The notes under the pieces were generated by a model. That model made no database searches and was not told the DNA's origin. It saw only the letters and a program-made list of their open reading frames with translations. DNA of 64,000 nt from Salminus brasiliensis. Its lineage: Eukaryota; Chordata; Actinopteri; Characiformes; Bryconidae. The DNA is taken from positions 33,802,080 to 33,866,079 of the forward strand of contig NC_132892.1 in NCBI RefSeq assembly GCF_030463535.1, in the 5' to 3' direction. How positions within the stretch are numbered: the first letter of the stretch is position 1; every line of letters begins with the position of its first letter. Positions 1 to 64,000 of the stretch are shown in pieces. The position numbers were made by a program, and so were the translations under genes.

Positions 1-460
1 TCTCTTGACTGGCTTCCTGTAGCTGCTGCCCAGGTCTTCAGATTCAGACCCTGACTCTGGTCTTCAAAGCCAAGACTGGACCAGCCAGCCCCTCTGTAGC
101 CCTTCCAGCTTCAAGTACGGCTCGGCTTGACCCGCCATCCTTTAAAATCCACGGAAGACGAGCGTCCAGACTTGTTTCTGTCCTGCACTGAAGTGGTGGA
201 ACGAACTTCCCCTGGGTGTCCAAACAGCAGAGTCCAACACTCACGGTCCTCAAACCCAGACTGAAGACCCTCCTCTTCTGAGAGTACTTGGGTGAAGAGT
301 AGAGTATTATGGTCTCTATATTGACTTGAGTCTAAGATTAGAGGATCTGAATTTTTAGTCTATTCAAACTAAAAACTGTGTTTAATCTTACACTAACGGT
401 TGCAGCTGTAACAACTGTCATTTCATGGGATCAATAAAGTATTTCTGATTCTGATTCTAG
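1..460 (+). mobile_element. LINE (non-LTR retrotransposon) 3' fragment
   Basis: The first ~290 bases match, with many differences, the C-terminal reverse-transcriptase coding part of the better copy at 46786-47494 (shared phrases such as GGCTTCCTGTAGCTGC, AAGTGGTGGAACGA and CAGACTGAAGACC). Several frame breaks make it non-coding. A short TTCTGATTCTGATTC-type tail lies at about 445-460. At 478-540 the sequence again resembles the conserved fish 3' tail (GTAAGTCGCTCTGG). It is a dead fragment cut by the window edge. Confidence 0.7.
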
Positions 461-540
461 CTGAGGTTTTTCTTGAGTAAACAGTGAAGCACTTTTGTAA
501 GTCGCTCTGGAGAAGAGCTAAACACTGTAAATGTAAATAT

Positions 541-1551
541 AAGTGACTGTCTTCAAGTGTTATAGGAGTACAGTTTACTCTGACCTAATAGAACTTTTTG
601 CTGAGTTCATGTTGCCCTTTTCCCACTCACTGGTGTGTCCTTTCTTGCCCAACATTGATAGATGTTGTACTCTTATAATTTATGAAGATATTTCTGTCTG
701 TTTTTTTCTAATGCAATTTTACAGAAATTTTAAACAAGTGCACTCATATTTGATAACTTACAACATGCCCTTCATATTTATCATGCATTTATTTTTCTGG
801 CCAATAGGTGGCAGTGTGTTCACTGAAAGTTTATTGAAAACCTTTGATATGAAGTTAAATCATAAGGGAAGAGAAAGCTGATCACAGATTAACTAAGAGG
901 CAACATCTATACGTTTTGAAATGCACTGATTTATGATATGCTTTGCTAATGGACCCTGAAGGTCTACAGGAGGGCTCATCAATTCAGGTCCTGGAAGGTC
1001 AGTTCCTTACTCAGTTTGGTATATTTCTTACTTAGACACACAGCTTCACCTGGTTATTAACTGCTGTTAAATAACTGCTGTTAAGTTTAATGAGGTATGT
1101 TTTAAGATGGACAAGACCCAAGCTGTGGTGGTCCTAGATTATTCATGAACTGACAAACATCTTAAGGTTTAAGATTTGGCAGTGAGCAGTACAATCACAT
1201 ATTTCAGAAACCTTAATTTAGGCAGGGACAGTGATTATCTTTCTAAATTTCTTGAGGTCAACCATATTATTTCCTTTTTGCATTTTATTTTATGCCATAG
1301 TGCCAGATTGGTCTCAATACTCCACTAGATGGGGCCCATTTAATTTGTGGTGCTGGTAGGAGTGGCAGTGACTGGATAAAATATGACATATTCCAAAGAA
1401 AGAGGATCCAACTAAACCCGAAGGGAAGTGGAAACAAAAACATACACATACAAAAAGAGTCCAGTAACACAAAAATCAGTTCAATTCAAGAAGATCTTAA
1501 GACCATCTGGAAAAGTGAATTGAATTTCTGTGTAGCTTATTTCAGTTCAGG
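541..1551. other. Upstream spacer of locus A
   Basis: No convincing gene is seen in this stretch. Open frames here are short and lack family resemblance. The last ~60 bases, ending GTTCAGG before the ATG at 1552, resemble the 5' leader of loci B to D (AAAAGTGAATTGAATTTCTGTG). The RUNX-like block found upstream of B to G is not present. Confidence 0.5.
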
Positions 1552-3203
1552 ATGAAGATTCTCCTCATCTTCACTCTCTACCAAGTCACAGGTGAGATAT
1601 TTAACATAGGTTGCTGCCAATGGCTCAGTAAATGCAGCTTGTTTAAGAATGTTCCTTCAAGTTTTATTCAGAGAGCTCTGAAAGGCTCAAGAAACCAACA
1701 ATTGCTTTTAATTGACTGTATTGAGTTGTGTCAATATTAGTGAAAGTGCAGCCTTAGGGATCAGTTTAAACTCATGAGCACTCATCCCTCAAAGCCACTT
1801 TTGGGCTAAAATAGCTTTGATCAATAAAAAATACAACTGTCAGATCATTATTTAAGCTAACGGTGATCTTCATAGCAAAAAAGACACTGTGATGAGCATG
1901 AAGACAGCACCGCATGGGGGCTGGGATGGGGGTTAGAACAGTCATGTGACTGACAGGGGCCCTAAAAATGCATTAATTGAGTATTTTGAAGAATTGTTAG
2001 AATTGTGGGCCCCAGTGTAACATCTTTTCATGGGGCCCCTGCATGAAGATCAGGGTTGAAAATATACCCAGTATTAGTTAGGTCTTGGCTCCTAGGTGAA
2101 GACTAGCTGTCCTGTCAAGACCAAGTCTAAATAAAAACCAAGACCAAGATGAGATCAAGACTCCATAAAATAATTTTCATACTTGAATTAGTCATTAACT
2201 GCAGTCCGAATTTCTCAATCTTCCTAGATTGGTTGAGCTATTAAAGTAAGCTTTCACATAGTTTATTACATAGCTACACAATATGTCTAAATGTTTGTGG
2301 ACACCCCTTCTAATTAATGCATTCTGCTACTTTATGTTACTCTAATTGCTGACACAGAAGTGTCACAACTTGTCTAGTCCCTGTAAGGTATTGCCATATA
2401 GAATAGGACTCTCTGGAGCAGATTAACATGAACCTATTGGCTCCATGCCTAATGCCAGGCATGGGCTAGAGGGGTATAAAGCCCCCCAGCATTGAGCTGT
2501 GGAGCAGTGATTCTGTATTCTCTGGAATGATGGTGGTGCTCCATCCAATACTTTTGGGATGAGTTGGGGATGAGGTGGGGTGGGCATCATCCAACATCCT
2601 GATCTCACTAAAGCTATTGCGGCTGAATGCAATCAAATCTTCACAGCAATGCCCCTCCAAAATCTACTAGAAAGCTGTGCTCCCTGGACAGTAGAGACCT
2701 CAACAAAAGCAGGATTAACTCTTTTAAATACCCTTGACTTGAAGAAACAGTGAATGAACAGGTGTCCCAAAACTTTTGTCCATATAGTGTAGCTGCTATA
2801 TATTTCCCCAATAATTAATTTTGTTATGATTGTATGGTTGACAGATGCCTGGAGTATAGAGTTAGTGACTGCACTCCTGGGAGACACTGTAACTATCAGC
2901 TGTAACTATCCAGAGGAATTCAAGAACAAACCCAAGTTTTTAGCCAAAAGGCACGATAACTCTTTTACAGAAGTGATCCAAACCACAGAGTTTCAGAAAG
3001 GCAGATTCTCCATCTTTGACGACAGAAAGTCCAACATTTTCACTGTAAACATCAGTGATGTTAGAGAAGCTGATATAGGAGGTTATTCGTGTAATGGAAA
3101 GAGTGTAAAATTGACCACCTTCAGGAGGATTGATCTCCAGGTTGTTGGTAAGATAATATTATATATATTTAGTAATATTGTATCCAGAATTTTTGAAGTA
3201 CCA

Positions 3204-3299
<96 letters not shown>

Positions 3300-4477
3300 T
3301 ATACACATGGTGGATACACCTAAATAAAACTGGAATGGTTGGTGATATTAACGTCCTGTTATAAGTGGTCAGAAACTTGTAAATAACTCATGAAAGAATA
3401 AAGTTACATTAAAACCAAGCACATCATTGATTTGTTTTTTTTTAAATTCTCAATAAGTTTGATGTGTGACATGACCCTCTTCCCATTGAAAAAAAGTTGG
3501 ATCCAAAATGGCCGACTTCAAAATGGCCACCATGGTCACCACCCATCTTGAAAAGTTTTCCCCCTCCCATATACTAATGTGCCACAAGCAGGAAGGTAAT
3601 ATCACCAACCATTCCCATTTTATTTAGGTGTATCCATATAAATGGCCCACCATATATATATATATATATATATTATGAATTGGAAAACACCCCTCTTAAT
3701 GTTTGAATTCAGATGTTTGATTCAGTCCCATTCAGCCACAGGGGTATAAAATCCAGCCTCTAGTCCTGCAGTCTGTCTTTCTTCCACACATCAGTGAAAG
3801 AACGGGAGGTTCTGAAGAGCTCACTGAACTCCAGCGTGGTTCTGGATGTAATAGGAGACACCGCTGCACCAACAACAACAAGTCAGCTGGTGAAATCTCC
3901 TCCCTCCTAGATCTTCCTCCATCAGCTGTGAGGGGTATTATTACTGAACAGTGGAAGAATTTAGGAGGAACAGCTCACAGAGAACAGCTCAGCCACCGAG
4001 TGTCAGACCATTTTGCCGATTTTGCACAGTAATTGTGACGTAAAGGACTCTGAAGTTACTGTATACAGTAATATATATATTTTGACAGTTGTTTACTGTT
4101 AATATGGCACTGCAGTGAACTTATGGCAACTAAAATATTGCAGTGCAAATATTGTATTTCACATTGTTTTTATCTTTAATGTTTGACCTTGTTTTTTATA
4201 AATGTTTAAATGTGTAAATTATTTAATTTAATGTTTTGTCATTTAAACAACATTATAATAACCACCACCAGCAAGACCAACTACAACTAAGACACCAATG
4301 ACAGCACCCTACAGGAGCACATCAGCAGAACCAGGGGTATTTGCATCTCATAAAGAAAAAATCAGTAAGAACTCATATTTATATATACTTTCATTTTATT
4401 GTTTATTCCTTCCTTCCTCAAATAAATAAATTAATGGGTATACATCTGTAATACTACTACTACTAATAATAATAATA

Positions 4478-4545
<68 letters not shown>

Positions 4546-4758
4546 TCTATACTGTATGTACTGAATTATATGTGAGGTTGTGTTTGTGTTGTAAAGTTGT
4601 GAGTGATCGAAGTGGTGGATCTTTCTGTTCCTTTGTCTGTATTTCAATTCCAGGTTCCTCTGTTCTTAAAACAGTTGTATCAGTCTGTGTGGTTCTGCTG
4701 CTGATTGGGGGATCAGCAGTGGTTTTATATAGACTCAGATATCACAAGAGACAAGGTA

Positions 4759-4797
<39 letters not shown>

Positions 4798-5354
4798 GAG
4801 TTTATGTGGGCTGGACTGTGGATTCACTTTTCAGACCATCACTTTATTGCTTAGAGATGAGCACTAGACCTTCCCCTAGAGGACGGTTGGAGAACAGCAC
4901 CTATGGCACTGACTTTTTCTCATTTCTCTTTTTCTCTAGACTCTGACTCTTTAAGCCAACAAGCAATAAGAAAAAAAGTAAGTGAATTATCTCAGATGTA
5001 AAATTGCCATCAGAACTGTTGATTTCACCACTCTAAAAGTAACGCATGTGTCTTCCTCCCCATCCCGTATGTCTACCTTAAAGAGGTTGAATCTAAAGAG
5101 CTTATTGGCACTGTGTGTTTCTCTGATTTTAGGCAGATGGTGATAATGAAAATGACCGACCAGACCAGAAAATGCACTTGGATCCAATCTATGAGATCAT
5201 AGACCCCAACACCAACCAATCAGATTCAGTCTACCAAAGCCTAAACCCCAGCACCAACCAATCAGATTCAGTCTACCAGAGCCTAAACCCCAGCACCAAC
5301 CAATCAGATTCAGTCTACCAGAGCCTAAACCCAGACATTAACCAATCAGATTAA
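1552..5354 (+). CDS. Locus A: single-Ig-domain CD300/pIgR-like receptor with ITIM-repeat tail
   Basis: Six exons join in phase: 1552-1591 (signal peptide, MKILLIFTLYQVTG), 2845-3147 (V-type Ig domain), 4272-4364 (Thr/Pro-rich stem), 4654-4755 (transmembrane), 4940-4977 (linker) and 5133-5354 (tail), giving 265 residues. The Ig domain has both canonical cysteines (TISCNYP and GGYSCNG) and the family signature SDVREADIGGY. The membrane segment VSVCVVLLLIGGSAVVLY is followed by a basic anchor. The tail has PIYEII and then three SVYQSL motifs, each fitting S/I/V/L-x-Y-x-x-L, in a 14-residue repeat. An inhibitory surface receptor recruiting SH2 phosphatases is inferred from the family. Only one Ig exon is found; a second may have been lost, since the first intron holds a MITE. 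The stem exon is predicted from phase and composition only. The stop arises inside a repeat unit. Confidence 0.72.
2277..2797 (-). mobile_element. MITE, Tc1/mariner-like (TIR ACTATATGGACAAAAG type), in intron 1 of locus A
   Basis: This is an inverted copy of an element seen about ten times here. The right end reads GTCCCAAAACTTTTGTCCATATAGTGT and the left end ATGTTTGTGGACACCCC, so the termini are complementary to those of the forward copies. It has no coding capacity. The internal block CCCAGCATTGAGCTGTGGAG is shared by the copies. Superfamily assignment is inferred from TIR style. Confidence 0.7.
3203..3300. repeat. (CT)n(TA)n microsatellite, locus A intron
   Basis: About 24 bases of CT dinucleotides run directly into about 60 bases of TA dinucleotides, just downstream of the Ig exon donor at 3147. 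Open frames across it are artefacts of the repeat. Confidence 0.95.
3309..3645. mobile_element. MITE with ~38-bp terminal inverted repeats
   Basis: The left end GGATACACCTAAATAAAACT and the right end, which reads in reverse complement GGATACACCTAAATAAAATG, form an inverted repeat continuing through GGAATGGTTGGTGATATTA. The right arm carries an extra GCCATTTATAT missing on the left. The core has paired AAAATGGCC motifs. No coding capacity is seen. It lies between two (TA)n tracts. Confidence 0.75.
3720..4035 (+). mobile_element. Degenerate Tc1/mariner-superfamily transposase N-terminal relic
   Basis: The stretch resembles a common fish repeat encoding a helix-turn-helix N terminus (GAGCTCACTGAACTCCAGCGTGG, then CTCCTCCCTCCTAGATCTTCCTCC, then GTGGAAGAATTTAGGAGG). 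Frames are broken, so it is a relic. Family assignment rests on resemblance recalled from such elements and is moderate. Confidence 0.45.
4482..4543. repeat. (TA)n microsatellite
   Basis: About 31 uninterrupted TA units lie in the locus A intron between the stem and transmembrane exons. A second small array, (CA)n at about 4761-4793, follows the transmembrane exon. Confidence 0.95.
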
Positions 5355-6156
5355 GTCTACTGAGGCTAAACCGCAACACCAACCAACCAGAGTCTAAACG
5401 GCAACTAGACAGATTCAGTCTGGCTTAGTTTTTAAATCCCTAAACCAAAACTCTACTAGAACTATTACATCAGGTCTACCAAAACCCAATTAAATTCTGT
5501 CTACAATCAGATTAAATCAGGCAGACCCTCAACCCCAATACCAGAGATTACTAGAGCAGACTCCAAACCAAAGCAATAGCATTCAATCATAAGGCCTTAG
5601 AGCAATAAACAACAACCAAAAAACAACAACAACAGTATTTTGCATTAAAGTTTGTCTTCTTTAATGCAATATTTTGTATTAATGTGCAAAGTGCAAAGTG
5701 ATTACCTACATTTGGCTTGGCTTTCATCTGTGCTAATAAATCTCACTTTTAGTTTAGATTGATAATCATTTTATTTATGATTAATTAGTGACACAAATGC
5801 AGATGATTTGAAGGCAGTTTCATGTGATTCTAATCTCTTGTTTGTATTTTTTCTTATGTTTATTTCTTTTAAATTTTTACATTTCCTAATGTTTATCCAA
5901 TGTTCATCTTTTTAATTTATCTATGTGTAATGTTTGTAATCAGATATGTAATAAAACAATTGTAATATAACATACTGGGACTAGAGTTTGTTTTTTGCTG
6001 ATCCACATTGATATATAGTGCATTCACTTTGAGATATGATTCATAAACTCATCTCATCTTAAAACTTTAGGGGTTTAGGTTAACTTTAGGTTTTTCACTG
6101 TTACTAATAACCAAGCAAACACTGATTTATTCGAAAACAACCTTACTGGTGGCTAC
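5355..6156. other. Locus A 3' region with decayed tail repeats and poly(A) signal
   Basis: After the stop, decayed copies of the 42-bp tail repeat continue to about 5580 (ACCAACCAACCAGAGTCTAAAC, AGACAGATTCAGTCTGG). A canonical AATAAA at 5950-5955 fits the 3' end of the locus A transcript. No other gene is seen. Confidence 0.6.
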
Positions 6157-6425
6157 ACTATATGGACAAAAGTATTGGGACACCTGCTCATTTAATAGTT
6201 TGTTCCCAAATTAAGGGTATTGTCCTGATGTCTGATCACTATCCATCACTCCAGAGAACACTTCCACTTCTTCCACTGCTCCACAGCTCAATGATGGGAA
6301 GCTTTATACCCCTCTAGCCCACACCTGGCATTACTGGTGCCAATAGGTTCATGTTTATCTGCTCTAGATAGTCCTATTCTATTGATAGTACATCTCTACA
6401 GGGACTAGACAAGCTGTGTGTGTGC
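6157..6425 (+). mobile_element. MITE copy (ACTATATGGACAAAAG type), 3'-truncated
   Basis: It begins with the terminal ACACTATATGGACAAAAGTA and shares the internal CCCCTCTAGCCCACACCTGG block with other copies, but lacks the distal inverted repeat. The following ~450 bases (6426-6889) show no recognisable gene. Confidence 0.7.
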
Positions 6426-6889
6426 ATTTGCACATCTGTTATCTAAACTTAGCATTTTACGTTTATGCTAGCCTCTATGCTTTAAATAATAAACATAGGC
6501 TAGCTAACAGCTCAGTGCTGAACATCATAGGTTCACAGCCTGTCCAGGGAGTATTCCTGCATTGTGTCCAAAGATTACAAATGAATTCCAGATCTACCAT
6601 GACCCTGAACAGGAAGCAACGGATAAGAAGATGGATGGACGAATGGTATTTCCCCCTTTGCCTGAAATATCCTCAAATAGACATTTCTCATTATCTTTGA
6701 CCAGTCTCAGACATATGAGAAAGTTTTCCCCCTTCCTCCATGCAGAAATCTTTCAGATGTGTATGTTTTTTTCCTTCTGTTCTTCAACACTCACTTCAAC
6801 CATCAATCAAGAGCAGACCAGACTAAACATCTGAGGTTTAATTCTACACAATTGAATTTTATAAATGATTATTAAAGACATTTCTTCAG

Positions 6890-7142
6890 GTGTGTGAGTT
6901 TAGTTAGATTACCTCCATCTCTCAGTGTTGATCACATGAAGGTTTTCAAGGGGTTTCCCACTTTGTTTCCCATTTGATTGTAAAATAATATACACTTCTC
7001 ATTACTATAACACTCTTCTGCAAGCCTTAGCTAAACTCTGACACAGCACTGAGAAGACAACACAATGAGACTAGAAGATGACATTGTACAGGACCAGACG
7101 AATCTCACTCAGAGCAGGATTGCAACAATTTAAGCATTTTAG

Positions 7143-7179
<37 letters not shown>

Positions 7180-7780
7180 TGAAAGTAAAGTACCTGTTTG
7201 GCCTCTGCTTGGCATCCAGGGGCAGAGCATATTCCTCTCTTCTAAAGTGAGTTTCTTCTTGCTTTCTCAGGCTGAGAAAACCTGATCTCTTCCTTTAACC
7301 CCCTTTCTACAATACTGAACCGGTTTTAAAGCCTAATCAAATGTCTCCCTCTAGTGGTCAGATAGGCACCAACATCTACTGCCTTGATGTTTTCTCTTTC
7401 TTAGAGACTCACACCCAACAAAGAGAAACAAATAACAGAGTAAGTATAAAATGCATGAACATCAAAACTCCAACATCAAAAAAACAAACTCTTGATTTAG
7501 TTTCACAGTAATCAAAAATCTAATTTTATTATATTTCTCAACCAATTTTAACTCTATGTTGCTCTTATGTCAGGCTGCTGGTATTTCTGGAAATGATCTA
7601 CTGGGAAACTAGAACACGAGCATCTTTCTCACTCTAAACCCCAACACCAACCAATCAGATTCAGTCTACCAGAGTCTAAACCCCAACACCAACCAATCAG
7701 ATTCAGTCTCCCAGAGCCTAAACAACAACACTATCCAATCAGATTTAGTCTACCAGAGGATAATCTCTAATAACAATAAA
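6890..7780 (+). pseudogene. Relic of the 3' half of a CD300-like receptor gene
   Basis: The block keeps the order of a locus C/D 3' half. An intron-like start (TTACCTCCATCTCTCAGTGTTG) matches the introns at 17850. An (ATT)n tract lies at 7145-7180. A linker-exon remnant at 7405-7439 begins AGACTCACACCCAACAAAGAG and is followed by GTAAG. A tail-exon remnant begins at 7574 (GCTGCTGGTATTTCTGG) and carries three copies of the ACCAACCAATCAGATTCAGT repeat up to 7760. The tail frame has an early TAG, and no Ig or membrane exon was found. It is a decayed duplicate; its 3' end abuts a truncated Tc1 element. Confidence 0.65.
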
Positions 7781-7805
7781 TGAATAACAATCTACTTGAA
7801 CTCTA

Positions 7806-8632
7806 ATAACAATCCCCAAAGCTTCTGGGAGAATGTCCTATGGATAGATAGGACAAAAATTGAACTTTTTGCCAAGGCACATCAGCTCTATGTTCACAGA
7901 TGGAAAAATGAAGCATATCAAGAAAAAAAAAAACACTGTCCCAACTGTGAAAGATGGAGGAGGCTGTTATGTTCTGGGGCTGCTTTGTTGCATCTGACAC
8001 AGGGTCCATTGAATCTGTGCAGGGTACAATGAAATCTCAAGACTATCAAGGGATTCTAGAGAGAAATGTGCTGCCCAGTGTAAGAAAGCTTTGTCTCAGT
8101 CACAGGTCATGGGTCTTGCAACAGGATAATGACCCAAAACACACAGCTTAATACACCCAAGAATGGCTAAGAGGAAAACATTGGACTATTCTGAAGTGGC
8201 CTTCTATGAGCCCTGACCTAAATCCTATTGATCATCTTTGGAAGGAGCTAAAACATGCTGTCTGGAAAAGACACCCTTCAAACCTGAGACAAGTGGAGCA
8301 GTTTGCTCTTGAGGAGTGGGCCAAAATACCTGCTGAGGGGTGCAGAAGTCTCATTGACAGTTACAGGAATCGTTTGATTGCAGTGATTGCCTCAAAAGGT
8401 TGTGCAACAAAATATTAAGTTAAGGGTACCATCGTTTCTGTCCAGGCCGGTTTCATGAGTTCAATAATTCTGTTGAAGCATAGTTGAAAATCAATGTCTG
8501 ACTTTCATTTGTTCATTTTCATAGCATTTTTATTTATTATTACTTTTGTCAGATTCAGGTTATTTCTGTGACCATTGTGGGCTTTTCTTTCATTAACTGA
8601 GGGGTACCAACGATTTTGTCCACGTGTGCATT
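7806..8632 (+). mobile_element. 5'-truncated Tc1-like transposon, transposase pseudogene
   Basis: Broken reading frames encode the catalytic half of a Tc1-family transposase: [13 protein letters not shown], then VMFWGCF, then LQQDNDPKHTA (second Asp region), then SPDLNPIDHLWKELKHAVWK (DDE third acidic region). Frameshifts at about 7950 and 8150 split it, and the N-terminal DNA-binding half is missing. The right end keeps GGGGTACCAACGATTTTGTCC, matching the inverted repeats of the copy at 53966-55520. Confidence 0.9.
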
Positions 8633-8689
8633 AAGCTATTTAGAAACTGATCTAAGTAACGGAATGTAATAAATTTAGCTTACTGTTAT

Positions 8690-8997
8690 TGGAGTAACCA
8701 TTTATACTGTCCAGGGGATCACCACCTTACCTCCCAAACTCTCCCCAAAGGTATTGCATGGAGAACAATCCATCATTCCAGAGTTCCACTGCTCCTCAGC
8801 TTTATGCTGGGGGGCTTTATACCCATCTTGCCCACACCTGGCATTAGACATGGTCCCAATAGGTTCATGATGTTGATCTGCTCCAGAGAGTCCCATTCTA
8901 TTGGAAGTACTTCTCTACAGGGACTTTGTCAGCAATGGGTAACTCAATGCATTCATTAGAAGGGGTGTCCACAAACATTAAAACATATAGTGTGTAT
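8690..8997 (+). mobile_element. MITE copy (partial)
   Basis: It contains GCCCACACCTGGCATTAGAC and ends GGTGTCCACAAACATTAAAACATATAGTGT, the distal terminus of the recurring MITE. The proximal TIR is replaced by TTTATACTGTCCAGG. From 8998 to about 9390 nothing gene-like is recognised apart from AT-rich sequence. Confidence 0.65.
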
Positions 8998-9499
8998 TTA
9001 AAATCCTTTAATTGGACAAAGAACCATGTAGTTGTTTGAATTGTCTTGGTTGTGTACAGCACCACTGCCTTGTAAAAAGAACCCTTGAGGCACTCCTAAG
9101 CAAAAAGAGCTTTGCTTAGGAGTGCAGGGTGTGGGGTTGGACCACAGAGCAGGACATTATTATTAATCTATTGTTAATTATTATTAATTTACTCAACACA
9201 GCTCACCAACTTTCAGGTCACTGATATATATTTTTTAAACAAATAAATATATGATATATATTTTAAACAAAAAAATACAAGAACATGTATTTAGAAAGCA
9301 GTCAAGTATGAGTTACTAATCATACATGGGTGGAATAGGTCTAACAATAGGAACCCCTATTTATGCTACTCCCTCTCTTCCTCTTTCTATAGAACAGAGG
9401 AGGTGGAGATGATGATAAGTGGTGATGTCACTGTAAGGCATCACACACTACCAGGACGAAAACTACTCTGTAACTATTACAACACACGTCTCAAAACAT

Positions 9500-9706
9500 C
9501 AGCCCAATCAAACCTTCACTGATAAATCACCTGCCACATAACTGATAAACCTCCTGATAAACCTCCTGAAACATTTCCTGATACATCTTCTGATACAAGT
9601 CCTGACACACCTCCTGAAACGTGTCCTGATACACCACCTAAAACATCTCCTGGCACACCTCCTGACATACCTCCTGAACTCCTTTTAATTAATTTCAGTT
9701 TCTAGT
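9500..9706 (+). repeat. 12-bp minisatellite coding for Pro-Pro-Asp/Glu-Thr units
   Basis: About a dozen diverged copies of CCTCCTGANACA run in tandem. In one frame they read DKPPDKPPETFPDT and onward to a TAG at 9704-9706 with no internal stop. No family-typical exon boundary or membrane exon was found beside it. It could be a remnant stem or tail exon of a lost receptor, or a chance open minisatellite. Confidence 0.55.
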
Positions 9707-10001
9707 GATCAGAATTGCTATCATTTACATTAAAAGCCACACAGATTTTTTGCTCAGAATCAAATTGGCTATCTTGATGGTTTATGTATGTCGCCTCCAC
9801 AGAGGTGTTGAGAATGAGGAGACTGAACACTTAAAGGTAACAGTAACACAATCTGCCTGTTTTTTCACTCTCACTGTTCTGATGTTGATCTTCATGCTGA
9901 ATCTGTGTAGACAGATTCAACCATATCATCATGGTAATTTTATCATTCATCACTGTTATGGTGCAGAAGCATTTCTGATAAATGGAACTCTTTTTATGTA
10001 A

Positions 10002-10014
10002 TGTGGTGTGTGGT
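10002..10014 (+). promoter_or_regulatory. Conserved upstream block with paired RUNX-like cores (locus B)
   Basis: Two overlapping-phase TGTGGT cores lie within TGTGGTGTGTGGTCAGTGAT, about 200 bases before the ATG. The same block recurs at 15080-15092 (C) and 21618-21630 (D), and single-core versions at 28703 (E), 35048 (F) and 40358 (G). TGTGGT is the known core of RUNX sites. Binding is inference. Confidence 0.45.
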
Positions 10015-10097
10015 CAGTGATGCTGATGGGAGGAGCTGTCGGGTTGAGCTGTCGGCCACAAAAAACAAAAAAAACTAAAGTAGTAAAGGGAAAACTC

Positions 10098-10102
<5 letters not shown>

Positions 10103-10132
<30 letters not shown>
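10103..10132. repeat. (GA)n microsatellite in locus B leader
   Basis: A pure GA tract lies about 70 bases before the locus B start codon. A similar tract sits at 40455-40514 before locus G, while the one at 21009-21045 is upstream of locus D. Confidence 0.9.
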
Positions 10133-10136
<4 letters not shown>

Positions 10137-10202
10137 TCATTTCATTCTGAGCACATCTAAAGAGCTTTTGGAAAAGTGGATTGAATTTCTGTGGACTTCA
10201 GG

Positions 10203-12177
10203 ATGAAGATCTTCCTCATCTTCACCCTGTACATGATCTCAGGTCAGATGTTCCATTTTAAATCTACAGATATTCTACAGCTAATATGACGCCATTGGCC
10301 AGGTCAACAACATAAGAATAGAACAGACACCTGTGTTGTTAAGCGTCAACCTACCCACTTACAGAGAGTAAGGCCAATTATGCTGTCTTGGGCTCGTCAG
10401 CACCGATAGCTGCATTAAAGGGAACTGAATTGAATTTGTTGGTGATCAGGGCAATACTTATATGGTTGCACCACTGAGCAGCAATAGTTACTTAGTTAAA
10501 AATGATCTTTAAAAAAATATTTAAATAGGTTTTGTAGTATTTCGACTGTGCACAACTAAGTCAACATAAAGCACTAATAAACAAAATAACATATTAGTGT
10601 AATCCAAAAATTACTTGAAGCCTGATCATTTTCAAAAAATACTTATTAAAGTATTTTAAAAATTATTAAGATTTATGGACAATAAACAACTTGTTAATAT
10701 TTTAAAATAATTTAGTACCTGAAAATAATATCATGGCCTAGAGTTCCACCACAGTTTTGTAATCTCCCTGATTTGACCCACCCATTTTACAAAGGATTCA
10801 ATTCATTTGAGTGGAAACTAACTGAGCTCAGTGTTTGTCCTCTAGGACCAGAAAAAACAATCATGACAATTTACATTAACAATTAAACATTATTAACTTT
10901 GTATTTTTTTTCCATTGATGGCTAAGGTCGTCCATTAAAGGTTCAGTCATTTTGAGTTCAGGGGCAGTGGTGACTCAGCATATAGTGCTGGGTTATTGAT
11001 CCAAGAGCTGTGGGTTCAATACCGGTGTCCGCAAAGTTGCCACTGTTTCGGCTTTCAGTAAGTTTCTAAAATCACAAGACTATGTAGAATTTGTGCCATA
11101 AAATAACAGCTTTGAGATCAGGTTGATGCTCTACTGACTGGTGCTATCTTTGCTACTTCGGGCTCAGTATCCTGCTCTTGCACTATGTAACTTTGGTAAA
11201 GCAGAAAGTGTCTCAAAGCATGAATTCCACTTTCCGACTGGAGGGGACGCCCAGGTGAAGGAAAAAACAAAACATTTGTGGCTTTAAAATTTGTCGCTCT
11301 GATCCAGGAATAACAAAAACATGTTGTACTGTAAAAATGTAGAATGTAAATATAAGTATAATAGCAATAAAACCATATTTCTCTTCTCTAAATACTTCCT
11401 CTTGATTGGCAGGTTCTGGGTCCTGCTTTGATGTGGTTGGCTATTCAGGAAGAAGTATCATTATAGCATCTAATCTGAAGTGGTCTTCAGTCTTTAAAAA
11501 ATACATTTTGAAGATTGACCAAAATAAGTGCATAAATAAAATACCCCCTGATCCCAGAAGTGATTGTGTTTATGATGAAAGATTCATGCTGTACACTTCA
11601 AGTAAAACAGGACATTTGACAGTGTTTATCAGAGGTCTGAACCCACAGGATGATGGAGTGTACAGGTTTGGAGTGGGGGCGTTGCAAAGTAGGGAAGTGG
11701 AGTTAAAGATTATGAACAGTGAGTGATGATATTCTTTCACCTTTCTCTTGTGTATTAAATATGTATAACCTATATCCAGTGTAACAGCACCACTGTTTGA
11801 TTGATGTTCTATACCTCAGGTATTTCTTCATATGATTGACAGGTGATTGCTGTGGGGGGATAAAAACACTGAATTGTTCTCAAGGAGAGACGCTCACTAT
11901 CAGCTGCAACTATCCAGAGCAGTTTCAGAATGACTATAAATCTTTTGTCAAACTGGATGATCATTCCGCTAAAGTGATCCTTAACACTGGAACAGAGTCT
12001 CAGAAAGGCAGATTCTCCATTTCTAATGACAAAAGGTCTAAAGTTGTCAGTGTGAGAATCAGTGATGTGAGAGAAGATGATAGAGGAGTTTATTTCTGTG
12101 GAGTTTCCAAGGGAACGGGTTCAGTGCGTTATTACCCTCTCTTCACAGAGATTCAGCTGCAGGTTACTGGTGAGATA

Positions 12178-12223
<46 letters not shown>

Positions 12224-13852
12224 GTAATCAGAACACATATGTGAACATATACACATTTGATATAAATAAATAAAAGTAAAAAAGTCTTTAAAATCATCTG
12301 TAATTAATAGAAAAGCTATTTTCTTTTGAGAAAAAGACAAATAGGATACCTTTTGCCCCAACATCTAAAATTACCACTTTTGTCTGAGATAACCTTAATT
12401 AGCCAGTCTCTGACATCAATGTGGAGAAAGTTCCTACTCCTCTATGCAGAAATCTTTCATCTGGGTGATGTTTCAGCATGAGTTTAAGGACACACAGTCT
12501 CACATTTTTCTCAGGATGATATAATAAAGATGTAACTGTAGATTTTGTGATAAGAGAACTCCCTCTTTCATTTTGTATTCATGTTAAATATGTTCAGGTA
12601 GAATTTCAGAGCTTTAGGCTTGAGACTACGAACTGAAACAGATGTGAAACTGAAGCATATCTTGTTAGATTAAGTGTTTGTGGTCTGTCTCTCAGCTCCA
12701 GATTCCTCCGTCTTCATCATCATCATCATTGCTGTAAGTGTCAGTGTGATTCTACTGCTGATCTCAGCATTAACACTGATCTTCCACCGACACTGCAAGA
12801 GAAAGGGTACTGTATCATAATCTATTTTATTATTTATTTTCTTTTATTATTTTTATTTTAATCTGTATTGCTGCTAATGAATGTTGCCACTATCTGTAAA
12901 TCACTTTGATCTGCCAGTATAAAACTGCTCTAGAAACAACAGTAGTTATTTATGTCACAAAGTGGTACAGAAGTGATAATAACCCTTTTGGCCTGTAGGC
13001 AGCCCATAGGCTTTTTAAGGGGTTAATAATCTCAGGGCTGTTTTGTGGGTGGACCTATGCTTGGGGTTTAAGTATTAGAACATGTTCCTTTCTTCTAAAA
13101 GGAGCTTACTTATTGCTTTCTCATGCTGTGTTTTAAAGTAAAGTAGCCTGGTTTCTTCCTTTAACCCCTTGCTACAATACTGCATATGTTTTAACAGGTT
13201 TTTTAAGAAAACCCACCTGTTTTTGTTCTACTTTTCCAGCAGGCTCAGACTCAATCAGTCAACAAAGACAAGTGAATAATACAGTAAGTGCAGAGGTTCT
13301 GTTCTCCACTCCACTAAAATATCAATACATACATAGAATAAACAAGCCATGCTCATGTGCATTTAGTAATTAGAGATAATTAAAGAAACTGAATAGCTGA
13401 CTCTAACTGGTTCCTGATTACATCACTAATGGCCATTTCATGTTTTGTATAAATAAATTATTTTCTAATTCCATTTTTAATTACTTTCAAATTACACCAG
13501 TTTCAAGTAATTTCTGTTGTCTAATTGTTTGACATTTCCTGATATGTACGCTGTATTCTGATTTCAGGCTGATGATTGTGAAGAAAATGATCTTTCAAGA
13601 AACCAGAACAGCATCAGCACAGCTGCATCCTCTTACACCCTAAATCCCAACACTAACCAATCAGATTCAGTCTACCAAAGTCTAATCCCCAACATTAACC
13701 AATCAGATTCAGTGTACCAAAGTCTAATCCCCAACACTAACCAATCAGATTCAGTCTACCAAAGTCTAATCCTTGACACCAACCAATCAAATTTCAGATA
13801 CCACAGCCTGAATTCAATACTACCCAATCAGATTCAAGGTACCAGAGTCTAA
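10203..13852 (+). CDS. Locus B: two-Ig-domain CD300/pIgR-like receptor with ITIM-repeat tail
   Basis: Exons are 10203-10242 (signal peptide), 11413-11718 (domain 1), 11843-12169 (domain 2), 12696-12806 (transmembrane), 13243-13283 (linker) and 13568-13852 (tail); they join to 369 residues with no stop. Domain 1 lacks both canonical Ig cysteines: the B-strand position is Ser and the F-strand reads GVYRFGVG. It keeps Cys in GSCFDV, NKCINK and SDCVYD. Domain 2 is canonical (TISCNYP, VYFCGVS) with an N-terminal DCC. The membrane segment is Ile/Val-rich. The tail has SSYTLN, three SVYQSL ITIM motifs and FRYHSL in 14-residue units. No stem exon is seen. Function as an inhibitory leukocyte receptor follows from family knowledge. 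Confidence 0.82.
10958..11060 (+). mobile_element. tRNA-type SINE head fragment in locus B intron 1
   Basis: GGGGCAGTGGTGACTCAGCA followed by GTGGGTTCAATACCGG resembles a polymerase III A box and B box pair. The same head recurs at 22355-22470 and, inverted, at 59240-59276. A degraded version is at about 16010-16070. Confidence 0.55.
12173..12223. repeat. (ATT)n microsatellite directly after domain 2 donor
   Basis: About 17 TTA units begin 4 bases after the splice donor of locus B domain 2. Homologous ATT or AAT arrays occur at 7145-7180, 18513-18557 and 19188-19219. Confidence 0.95.
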
Positions 13853-14080
13853 ACTCTAAAACCAATGAGTCAGATTCAGTCTAACAGAGCCTAAAGTCCA
13901 ACACCAAACAATTAGATGCAGTCTAACAGAGCCTGAATCAAGCACCAACCAATCAGATTCAAGATACTAGAGCCTAAACCCCTACACCAACACATCGGAT
14001 TCAGTCTACCAGAGTTTAAACCCCAACACCAACCAATCAGATTCAGTCTACCAAAGTCTAATCTCCAACACCAACTAATT
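13853..14080 (+). repeat. Decayed 42-bp tail repeats beyond the locus B stop
   Basis: At least five further units (ACCAACCAATCAGATTCA, AGTCTACCAGAGTTTAAAC and variants) continue past the stop at 13852. Unit lengths are no longer in frame. They mark a formerly longer coding array or post-stop expansion of the repeat. Confidence 0.8.
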
Positions 14081-15079
14081 CAATCTACTATTTCTTATAT
14101 TTAATGTATTTTTGTATTTTGTATAGTTTGCTTTGTTTTTACTAATGTTTTACTGCTTAATCACAAATATAAACAAATGTTTAATAACACTGACAACTGA
14201 GTAACTTCTAATTTTTAGAAGTTTTGTTACTTAGCCCAACTGACACCAAATGTTGTCTCTCAATCAATGAACAGGTCCCACGCTACTGTATGTCCTGACT
14301 CTTATTTATTACTTGTATTAAAACTTGTATGTTCGTGTAATGTTATGTAAAGTTCATGTTGATATGCATGTATTCTGTATTTCACTTTTTATATCCGTGT
14401 TTTAATGTGATTGATTAACACCAAGGTTTTTCCCTTTATACCTGTGTTTGTGACATTACAGTAAATCTGATTTGATTTGATTTTGATCTACTGCAGACTT
14501 CTCTGAGATGCTTCTGTATATCTCCACTGAATTAAATAATTAAATATTGTTCTGTGGTTTAAGATTATGTTTTAGCTATTAAACTTTATGCATTGTGGTA
14601 CTGCTTAGAACGTCAAACTTCCAAAAGTCCGGCATTTGTTGGAGTAACTGACTCCAAGTAATGCTCTTGTCACTGAATGCAATTAAATAACCACAGCAAT
14701 GCTCCTCCAAAATCTAGTAGAAAGTCTTCTACCCTGGACATTAGTGTTGGATGTTCACCACCCCAAACAACATGCCAAAAGTATTGGATGGAGCACTATC
14801 CACCAATCCAGATAACACAGTGAAGTGTCCCACTGGTCCACAGCTCAATTCTGGGGGCTTTAAATCCCTCTAGCCCATGCATTAGGTTAATGTTTATCTG
14901 CTCCTAAGAGTCCTATTCTCATTCTCATTCCTACTTATTTGTAATGAATAGGAATGAGATCATCTGTGAAGGTGTTCTTTTTTAACATTGATATGTGATA
15001 GCTCTTCATGAGCTAACCACGTGGATCAAGAATGAAGCATTTCATCATTCATGAACTCTCTCATGAACTTTCTATGTAA
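14081..15079. other. Spacer B to C with MITE fragment
   Basis: A decayed copy of the recurring MITE spans about 14640-14940 (GGAGTAACTGACTCC, CTCCTCCAAAATCTAGTAG, CCCTCTAGCCCATGC), truncated and rearranged. The remainder is AT-rich with no recognised gene. Confidence 0.55.
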
Positions 15080-15278
15080 TGTGGTGTGTGGTCAGTGATG
15101 CAGATAGAAGGAGCTGCCGGGTTAAGCAACTCTAACACAAAATAAGAAAATAAGAAAGACCTGAATCAGAAAAAGAGGACCTTCAGTAGGACACACAGAG
15201 ACAGAGCTACAAACATCATTTCATTCTGAGGACATCTGAAAAGCTTTTGGTAAGGTGGATAAAATCTCTGGAGTTCAG

Positions 15279-18092
15279 GTGCAGATCTTCCTCATCTTCA
15301 CCCTTTACATGATCTCAGGTCAGATGTTCTATTTTAATTCTACAGATATTATTTCTAATATGGCATCATTGATCAGGTCAACAGCATCAGAGTAGTACAC
15401 TAACTGCTAAATCTATGTCGGCTAATAGAAACCTATGTTGTTAAGCGTCAAGCTACCAACAATGATATCCCTGGTTTAAACAATTGCTCAGTCTGATCAC
15501 ATGTGCTTCAGCTTGGCTGGAATAAAAATTGCATACACACTGACCCTTTGCATAAGATTGGATACCCCTGCATTTTAAGTCAACAGATATCAAAATGTAT
15601 AAATCAAGATATTAAGTAAAACACAGTTAATTGAAGACAATAAATAATTAAGATTGGGCACCCCTGGCTTAAAGCATTAATAACTAAAAAGATTTAAAAA
15701 CATAACTTTATAACTTTATAATTCATGTCTGAGTTCCAGAAACAATTAATAATTAGAAAATATAACTTACTAGCTGAAAATAATTACATAGCACAGTTCC
15801 AGCAGAGTTTGATAATCTATCTGATGTGACCCTTCCAAAAAACATAAAAATGAACAGACAAACCAGATTACTGTGAGTGGGAAAACAACAAATGGTTCTC
15901 AGTGCTGGTTTTCCAGGACCACAAATGGAAAAAAAAATTATGGCAATTCATGTTAACAATGTAAAAAATATATTAATATTGGTTAGGAGGGTCTTCCATA
16001 AAAGGTTGAGTTGAGTTGTGGGTTCAATAACTGTGTCCAGAAAGTTGCCAATGCTGTGCCCAAAAGTAACACTAGGTAGCATTGTTCCTTTAAAAAAACA
16101 ACTTTAAGATCATTCTGACGATGTACTCACTGACACAGGAAATAGCATCTTTATCTTGCTACTCCAGGCTCAGTACACTGCTGCTGCACTAAGTAGCTCT
16201 GGCTAAGCAAGGATAACGCTCATGATAACTGCATAAGTTTAAAGTCCTATACGCTTTAAACGCTAGTGTAATTCCTGTAATTGTACTCTACCACCTCAGC
16301 CCACATGCTTCTTTACCTTTTAGTAATGGTTCAGCATCTCTAATGCAAAGTGTCTCCTTCTTTAAAGGTGGTGCAGAAAATGAATTCCTCTAAACCCAAG
16401 AGCAAGAAATAGCAGTTCTTACATAATGCTGTTTTATCTCTCTCTGATCCTGGATTGCTGTAGCATGACTGACCTAGTGCGCTTACAAAGAGAAGATAAA
16501 ATAATAATAAAAAATTGTATAATAACAATAAAGGCATCTTTATCTTTATCTAAATACTTCCTCTTGATTGGCAGGTTCAGGGTCCTGCTTTGATGTGATT
16601 GGTTATTCTGGAGGAACTGTCATTATACAATTTGATCTGTGGTGGTCCTCATCCCATACTAAATACATTTGGAAAATTGATCAAACTAAGTGCATAAATA
16701 AAATACCTCCTGACTCCAGAAGTGATTGTGTTTATGATACAAGATTCATATTGTACACTTCAAGTAAAACAGGACACTTGATGGTGCTCATCAGAGCACT
16801 GAAACCCCAGGATGCTGGAGTGTACATGTTTGGAGTGGGGGAGATGCAAAGTAGGGAAGTGGAGTTAAAGATTATGAACAGTGAGTGATGATATCCTTTA
16901 TCCTTATTTTGTGTATTAAATATATATATATATAACCTATGAATCCAGAATAACGGCACAGCTGATTCTGCTGTTCTGTAACTCAGGCGTTTCTTTATAT
17001 GATTGACAGATGATTGCTGTGAGGGGACAAAAACACTGAGTGGTTCTCAGGGAGAGACGCTCACTACCAGCTGCAACTATCCAGAGCAGTTTCAGGATTA
17101 CTATAAATCCTTATTTAAACTGGATGATCTTTCTATTACCGAGATCCTTAACACTGGAACAGGATCTCAGAGAGGCAGGTTCTCCATCTCTGATGACAGA
17201 AGCTCTTAAGTTCTCAGAGTGAGAATCAGTGATGTGAGAGAAGATGATGGAGGAGTTTATTCCTGTGGAGTGTTCATTGGAGAGGGTATAGAGGATTATT
17301 ACACCTTATTTACAGAGATTCAGCTTCAGGTCACTGGTGAGATACATTATGTTTGTATCATGACACAAATTGCAATCTTTAAAATAAAGGTACTACAAAT
17401 GGTTCTTCTGGAGATACCATAGAAGAACCTTTTTTGTTACATAAAGAACCATGATTATCAGAGAAATGAATATGAGTGTAAAGAACCTTTGAGGTAAAGG
17501 TTCTTTGTCAATTTAATGGTCACATCTCAACAAAAATGTTTATGTAACTAAAAGTGGCTCAAAAGGATCACTCAAAGAACCCTAATAGCACCTCACATGC
17601 AGTCATGTAAAGAAATTAGAACACCTCATGTCAACCTTTTTCGAACATATTAAAACATCTGGAATTTTGATCTTCATGTGATCAATACTGAGTGATGGAG
17701 GTGATATAACTAAACTCACACAACTGAGGAAATGTCTTTAAACATCATTTATAAAAATGGAAATTCACTAAAATGCAATATAAAGTTCTAGAGAGGAAAC
17801 GGTTAGAACACTCTATGTCCAAGTAGCTGGTATGTTTCAGTGATATTACCTTCATCTCTCAGTGTTGTTCAAATGAGGATCCAATCAGATGTTTAATCCA
17901 GATGTTTAAATATGGTGAATAGTCCTATTTCATTTACATGAATATTCATTACCATAGCACTCTTCTGTAAGCCTCGACTAAACTGTGACTCAGCACTGAG
18001 AAGACTACAGTAGAAGATTAGAAGACAATATTACTAAGAACCCAGAGAGCAGCAGCTTTTACTAGAACAAATTCTAATCAAATTTAATATTC

Positions 18093-18145
<53 letters not shown>

Positions 18146-18513
18146 GACTTTCAGTTTTCACTGTATCTTCCTACAGCAAGAACATCAGCAGCACCAACAA
18201 CAGTCATCACCTCTGATGAAAAACCTTCCAGTAAGATCTTAGTCTTCACCTCTTTTATTCTGTATTATTGTTAAATGTGTTCAGGTGGAGCTTCAGAACT
18301 TTAGGCTCCACAACAGGAACTGGAACAGATGTGGAGCTGGAGTCTTTTCTTTCTTCGTTCCTTAATAGGTTCCTCTGTCATCATCATCATCATCATCACT
18401 GTGAGTGTCTGTGTTGTTCTGCTGCTGATTGGAGGATTCTCACTGATCTTCTACAAACTAAAGAACCGAGGTACTATTACTCCCACCAGTGGCATAACAA
18501 GTCATCTGTTATT

Positions 18514-18561
<48 letters not shown>

Positions 18562-19184
18562 CCATTATCCAACATCTATGATTACATCAGTACACATGAG
18601 CAACAGTACAGTCTTATGTGGTGATATTGTGACTTGTTATTAATAAGTTATTTAAAGTAGTTCTGAACAAAGCAGGATGGGTGCCCCCTTGTGAGTCTTG
18701 GTTCCTCCCAAGGTTTCTACCTCCAGCTCACGGTCACTGTGCACACTGCTGTGCTCACTGGGGGTTTGCGTTTTGTTGATCTTTTTTCTTATTCCCAGAT
18801 TCCTGTAAAGGGTCTATATAAATTAATTTGATTTGATTTAATTCGATTTTTAGAAGGAGTCTCTCACAGTCAAACAACAACTTATCAACAATTATCAACA
18901 ATTCTAGCAAGATCCAATGCCATAGCCAAAAATACACTTACAGCGAAGGACATTAGTACAGAACCCTGAAAGTATGGGAGGAAGAAAATAATGTTAGATA
19001 GATCCCAGAGGGAAAGTCAGGTCTTAGTACTTAGGAAGTACAGTGAAAAGCAAACAAAAGGAACAGCAAAGGAAGGTAAAGAGCAAACAGAAGGAAGATA
19101 AGAATAAGAATAAAATCAAACAGTTATTAAATTATAGTTAAAGTATAAAGTGTAGTATAAATATCATGTACATGACAGTGCAAT

Positions 19185-19222
<38 letters not shown>

Positions 19223-20425
19223 CTCTAAAGGGAAAACTTGTGTACATTGTAATACTCTACCTCGTAGATGACACCAATGTACCTTTCACTATTATCTCCC
19301 TAAGCCCATTGTTCAGTTTTGTCCACTGTTCAGGGTTGCTGGATGTTGGGAGACTGTTATTGGATCTATTTTACTGAAATTAGACACTTGTTCATTTTAA
19401 TGCAGGATTCTAAAGGCATTCTTGTTGAGTATAAGAATATCTGTTGGTGAATTATGAAACTGTGCTTTTTGTTTAGACTGTATAGCTGTTCATTTCCAGC
19501 TGTTCAGCTCCAATCCCAGATACCCGACCCAGCAGCCCTGAGCAATGGACAATGGACTTAGATAAGATAAGAGTTAGTGGTGTATTAGTGCCCTCTATAG
19601 GGCTGGGTGGGTAACTTTCTTAGATTTTAAACATAAAGATGCACGTATTTGTCACTGTACAGTGTACACTATATTGTATTTTGGGGTGGGCTTATGCTTG
19701 GCCTCCAGAAGCTTTAAGTTTCAGAGGATGTTCCTCTCTGCAAAAAGGAGCTTCCCTCTTGCTTTCTCATTCTGTTCTTTAAGGACAGGTGTTTTCATGG
19801 GCATTAAGTTGCCTGGCTTCTTCCTTTAACCCCCTTTCTATGGTAATGTGCCTGTTTTAAGCCCCAATCAAAGGCCAATGCTAAGGTATTCTTCTAGTGG
19901 GGAGTTGGAGACCGAAATCTACTGCCTTGATCTTTTCTCTTTTACTCCAGGATCGGGTTCAATCTGCCGACAAACGGGAAGAAATAACACTGTAAGTCTA
20001 AAATATACCAGTGTGTGAATTATTACCAAAAGCTTCTATCCACCACTGTAAAATAGTCAATACACTGTCTGTTCATGAAATAAACAACCCTGCTTCTGTA
20101 TATTTAGTCTATAATTACAGAAACTGAAAACTGATGGAATGTGCATAATTCTCTGACTGACTTAAAATGTTCTGGGAATTTTCTAATTACATATCATTTC
20201 TAATCTCCATTTCTAATGAGTTTTGTTTCTTTACAATCTCCTTAACTTAATCTGTACTGTGTGTCACTCTGATTTCAGGCTGATGGTGATTATGAAAATG
20301 ATCCACCTAGAAAACAGATGAGCAACACCACAGGAGACTCAGTCTACCAGAGTCTAAATCCCAACACCAACCAATCAGATTCAACCTACCAAACTTTAGG
20401 CCCTAGAGTGAAAATATTTAAGTAA
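15279..20425 (+). pseudogene. Locus C: two-Ig-domain CD300/pIgR-like receptor pseudogene
   Basis: All seven exons keep splice signals and phase: signal peptide ending 15318, domain 1 16575-16880, domain 2 17010-17336, stem 18177-18230, transmembrane 18369-18470, linker 19951-19991 and tail 20279-20425. Two lesions break it. The start codon is lost (GATGAAG in paralogues reads GTGCAG at 15279), and domain 2 has an in-frame TAA at 17207-17209 where locus D has an Lys codon. Domain 1 lacks both canonical cysteines (Phe at the F strand, YMFGVG). The tail has DYENDP, SVYQSL and STYQTL. Conservation outside the lesions suggests recent death or conversion from locus D. A poly(A) signal is at 20505-20510. 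Confidence 0.85.
18096..18143. repeat. (AT)n microsatellite in locus C
   Basis: About 24 AT units lie just before the stem exon acceptor. An ATT array at 18513-18557 follows the transmembrane exon. Confidence 0.95.
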
Positions 20426-21005
20426 TCAAATGTTGGTCTATATATCAATGATTAGTACAAAGTCTTTGTGTAGAACAACCATCTGCAGTATTTTATATTT
20501 CATCAATAAAACAGATTATTTTGTACATTTATATGTTTTTCTTTCTCATATTAAAAACACAAGACATTTAATAGACATTTAATAGACATTAAATAGTCTT
20601 AACTTCATAACATCTTACTTAATGGAGCATACTAGTGGAAGTGATCCTCTGGCTCTACTGTGATTTATGAGAGTACATCTCACTCTCAGTTTCAGATTGA
20701 TTGTCGGCTTTTTGCTTTGTTTTTACTAATGTTTACACAGTTAATGACAAATAAGGAAGTGATACAATTAAGTAACTTCTAATTTCTTATGTTTTTTCTT
20801 ATCCCAGCTAACACCAAAAGTATTATCTCTCAATACATAGTTTCCACACTACTGTGAGTCCTGTCTCTCATTCATCAAACATGTCAGATCAGAAAAGAGA
20901 AATAACAATACGAAAGTGACTTCAGGCCTATTAAGCTATAAACTCATTAAAATAACAGAATTTAAGGAGCTCAGAATTTATTTAACCTTATATGGAGTGT
21001 CTTAA

Positions 21006-21049
<44 letters not shown>

Positions 21050-21617
21050 TACATCCCTGTATTGTCCCTGTTTCAAATACATTGTATAGTCAGAAGTATT
21101 GGGACACCTGCTCGTTCACTGTTTCTTTTGAAATCAATGGTTTTAAAAAGAAGTTATTCTGCTTTTATTGGAGTAACTGTCTCAACTGTCCAGGAAGAAG
21201 GCTTTCTGGACCAGCATTTTGGTAACAATTTAATTGAGCGATAAGATTATTAGTGAGGTCAGGATGTTGGATGATCACTTCCCAACCTCATCCCAAAAGT
21301 ACTGGATGGAGCTCCACCACCATCATTCCAGAGAACACCGTTCTTCCACTGCTCCACAGCTCAATGCTGGGGGGCCTTATACCCCTCTAGCCCACACCTG
21401 GCATTAGGCAGCAGGGTGCCAATAGGCTAATGTTTATTTGCTCCAGAGAGTCATTAGAAGGGGTGTCCACAAACATTTGGACATATAGTGTAGGTCATTT
21501 AAATCTCCTTAAGACTGTTTGTTTAAATAACTTCCAGTTTAAGAAAGGATGATATGTGACATCGCTTCATGAGAATAGAATGAAGCATTTCATCATTTAT
21601 GAACTCTTTCTATGTAA
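20426..21617. other. Spacer C to D with GA array and MITE
   Basis: It holds the locus C 3' region with AATAAA at 20505, a (GA)n tract at 21009-21045, and a full-length-looking copy of the recurring MITE at 21085-21492 (AGTATTGGGACACCTGC to GGACATATAGTGT). No other gene is recognised. Confidence 0.6.
21085..21492 (+). mobile_element. MITE copy (ACTATATGGACAAAAG type)
   Basis: Both ends are present, as TTGTATAGTCAGAAGTATTG and CACAAACATTTGGACATATA. The interior shares the CTCCACAGCTCAATGCTGG block. Non-coding. Confidence 0.75.
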
Positions 21618-21699
21618 TGTGGTGTGTGGTCAGTGATGCTGATTGGAGGAGCTGTCGGGTTAAGCAACACCAAAAATAAGAAAGACCTGAATCAGAAAA

Positions 21700-21705
21700 G
21701 AGGAA
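21700..21705 (+). promoter_or_regulatory. GAGGAA (PU.1/ETS-like) site upstream of locus D
   Basis: GAGGAA lies about 105 bases before the start codon and ~70 bases downstream of the paired TGTGGT cores. Equivalent GAGGAA sites are at 28759 (E), 35111 (F) and 49177 (H). GAGGAA is the known PU.1 core. Function is inferred. Confidence 0.35.
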
Positions 21706-21806
21706 CTTCAGTTGGACACACAGAGACGGAGCTACAAACATCGTTTCATTCTGAAGACATCTAAAGAGCTTTTGGAAAGGTGGATCGAATTTCTGTGGAG
21801 TTCAGG

Positions 21807-24800
21807 ATGAAGATCTTCTTCATCTTCACCCTCTACATGATCTCAGGTCAGATAATCTATTATTATTCTACATGTATCCTAGTGCTAATATGACGTCACT
21901 GGCCGGGTCTTCAAGCTCAGAGTAGAACGCTAGCTTCCATTTCGACTAACAGACACCTTCATTGTTAGTCATTGAGCCATATCTTAAATATTTTTGCATG
22001 TTTTTACGCATTTAGATAAAGGATTTTACTCTATATGTTGACTTAGTCATGCATTTTGAACATTGCTTGAAACTGAAAGTTTGTGTCTTATAGAAACAGT
22101 AATAATGTCGTACGGAGTTCCAGCACAATTTTGTAAAGTCCTTGATCCGGCTCTCCCGCTAAACCTAAAAACTTACAGACAAATCAGATTTATATCAGAA
22201 AGAAAAAAACAAAGCTGTGCTCAATGCAGGTGTTCCAGAACCAGAAAAAAAACTATCATGGAAATTCATGGTCATGATTGAATAAATAATAACACTGTAT
22301 TTACAATCATTTAATTGGTGGTGAGGCTTCAACTGAAGGCTCAACGAGGCTGAGTTTAGGGGCAGTGGTGGCTCAGCATAGAGTGCTGTATTATTGATGA
22401 CACGGTTGTGGGTTCAATATCTGTGTCAGCTATGTTGCCACTGTTGGGCCTTTCAGCAAGTTCCTTAGCTCTCTATGATCCAGGGGTTCTGCAGCATGGC
22501 TGATCCAGTGCTCTGAAAAAGAGAAGCATTTTGTTGTATTGTAGAAGTGTGTAAATGATACATTTATTAGTATAATGACCATAAAGACTTCTTCCTATTT
22601 CCTCTTGATTGGCAGGTCCAGTGTCTTGTCTTAATGTGTCTGGCTTTTCTGGAGGAGGTGTTGTTATAGACTCTGATCTGGCATGGTCCTCATCCCATAC
22701 TAAATACATTTGGAAAATTGACCAAAATAAGTGCATAAATAAAATACCTCCTGACTCCAGAAGTGATTGTGTTTATGATACAAGATTCATATTGTACACT
22801 TCAAGTAAAACAGGACACTTGATGGTGCTCATCAGAGCACTGAAACCCCAGGATGCTGGAGTGTACATGTTTGGAGTGGGGGAGATGCAAAGTAGGGAAG
22901 TGGAGTTAAAGATTATGAACAGTGAGTGATGATATCCTTTATCCTTATTTTGTGTATTAAATATATATATATATAACCTATGAATCCAGAATAACGGCAC
23001 AGCTGATTCTGCTGTTCTGTAACTCAGGTGTTTCTTTATATGATTGACAGATGATTGCTGTGAGGGGACAAAAACACTGAGTGGTTCTCAGGGAGAGACG
23101 CTCGCCATCAGCTGCAACTATCCAGAGCAGTTTCAGAATTACTTTAAATTATTTGTCAAACTGGATTATCTCTCTATTAGGGAGATCCTTAACACTGGAA
23201 CAGGATCTCAGAGAGGCAGGTTCTCCATCTCTGATGACAGAAGCTCTAAACTTCTCAGAGTGAGAATCAGTGATGTGAGAGAAGATGATGGAGGAGTTTA
23301 TTTCTGTGGAGTGTTCATTGGAAAGGTTTCAGAGGGTTACTACACCTTCTTCACAGAGACTGAGCTACAGATTTCTGGTGAGATTGGTGAACATTATCAA
23401 GTATAACAAGTATCATGAGACAAACTATAATATTCTCCAGATGAGATTGAATGAACGGTAGAGGAACATACACCCCATTGAAACCTTACACCTATTAAAA
23501 CATCTGGAAATTTTATCTTCATGTGATCAATATGGAGTGATGATGGAGGTGATATAACTAAACTCACACAACTGACGAAATGTCTTTAAACATTATTTCT
23601 AAAATGGAAACAATAGAAATGCCATGGAAATTTCTAAAAAGTTCTAAAAGGTTAGAACACCCTATGCCCAAATATCTGGTATGTTTCAGTGGTATTACCA
23701 GTTTAGTGGTAAATCAGATGTTTATTACAAATGTTTAAATATGCTAAACACTGTGTCCTACTTAATTTACTTTACTCTACAATAATATCCTTAACACTTT
23801 GTAGGCTTTGACTAAACTGTGTCTCAGCACTTAAAAGACTAGAGTTAAAGATTAGAAGATGATATAACTAAGCTTTTACACATAACAGCTTTTAATAGAC
23901 CAATTTTCTACATTCAACTTTAATATATATTTACACTATTCAGATTATAATTGCTTTTGAATTATTTTTTTCCACTTGATCTTCCTCCAGCAAGAACATC
24001 AGCAGCACCAACAACAGTCATCACCTCTGTTGAAGAACCTTCCAGTAAGAACCTCTTTCATTCTATATTCATGTTAAATGTATTCAGGCGGAGCTTCAGA
24101 GCTTTAGGCTCCACACCAGGAAATGGAACAGAGCTGCAACAACAGCTGTATGTTCCTGGTTTGAGGAGGTGTTTGTGGTCATGCGTGATACATTTTATGA
24201 TTGTTCTTTCTTTCTATCAGATACAGGTTTCTCTGTCATCATCACCATCATCATCATTATCATCATCAGTGTGAGTGTCTGTGTGGTTCTGCTGCTGATT
24301 GGAAGACTAACACTGATCTTCTACAAACATTGCAAGAGACAAGGTACTATTACTCCCACCAGTGGCATAACAAGTCATTGAGGTGCCTCCCTCAATCTGA
24401 GGCAACAGATCTAGCTGCAACAGGTCTAATTAACTTAAAGCCAAGGTCAGGGAAAACTTTTGCACATATCCCACTATGCCCTGTAGATGGCACCAATATG
24501 TATTTCACTATTATTTCCCTAAGCTTATTGTTCAGTTTTGTCCAGTGTTCATGGGTGCTGGGCGTTGGAAAGTCTGTTTAATTTTAATACAGGTTTCAAA
24601 GGGTGCTCTGGTACAATATAAGAATCTCTGTTGGTGAAACTGTGTATTTTATTTAGACCAACTTCAGAATAAAGTGCTATATAGCTGAGTAATTCGTTTG
24701 TATGGCGTACCTCTGAATAATCATAAAACCTAGGTCTTTTGAGTTTTTTTTACCCATTATAACCCACATCACTTATTTGCCTCACTGAATTTATTTTGAT

Positions 24801-25726
24801 GATCATCATACAATCAAACAATATGTATACAACAGGGTCTGTTTTATGTATCAAGACTCTCATACCCTCAAAATCGTATTAAGTCAAAAAGTGTTTTTAT
24901 TACTAAAAAAGTATGCTATTAAAACTCCTAAACTTTATTTTTTCACTGATATTATTTGTCTTTGTCTATTTGATTAATACTATGTTAATATGTGTTGCTG
25001 ATAATGAATATTACCACAGTCTGTAAAAAATTCAAATCTGCTACCTCTATAAAAACTGCCCTAGAAACGAAGGTTATTATCATTAATAAAAGCATAGGTT
25101 TGTGAGTTGGAGGTTGTCCACCATCACCAGGGTTTTAATGCAGATTAATAAAGCCCCAATCAAAGGCCAATGCTAATGTGTTAAAGTTGGAAATCAATGT
25201 CTTGTGCACCAACCTTTTCTCGTTTTCTGCAGACTCGGATTCAATCTGCCGGCAAAGAGAAAGAAATAAAGTAAGTGTAAAATATATCAGTGTGTGAATT
25301 CTTACCAAAAGCTTCTATCCACTACTTTAAAATAATCAATATACTGTGTATATAATCAACCCTGCTCATGTATATTTAGTCTATAATTACAGAAACTAAA
25401 AAAACTGATGGAATGTGCATCATTCTCTGACTGACATTAAATGTTATTTTTTGGAAATGTTGATTTAAATTTCTAATTACATATAATTTTGTTTTGTTTC
25501 TTTCCCATCTCTTAATCTGTGCTGTGTGCCACTCTGATTTCAGGCTGATGGTGATTATGAAAATGATCCACCAAGAAACCAGAACATAAGCATATTTGCA
25601 GTCTCTCACACCCTGAACCCCAACACCAATCAATTAGATTCACAATACCAGAACCTAAACCTGAACAGCAACCAATCAGATTCAACATACCAAACTTTAG
25701 GCCCTAGATGGATAAGATTGAAGTGA
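21807..25726 (+). CDS. Locus D: two-Ig-domain CD300/pIgR-like receptor, ITIM tail
   Basis: Exons are 21807-21846 (signal peptide, MKIFFIFTLYMIS), 22616-22921 (domain 1), 23051-23377 (domain 2), 23991-24044 (Thr/Pro stem), 24221-24343 (transmembrane), 25233-25270 (linker) and 25544-25726 (tail), giving 356 residues in one frame. Domain 1 lacks both canonical cysteines (Ser at the B strand, YMFGVG at the F strand) but keeps Cys in VSCLNV, NKCINK and SDCVYD. Domain 2 is canonical (AISCNYP, VYFCGV). The membrane segment starts with a run of Ile. The tail has DYENDP (Y-x-N, a Grb2-type SH2 site), SQYQNL and STYQTL (both ITIM-like). AATAAA lies at 25757-25762. It is the intact near-twin of pseudogene C. 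Ligand unknown. Confidence 0.85.
22355..22470 (+). mobile_element. tRNA-type SINE head fragment in locus D intron 1
   Basis: GGGGCAGTGGTGGCTCAGCA then TTGTGGGTTCAATATCTG give A-box-like and B-box-like motifs. It sits in the position corresponding to the fragment at 10958 in locus B, so the insertion predates duplication. Confidence 0.55.
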
Positions 25727-25837
25727 TTAAGGGTTGGTTGATATTCATGATTATTAAATAAACTTCATGTAGAATTTTATCTGCAGTATTCTATAGTTTT
25801 TAAGGAGCATTGCTTTGATGTCATTTAATGTAAAACG

Positions 25838-25930
25838 CATTCAGAGAGGTCAAGATGTTGGATGTTCACCACCCCCCTCATCCCAAACTCCCCAAACTCA
25901 TACCAAAAGTATTGGATTGAGCTCTTAATT
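25838..25930 (+). mobile_element. MITE fragment
   Basis: GTTGGATGTTCACCACCCCC and CAAAAGTATTGGATTGAGCTC come from the middle of the recurring MITE; neither terminus is present. Confidence 0.55.
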
Positions 25931-26098
25931 TTGAGAACAGGAGCACGGTTCTCCATCTCTGAGAACAGAAGGTCTAAAATTGTCAGTGTGAGAATCAGTG
26001 ATGTGGGAGATGATGATAGAGTTTGTTAATGTGGAGTGTGGTTTGTAATGACTCAAGTCAGTGATTACTCTTTCTACTCAAAGATTCAACTACATTCA
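25929..26098 (+). pseudogene. Relic Ig domain 2 exon (locus E/F type)
   Basis: The stretch aligns with the second half of an E/F-type domain 2. TTCTCCATCTCTGAGAACAG corresponds to FSIS.D.R, AGAATCAGTGATGTGGGAGA to RISDV, and GGAGTGTGGTTTGTAATGAC to GVWF. It ends at a degraded CAAAGATTCAACTACA. The F-strand cysteine region reads GTTTGTTAATGTGGA, with small deletions and a stop. No other exons of this gene are seen nearby. Confidence 0.75.
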
Positions 26099-27090
26099 AA
26101 TTCTAGCACACAAGGAATCTGCAACTTCTAGCCTAGAACTGTGGATAGTTTAAAAGGTCTAATTAGAAAATGTGTAAATGGCACTATTTGAAAAAAAGTA
26201 ATTGCTCATATATCACTAGCCCATTACTAATCATATGTGCATTACTAAAGCATTTGCTTAATGCTCAAAATGTATGGGTCTGTGTGTCTGCCAAGCAGTG
26301 ACAGTCCAACCACTCAATCAGCCATATAGACTATGTTTCTGGATAAGCATAACCATCTGAGGGTGGATTTCTTCTCCTCAGTGTCCTGCCTTGACTGAGA
26401 GAAAACCTTAGTGTCCTGCATTGACTGAAAGAAACCACAAAATGTAATGAAATAATAGATTAAACAGATCAAATTAATTCAAATTTCACAGGAAATGTGT
26501 AACATCCGCTGGCATGTCACATATTATTTTGTGTGACGGTATCATGTTGTATAAATGTAGATTTTTTTTTTCTGAACCTGTAAAATATGCAAAACCTGCT
26601 AAGTTGAATCATGAATGAAATGTAAAATTATGCTTGAAAGATTAGGAAGAGTTGTATGAGATGCTGAAGGATATGGATTTTATCTGAACTTTCTATGCAG
26701 GTTTTGGACAAAGCCCATGGGAAGTGGTGAGAACCCAACACAAAGGAGAACCAAAAATCTCCACCACATTTTTAAACTTTGATATATCTACCCAGTATTA
26801 TTCCAGTATTTAACCCATTGCTTTAGTATCAAACTGCATATTTTTTTATTCCACTTTATATAAATAAATATGATATTTGAAATGTAATGTGTTATTATTT
26901 CTCTTATTATTTAAAGCAGCATTATGTAGCATTTCACCTTAAAATAAAAGCTTCAAATTATGCATGTACCTCTATGATGTACCTCTGACTTAGCTCTACT
27001 ACTGTTGCTACTTCAGTCTCAGCATGCTGCTAACTGCAGTAAGTACTCTGAAAAAATGTTTTTGACATTTAACCTACAAACTATTTTGTA
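26099..27090. other. Spacer D to E, first part
   Basis: AT-rich spacer with no recognised gene or intact transposon. A stretch about 26380-26600 (GTGTCCTGCCTTGACTGAGAG, TGTGTGACGGTATCATGTTG) resembles 32470-32900, so it is probably a duplicated segment or an unclassified repeat. Confidence 0.4.
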
Positions 27091-27094
27091 GTAT

Positions 27095-27710
27095 GGCAAC
27101 CTAACCCTGATCACAATCCTAAACTCAACTCAAAATCTAACACACCCTTACCCATGACCTAACCCTAACCCTGATCCTAAACCTAACCTTAACCTCAACC
27201 CATAAACTAACCCAGCCTTACTCACAACCTAACCCTCATCCTAATCCTAGCCCTGATCCTACTCCTATTCTTAAATCAATCCACAACCTAACCCTAACCC
27301 TGGTCCTAATCCTAAACTTAAAATCAACCCACAACCTAACCCTAACCCTGATCCTAATTCTAACCTTAACCTCAACCCAAAACCTAACCCAGCTTTACCC
27401 ACAATGTAACCCTAATCCTATCCTTAAATCAACCCAAAATCTAACCCACCCTTACCCACAGCCTAACCCTGATCTTAATCCTAACCTTATCCTCAACCCA
27501 AAACATAACCCAGCTTTACCCACAATCTAACCCTAATCCTATCCTTAAATCAACCCAAAATCTAACCCACCCTTACCCACAACCTAACCCTAACCCTGGT
27601 CCTAATCATAAACTTAAAATCAACCCAAAACCTAACCCACCCTTACCCACAACCTAACCCTGATCCCAACCTTAACCTCAACCCACAACCTAATCCTAAT
27701 ACATCCATAC
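27095..27710. repeat. Degenerate telomere-like (CCTAAC)n array
   Basis: About 600 bases are built from CCTAACCCTAACCCTGATCC and variants such as CTCAACCCAAAACCTAACCC. The unit is close to the vertebrate telomere hexamer CCCTAA but interrupted, with a higher-order period of several tens of bases. A short opposite-strand patch (GGGTTAGGTTTTGGGTTGAG) occurs at about 42445-42556. Confidence 0.8.
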
Positions 27711-28378
27711 CAGACTCTAAGCTTTTTGTGGAGAAGAAACTTGGTTATGAGACTTTTAATGGTGGAATGGATGTGTCAGATGTTTTTGAGATCAGGTAGC
27801 CTAAGAGCTAACATAGCCAGTAACAGTAACAGTAACACCCACGGCTTTACCAGAGATGCATGACCAAGGCATTTCTCTGAGGAAGGATGTTCTGGTATTG
27901 GTTTCTCTGTCACATACATCTGAGAAGAGTAGATGTACAGATGTTAGGGTGGATGTTTTAGATTTAGTCAAGCTTGAAAAGTGAAAAGGCCGAAAGCTTT
28001 AATTCCTTCAGGTTATACAAGTAGAGTAGAGTAATAAAAAAAACCTTGACCACGACTCTCCTTGCTGCCATTTTATGGTACTGCATTGCTATGTGCTGCA
28101 AGCTACACTGCAATGGGAAAGAGAAACACTATAGAACCCAAATACCCAAATAAACCATTTGTACATTACATTTTAATAGATTATCTGGTGACATTTAGGC
28201 GATGACATCATCAGTTTGGTGTAGCAGTACCATTACCGGATAAATGTTCGTGTATGTGTGTGTGTATGTGTACAGTTAACTAGCTATGTGTGTTGGAGCA
28301 CAAGCTAACTCCATTTGGTGAAGGCCGTCATTAATTTCTCACTTGCTAGCTATAACGGATTTTAATGTTTTAAAATGA

Positions 28379-28442
<64 letters not shown>

Positions 28443-28702
28443 TTTACCATTCTTATTTTACAGTGTTACAATGAATGCAGTAATGCCTTTTAAATTAGTC
28501 TAACATTTGCTGTGATCAAAATATGATAGCATTTACATTGCTGTGATTATTACTGTTGTAAAAATTACAGGATATTATAGTTACTGTAATTAAATGTACA
28601 GTAGGCATACTGTGAAATTTATTACAGCAACGAAATAGCCAATTGCTGCCAGCAGTGTACTGTACATCTCACAGTGTCTTTTCCACTGTGTGTAATTTGG
28701 TT
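27711..28702. other. Spacer before locus E, with (AT)n array
   Basis: No gene is recognised. A (TG)n patch occurs near 28255 and a long (AT)n array at 28381-28438. The block ACTGTGTGTAATTTGGTTTG beginning near 28685 starts the conserved upstream region shared with locus F (35033). Confidence 0.5.
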
Positions 28703-28764
28703 TGTGGTCAGTGATGCTGGTAAGTTAACCTGAGCAACTCTGACGCTTACCAGAGAAAGAGGAA
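28703..28764 (+). promoter_or_regulatory. Locus E upstream block: RUNX-like and PU.1-like cores
   Basis: TGTGGT at 28703-28708 is followed by GAGGAA at 28759-28764 within AGAAAGAGGAAATAAAAGC, 107 bases before the ATG. Locus F has the same order (35048 and 35111). The pairing matches known myeloid promoter architecture; activity is inferred. Confidence 0.4.
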
Positions 28765-28870
28765 ATAAAAGCAGTACAATCTAAAAACGTACCCTAACAC
28801 ACAGAGAGCACCAGAGCAGCAGCAGAGACGACAACGTACTGGCTTTGTTGGACCATTGGTGAATCTTAGG

Positions 28871-31800
28871 ATGAAAATCCTCCTCATCTTTACTCTTCAC
28901 TTGATCTCAGGTCAGGAAGAACTTGATTACATATCCCTTTTATATACTGAGGATACATTTCATTAGGTTCAACCATAAGAATTGATGTACAAAATCATGA
29001 TGCAATGACAAACACAGACAAATAAGATCAGAGATTTTAGTAAGAAGATGAAGAACGACAATCTTCAATTTGATTGGCAGATCACGTGTGCTGCGTTGAC
29101 TTGATTGGCTACTCAGGAGGGAGTGTTAACCTCTACTGCAAACACCATCAGTATGGAATCAAAGAAAAATACTTTTGTGAGGTAAAAGAAAATCAGTGTG
29201 TAAATAAAACAGTGTCTAAAGCCCACAACAGATGGTATCATACAGAGAGACTTTCTCTGTTTGACTCTGGTGGAAGGAACTTTAATGGCACCTTAGTGGT
29301 GTTGTTCAAATCACTGAGTTTACAGGATGCTGGATCCTATCAGTGTGGAGAGACTGGAGTGTGGAGTCATACTGTGAACCTGACGGTAAAAAGAGGTGAG
29401 AAAGTGTAAATTGAATAGAAAATGAGTACAATTAAATGTACACCGTGTGGACAAACGTTTTGGGACACCTGCTCATTCATTGTTCCTTCTGAAATCAAGG
29501 GGATTGAAAAAGAATTTATCCTGCTTTTGCTAGAGTAACTGTCCGGGGGGGGTTATTTACATTTACATTTATGGCATTTAGCAGACGCTCTTATCCAGAG
29601 CGACTTACAAAGTGCTTTGCTATTTTCCCAAGAAAACCTTAGCTAGTTAGAATAGGCTAATAATTCAAAAGATACCTCTAAGCTTATTTACCAGATTACC
29701 GTGAGAAAAGGAGTGCTGTGAAAATTTGATTGCATTCAGGGGCAAGATCATTACTGAAGCCAGGGTGTTGGATGATTAACACCCTACCTTATCCCCAACT
29801 CTTCAGCTCATTCCCAAAAATTACTGGATGGAGCCCAATCATCACTCCTCTGCTCCACAGCTCAATGCCCCTCTAGCCCACGCCTGGCATTAGGCATAGT
29901 GCCAATATGTTCATGATGTTGATCTGCTCCAGAGTGTCCTATTCTATTGGCAGTACTTCAGCAATGGATGCAACTTAAAGTAGCTAAATGCATTCATTAA
30001 AATGGGTGTCCACAAATATTTGGACATATATGAGATATATAATAAAATGATGAACACTCATTATCATTTACTTGGGTTTATATATATAATACACAGATCC
30101 ATGTTGCATGGGACCAAAGACTGTGACTGGTGTTCTGGGAGAGACCGTCACCATCAACTGTTCCTATCCAGAGGAGATAAAGGGCAGGAGCAAGTACTTT
30201 TTCAAACACTCTACTCACGCTGTGATTGTAAAGACTGAGACAAAAAATAAAAGTGGCAGGTTCTCCATCTCTGATGACAGAAGGTCTAAAGTTGTTAGTG
30301 TGAGAATCAGTGATGTGAGAGAAGAAGATGGAGGGGTTTATTCCTGTGGAGTGTGGTTTGCAGTGGAACCAGTCAGTTACTACTCCTTCTACTCAGAGAT
30401 TCGGCTACAGGTTACTGGTGAGATCTGAGATCTTTGTCACTAACTTTAATTTGAGAAAATAAATAGTGAGGAAATATTTTTCACTGTATATAATTAAAAA
30501 AATGTTTATGCCTCAGCTCCAGGTTCCTCTGTCATTATCATCATCATCATCTGTATGGTTCTGATGCTGATTGGAGGACTAGCACTGATCTTCTATAGAC
30601 TGAGGAATCACAGTGGACAAGGTCCATTTCAGGCAAAGGAGCTGGTTTCAAGATTCAAGGAACACAACCTCTAGTGGCTAACAGGGAGAAAACAGATCAC
30701 TGAACCCATCATTTCCCCTTAGATCTGCTTTTCATTCCTGTCTGTGAACACATCACACCTCCAAAATCTCTTTTCCAGAGAGACTTATCATCTAATCATG
30801 CCACCTGTTACTCCACAGATTCTTTCTGGTACTGCATCAGTGTTTGACCAGACTGGGCATCAAACTTCTGTATCTGAATTGGGTGGTGGTGTCAACATTT
30901 TACCTTGATATGTGATTATGCCAACTATGCTTATTGGAAGTGAAATTATAAACTCATGAAGACAATTAGCTGCTGTGAGGGTGGTCAAGTGTATTTACTC
31001 TTGAATAGGTTATTATAATCAGCTCCCATGAGTTTATCAGTCACTACCTGAGTTAGAGGTCAGCATCATTAGCCGGAGCTAGCCAGTATTACACACATTT
31101 CTCTGTTGGAGTGTAGTAATGGGGAATTGAGGAGACAGTAATGGAGTAATGGGGTGTTGAGGATTTGGGTGTGGAGTGATGGGGCATAGAGGAGATGATG
31201 GTCGAATAATGTGGCATTAAGAAGACAGAGGAGACATTGAGGATATGGCAGTGGAGTAATGGACTGTGAAGTATTTGGGAGTGGAGTAATTGGCATTGAG
31301 ATGCTGGTGAAGTAATGAAGCATTTAGGCCTTGGAGGTGCAGTAATGGGGTGTTAAGATAATCGGGTGGGGTATTTGGATATTAAGGAGATGCAGAATTG
31401 GATTGTTGAGGAAATAGGGTAAAGTATTGGGGTGTTAAGGGTTTTCAGGAGATGGGTGCTGTGATTGGAGAGCTGATACACATGCACTGATGCTATTGCT
31501 GATTTGTTTTTGTTACATATTCATTAATATATTCATATTCATTCATAACATATTCATCTTTCAAATGAATAAGTAAATGGAGACCATATCTCTGAAAAAA
31601 TCTTCTCTGTGTTTCTCTAGATTCCACCTCCAGAATAGATCAAGAAAGCACAATGAACACAGTGAGTGCTAATTACTTTGGTATACTCAAATATTAAAAG
31701 TTACAATCACCTTTCCTCCAATAAACAAGCCAGGGCAGTGGTGGCACAGTGGTCAGAGCACTGCTTAAGTGAACACAGTGTTGTGGGTTTGCCTGTTGGG

Positions 31801-32103
31801 CCCTTGAACAAGGCCGTGACCTGTCTCTGAGTAGAATGTTGATGTACTTTATCCAAGTCAAGACTGATTCAAGTTTAAAGCTAATTATATTGTATGTGCC
31901 TGTTAGTTCTATATAAACCCTTGTATTGCAGAGCATATTTAAATCATAACATGTACATTGCAGAATATTTCTCTAATCTGCTGAACTTTGTGTGTGTGTG
32001 TTTCTTTTGATTTTAGGGTGATGATATTTATGAAAACGATCCACCTAGAAATCTAAACATCAGCTTGGATCATACCTACCAGAACCTAAATCTGATAAAT
32101 TAA
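28871..32103 (+). CDS. Locus E: two-Ig-domain CD300/pIgR-like receptor with truncated YQNL tail
   Basis: Exons are 28871-28910 (signal peptide, MKILLIFTLHLIS), 29081-29395 (domain 1), 30097-30417 (domain 2), 30517-30621 (transmembrane), 31621-31661 (linker) and 32017-32103 (tail), giving 302 residues. Domain 1 has the canonical pair (VNLYCKH, SYQCGE) and a second CD300-type pair (KYFCEVKENQC). Domain 2 has TINCSYP and VYSCGVWF with an N-terminal DPCC. The transmembrane exon donor is GTCC, weaker than GTAC in paralogues. The tail has DIYENDPP (Grb2-type Y-x-N) and HTYQNL, then stops at TAA 32101; an in-frame continuation with AIYGSL follows up to TAG 32161. AATAAA is at 32191-32196. The ectodomain is almost that of locus F, but the tail belongs to the A to D class. 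Confidence 0.83.
29437..30030 (+). mobile_element. MITE copy with nested insertion, locus E intron 2
   Basis: The ends read ACACCGTGTGGACAAACG and CCACAAATATTTGGACATAT. It is interrupted at about 29555-29690 by an inverted 3' tail of the LINE/SINE type (TTTACATTTACATTTATGGC, then AGACGCTCTTATCCAGAGCG), showing a younger insertion into an older MITE. Confidence 0.7.
31080..31450. repeat. Degenerate minisatellite in locus E intron
   Basis: Imperfect units around GGAGTAATGGGGTGTTGAGG and GGAGTGATGGGGCATAGAGG recur about ten times. They lie in the intron between the transmembrane and linker exons and have no consistent coding frame. Confidence 0.65.
31733..31815 (+). mobile_element. tRNA-type SINE head fragment
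   Basis: GGCAGTGGTGGCACAGTGGTCAG is A-box-like, followed by TGTGGGTTTGCC and the CTGTTGGGCCCTTGAACAAGG body shared with 59012-59276 (inverted). Confidence 0.55.
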
Positions 32104-32940
32104 CAAAACAGCAACCAATCTAATGCCATCTATGGGAGTCTAAACCCCAACATCAACCAATAGACAAATTCAGTTTAGCTTAAACTCCAAAATAAAGTAC
32201 AAGAATGATCAGATTTTGAAATCCTAGCCATTTATGCCCTATATGCCAAATATTGATGTATTAATAGTCAGACTTTGCAGAGAAATACACCTTTACGTTC
32301 ACTGTGCCAAACAAAATTTCACTGGAAAAGTAGAGAAGTGTTATTGTTATTGTTAAAAAATATTCAAGGAGCTCAGAACTTATCCGCCTACTAGACATTG
32401 AAAAACCAACTAAACCAACCAGCCATAAAAAGTATGTTCTGGACAGCCCTAACCAACTGAGGGTGAATTTCTAATCCTTGGTGACCTGCCTTGACCTCTG
32501 ACAGAGCGGCACAGAGACTGGGTTTATGGCAATTCATTTGAAAGCTGCGATGGACTGTTCAGTTGAAGGACCCACTAAATATCATGTGTTGATGAAAAGA
32601 CAGTTTTCAATTCATTACATCCTGTGGCTTATTTTATGCTATTTGTGTAATGATATCATATTGTTTCAACAGGGGCATTTAGGGAACAGGGGCTTTTGGG
32701 CCCCATGAAAAGATATAACACTGGGCCCCACAACCCTAACAATTCTACCAAAATACTCAATTAATACATTCTTAGAGCAGAGGTCAGTCACAACCTCTTA
32801 GAATCATTCTAACTTTTCACCTTACAATGTGCCTGTGTATCAGTGTATAACTGATCTGTGAAATATGCCAAACCTGATATATTTGATTGTTAATGGAATG
32901 TAAAATAATGCTACTTTGGGAGGAGTTGTATGTACAAATT

Positions 32941-34195
<1,255 letters not shown>

Positions 34196-34660
34196 TAAGA
34201 AGAAAGATGGAGACTTAAGGCCATGCATTGACTACCAGGGCCTGAATGATATGAAATAACAGCCGTCTTTCCCTAGTGCCACCTGCCATTGGACAGGTCA
34301 ATAAATCACTGTTTTCACAAAACTGGAATCAATTAAATATTTCAAAGACATGCTAAACAGAAAGGTCATGTGTTTTATAGATGAAATTCTAGTTTATTCT
34401 TGTTCATTCAAGGTGCACATACAGCATGTTAAACTTGTTTACAGGAACATAACCTGATTTTTCAGATACAAATGGACAACACTAAGGTGTCTGCAACACC
34501 ACAGTAGCCCCAACCCATTGAGAAACAAATTTCTACTGCCAAATAATTCACAAGTTCAACAGCACTGCAGCTCATCTCACTCTTAGGAGGCAAACCAAAT
34601 CCCTGAAGTGGACCGCGGAGGCCGTTGTGATGTTCAAGGCTCTAAAGAATCTTTTCTCCT
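34196..34660 (+). mobile_element. Ty3/gypsy-type LTR retrotransposon relic (reverse transcriptase)
   Basis: Discontinuous frames read KKDGDLRPCIDYQGLND (34201 on), then DMLNRKVMCFIDEILVYS (degenerate catalytic box, IDE in place of IDD) near 34350-34400, then LKWTAEAVVMFKALKNLFS near 34600-34655. These are motifs of Ty3/gypsy reverse transcriptase and its connection region. Large deletions between them make it a dead fragment. Confidence 0.75.
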
Positions 34661-35047
34661 TGGATCCAGTCCCATTTTGGGATTTGCTGCTCTGGTTATA
34701 ATACTGCTCTTTTGGCCTTCAACCATTCTTGCTCTGCCTTCTACAACCCTTTTCTGGACTGTGTTTTTGTGCCCTATTGCCCGTTATTATTAAAGCTTGT
34801 ACCTGGATCCCACAAACCTGCCTGGTTCTGCCTTATTACAAGGGTCAGTTCTGCTTGTGGGCACTGGTATTTAAGGTTAAATAGAGTGCAAACAGTAACT
34901 GTAGCAGGCAGAAGCATTACAACCTAGCTAGTAGTTAACCAATATACTGGTTGAGGAATTCTGAATGTCTGACAGTCTATTATAAGAAAGGATCTTACTG
35001 GAAAGTACCCTTACACTCACTCTTTTTTTCCACTGTGTAATTTGGTT
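34661..35047. other. Spacer, possible LTR-derived sequence
   Basis: The stretch CCCGTTATTATTAAAGCTTGTACCTGG with nearby CTGCCTGGTTCTGCCTTATT resembles the end of an LTR or repeat with a poly(A)-signal-like ATTAAA. This is weak. After about 34900 the sequence is unclassified until the conserved upstream block of locus F at about 35033. Confidence 0.35.
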
Positions 35048-35210
35048 TGTGGTTGTGATGCTGGTGGGATGGGCTTCAGCACTGAGCAACTCTGACGATT
35101 AATAGTGGGAGAGGAAATGAAGTAGTGCAATCTAAAAAAACCCTCTCTAGACACAGCGCACTGGATATTACCAACGTCTTCTCTTTGTTTAACTATCAGT
35201 GAACCTAAAG

Positions 35211-37856
35211 ATGAAGGCCCTCCTTATCTTCACCCTTCACTTAATATCAGGTCAGTCATTTTTATAGACACTAATGTGACAGAACTTGATTGATTATTAT
35301 TGGCTTAAATGTATTGGTATAACACAGACAGACTAGTAGTAATGGTGGAAATGGATGATGCAGGGCTGCAGAAATGAAAGTATTCACTGACAAATAAGAT
35401 CAGAGATTTTAGTAAGAAAACGAAGAATGACAATCTTCAATTTGATTGGCAGATCAAGTGTTCTGCGTTGACTTGATTGGCTACTCCGGAGGGAGTGTAA
35501 ACCTCTACTGCAAACACCATCAGTATGGAATCAAAGAAAAATACTTTTGTGAGGTAAAAGAAAATCAGTGTGTAAATAAAATAGTGTCTAAAGCCCAGAA
35601 CGGATGGTATCATACAGAGGGACTTTCTCTGTTTGACTCTGGTGGAAGAAACTTTAATGGCACCTTAGTGGTGATGTTCAAATCACTGAGTTTACAGGAT
35701 GCTGGATCCTATCAGTGTGGAGAGACTGGAGTGTGGAGTCATACTGTGAACCTGACAGTGAAAATGGGTGAGAAAGTGTGAGTGAAAATGAATGAATGAA
35801 AATTAAATCTACAAAAATATACATATGTTAAATATGCATAAATGTAATATACAGATCCATGTTTGGGGTCAAAAAAAGTGACTGCTTATCTGGGAGAAAC
35901 CATCATCATCCGCTGTTCCTATTCTAAAGTGTTTGAGAACAGGGCCAAGTACTTCTACAAACAGTCTACCGGGGCTGTGATTGTGAAGACTGAAACAAAA
36001 AATCAGACAGGCAGGTTCTCCATCTCTGATGACATAAAGTCTAAAGTGGTCAGTGTGAAAATCAGTGATGTGAGAAAAGAAGATGGAGGAGTTTATTACT
36101 GTGGGGTGTGGTTTGCAGTGGAACCAGTCAGTTACTTCTCCTTCTACTCAGAGATTCAACTACAGATTACCGGTGAGATCTGATTAATGTTTTAGACTAA
36201 GATTGATCTTTTTTTCATGTTCTATATTAAATAATAAAATATGCATTGCTTATTTAGTTCCTTTTTTGTTTCTCTCAGCTCCAGGTTCCTCCACCTTCAT
36301 GAGCGTCATCACCCCTGTGAGCACCTGTGTGGCTCTGCTTCTGATTGGAGGACTGGCAGTGATCTTCTATAGACTGAGTTTTAAGAAGACACAAGGTACT
36401 TTACACACATAAACACTCTAGACACTTTTACATGCAGCCTAATACTCAGACTAATAGCTCAGTCAGAATAGACTAGTCTAATTGTGGTCATTCTTTTACA
36501 TTCAGTTTGAACGTAGTGGGTAATCCTGTAAAATAAATCTGTTAGGTAAAATAAAAATAAGCATGTAAACATTACTGTAAACATTAAGTATGTAAGTACA
36601 AGGCACCAGCAACACACATTATTACTGGAATAGGGACTCCCACGGTGTCCATGGCATGTGGACTTCTCCATTCTCTTCCTTCACCAGTGCTTCGTCACTT
36701 GAAGCTACTGTGGACATGTGCCTTCATGGTATGTTCTGTGAGGATGAGATAATCTTTTAAAAGAAAAAAAAGTTTTATAAAATAAGACAGAACTTCTGCA
36801 GTCTTCACTGCATTTCATCCAGCCAGCAGTATGTAGAGACAAGAAGGTCACTGTGTGTAATGGTCATGTTTGGGTTTTTGCTGGTGCTCACTTGCATTGC
36901 TTGCAGTTAGGACATGGTATTAGTTCATTATCAGCCCGTTCTTTTCGACAGACTGGTTAGTCATAGCTCAGTACTCTTGGCTAATACCAGTGGTAAATTT
37001 AATGGCATCCTGTCTGTGTACAGAGTATGGGTCACTATGTATTCTATAAGTATGTATCACTAATAAAATGTCCAATCAGATTGAGAGGTCGAAGCCAAAC
37101 TTAACGTTTTGGTATAATGATAAAATGTATCTTTATTTTCAACAGAATCCTCCTTTTCACTGGACAGGACAGATATAGAAAACACTAAATCTGTGAGTAC
37201 CTGATGTTCTCTTAGCATGTGCACAACAGACTCTTGACTTTTAGCTGACAGTTCATCTCTCTCTGCAGAATTCCTATGAAGACTTTCCAGATACAAGAGA
37301 TAGTTCACTTTACTCTGTGGTCCAACTGCCCACAATAACCTCTGATCACCTTAAAACTATCTATGTCACTGCCCAACTACCCACAATCCCCTCTGATCCC
37401 CCTAATACTGTGGATGCCACTGACCAACTACCCACAATCACCTCTGATCCTCCTAAAACTATCTATGTCACTGCCCAACTACCCACAACCCCCTCTGATC
37501 ACCCTAATATTGTATATGCCACTGCCCAACTACCCACAATCCCCTATGAACCCCCTAACACTATGGACACCACTGCCCAACTACCCACAACCCTCTCTGA
37601 TCCCCCTCACACTGTGAATGCCACTGCCCAACTATCCACAACCCTCTCTGATCCCCCTAATACTGTGTATACTACTTCCCAGCTACCCACAACCCCCTCT
37701 GATCACCCTAATACTATATATGTCACTGCCCAGATACCCACAATCCCCTCTGATCCCCCTAATACTGTGTATACCACTGCCCAACTACCCACAACCACCC
37801 TCCGATCCCCCAAACACCAAGTACACCACTGCCCCCCTACCCGCAATCCCCTTTGA
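35211..37856 (+). CDS. Locus F: two-Ig-domain CD300/pIgR-like receptor with long 17-residue-repeat tail
   Basis: Exons are 35211-35250 (signal peptide, MKALLIFTLHLIS), 35453-35767 (domain 1), 35855-36172 (domain 2), 36279-36395 (transmembrane), 37146-37192 (linker) and 37269-37856 (tail), giving 474 residues. Domain 1 differs from locus E at only a few residues and has canonical plus CD300-type cysteine pairs. Domain 2 has IIRCSYS and VYYCGVWF. The 195-residue tail begins NSYEDFPD and SLYSVVQLP (ITIM-like Y-S-V-V), then about eight units of a 17-residue repeat centred on TVYATAQLPT.PSDPPN. Repeat tyrosines have Ala, Thr or Ser at +3, so they are not standard ITIMs, and some are Asp or Asn. 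A one-base shift in the last unit (near 37796) changes the frame and the stop is reached at 37854. Confidence 0.82.
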
Positions 37857-38582
37857 TCCCCCAAAATGCCAAGTACACCATATGAAACGAGATTTATGTT
37901 TTTGTCTGTTTTTTTTTTTACTCATTTGACTGTAAAATTGGTAAAATCATAAATTCCATATAAAAAAAGAACCTTTTTATTAAAAGCATTTTCTCTGTGC
38001 TTTATATATTTGTGGGTTTTTTTTCTTTGCTTCCTATTTTGCTGGGCACACCTTATCTATGCTAGCTATTTTTCATTGGCTACTAGCCTTTAACACGGGA
38101 TCAGTTATATTTTACTAAATACATACAATGTATGTATGCCTGGTATATAGAGTTTTAGTATGTTAGCTTTCAGTCCTACATTAATCAGGGCACATAGAGC
38201 ATGTCCTTTATTTTCTCAGTAAGTGTAGATTGATCTCAGGTCACCATGCCCAGGCTTATGTCCCGGCTCTACTAAAGAGACTTGTTAGTGTCCTATGAAA
38301 CTGCTGTTTTTTTTTTGTTTGTTTGTTTTGTTTTTTTACAAAATTATTAAAACATTGTGTTCTAAAATATTTTTATTTTTTATTTTATGAATAAAAATGT
38401 TAATATGGATTAATAAAAAGCTCTTGTGTCCCACTCTCCTGTTTTGTTCGGTCACTAGGACTAACCTTTAGGCAGTACTGGCTGCTAAGCTGCCATCGTT
38501 GGGGCTCTTGAGCAGGGCCCTTAACCCACACTGTAGCATGGCTAACCAGGCTAAAATAGTTTAAAAGTATATTAACAATAAA
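37857..38582. other. Locus F 3' region and spacer
   Basis: A last out-of-frame repeat remnant runs to about 37885. ATTAAA occurs at 37979-37984 and could end the transcript. The remainder is T-rich spacer with no gene recognised. Confidence 0.5.
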
Positions 38583-40090
38583 GAATCAGAATCAGAATCA
38601 GAATCTCTTTATTTCACCAAGTATGTTACACATACAAGGAATTTGTCTTGGTGAGAGCAACACGTATGACAAGTAACAAAAAACACAGAACACAGTCTTA
38701 AACTAAAGGAAAATTACACTAAACAGTAAATAGGGTAGGGGATAAATTAAAAAAAGTAAAAAGTACTACAGGTAATAAAGAGATGATATTTACAGAAAGT
38801 TAAGAGCTGATATTTACAGAAATGAACATCTGTACAGTGTGCAAATAGACAGAGTGCAAAATAGCTGTTCAGTCCGGTTTGGTATAGTTCAGTTGTATGT
38901 TTTGAGGTTTACAGTGGGAGGTGTTCACTGTGGTTGAGGAGCGCTACAGCTTTGGGGAAGAAGCTGTTAGCATGACGTGTTGTGCTGGTTTTGATGGACC
39001 GCAGTCTTCTACCAGAGGGGAGTGTCTGGAAGAGGAGGTGTCCAGGATGTGAGGGGTCAGATGTAATCTTGCCAGCCCGCTTCCTCACCCTGCTGGTGTA
39101 GATCTGTTGAAGTGATGGCAGGTTACATCCTATGATCCTCTCTGCTGTCCTGATGATGCGCTGGAGTTTGGTTCTTTCTTGTGAGGTGGAGGAACCAAAC
39201 CAGATAGTTATGGAGGCTGTGATAATGGACTCGATGATCGCTGTGTAGAACTGGATCATCAGGGTCTGTGGCAGGTTGGATTTCTTGAGCTGTCTCAAGA
39301 AGAACATTCTTTGTTGAGCTTTCGTGATGATGGAGATGGTGTTTTTCTCCCATTTCAAGTCTCTGGAGATGGTGGTGCCCATGACTCCACCATGGATACT
39401 GCAGTGTTGTTGATGTGGAGGGGGGGAAGGGGGTGGATTGCGTCGGAAGTCCACCACCATCTCTACAGTCTTTTCTGTGTTTAGCAGCAGGTGGTTGTTG
39501 CTGCACCAGGACACCAGCTGCTCAATTTCCTTTCTGTAAGCAGACTCATCACCGTTGGCTATGAGGCCCACCACAGTGGAGTCATCTGCAAATTTCAGGA
39601 TCTTTACAGCTGGATCTTTGGAGACACAGTCATTAGTGTAGAGGCTGAAGAGAAGGGGTGAAAGAACAACCCTGTGGGACTCCAGTACTGAGTGTCCAGA
39701 GGTCTGAAGTGTGCTTCCCCAGCCGCACCTGCTGTCTTCTGTCTGTCAGAAAATCCATGATCCACCGACACATGGAGTCTGGCACTGACAGCTGGGAGAG
39801 TTTGGCCTGAAGAAGCTGCGGCACAACAGTGTTAAAGGCCGAGTTAAAGTCCACAAACAAAACCCTAGCATAGTTTCCATGGCTGTCGAGATGTTGCAGG
39901 ATAAAGTGCAGGGTCAGGTTGACCACATCGTCGACAGACCTGTTTGCTCGGTATGCAAACTGCAAGGGGTCCAGCAGGGGGTCTGTGATGGACTTCAGGT
40001 GGGCTAGGATCAGGCGTTCAAAGACCTTCATGACTACAAAGGTCAGGGCGACAGGCCTGTAGTCATTCAGTCCAGTGCTGGCATCTTCTT
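38583..40090 (-). mobile_element. LINE (CR1/L2/Rex-like), 5'-truncated, reverse transcriptase pseudogene
   Basis: On the minus strand, frames read KVFERLILAHLKSITDPLLD, FAYRANRSVDDVVNLTLHFI, ARVLFVDFNSAFNTVVPQLL and STGVPQGC (40031-39633), then VGLIANGDESAYRKEIEQLV, NHLLLNTEKTVEMVVDFRR and the RT C-terminal region (39574-38909). A frame break at ~39630 falls in the catalytic YADD region, which is not intact. The 3' end at 38583-38605 carries a GATTCT tandem tail. Clade assignment is tentative. Confidence 0.85.
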
Positions 40091-40357
40091 CTACACCTTT
40101 GCATATAGCCTAGCATTGCTCCTTAGCCTCGTCCTCAGTTAATGTTTCCCTTTACTTTCTCATTCTAGTTTTCTTGACATTTCTTCTATGTATGTGAGTT
40201 TGCTGTTATGCTGGCCAGTGTCAAATATACCATATTTGTACAATCCCAGACTCCTGTTGTAAAACCTTCCATGATGGCATTTGGTTTACTAGAACATACA
40301 CATTAGTCAGGATGTTGTGGGGTTGAAAACATCAAAATAAATTGGACAATCACAGTC

Positions 40358-40363
40358 TGTGGT
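40358..40363 (+). promoter_or_regulatory. RUNX-like TGTGGT core upstream of locus G
   Basis: CTGTGGTCTGTGATGCTGAT is the locus G version of the conserved upstream block, 215 bases before the ATG. A downstream TGACGCAAT at about 40433 fits a C/EBP-type half-site pattern. Both are predictions from motif match. Confidence 0.35.
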
Positions 40364-40453
40364 CTGTGATGCTGATGTGAAGGCTGTGAGGTTAAGAAAC
40401 TTTGACACCCACCAGACGAAGATGAAACACAGTGACGCAATCTAGACACAGAC

Positions 40454-40454
<1 letters not shown>

Positions 40455-40514
<60 letters not shown>
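40455..40514. repeat. (GA)n microsatellite in locus G leader
   Basis: Nearly uninterrupted GA dinucleotides lie 64 bases before the locus G start codon, probably within the 5' untranslated region. Confidence 0.95.
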
Positions 40515-40515
<1 letters not shown>

Positions 40516-40577
40516 CACAGTACCTTACAGAGAGCAGAACAACTTCTGAACTGAAAGAGCTGATAGTGAATCTCGGA

Positions 40578-43500
40578 ATGAAGATCATCCTCATCTTCAT
40601 CTCCTTTTACCTGATCACAGGTCAGTTATTCTACTTTAATACAGTATGCTTTGTATGATCTGGCTTCTTAACCATGTAGAACTGTAGAAGAGAACTGATT
40701 TAGAGACAAATGGGTCAAAAATGTTAGTAAGAGTTAGTTAGTAGTTAGTAATTAAAGTACCTTTAATTTGATTGGCAGGTCGATTGGACTGTGCTCATGT
40801 CATTGGCTACTTAGGAGGAAGTGTTATGATCTACTGTAAAGATCCTGGTTATGGAAATCAGAAAAAATATTTTTGTAAGGAGGCAAGAGAAGGTCAGTGT
40901 GTGAATAAAACAGTGACTGAAGTCCAAGGCAAATGGGTTGATGCAGACAGACTATCTCTGGGTGATGCACATGGAGAGAACTTTACTGGATTCCTAACAG
41001 TGATCTACAGACAGCTGAGTTTAGAAGATGCTGGATTATACCAGTGTGGAGAGTCTGGAGTGTGGAATCACACTGTAAACCTGACAGTGGCTACAGGTGA
41101 TGGAATTTCCTAACTTTTAAAAGTTTACAACTGTGTAATTTGTAAAGTCAGTTTTCACACTGAACATGTACTTAACACACAGATCCAGGTTATTTGGGGC
41201 CAAAGACTGTGACTGGTTATTTGGGAGAGACCATCACCATCAGCTCTTCCTATCCAGAGGAGTTTAAGGTATACAGCAAGTTGTTCTACAAGAAGTATGG
41301 TCAATATTTTACTGCGATGGTCAGCACCTCTGAGACTCAGAAAGCCAGATTTTCCATCTCTGAGGACAGGAGGTCTAAAGTGGTTAGTGTGAACATCAGT
41401 GATGTGAGACAAGATGATGAAGGAGTTTTTTTTTGGGGAATGGTGAAGGGAGGGAATTCGGTCGAATATTTCTCCCTCTACTCAAAGATTTGGCTACACA
41501 CAACCAACAGGGACACTTTACCAGCTCCAACAGCAACCACACCTGAAAAACAACAGTTCAGTAAGTCATTTTCCAGAACCTCCACTATCTGTCACTATGT
41601 CTGACCCTTCCTTTACTGTCTATTTACTGTCCTTTACTTACATCAGCTGATCTGGATCTCATGGTCTCGGTAAATCTATTGGCAGAGCTGACTAACCTAT
41701 GGATCCACACGAGTACCAGATCAGCAGAATCTAAGAAAGGACTTAGTATACAGTCGGTGGTTAGTGGTTGGCAGTAGCCTGACCTAAACACTGCCTCACT
41801 GAGCTCCACAATATTTTATTATTTGACAGTTTGGTACCTTCTGAGAGTGTAGGAACTAAACTCTTACTAAAGCTGCCAGAGGCGTGGCTCCTTTCAGATA
41901 TCTTTCTTTTACTTTGTGACTCATATTTGACATCACTTAAAGCCCACACAAGCTTCTCTTTAAGTTCAGAAAACCTGTAAAAATCTTTTTCCACAGGATG
42001 TGATGAAACATTCACCAACATGTCAATTCACCCATGATTGATATAATCTAGGGTTGTTGTTAAGGTAAAAAGCACTAGAATTTTTACAGATGCTGGGGAG
42101 ACATGATGGATTCAATGAGATCTATTAGTAAAAGTATCAAAGTATGGCTTAAGTGTACAGCCTGGGGTTCTGTGGTTTAGCTCTCCACTCTGCACCATGT
42201 GCTTAAATGTAAGTAAAGCTGGAGGGCAGTAAATGAATATAGACTCAATATAGGAAATATACTGACATTGTCTTTGGAGTGGTCCTTTTTTGGATTAAAT
42301 AAACACTCATTAGATGCTCAGTAAAATCTCTGCACCATCTTAGAAATGGAGCAGAATCTGAATTTTCGGTAGATTAGCATTCTACTGAATTCAGATGTTC
42401 TTCACTTTATTTGTCCAAGTTCAGATCTGTAGACATTCACCTGAGTTGGGTTAGGTTTTGGGTTGAGGTTAAGGTTAGGATTAGGATCAGGGTTAAGGTT
42501 AGGTTTTGGGTTGGGGTTAAGGTTGGGATTAGGGGTTAGGTTGTGGGTTAGGCAGGGCGAGGATATAAGGTCTACTTAATGTAACAGATAAACAGTAAAT
42601 TTACTGCATGTCATTAAAGCATCAACAGAACATCTTTAGGACCTTTTTCTCAGTGTACTTAGGTGCTGCACTTATCTGCTATTGATGTGTTACTGATAGT
42701 CTGTTAAGAGTTTATTCATCTTCTATAAAGGACCACTCCAGATAAAGTACAATCAAATTTATGTACAGTATATAGCGGCCATGTATGCAAAATGCTTGTT
42801 CATGTCTCCAGGGTCCTCATTCATCACTGTGAGTGTCTGTGTGGTTCTGCTGCTGGTTGGAGGACTGATACTGATCCTCTACAAACTAAGATCCAACAAG
42901 ATAGAAGGTACTGCTCTCTCAGCTCTCTCTCTTGCAACAGGGCAAATATTTCATGACCTTTTGATTAGATCTACTTCGTTACTCAGAACCGGCAACATGA
43001 TTCATTTCAGGGGTGGTTTTTCAGATAAAAGGGTTTGATAACCATCTGTTTGAAAGGTAGTAAAGTGGTCTCTTAAACTGATTCAATGTGCAGTTTACTG
43101 TCATTTTTCCAACCCTGAAATACACTATATTGTCAAAAGTATTGGGACACTGGTTCGTTCATTGTTTTTTTTTTTTTTCTGAAATCAAGTGGGATTAAAA
43201 AGAGCTGATCCTGCTTTTGTTGGAGTAACTGTCTCTACTGTCCAGAGAAGAAGACTTTCTACTAGATTTTGGAGCCGCATTGGATTGCAAGGATTTGTTG
43301 GATAATCACCACCCCACCTCATCCCAAAAGTAATGGATGGAGCATCACCCTCATTCCAAAGAACACAGTTCTTCCACTGCTCCACAGCCCAATGCTGGGG
43401 GGCTTTGTACCCCTCTAGCCCACACCTGGCATTAGGCAGCATGGTGACAATAGGTTCATGTTCATAGACAGGGTTCTGTGATTTAGGGCTCAAATAGTCA

Positions 43501-44955
43501 AGTGATAGTTGATTGCGATTGTACAAAGATGTCAGAGTCTGGCTGGAAAATTGAACATAAAGGTTTGGTACTTCTTTCGACACTACACACTCAAATGTTG
43601 GTGGACACCCCTTCTAATAAAGGCATTCAGCTGTTTTAAGTTGTACCCATTGCTGATACAGATGTGCCTACACACATACACACACAGCTTGTCTAGTCCC
43701 TGTAGAGAAGTACTGCCAATAGAACAGAAGGATTCTATGGAACATGTATCTATGGACCAATTGGCACCATGCTGCCTAATGCCAGGCGTGGGCTAGAAGG
43801 GCATAAAGCCCCCCAGCATTGAAGAGCTGTGGAGCAGTGGAAGAACTGTGTTCTCTGGAATGATGGTGGAGCTCCATTCAATACATTTGTGATGAGTGGT
43901 GGAGTTGGAAATGAGATGGTGTGGCAATCATCCAACATCCTGCCCTCACTAATGCTCTTGTCGTTGAATGCAATCAAATCCTCACAGCAATGCCCCTTCA
44001 AAATCCAGTGCATTGCCTTCTTCTCTGGACAGTAGAGACAGTTACTCCAACAAAAGCAAGAGAAACTTTTTAACCTTCTTGATTTCAGAAGAAATAATGA
44101 ATTAGTCTGTGTTTTTTACTTTTACTATGTTCAGGGCATTAATAACCAATAATAACCACATCCAGTTCTGACACTGTGTCTGTGTGTTTAATAGGGTCCA
44201 CAGTTTCACTGATCGAGAAAGACGTGGACAACAGTTATGCTGTGAGTACATGTGTGGGTTTGTGTATTACAGTCTGTATTGTAAGCATTGAGACACATTC
44301 TACTCATATTATTTATAAAACTGACACATCAGCCTAAACAGCCCACATGTCTATGGAAAACCACAAAATATGTTTCTCTGCATTATGCTTGTGTCCTCGA
44401 GGAGTAAAAGTGAGGGATACTAAGGATATTTTATCTTAGATTAGCTATTCTGCTTGATCTACTAAAGTGTGGACAACTAGCTGCAGTTTTGAGTGGATTT
44501 TTACTTGCACACTCTTTACAAAAGGCATTGGTTATATATTTTTACCCATGGCATTTTGATGACCCAATTACACCACTTATGGACAAATTTGTGTAGGCGG
44601 TTCCATATAGAAATTCAGTTCTGTATTGTACCCAATAGGGTTCAACATTACAACTCAAACTTACTATCCCCTAAGGCAGATGAATCCTTGGAGACCCCCC
44701 AAACTCAATAGAAACAATGAAATTAAGGAAAAAAATAAGTAAAAGTTATTTTGGAAAATTGCTCTTTATGTGTAATAACAATGGCGTATAGACAAAAACA
44801 GAAGTAGGCCTACACATGGTGTCATGGTTATGGTTGTATGGACCATGCTGGAATCCAGCATTTGGCTGATACTCTCCAAGCCATTTATAAAATCACCTAG
44901 ACATCCTAATTATCATCTAATAATTGATCATTAAAAAACACACATACACACATAT

Positions 44956-45021
<66 letters not shown>

Positions 45022-45511
45022 ATATATATATCATGTTGCATCCTTTAATAAACTGGCTGTAATTGTAGTTTTAGGCTTATAAGGACCCTAGGGGTCAAAG
45101 GACCCTGGTAACTATCCCAATGATGTGGTCAGCTCAGGCTCGAGTGCAGTTTTTTTACACAAATCACAGGCAGAATGCTTCCAATTAGCACCTGAAATTG
45201 AAACTGCTGCCCTCTGTGTTTTGTCCTCACCCTCTCTTCAGACTTCCCACTGTGCCTGTGACTACGAGGAGATTGAAAATGTCAGATCCATTTCAGACAC
45301 TGGAGCTACACCGTCCTTTGCTGTCCAAGCACCCTCAATTCCCTCTAATCACCCAAACACTGCTCATGTCACTACTCAGATACCCATAAACCTCTTTGAT
45401 CAGTCTAACACTGTCCATGCCACTGCTCAGTTACCTATTATTCCTTCTGACAGGTCTGGTCCTCTTTGTGTTACCTTGCATTTGGCCATAACCCCCCATG
45501 TAGCAGATTAG
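40578..45511 (+). CDS. Locus G: two-Ig-domain CD300/pIgR-like receptor with cysteine-less domain 2 and Tyr-poor tail
   Basis: Exons are 40578-40620 (signal peptide, MKIILIFISFYLIT), 40779-41096 (domain 1), 41183-41560 (domain 2 plus stem), 42812-42907 (transmembrane), 44195-44241 (linker) and 45242-45511 (tail), giving 383 residues. Domain 1 is canonical (VMIYCKD, LYQCGE; second pair KYFCKEAREGQC). In domain 2 both canonical cysteines are replaced (TISSSYP; VFFWGMV), and the exon runs on through a Thr/Pro stem instead of using the usual GTGAG donor. The tail starts CDYEEIENV, whose YEEI fits the Src-family SH2 site, then has three decayed 17-residue units whose tyrosine positions are His (TAHVTT, TVHATAQLP). 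AATAAA is at 45597-45602. A diverging or dying inhibitory-type receptor, but no frame lesion is seen. Confidence 0.75.
43120..43446 (+). mobile_element. MITE copy, truncated, locus G intron
   Basis: It starts TACACTATATTGTCAAAAGT and carries the usual interior to CTGGCATTAGGCAGC, without the distal TIR. It sits between the transmembrane and linker exons. Confidence 0.7.
43583..44095 (-). mobile_element. MITE copy, inverted, locus G intron
   Basis: It opens with CTCAAATGTTGGTGGACACC, continues with GCCTAATGCCAGGCGTGGGC and ends in TTAACCTTCTTGATTTCAG without the terminal TIR. Together with 43120-43446 it forms a loose inverted pair. Confidence 0.65.
44963..45030. repeat. (TA)n microsatellite, locus G intron
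   Basis: About 30 TA units with small interruptions lie upstream of the tail exon at 45242, preceded by a CACATACACACA patch. Confidence 0.95.
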
Positions 45512-45602
45512 AACTAATTCTAGAAAGTTTTGTGCAAAAGTTTTAGTTTTAGTCCCCTAATCCCATTATTCTAATATTCTGATCATGTCTCTGATCAATA
45601 AA

Positions 45603-46609
45603 ATAGTTTTACTGTAGAAGCTCCATCAGAACAGATGCAGGAGATGAGAACTTTGGAGATGTTTTATTGAACCACCACCACTTTCTGTAGGAATGTTATT
45701 AGTGTTTATTCTAATATCAGCGATTTACTGAGCAGATAACGCTTGATCAGATCAGCAGCTTTTCACTCTGATTTATACAGGGGGACTACAGTACTGTGTA
45801 TGTTTATTTGTTTTTGAGATGCTAAACAGGATACCTCTTTGCACAAATCCACAAGTGGGGGCTGTTTCTTCTGTTTAGTCTACTTTAGCTTCTGACATTG
45901 CTGCATGTACTGGATGTGTAATGAAGGTGATCCAACAAGCCCACCATTCACAGATGTTTGTATTTATCTATGCTAAGAATTATATTTCTACTCGTCTAAT
46001 CTCACTGTATTATACCAATCCAAGGAGGAAGACTGTAAAATTTGACATAAGTGGTTACTGTTTATTTCAATTTTGTTTATGACTGGAAAATAAAACTTAA
46101 AAAATATTTAAAATTAAATAATTAATTAATTAATTAAATAATTAAATAATTAAATAGTATAGTAAGTCTTTTCTTGACATAACTCTGTTTTGCAGATTAA
46201 TATATAATACTGATCGTATGCTTGGGTGAGTCAAATAGTACCTTATTTGAGTTGACTGGGTTAACTGGGAGGCTGTCTTAGCCAAGGCTTGTCTTAAAGG
46301 TTTAAAGAAGTCAATGTAAAGGTCATATTTCATAGCATTTCTTTGTAGCACCTTCATTTTAAAGGATGTGCTTATTAAAAGAAAGGGTGTTTCATAGAAT
46401 TATATGTTTCATGGAACATAAAGAGTTATTTTAAGACAGCGACAACTAGAGTATTAACCACAGACTCAAAACAGGAAGTTCCTTATAACAGTCAGCCTCA
46501 TGGCAGATACTAGTGTTTGCTTGCTAATCTGAAGAAGATGGAAAACATTAACATTAAACGACCACATTGACCATTTGTGACGGACACAGATGGAATTTGG
46601 CTTCCATAT
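45603..46609. other. Spacer after locus G
   Basis: No gene is recognised. A simple ATTA/AATA-rich patch lies at about 46085-46155. The short minus-strand open frame at 46142-46357 has no recognisable motifs. Confidence 0.5.
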
Positions 46610-46785
46610 TTATACCATCCGTGCAGTGAACACACACAAACACTCACAGTGGACAGTGAGCACACATGCCCGGAGTGGTGGGCAGCCAGGGCCCGGGGAG
46701 CAGAGAGGGTGAAGGGCCTTGCTCAAGGGCCCAACAGTGGCAGCTTGCCGAGCCCAGGTATCAAACCCACAACCCACAACCCTTT
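46610..46785 (-). mobile_element. SINE part 1, interrupted by LINE
   Basis: GGGTGAAGGGCCTTGCTCAAGG and CAACAGTGGCAGCTTGCCGAG match the inverted SINE body at 59130-59210. The matching remainder (AGCTCTAACTGCTAAGCTACCACTG) appears only after the LINE, at 47500-47533, so the LINE inserted into this SINE. Confidence 0.65.
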
Positions 46786-47494
46786 CATCTGTACAACATC
46801 CGGAGAATTCGACCCTTCCTCTCTAGAGAGGCCGCCCAGGTGCTTGTTCAGTCTCTCGTCACTTCCAGACTTGACTACTGCAACTCTCTTCTGGCTGGTC
46901 TCCCTCTGCACACCATCAGGCCCCTGCAACTCATCCAGAATGCAGCGGCACGGGTCGTCTTCAATGTCCCAAAATTTAGCCATGTCACTCCACTACTGCG
47001 TTCTCTCCACTGGCTTCCTGTAGCTGCCTGCATCAGATTTAAAACCCTGACGCTGGCCTACAAAGCCAAGAACGGACCAGCCCCTCCGTATCTGATGGCA
47101 ATGGTCAAAAGCCGGTCTGCACCAAGAGCCCTTCGAGCTTCAAGTACGGCTCGGCTCGACCCGCTATCCCTTAAAATCCGCGGAAGACAAGCGTCCAGGC
47201 TTTTTTCTGTCCTGGCACCAAAGTGGTGGAACGAGCTGCCCCTGGGTGTCCGAACGGCCGAGTCACTCGCTGTCTTCAAACGCAGACTGAAGACCCACCT
47301 CTTCAGAGAGTACTTGGACGAATAGTTCTATGGTCGCCTTATTGTATTGTGTTTAGCAAAGTCTAAAGCTTAGAGGTATCTTTGAATTATTAGTCTATTC
47401 TAACTAGCTAAGGCTCTTCTTGCGTAAATAGCAAAGCACTTTGTAAGTCGCTCTGGATAAGAGCGTCTGCTAAATGCCGTAAATGTAAATGTAA
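46786..47494 (+). mobile_element. LINE 3' fragment with open reverse-transcriptase C terminus
   Basis: An uninterrupted frame to 47325 reads [79 protein letters not shown] and ends [21 protein letters not shown]. This is the conserved C-terminal portion of fish non-LTR reverse transcriptases. It is 5'-truncated and ends in the GTAAGTCGCTCTGGATAAGAG tail. The open frame suggests recent insertion. A further decayed copy of the same 3' end follows at 47534-47755. Confidence 0.85.
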
Positions 47495-47755
47495 TAGCCC
47501 GGAGCTCTAACTGCTAAGCTACCACTGCCCCATATTGTCCGAATGGCAGAATCGCTTGCTGTCTTCAAACGCAGACTAAAGACTCTGAGAGTAGTAGAGT
47601 GGTCAACTTATTGACTTGTGTTTAGTAGTGTCTAAACTTAGAGGTATCTTTGAATTTTTAGCCTATTCAAAATAAATAAATAGCAAAACACTTTTGTAAG
47701 TCGCTCTGGATAAGAGTGTCTGCTAAATGCCTGTAAATGCCTGTAAATGTAAATA

Positions 47756-49170
47756 AAAAAAATCTCAACAACCAGCATCACAACCAGGTTTAGCAGGCAA
47801 TTCCAAAAAGCATCTGGCTGAAAAGTTGACCATTGAACCCTAATAACCTAACACTGCGGTCAGTACATCAGAACACTAAGGCCAGAGTCATAGCAGAGGC
47901 ATTGTTCATATAGGACAGTATGTTGTTCTTTAATTATGTTAGTGATTGGGACTGTATAAAGCACTCAAAGCTATTACACACACTTTGTTGGCCCACCCAA
48001 CTCAGTCCTGCCACCTACTAGTTGGTTGCAACAACTCCTGCAAGGCCAGGGTCAATCTCTCTTCTTATTCCTGTAGATATGATATCAGAGAAGAGCACCA
48101 CAAACTGCAAACTGCACTTTTAGAACTTCAGCATGGTACATTCAGTCCATACGGTCCATACATATACAGTGGCATGCCAATGTTTGGGCACCCCTGGTCA
48201 AATATACTCAACTACTCAACTCCTGTGAATAGATAAGCCATTATTTTTGTTGCAATGCAACAGTTTGAGCATATCAAGACATTTGAGCTCTCAGACAACT
48301 TTTACCAAGATCTTCCTTTTACCTTTTACCAAGGTCCTTTACCAGACCTTAATTTGCCAGTGAGGGTTATGGCTCATTAATTTCAAATCTTTCTAAACAC
48401 TCTGACTTCTCAAACCTCGACCTGCCGAACACTCTGAAGATTAATATAACTGATGGCCACAACAGAAGGAAAGTGTTTTCAGGTAGCCGCTTCCTCAGGT
48501 CGTAGTGTAATTTAAAAAAACGTAATGAACTGGACTGGTGAAGGTCAAGCTGAGGCATGAAAGACCAAAAAAACACATTCAGAGAGAACTTCTCCTAAAA
48601 TCTCTAAAAAGACAAATCAGTGTTTCAGGAAGTGATATTTGTGCCCCAGGAAGGTTTAGCAGACTCTGGAGTGGTGGACCTGCACCAATACAGCCTTTAT
48701 GAGAGTCATCAGAAGAAAACTTCTCCTGCATCCTCCTGCAAGTTTTCAAAGGAAAGTGTAAATGCTTGCTTATCCCAGATTTGGCTTTCTTAAGCTTTTC
48801 TGAAAAAAAAACAGTGTTTTCCTTTCTGAAGTGTGTTTAGCTCCAGTTTGGTTCAGCTTTGTATTTGAAGAATTGGAAAATGGAGAGATGGCAAAAGTCA
48901 CTTGTTTTTAGCCTAACACAGACTTTCCACTCATATTGAACCCTTTTACAGCTCTGTTTTGGTTCTTTTGAAGAAGGAACAACAATGCTTGAGTTTCATA
49001 GCTTGTAAGTTTAATGTACTGAACTCTGAGTATTCAACTATGTATACCAGGGAAAGTACAGTTTCAGTTTTTGAGCCCCTCTCATGTGGAAAGGCATGTG
49101 TTTCATCACATAATAGATTACTGCTTCCTCCAAGGGGCAGGCGTGTAATTTCAGGGTGAACATCTGTTAA
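47756..49170. other. Spacer before locus H
   Basis: No gene is recognised. ACATATACAGTGGCATGCCAATGTTTGGGCACCCC near 48165-48200 and the following stretch to about 48800 resemble a fish DNA-transposon-derived repeat, but I cannot define its ends. The last ~200 bases lead into the locus H promoter. Confidence 0.4.
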
Positions 49171-49176
49171 TAAAAA

Positions 49177-49182
49177 GAGGAA
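49177..49182 (+). promoter_or_regulatory. PU.1-like AAAAAGAGGAAG upstream of locus H
   Basis: AAAAAGAGGAAGCAG at 49173-49187 is a close match to the known PU.1 consensus and lies 96 bases before the start codon. The RUNX-like block of B to G is not seen here. Predicted only. Confidence 0.4.
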
Positions 49183-49272
49183 GCAGTAAAGAAAGTGAGA
49201 GAGATAAGGAGTCAAATAGAGAGAGTGGAAGATAAAAAGCTAGAGGGACAACTGACTGTGAGGAAGTTCAGA

Positions 49273-52200
49273 ATGAAGGTCCTGCTCATCTTCACCCTCA
49301 ACCTGATATCAGGTCAGATATTCTACTCTAATTAACAGTCCTTGATTATACTAAATATTACAGTTTGCAAATTTCACAGTAACTGTAAAAGTGTAGAATT
49401 TTTAAAGACAGTTTTGAGATAGATACCTTGACATGCCTTGAAATTTCTAAATTGTTCTCCTACCTATAGAACAATGGGCCCCATTCACCAACATCATCCT
49501 AGGGATTTTCTTAACAGAAAGTCTAGGTCAGATTCAAGATGTGTTTTGAAGAGCAGAATTGTTCACAGCTCTGCTCTTATGATGATGGATCCCATTGTCC
49601 TGCCAAACTGGAAATAAAAACAAAATAAGAAAATACTGGTGGATGTCAGAATATTTGTAAAAACTGTGTAAGTAGGTTTAAGAAGAACATTATTCGTATG
49701 AATGGTAGGAGAATAAGGACTCTTTACACATAAGTTGTTGCACATTGTTACACACTAAGGCATGTTATTCAGTAATGACAGGAGCTTCTAGTTGGGCTAT
49801 GCTTTGGTAAACGTTTATAATAACATTTTAGGCTTAATACATTTAAGATTAATCCCAAAGTGCTACATTTGCATGTATTGAGCACAAACTCAGCAGTAAT
49901 AATATAATTAATCTATTTTAATTAAAATAAACTCAAAAAATGGTCCTAAGTTTTTCTGAGGTTACTGAGATGAATGAAATGTTTTCTATTTGTTGGCAGG
50001 TCTGGTCACCAGCTTTGATATCATCGGCTACTCTGGTGGTAGCGTTATTATAGTTCACTATTGGTGGAGCTCAAACAGTCTGAAGTATATTTGCAAGTGG
50101 GAGGACAATTCCTGCAAACAATATATACACTCTAATACACAAGATGGCATTGGTCATGTAGAAAAGTTTTCACTGTATAATAATCCACAAAGATACTTTA
50201 CAGTGTTGATCAGAGAGCTGGACCCACAGGATGCCGGAACATACAAATTTGGAATTTTGTATCACAGGCAACAATCTCAACTTTTTAATCTAAAAGTTAA
50301 GGAAGGTAAGGAAACTTGGATCAAGCAAATATAAAGTGTATAATATTGTGTTACACACTAAATTTCTGTTTTTTTTTGTTTTTTTTTTTGTTTGGCAGAT
50401 ACTTGTTGTGTGAAATCTATAAGTGTGACTGGTCATCTGAAGGGGAATGTTGTCATTAGTTGTGACTATCCAAAGGAGCACCAGGGGGAAAGGAAATACT
50501 TTATCAAGCTGAAAGATCAAACACTTGATTTTGTCATTTACAGTAGTTCAAATAAAAACTTTAAGAAGAAACAATTTTACATTTCTGATGATATTCATTC
50601 AAATATTTTCACTATAAGCATCAGTGATGTGAGTGAGGAAGACGGAGGAGTCTATTTCTGTGCTGTATGGACTGATAGACACCGATTCTACAGCATCTCT
50701 ACATTCAAAACAGTCTACCTACATGTTACTGGTAAGAACATCCACTCAACATGTATTTCATTCATTTTGGACAAGTTTAGACAATGTTGGTCCACAAACC
50801 ACCTTTAGTATCATATTTAAGTAAGTGTGTCATGTACATTATTTATCATGGTTAATTTGATTGAAAAAAGAAAAATCAAACAGATCAAAAAGGCAACTGG
50901 CCGAAATAGATAATTTACTAGAAAACAAAGGCTCTGTATGCAACTTTATATAAATATATTTTTCTTACACTTTTTGCTCTGCATTTTAAATTGGATTGAA
51001 CTTTTAATTTGATTGGTGTCCATTGATATAGTTAGTAAAAAAAACAATACAAAATAGAATGCAGATTGATATATGTAAACATGCAGAATGTGACAAATTT
51101 AAACTTTGTTAAATGCTAAAATAGCCATAATATCATCATCACAATCACACAAAAGCCCTGTATCTTCGAAATGGCAGCTTTACAGGAGGACAACCTTCTT
51201 AACTTTCAATGGACATCAATGTAAAAAGTAACTTTGAAGAATTCCATTCCATTCATCATTAATAATTGGACATAATGTAAAAATTACTGCCAGATATTAT
51301 GTGAAAAATATGAACAAAACAATATGAAAAAACATTGAGATACAAGGCAGTGACAGTGACAACAAGTGAAAGGAGACAGCAGTGTACTTTATAAATAGAA
51401 CTTTGTTACAATGCCATACTGTAGTGTTGATCTACCTTAAAAAGAAATATGTATTCTTATATTTTATTGGATTGAAAATAATACATAAATAAAGGAACAG
51501 ACTAATCATGTCATTTCATTCATTTGACAGATAGGGTGGCTACAGTCACATTGGCTGGATTCTTAGGAGGATGCATCATGATGGAATACAAACACCCTCA
51601 AGAAAGCCATGAAGCCAGATTCATCTGTAAGGAATCACAAGAGAAATGTTTGGAAAAAACGTATATTAAGATGCAGAATAAATGGGAGCAAAACAGAGAA
51701 TTTTCTTTGTACGATGACACCACTAGAGAGTCCTTAATGGTGTTCTTCAGGAATGTATCAGAAGGGACCTACAGGTGTGGAGTGAACAAAACACAGTTTA
51801 CTGAGCAGTACATAGAAGTGAAAATGGAAGTGAAGGAAGGTATGAAATGGTCTGCTCTGTCCGCCATGCCAAAATCAGCAAAGGTCCTTGCTAATTTTAG
51901 GTTTGTATTCACACCTTTCAGATCCTTGTTGTGGGAAGGTGATCTCACAGGCTGGTTATCTCGGTGAAACTGTTAACATCACCTGTCAGTATCCACCAAC
52001 ATACCGATTTAATCCAAAACACTTCTGCAAGGAGGACGAGGATCACATCTGCCAAAACATCAGCCCTTTCAGAGCTACTGGGAAGTATTCATTTTCTGAC
52101 CACAGCCAAGCAGAATTGCTCAAAGTGTCCATCAGCAATCTGACCCTCAGCGATGCAGGAGTTTACTGGTGTGGAGTAGAAACCAGTGAATGGTACATTA

Positions 52201-55200
52201 GTTACGCTTCTCTGACCACAAAAGTGCAAATCAGCATTAAATGTAAGTACACATTGAGATAACCACGTCATTCTATTTCACATGTATAGCATTTATCAGA
52301 AGCTCTTATCCAGAACTCTACACAGTTAGGAGGATGTAGAGTCAGGAGTTCTAGCCAAGGACTCTTATTGGTGTAGGCCACTATGCTAACAATAACCACC
52401 AGACTGACAGATTGAGTCCTGTAAAAATAATATTACTAGTTTAGTACTACCAGTTACAGCACTTCTCAACTGCTAATTTAAAGTCATATCAATCACAATT
52501 GCAGTGTCTGTATTGACAATTATTAATAATTATGAGCAACATGACATTGAGTAATCTGATTATTAAAATGGTCATACTCTGATTTCTTAGATTGGATTAA
52601 GGCCTGGAAATCTGATTAAGAAACCCAACAAAGAGTTGGATTTTAGCTTGTTAATTATTAGTAATTATAGTATATAAACTATATTGTAGTATTATAGTAT
52701 ATTATAGTAATTATTGCATGCATTTCTTGTATTTACTATGTTTTTCTCAGTTTGTGCATGTACAAAACGCAGTATTACGTCTTTTAGAAAAATATTTCAA
52801 AATATATTAAACTTCCATATTTCTTGGTAAAGTAACACTCAGCATGGCGCCTGTTTACAGATAAAGTTGCGCCCTTCAGCAAAAACATTCAATCAGCTTT
52901 CTGGTCATGCCGTGTCAGTGTGCTAGTGGGGACAACCCCCCTCGACGTGGAGATGTGCATGAGCGTAGTAGCCAGAACACACTGAAAAATCCATCTATAG
53001 TGCATTATTGAGGCAAACGCTTTGGTCTCTGCCTATTCATAGAGATAGAATCCTGGTTTTGTGTGGCTGGAAATAACTGCACGGTGGCGTTGCAAAAATA
53101 GTCATCAAGACTTGCTTATAATATTATCATATTTACAAAAAGCTGCAGCAGGAAGTTTGAAGTTTATTTGACATGCTTCCGTAAGATCACTGGCTGGTTG
53201 TAAAGTAGACATTTGATTATTGCCATTATGTAAACATGTATCTGCTTATCTAAGTGCATGCAAACACATTGATCAGATTACTGACTAAATTTAATTTTCT
53301 GCAGTGATTGAGAAATGTTCCAGAAATGAAAAATAATTGCTGACAGCAATTTGTCCCATATCAAGAGATAAAGTGGGCTTTGGGTGGACTTTTATAGGCA
53401 ATTCTAGTATGACCCATGAATCACTGGTTTGAATCCCAGGTCATGCTGAAATTAGAAAGCTGGGTACCCCATGCTTTCCTCCAAGCTCCTTGGTTGCCTG
53501 GTGATGTTGCATCAGTTGCAGTTTAAAAAGAAGTGGTGGGTTGTTACTTATGTGTCAAAAGGAGGCATGCGCCTATCCTCACCCTCCCAGTGTCGGGAGC
53601 ATTACATGTAATGGGGAGAGTGGGTTGGGTAATTGGTTATTCAAATTAGAATGAAAATTGGGTACAGATTAAAAAAAAATCTAGTAGTCCTAAAATATGT
53701 TGTAATACACTCTAAAATCACTAGAACATACCCTAAAACCACCAGTAAATGTGTGTGGCAATTTTTATACTTTTCTTAGATGTTGTTCAATTTTTGCCAA
53801 ATCAAAATGGAAAGTGTAAAATTCATATCTTGGCCTGGTTTTAGTGTGAAGTGAACCAAATGTAAAAATTGCTCATACAAATAAAAAAAGTGTTATTTAA
53901 TCTAATAAAACATTTTAATTGATCAAACATCACAGGGTCATCACTGTTAATTAAATAATTTAAATACACACGTGGACAAAATTGTTGGTACCCCTCGGTT
54001 AATGAAAGAAAAACCCACAATGGTCACAGAAATACCTTGAATCTGATAAAAGTAATAATAAATGAAAATTCTATAAAATTTACTAATGAAAGTCAGACAT
54101 TGCTTTTCAACCCTGCTTCAACATAATTATTTTAAAAATAAACTCATGAAACAGGCCTGGACAGAAACGATGGTACCCTTAACTTAATATTTTGTTGCAC
54201 AACCTTTTGAGGCAATCACTGCAATCAAACGATTCCTGTAACTGTCAATGAGACTTCTGTACCTCTCAGCAGGTATTTTGGCCCACTCCTGAGCAAACTG
54301 CTCCAGGTGTCTCAGGTTTGAAGGGAGCCTTTTCCAGACAGCATGTTTCAGCTCCTTCCAAAGATGCTCAAAAGGATTTAGGTTAGGGCTCATAGAAGGA
54401 CACTTCAGAATAGTCCAATGTTTTTAGCTGTGCATTATCCTGTTGCAAGACCCATGACCTGCGACTGAGACCAAGCTTTCTGACACTGGGCAGTACATTT
54501 CTCTCTAGAATTCCTTGATGGTCTTGAGATTTCATTGTACCCTGCACAGATTCAAGACAGCCTGTGCCAGTTGAACCAAACAGCCCCAGAACATAACGGA
54601 GCCTGCTTCATGTTTCACAGTAGGGACAGTGTTCTTTTCTTGATATGTTTCATTTTTCCATCTGTGAACATAGAGCTGATGTGCCTTGGTAAAAAGTTAA
54701 ATTTTCGTCTCATCTGTCCATAGGACATCCTCCCCGAAGTTTGGGGCTTATCAACATGTAGTTTGGCAAATTCCAGTCTGGCTTTTTTATGATTTGTTTT
54801 TTAAACAATGGTGTCTTCCTTTGTCGTCTCCCATGAAGTCCACTTTGGCTTAAACAACGACGGATGGTGTGATCTGACACTGATGTTCCTTGAGCTTGAA
54901 GTTCACCTTTAATCTCTTTAGAAGTTTTTCTGGGCTCTTTTGTTATCATCCATATTATCCATTTCTTATCATTTTTCTCCTGCGGCCATATCCAGGGAGG
55001 TTGGCTACAGTCCCATGGATCTTAAATTTCTGAATAATATGTGCAACCGTAGTCACAGGAACATCAAGCTGCTTGGAGATGGTCTTATAACCTTTACCTT
55101 TAACATGCTTGTCTATGATTTTCTTTCTGAGACAACTCTTTCCTTCACTTCCTCTGGTCCATATTGAGTGTGGTACACACCATGTCACCAAACAGCACAG

Positions 55201-58200
55201 TGAATATCTGTAGCCCTATATATAGGCCCACAGACTAATTACAAGATTGTAGACACCTGTGATGATAATTAGTGGACACACCTTGATTTAACATGTCCTT
55301 TTGGTCACATTGTTTTCATGGGTACATTTCTGTCCAGACCTGTTTAATGATTAAATAATTCTGTTGAAGCATGGTTCAAAATCTTGGTCGGATTATCATT
55401 TGTTAATTTTCATAGAATTTTTATTTATTATTTTTTTTCAGATTCAAGTCATTTCTGTGACCATTGTGGGTTTTTCTTTCATTAACTGAGGGGGACCAAT
55501 AATTTTGTCCATGCATGTAAATCCAATAATTACATTTTTTTCTGTTTTTGTTATTATGTTTTGTTTGTTTGTTTGTTTGTTTTTTCCTGATTGCAGCCAA
55601 CACAGTGATTGGTACTGAAGGTGATGTAGTGGAGGTCAGATGCCCTTATGCCTCAAACTATCAACAACATTCAAAGTATTTCTGTAAGGAGAAAGAGGAC
55701 AAATGTTTAACAGAACAAACAGGCCTTCATTCTCAAACTCAGCTTCAGAAGAAGGTGAAGAGATTCTCTCTGAGTGACAACACAACTGCTGGTGTCTTCA
55801 CTGTGACCCTCAGTGGACTGACCTCAGAGGATGCTGGGAAATATTGGTGTGGAGTGAGGACAGGAGGAGTCTTGATGAACTATCTCTCCATGGAGCTGAA
55901 TATCGTCATGAAAGAAGGTGGTAAATGGAGGCTTCTTTCATGTGTTCAATTCTAAGTGGGCTCTTTGTGCTAAGATCTTCTATGGTTTCCATTGTGCTTT
56001 CCAGAGCTTCATGTGCTTGGACGTGAAGCACTCAATGTATCCATCAACTGCAGCTCTAGGACAGACTCTGAGAAGAATAAAGGAAAGTTCTTCTGCATGG
56101 GACAGGAGCTCTCCAGCTGTGGCCATGAAGGAGTCAAAGTTTCATCTGAGACAAACAGAAGTGGCAGATTCTCTCTGAGTGAAGATGCATCTGCTGGAGC
56201 CTTCAGGGTGACCATCACTGATCTGAGAGAGGAGGATTCAGGGATGTACTGGTGTGGTTCCTCCATCTACACTAGAGTGCATCTGCAAGTTACAAAAGGT
56301 AGGAGCTTTGAGGATATATATAAATATAATAAATATTTGCTGCCCCCCTTGCTGCCAAAACAACTCTGACTTTTGTTCTGTGGTATCTGGCACCAATATG
56401 TAAGGAACAGATCCATTGAGTCTTGTAAGTTGTGAGGTTGGTGGGGCCTCCATGAGCATCAGTGAGCCTTGGGTGTCCATGACCCGGTCGCAAGTTTATT
56501 GGTTGTTCTTCCTTGGAGCACTTTTGGTAGGTACTGACCACTGCATATTGGCAACACCCCACAAGACCTGCTTGATGTTTTGGAGATGTTCTGACCCAGT
56601 CGTCTAGAACCTCACAGTTTGGCCCTGTCAATAGGTCGATTATCGATGGAGGGGGGGTTATTCTAAAGGCTTGTACCTGACAGATTATAATTGACAGAAT
56701 GCAAAGTGGTTGTAATATCCAGTGTAACAAGCAGTGTGTCAAGACAAAAAACAAACTAGTAAACCAAATAGCACAACAGGACAGGTTGTTGCTTCATGCA
56801 CCAGTAGTGTCAATGGTAGCGTCATGGAGACTCCAGACCAGCACACCAAACAAAGGTGCTTTAGTGGAGTCCTAATTAGTCCAGTGATTCATTTCACCTG
56901 GGTGCCTGGAGCCCAGTCCTTGTGCATGGGCTCCCACTGATGCCAGCAGAGGGAGACATTACACAGATGCCCAAAATATAAATTATTAAGTTTTTTGGCA
57001 GAATTATTAGAGTTGTGTGGCCCAGTGTGATCCCTTTTCATTGGCAACAAAATCCCTGGCAGCACCCCTAGTTATGGCTGATTGGTATACATAGCTGTTT
57101 GTTTGTTTGTTTTTCTTGTTGTATCATAACTTTCCATCAAAAAATCAACAATATTTTTTTTCTGCCACCCTCATTCATTATTGAGAAAAAATGCCCGTCT
57201 AGCCACCATCTAGGGGCAGGAAATTGCATTAAACTCCTTACTCCTAAATTTAAATTAATTTTCAATCAGCTTAGACAGAAAGCCCTGTGTACAGTGTACC
57301 CTGCCTGCCCTCCTCAGACATCCTCAGTGCCTTTAGGTAGGGATCATAATCTTTCTTTAAGTTTTTTTTGTATGTTGAAATTGTTGAAATGTTTAAATGA
57401 ACATGAATTACATGTAACATACACTAGACCATAAGCACTGTTGAGGGTACATTCATTGTTTATTACCAAGAGAGCATCCAACAGCAGGAATTGAAGCCAA
57501 CTTTGGAAATAAATGAATATAAAAATGGATTTTACCTGTGTAATACCATTTTGTTTTACTATTCATTGTTATTCGTAAAAAATATTTTTTATACTGATAT
57601 CTTGGTGCTCTTGGTGGCCCCCTGGTGGCGTTGGGCCTCTAAGCAGCCGTGTAATTCAAGTATGCCTTGGGCCGGCACTGCTAACATTGTAGGAAACTGT
57701 GATTATTCAAGTAACATATAGAGTAAATATGGATTATGCATTCATTGTAATACAGATTCTGATTATGTGTGATTCTGATAAATGTGGATCATTTCTGAAA
57801 GTAATACATGTCTCATTGTTCCTTAGCTTCAAGTTTCTCCATCACCATCACTATGATATTCTCTGTATCTCTGCTCCTGTTTGGAGGATTGGTTCTGATC
57901 TTCTGCAAGCTGAGATCCACAAAGACACAAGGTTCAGACCCTTTAAAGCACAGATATGGTTCTGATATTAATCACAATGAAAATGGAAGTTATTTTTAAT
58001 TATATAGCGTAGCAGCTGACACCATACTGTCACCATGTCTGTTGGGCTTTTGCCACAACTTTAGGCTTCTGTATGAAACAGCTTATTCTAGAAAGCCTTC
58101 AGCCTGACTATAGCTATAAATCCTGGGTGATGTTGCTGTGTGGAGAACCAGAACCAGGTTGGATTTATTCTGCATAGCACAGAATTTTCATTTCTGTGTT

Positions 58201-59087
58201 TGGTCATGTGATCTACAGGCTCCCCCACTACTAATAGGACAGAAACAACAAATGATGATGGGGTGAGTACTTCTACTATATAGACTGATATGTCTGATTT
58301 GTGCAGTTTTATGAGCAAGCTTGTGTTTGAGTTTGTCAATCCTTTTTCATGTTCAGGGTTTCAACGACTATGAGGAGATTAATCACACCACACACCACCC
58401 TCACAGGAATGTCTCATCACCCACTAACAGCTCAGAACAAAATACAGGTAACTTCCAAAATGCTGGTTTTGTGTCTAGTTTATCTACTGTATTATCACTG
58501 GAAGTTCTTTTTTTGTGTCAGGGCCTTAAAATGTGTGAGTAGCATTCACATATTTTATGCAGATCTAAGCATGCTAAATAAAAAGACTTGTTAGTGCACT
58601 TTTGATTGGGGTGGACACATTCTGTTGGTTAAAACAAATGCACTAGGTTTTTAGTAAAGAAACATTGCAAATACATAATGTGAAGTTGTGATGTATGAGT
58701 AGAGTATGCACAAGATTGGGCACAAATCTATATATACTTATTTACATTATTTTTTATAATATATATTTTAATGAGTAAAAAGTAGTGTAAATCACCTCTA
58801 AAGTTAATCAAGCAGAAACACAGTATTTATATCATATCTAATACACAGTAGCTCTGTCTTTCAAAAAATAAATCAATGAAATCACTGTGGCCTGTGCCAA
58901 ACTGGGACATCTTCCTAAGTCAATTCTTTCATTCTTCCCTCCCCAAGAGTAGTATCGCCAATGCCACTGGCAGCAACACAACCCTAAAACATGACAGATC
59001 CACCCTTATGGTAAAGGTGCACATATTTGTCACTGTACAGTGTACACTGTGTAAATGTGTTCTCCGTATTTAACCCATCTGGTAGTG

Positions 59088-59124
<37 letters not shown>

Positions 59125-60850
59125 CGGTGGGCAGCCAACTCCAGCGCCCGTGAAGCAGAGAGGGTAAAGGGCCTTGCTCAAGGGCCCAACAGTGGCAGCT
59201 TGCCGAGTCCAAGAATTGAACCCACAACCCTGTTATCGATATCCTGGCGCTCTAACCACTGAGCCACCACTACCCCCAATGCTTCACAGTGTTCATGGAA
59301 TGCAGTCCGAGATCTTGTCAACTAAAATTTGAAAAAAAAAAACATCTGAATATTTTTAAAAACAGAGATTTCCCTCCCTACATTTTTAAAAAGTATTTCT
59401 GTCCACACAGACATGAAAGCGCTTGCATGAGCATGCTAGCCCCACATGAGACTGTATTCCTCATAAAGAAAGACATCAAAAACAGAAAGAAGGAAGAAAA
59501 CACAGAGGTTTAATACCAAATATACACACTAGTCCATATAGTGTATAATGCCATTCATGAAAGTATTGATTCTAAATCGGAATACAAATACTTTAAATAT
59601 ATATAATATATCTTGAATTTTCTGAGATTCAGCCAGCCAGGAACATGCATTTCACAAAGGTCTGTAAATGCTCTAAAAAGAGCATTTTCACGGGAGGACA
59701 AAACACAGACAAAACCTCAAAAACCTGCTTGCACAGATCTATTGTTTTTTTTTTTTTTAACTATGGTTGTTGTTTTTTTAATGTATTATGTTGGATTAGC
59801 TACAGATGCTGTGTTTACTATTTCTCAATTAAAAAAACAAAAACATCAGATCGGTTGAAAACCTCAGCGGTTAAAGTTAGAGGGCTATCAATAACATGGT
59901 ACAATTCCCAGGCTCGGCAAGCTGCCACTGTTGGGCCCTTGAGCGCCCTCTGGGTGTGTGTGTACTCACTGCCCCTAGTTCACTAGTGTGTGTGTTCACT
60001 ACCACAGATGGGTTAAATGCAGAGGATACATTTCGCTGTACAGTGTACAGTGACAAATACTTGCACCTTTACCATTAATGCACACTAGGATGCCCAAACC
60101 TTTACACACAGCTCTACCCAGAAACTAAAGGAACCTTAAGCAAAAGAAAAAAAATAAAAGAGTATAAAAAGAGTATAAAAAAGATGATGTAATAATAGTA
60201 AATAGACAGAGTGTCCATAAGATATCCAAAGATATTTCCCCCTTGGCTGTTTTATGGGACTGTTTTATATGACAAATACGTGCACCTTTTTTTTTAAAAG
60301 GACTGAGGTGGAGAACTTAATGATGTCTGTGTGGATTCAAATCTGGAGTCAGTATTTGTAACTGCTTACATCCTTGTCAAGTCATTCAGTACAGAAATGG
60401 GACCAGAGGTGGATGGGTACCTCTTTGAGTCCTGATTCATCTCAAGGTTTCTTCCTCTGAATCGAAGGGAGTTTTTTACTTGCCACTGTTGCCACTGGCT
60501 TATTGAAAAGAGGCTCTGACCCTGATCTCCGTAAAGCTGCTTTCTAATGTTGTTGTTTTGGAATTGATCTTTCTTCTCAACATTGATTTTTACAGTATAG
60601 TGCTTAGAAGAGAAAAAGCTGCTTGCAAATCATGGCCCATCTTCATGTTTGTTCTTCTCTCATTTCGACAGCAATGACTATCTACTCCACTGTGCAACTG
60701 CTCAAAGACGAAGGTCTGACTTACGCTACTGTGAGCTTCCAGAAGAATCCAGATTTCTCCCAGACTGCTAGTGATAGCACAGTCACTGTCATGAAGGACG
60801 AATCTGCAACTGAGTATGCTACAATCAAGCACCACCCAAGACGAAAGTGA
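49273..60850 (+). CDS. Locus H: six-Ig-domain pIgR/CD300-like receptor with ITIM/ITSM tail
   Basis: Eleven exons join in frame to 780 residues: signal peptide 49273-49312; Ig domains 50000-50305, 50399-50731, 51531-51839, 51922-52242, 55597-55917 and 56005-56298; transmembrane 57827-57931; linker 58219-58262; tail 58357-58447 and 60672-60850. Domain 1 lacks both canonical cysteines (VIIVHYW, TYKFGIL) but keeps KYICKWEDNSC. Domain 2 is canonical. Domain 3 has Cys shifted forward (GGCIMMEY). Domains 4 to 6 are canonical (VYWCGV, KYWCGV, MYWCGS), with the CD300-type second pair clear in 4 and 5. The tail has DYEEIN, TIYSTV (ITSM), LTYATV (ITIM) and TEYATI (ITSM), fitting SHP-1/SHP-2 or adaptor recruitment. 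Teleost pIgR usually has two domains; six makes this a large multidomain paralogue. A Tc1 element sits in the domain 4-5 intron. Confidence 0.8.
53380..53665 (+). mobile_element. SINE-like element in locus H intron
   Basis: CACTGGTTTGAATCCCAGGTCATGC is B-box-like, followed by CCTTGGTTGCCTGGTGATG and GGGGAGAGTGGGTTGGGTAATTGG. The general build is that of a tRNA-derived fish SINE. The family is not identified. Confidence 0.45.
53966..55520 (-). mobile_element. Tc1-like transposon, near full length, transposase pseudogene
   Basis: Both inverted repeats are present: TGGACAAAATTGTTGGTACC on the left and, on the right, GGACCAATAATTTTGTCCATG, its near reverse complement. The pairing extends through CCACAATGGTCACAGAAAT. 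On the minus strand, frames encode the DNA-binding half (KKIIDKHVKGKGYKTISKQL, 55191-54955), the linker (TKEPRKTSKEIKGELQAQG) and the C terminus (NLNPFEHLWKELKHAVWK, 54393-54184). Frameshifts separate these, so it is inactive. It lies inside the intron between domains 4 and 5 of locus H. Confidence 0.92.
59012..59276 (-). mobile_element. tRNA-derived SINE (inverted) with (CA)n
   Basis: The minus strand reads GGTGGCTCAGTGGTTAGAGC (A-box-like) and GGGTTGTGGGTTCAATTC (B-box-like), then GGCCCTTGAGCAAGGCCC, a (TG)n tract at 59091-59120 and ACTGTACAGTGACAAATA. It lies in the last long intron of locus H. A plus-strand relative spans 59862-60078. Confidence 0.7.
59862..60078 (+). mobile_element. tRNA-derived SINE copy
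   Basis: It starts near AACCTCAGCGGTTAAAG, contains GCAAGCTGCCACTGTTGGGCC and ends CAGTGACAAATACTTGCACC, matching the body and 3' end of 59012-59276 in the opposite orientation. Confidence 0.65.
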
Positions 60851-61189
60851 TCAGCTGATCACTGTGATTACTGAACTCAGTATGAATTTGTAATCTTCAG
60901 CATGTCTAGGTAGGTTATAAGTTGGAAAAGGGTTTTAAGAAGATCTGAAGCTCTTAGTAGCTAACTTCATGAAGTGGAACCACTCATGCAACAGATATCA
61001 ATGTATTGCTCAAAACCTTTTAAATGTTTAAAGAAAATCTTACATTTCTTTTACATTCATCCTCTTTCTCAGAGAACCAAAGATGGTTCCTCTATGGCAT
61101 TGTTCACCCGCACCCTCATATGCAGGAGTGCATGATAGCCTAGCTTCATGCTGCATTATAATTGGACAGCTCACTAGCTGGGATTAGTC

Positions 61190-61480
61190 AGTGCAAACAT
61201 ATATTATTTGGACAAAAGTATTGGGACACCTGCTAATCTGTCTTCTGAAATCAGGGGTAATAAAAAGAGCTGATCCTGCCTTTGTTGGAGTAACTGTCTC
61301 TACTGTCCAGAGATGATGGCTTTCTACTAGATTTTGGAGGAGCATTGCTGTGAGGATTTGATTGCATTCAGGGACAAGAGCGTTAGTGAGGTCAGGATGT
61401 TGGATGTTGATCACCACCCCACCTCATCATCCCCAACTCTCCAACCCATCCCAAACCAAAAAAGTTATAGATGCATCATA
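61190..61480 (+). mobile_element. MITE copy, truncated
   Basis: AACATATATTATTTGGACAAAAGTATTGGG marks the left end. The interior TGTTGGAGTAACTGTCTCTACTG is shared with other copies. The distal half is missing. Confidence 0.65.
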
Positions 61481-61574
61481 GATAGGTCATCCATAACTTT
61501 TCACCAATTTTGACTGTCTGGACGGTTCATTTGTTTGTAAACTTGTGTAAGGTCTCCCTCTGCTGGCCTCAGTG

Positions 61575-62045
61575 CACTGTAAACCCGAATAAGTTCAGTT
61601 AACTCAAATTTTTTGAGGAAACTGATTACCACAAACTATTTAAGTAGACAAACTCTATTATTTTAAGTGCAAAGAATATAATATTTTTATGTGCACTGAA
61701 ATTTATAAACCTTATTATCTTGTACTCAATATTATTACATTTTTAGAACTATTTAAATTCAGTCTAACTTTACTTAAAATAACTGTATATGTTGTACTTA
61801 ATATTTAAATGTTTTCTTAACTATACTAAACTACTTTTAATGAACTCAAAAAATGTATACTGTAATAGTTTGGAATACTCAAAAAGTTGTATTAAGTTTA
61901 AATTAAAAATATTGTGTCAGACACACTTTTCATTTACTCAAACATTTCAACTAGAAAATACTCATACTTGACTAATACTTTACTTAAAACATTTGAGGAA
62001 ACTAATTACCACAAAGTAATTGAGTTAACGTAACTCAAAATACCT
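61575..62045. mobile_element. AT-rich MITE-like repeat with subterminal direct motifs
   Basis: Two diverged copies of GAGGAAACTGATTACCACAAA lie near both ends (61615 and 61994), each next to an AGTTAACTCAAA-type motif. The interior is made of AACTCAAAA-like short words. It looks like a common non-autonomous fish element; its superfamily is unknown. Confidence 0.45.
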
Positions 62046-62873
62046 TCACAAAAAATAAATATAAAACAAGGAAACGTTAATCTGCTAAAATTAACATTTT
62101 ATTTTAGCAAATCAGTAACCAGGATGCAAGTCATAAACCACTCATTTCAACAAATATATAAAACCCATTCTGAGGTACAATAAAACTTTGCTGAAGTCAA
62201 AACACATTACACCATTTAAACCAAAAAAAAAAAAAAAAAATGTATGGCTTTGCATAGGCTTGTCACAATAATCACATTGACTAATGGTACAATGGGTTTA
62301 ATGAATAAAGCAAATGAGGAGCAAGTATGTCAGCTTTTTTGGTTTCATTTTATTTGCTTAACTTGTGCATAATGAGTATTTACTTATATTCCACTCACAA
62401 ATTCTTAATATTAATAATTATTAAAAGTACATTGCTCTTTAAAAGGGTTTAATTGCATTATCATGCCATTATATTATCATTATATCTGTCACATACATTT
62501 GCCTTAAAATAACTTATTATTTTACTATTGCAATAATCTTTGGGCCAGTATATAGTACAATACATTACAGCAATCGTGACAGGCCTAGCCATGTATTAAT
62601 AGGGCTGCTCTGCATACAATAAACTGAAAAAATATTCCATAAAATACAATAAAATAAAATATAGTATTAAACAAAATATGTTAAGCATGTTTAGTTAAGC
62701 CCTTAATGCTCAGTAATGTGTACCTGTGCAGTAACAATTCTGTGTGCAATGGCCTGTACCATGGCAACAATAATAAAAAAAAAAAACTGGCATATTTTCT
62801 GAACATATTTGTGACTCTCCAACAGAACAATTTTTGGAACTTGGAATTTAAAGAGGTGGTAATGCAATCTAGG

Positions 62874-62907
<34 letters not shown>

Positions 62908-63020
62908 TACCACAACAGCAGGTTTATCTAACAGAGCATAGAAAGGTGATGCTTCAACAGGAATTTACAACAGGCAGAACCTACAAAAGTCCCATCAAAA
63001 GGGAGTGTATCATTCGCCAA
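62046..63020. other. AT-rich spacer with two poly(A) tracts
   Basis: It contains A-runs at 62222-62240 and 62874-62905 and no recognised gene. It is probably the 3' untranslated or downstream region of the minus-strand gene at 63021. Confidence 0.45.
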
Positions 63021-63801
63021 TTACACCCTCCCTAGCAGATCATTTTTTAGATTTAGCAGCCTGGGTGTTAGTGGTTTAAAGTCATCCAAGCCCATAATGA
63101 CTTTCTGAATGAAGTGGAAGGTGTGGATCAGTTTTTTTGGATAGCAGATGTTTAATGCATACATTAAACCAAGTAACATGAGAAAAGCATCAGCCAAATA
63201 AGAAAGGTCATTCAGCACAATGTCACCTTCCAGCACAATGGCAATCCTTGCAGGGCTGAATTGAACAGGGGAACTTGGGTCTTCATTCACCATGGTGAGA
63301 AGACCAACTGCCAAGTCTGCGATGTCCGGTTCACTCTCTTTCTCAGTCTGAAAAATAAATTAAACAAAATAGTAAACACACATACAACAATAATTCCAAT
63401 CTTTGATTTCTTTCTTCCAACTTATGCTTTCTTTCCAAAGCAGAACAAGCATACAAGATTCAGTGGTGTTGGTGGGATGTCTTCAAATGTAAAACATGAG
63501 GGTTATAGATTTTTTTATATTTTTGGTTAAGAAGTGGCACAAAGTGTCCCAAGACATAAAATTGAACAATTACTGTTGAGAGCAAAAATACTTCTTGTAC
63601 TGAAATAAAAGGACGCCATTTATTTCAGTAATAATATATGGTGACCATTTAATAAAAGGGTATCCTGCAACTTTTGACTAACCCTGTACATATTTAGTAA
63701 CTTACGTTCCAAGTCCTGAAAAAAGCAGAGTCATCTTCACAAAGGAACACAGGGAGGGCTCGAAGCGCAGCAGTACGTCTGTGGTTTACATCACATTGCT
63801 C
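63021..63801 (-). CDS. C-terminal exons of a SAMD3-like, multi-copy fish protein (partial)
   Basis: Two minus-strand exons join in frame. The first, 63801-63706 (96 bases), reads EQCDVNHRRTAALRALPVFL then CEDDSAFFRTWN. The last, 63347-63021, reads TEKESEPDIADLAVGLLTMV, then IAIVLEGDIVLNDLSYLADA, LLGLMYALNICYPKKLIHTF and ends LNLKNDLLGRV with TAA. Acceptors TTTACAG and TTTTTCAG and the donor GTAAG are intact. The RRTAALRALPVFL...YALN.CYPK pattern is typical of the C terminus of fish proteins annotated as sterile alpha motif domain-containing protein 3-like; that identity is from memory. Function is unknown. The 5' exons lie beyond the window. It is unrelated to the Ig cluster. Confidence 0.6.
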
Positions 63802-64000
63802 CTGTAAATAGATGTGAAACTCTTTAGATTAGATGAGGGAATGAGAAGAAACAAATGAAGAGTAAAACAACAGAAGCAGCAGTAGATGCAGGATAGGAAG
63901 AAACAGGGGAAGCAGAAGAAAAAACAGAAGAAGCATAAAATTTGTGCAATATCTTTGTTAAAATTAATACTAAGTGTGGTCACATACCAGAAGATCATAA

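Follow-up and report, generated by a model that had tools for sequence, protein, structure and literature searches.

The membrane-distal V domain (D1) of four receptor loci in Salminus brasiliensis, loci B, C, D and H, has lost both cysteines of the canonical disulfide bond and probably rests on a different cysteine pair and a repacked core. We consider it quite likely that these are distal receptor V domains in which the bond between the B and F strands (B-F) was lost, the covalent staple was kept (H) or moved (B, C and D), and the core was repacked. The observations behind this explanation are the anatomy of the genes, their grouping in one clade, the open frames and the predicted fold. The loci lie in the window, the whole stretch of 64,000 nucleotides that was analyzed (C15:33802080-33866079, in a genome of 1,066,335,885 bases). 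Positions without the C15 prefix are counted within the window.

Receptor genes in the window

Locus B reads as a complete type I receptor ORF of 370 amino acids, encoded by the following exons:

10203..10242, + strand: locus B leader exon (MKIFLIFTLYMISG), with an ATG and a donor, joined in frame
11413..11718, + strand: locus B V exon D1, without canonical cysteines; Cys4 (N-terminal), C' Cys39 and new Cys51
11843..12169, + strand: locus B V exon D2, canonical cysteines present, without the C-C' pair
12696..12806, + strand: locus B transmembrane exon
13240..13283, + strand: locus B cytoplasmic exon 1
13568..13852, + strand: locus B cytoplasmic tail exon with three SVYQSL motifs

Locus C is a pseudogene, with a changed start codon (near 15272) and a stop in its second V domain:

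16575..16880, + strand: locus C D1, canonical cysteines lost (Phe/Phe); the gene is broken elsewhere
17010..17336, + strand: locus C D2, with an in-frame stop

Locus D again reads as a complete receptor ORF (356 amino acids), and its tail carries the motifs SQYQNL and STYQTL:

21807..21846, + strand: locus D leader exon
22616..22921, + strand: locus D D1, canonical cysteines lost (Ser/Phe)
23051..23377, + strand: locus D D2, canonical cysteines present
23991-24044, + strand: locus D connecting-peptide exon
24221-24343, + strand: locus D transmembrane exon
25233-25270, + strand: locus D cytoplasmic exon
25544-25726, + strand: locus D last cytoplasmic exon with stop, its end counted from the 356-amino acid ORF

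The B and D ORFs both describe a type I receptor with an ITIM-type tail. We take the SxYxxL motifs in these tails to be ITIMs, and from them the two receptors are probably inhibitory.

Several smaller features lie around these genes. A decayed V-domain fragment with a stop is found between loci D and E (25907-26095). Locus A (1519-3147) has a leader-like ORF and a D2 exon, and no D1 exon for it was among the scan hits. Five ORFs between receptor genes (8152-8418, 33081-33747, 54184-55215, 38909-40109 and 46660-47325) resemble pieces of Tc1-type transposase and reverse transcriptase.

Loss of the canonical cysteines

The D1 exon of locus B (306 nucleotides, phase 1-1, open frame) is flanked by TTGGCAG on the acceptor side and GTGAGT on the donor side. 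At the B- and F-strand cysteine positions it has the codons TCT (Ser) and TTT (Phe), as does D1 of locus D, and locus C has TTT (Phe) at both. In H D1 the F-strand codon is TTT (Phe) and the B-strand position is not a cysteine; the residue there is Val or His, according to the placement of a one-residue gap. The D1 domains of the neighboring loci E, F and G have TGC or TGT at both positions.

This codon check upholds the initial annotation, which had reported the paired loss in locus B together with C, D and H, with Ser/Phe/Ser/His at the B strand (His in H under one of the two gap placements). The F-strand motifs are YRFG, YMFG, YMFG and YKFG and the tyrosine-corner region P-Q-D-[AD]-G-x-Y is retained in all four, also as reported. 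The B-F pair is absent as well from a further copy of the clade upstream of the window (C15:33794769), which has one codon deleted and an altered F-strand end (YRLQ). Chance is not at issue in this agreement because B, C, D and H are paralogues.

The symmetrical phase of the exon means that the frame survives skipping, and mature transcripts without D1 would encode effectively one-domain receptors. We think this very improbable: B, C, D and H all have intact splice sites, and the frame has long stayed open, which skipping would not preserve.

Four-domain genes and further losses

The gene at locus H was read up to its fourth V exon:

49273..49312, + strand: locus H leader exon
50000..50305, + strand: locus H D1, canonical cysteines lost, C-C' pair kept (CKWEDNSC)
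50399..50731, + strand: locus H D2, canonical cysteines present
51531..51839, + strand: locus I D1, B-strand Cys lost (Tyr), F-strand Cys and C-C' pair kept
51922..52242, + strand: locus I D2, both cysteine pairs

A hydrophobicity scan gave no membrane segment over threshold at 50732-51530, between H and I, and no leader was seen there by eye. Because of this, locus I probably continues the H gene, which would then have four V domains, the two of locus I being D3 and D4. Locus J, with two further V exons and, near 57841, a membrane segment, may or may not be part of the H/I gene; additional hydrophobic readings of the scan fall at 52698 and 55400-55530.

A second gene of this kind, M, lies on the reverse strand outside the window (C15:33899087 to about 33903135), with four V exons and a candidate membrane segment after them. 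Its D1 and D3 have lost both canonical cysteines and its D2 and D4 keep them, an alternation much like that of the H/I gene. Locus K (L067, C15:34013668-34013973) is a third domain of D3 type, with the B-strand Cys lost and the F-strand Cys kept. Across this D3-type lineage (I_D1, M_D3 at C15:33899912, and K) the B-strand Cys is lost in 3/3 and the F-strand Cys in 1/3, and in I_D1 and K the F-strand Cys is left without its canonical partner.

At locus G, D1 is normal and D2 is probably decaying:

41183..41560, + strand: locus G D2, both canonical cysteines (Ser/Trp) and the C-C' pair lost; the usual donor is absent and the next in-frame donor comes after 41560

Survey of V domains in the genome

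Queries of the genome with B_D1, H_D1 and one D3 domain gave at least 32, 56 and 47 matches, respectively, the best candidates being scored. Most relatives among the matches listed fall in the part of C15 around 33.55-34.42 Mb; others lie on C11, at a single place on C70 and at a single place at C15:32.09 Mb. We compared 84 V domains, a sample made up of 46 of the 55 hits in a 264-kb region (200 kb around the window; the other nine, shorter than 88 amino acids, were dropped) plus 18 and 20 from 38 short stretches fetched for part of the matches. Rows with stops (one upstream, and C_D2) were kept with X, as was the apparently frame-shifted L044. The D3 domain of locus K stands outside this count.

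Both canonical cysteines are kept in 74 of the 84 domains, both are lost in 8 and one is lost in 2. With the C' Cys accepted within one column of its place, the domains fall into these states:

both pairs: 61/84
canonical pair only: 13/84
canonical pair lost, C-C' kept: 3/84 (H_D1, M D1 and M D3)
canonical pair lost, C' Cys kept and a new Cys: 4/84 (B, C, D and the upstream copy)
B-strand Cys alone lost: 2/84 (I_D1 and L037)
neither pair: 1/84 (G_D2)

The full canonical pair has been lost at least in the clade of B, C, D and H, in M_D3 and in G_D2, and the loss in M_D1 may be a separate one. Paired loss as a general rule was rejected, with I, K and L037 having lost the B-strand Cys only. A second site at C11:35498821-35886202 holds D1-like domains of the family, and all five that were fetched (L062-L066) have both pairs. 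Two D1 domains, L029 and L044, have Arg/Asp in place of the C-C' pair and still have the B-strand Cys; L029 clearly has the F-strand Cys too, and L044 seems frame-shifted there.

A broader reading, which we offer tentatively and think rather doubtful, is that D1 and D3 have repeatedly dispensed with the canonical disulfide under selection, with a C-C' or C'-C'' bond and a repacked core taking its place, while D2 and D4 keep theirs. If that were true, the choice of disulfide would be an evolving trait, and the distal domains would perhaps be looser and sensitive to redox or force.

Ancestry of the D1 domains

In a tree of 64 domains, calculated without the four cysteine columns, H joins B, C, D and the upstream copy (96/82.7), and I_D1 pairs with M_D3 (100/97.8); the tree program flags the first of these groupings as a meeting of two long branches, H and the B/C/D group. 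Trees that include the cysteine columns agree (96/92 with 19 domains and 93/91 with nine D1 domains). M_D1 as a sixth member of the clade has a p-AU of 0.156, and H with M_D1 alone has 0.0935.

Given one clade, the canonical loss in B, C, D and H is probably one event, and the four loci that had been put forward as repeated evidence do not amount to fourfold evidence. Four independent losses are rejected by these trees. Loci C and D share a stretch of about 250 bases (about 16722-16968, and 22763-23009 in D), the D1-D2 intron included, with 100% identity; in the first half of D1 the identity is 74-86%. The identical stretch looks like a gene-conversion tract, so that C and D are not independent. 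Positive selection for the divergence of C and D was rejected in view of the same pattern.

Remaining cysteines and the second pair

Three cysteines are left in D1 of B, C and D: one near the N-terminus, one in the predicted C' strand (residue 39) and one at residue 51. E, F, G and many further D1 domains also have the N-terminal Cys. Leu or Trp now stands where the C' Cys would have its C-strand partner, and the new Cys lies 12 residues past the C' Cys. It is present in 4/4 of B, C, D and the upstream copy, and the loss of the C-strand Cys coincides with it in the same four domains. H D1 retains the pair C-KWEDNS-C (residues 31 and 38). The C-C' pair typical of the pIgR/CD300/NILT-like group is thus present in H_D1, and in B, C and D its C' half is found with the new Cys.

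In view of this arrangement, H most likely retains the second bond after loss of the canonical one, and B, C and D probably moved the second bond to C'-C''. The description of these domains as disulfide-less in the initial annotation is not borne out by the sequence, with the C-C' pair of H and the C' and new cysteines of B, C and D. A V domain that is fully disulfide-less, held by its core as in CD2 and with its cysteines free or inter-chain, would fit the odd number of cysteines in D1 of B, C and D, and also the N-terminal Cys, which occurs in many cysteine-bearing D1 domains and so is not specific to the swap. It is an improbable account, with a C-x6-C pair in H at the place of the relatives' C-C' bond and a new Cys that is fixed where the C-strand Cys is gone.

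Several D2 and D4 domains start with Cys-Cys at the junction (11843-11870, 23051-23080, 30097-30120, 50399-50420 and 51922-51945). Many D1 domains have an N-terminal Cys, and an inter-domain or inter-chain bond is possible.

The clade also has its own core residues: W23 and I31 in 5/5 and F85 in 4/5. The changes comprise a new Trp four residues past the B-strand position, Ile in place of Phe at a core C-strand position, and Phe or Leu at the F-strand position.

Predicted fold and family

AF2 models of B_D1 and H_D1 have nine strands in V order (pLDDT 78.9 and 76.6; pTM 0.71 and 0.70), from an input that included cysteine-bearing paralogues and with a program that is drawn to the V fold. At the level of prediction, the V fold said to be kept in these domains is therefore present, with D-[AD]-G-x-Y retained. 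The models match CD300lf, NKp44, TREM-1 and teleost pIgR among other V domains. The best Foldseek match of B_D1 is CD300lf (E 8e-4), both models match teleost pIgR PDB 5f1s, and CD2 is not among the best 50 structure matches.

By sequence, B_D1 and H_D1 match cysteine-bearing pIgR/CD300/NILT-like paralogues in the same genome. F_D1 matches pIgR best (3e-10, the best stretch being domain 4) and also CMRF35-H (CD300a; 2e-4), and I_D2 matches pIgR (6e-21). CD2 and SLAM were not among the matches listed for these two query domains, which excludes nothing. On these matches we place the D1 domains in the pIgR/CD300/NILT-like group. C_D1 (17.2 bits) and H_D1 (20.6 bits) are below the gathering cut-off of the Pfam V-set family PF07686 (26 bits), a Pfam search at E 0.01 finds nothing for B_D1 and D_D1, and F_D1 (26.4 bits) and B_D2 (48.8 bits) are over the cut-off. 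Searches that rely on two cysteines can miss such domains: 0/4 of the tested D1 domains pass.

Selection on the domain

By the Nei-Gojobori method, D1 of B compared with C and D has an omega of 0.51-0.52 (dN<dS with a resampling support of 0.98 and 0.985), C and D give 0.69 (support 0.715), and B, C and D against H give 0.39-0.51; the values are 0.39-0.62 for D1 of E, F and G and 0.72-0.80 for D2 of B, C and D. A small codon likelihood, tested against an omega of 1, gave 0.71 for D1 of B, C and D (p 0.27), 0.64 for B, D and H (p 0.08) and 0.65 for B, C, D and H (p 0.07). It gave 0.79 for D1 of E, F and G and 0.80-0.92 in the three sets of D2 domains, and in none of all these sets is omega significantly below 1. 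Three omega classes give no better fit on seven D1 domains (2dL 0.26). D1 evolves like the rest of a fast family; dN/dS alone proves neither constraint nor decay, and constraint on D1 of B, C, D and H is weak or mixed.

Frame retention is the stronger argument, and it speaks against decay. B, D and H each have an open D1 frame with its splice sites in place. We simulated neutral substitution without indels in 4000 runs, with D as the ancestor and branch lengths set from dS. With these chosen branch lengths and an observed sequence (D) as ancestor, the neutral probability of no stop in D1 is 0.0003 or less when B, D and H are taken together, and 0.0225 when H is left out; the expected mean in the three lineages is 7.9-9.4 stops and we found 0.

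Relaxed constraint would have the distal D1 drifting, carried along by selection on D2, the membrane segment and the tail. The likelihood values of omega are compatible with this, as are the pseudogene at locus C of the same clade, a relic with stops at C15:33790432, and the codon deletion and altered F-strand end of the upstream copy. We nevertheless find drift unlikely, though less so than the skipping or disulfide-less accounts. The cysteine-bearing D1 domains of E, F and G and the three D2 sets are no more constrained, the expected stops are missing, the core substitutions are common to the clade, and the D3 lineage is constrained.

The D3 domains have an omega of 0.34-0.45, with dN<dS in a fraction of 1.00 (to two decimals) of 300, 297 and 292 resamples, and the cysteine-bearing D4 domains of the same loci have 0.51 and 0.45. 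The best indication that this family keeps V domains without the canonical bond comes from the D3 lineage, in which the F-strand Cys is retained in 2/3 copies. The proposal of a stable lineage rather than random decay is thus borne out in part, by the single clade, the open D1 frames, the complete ORFs of B and D, the shared core and the predicted V folds, and is weakened by the pseudogene at C and by likelihood values that do not reach significance. For D1 of B, C, D and H, the B, D and H comparison that had been suggested as a check included, the values do not cleanly exclude near-neutral evolution, which had been named as the refuting outcome. Such evolution is better excluded for the separate D3 lineage.

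Proposed course of the cysteine exchange

In the explanation that we favor, D1 would be the ligand-facing distal V domain of probably inhibitory type I membrane receptors. In this genome the domains of the family mostly have two pairs, and the older C-C' bond may have made the canonical B-F bond dispensable. The canonical pair would then have been lost in one ancestor and the core repacked. In H the C-C' pair would simply have been retained; in B, C and D its C-strand half was lost and a new Cys arose 12 residues further on, probably shifting the covalent staple to C'-C''. D1 would still be V-folded, sit on a D2 with a normal pair and present ligand-binding loops, and ligand binding would be signaled via the tail. 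We infer the bonds, the packing of the core, ligand binding, inhibition and signaling, the order of events and the role of the second bond in making the first dispensable.

If this staple swap is true, closely comparable proteins of one gene family exist in several cysteine states (two pairs, the canonical pair alone, the C-C' pair alone, a rewired set, and none, the last in one probably decaying copy), and the loss of the canonical bond from a V domain, together with its replacement, becomes testable.

Comparison with known receptors

Crystal structures of pIgR have the canonical B-F bond together with a C-C' bond in human D1, D3, D4 and D5; in the part of that source used here, teleost pIgR has the C-C' bond in both domains and human D2 is without it (PMC4786434). 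Tandem V domains with C-C' as a second pair are common to pIgR, or secretory component, and the genes described here, and the described absence of C-C' from human pIgR domain 2 has its like among the domains here. In pIgR, to the extent of that description, the canonical bond is present and C-C' is optional, whereas here the canonical pair is the one that was lost. The SxYxxL tails of B and D are a further difference from pIgR.

Inhibitory tails occur in part of the CD300/CMRF35-like family. It shares the predicted fold and the two cysteine pairs with the domains studied here, although CD300 has a single V domain. CD300 is described with two disulfide bonds, and carp SITR as secreted, with a single cysteine pair in its N-proximal domain, in the part of the same paper used here (PMC3031540). 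Carp SITR, as described there, is unlike the membrane receptors B and D in being secreted.

Teleost NILT genes form tight tandem clusters with one or two V-type domains, ITIM tails and pseudogenes beside intact copies; the extra cysteines of salmon NILT are CX3C, CX6C or CX7C, and canonical cysteines are found in all domains reported in the part of that source used here (PMC3022915). The tandem cluster, V-type domains, ITIM tails, extra cysteines and pseudogenes are all alike in the window. The difference from the reported salmon domains lies in D1 of B, C, D and H, where the canonical cysteines are lost.

SLAM-type V domains are also known to lack the canonical bond, and CD2 domain 1 is not known to have a C-C' pair. 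CD2 is a named exception, a natural V domain without the canonical bond, in the part of the source used here (PMC12051499). CD2 domain 1 has the same lack of the canonical bond as the D1 domains here and belongs to a different family.

Descriptions of the pIgR/CD300/NILT type, as far as these sources were used, have the canonical pair present and the second pair variable (PMC3022915, PMC3031540, PMC4786434). Among the matches listed in the open-access literature, we recognized from titles and the starts of abstracts no report of V domains of this group without the canonical pair. Within the group, a canonical pair lost with the second kept would be novel, as would a second pair that is shifted. 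V domains that lack the canonical bond are already known, and the case is unusual for its family rather than a new kind of domain.
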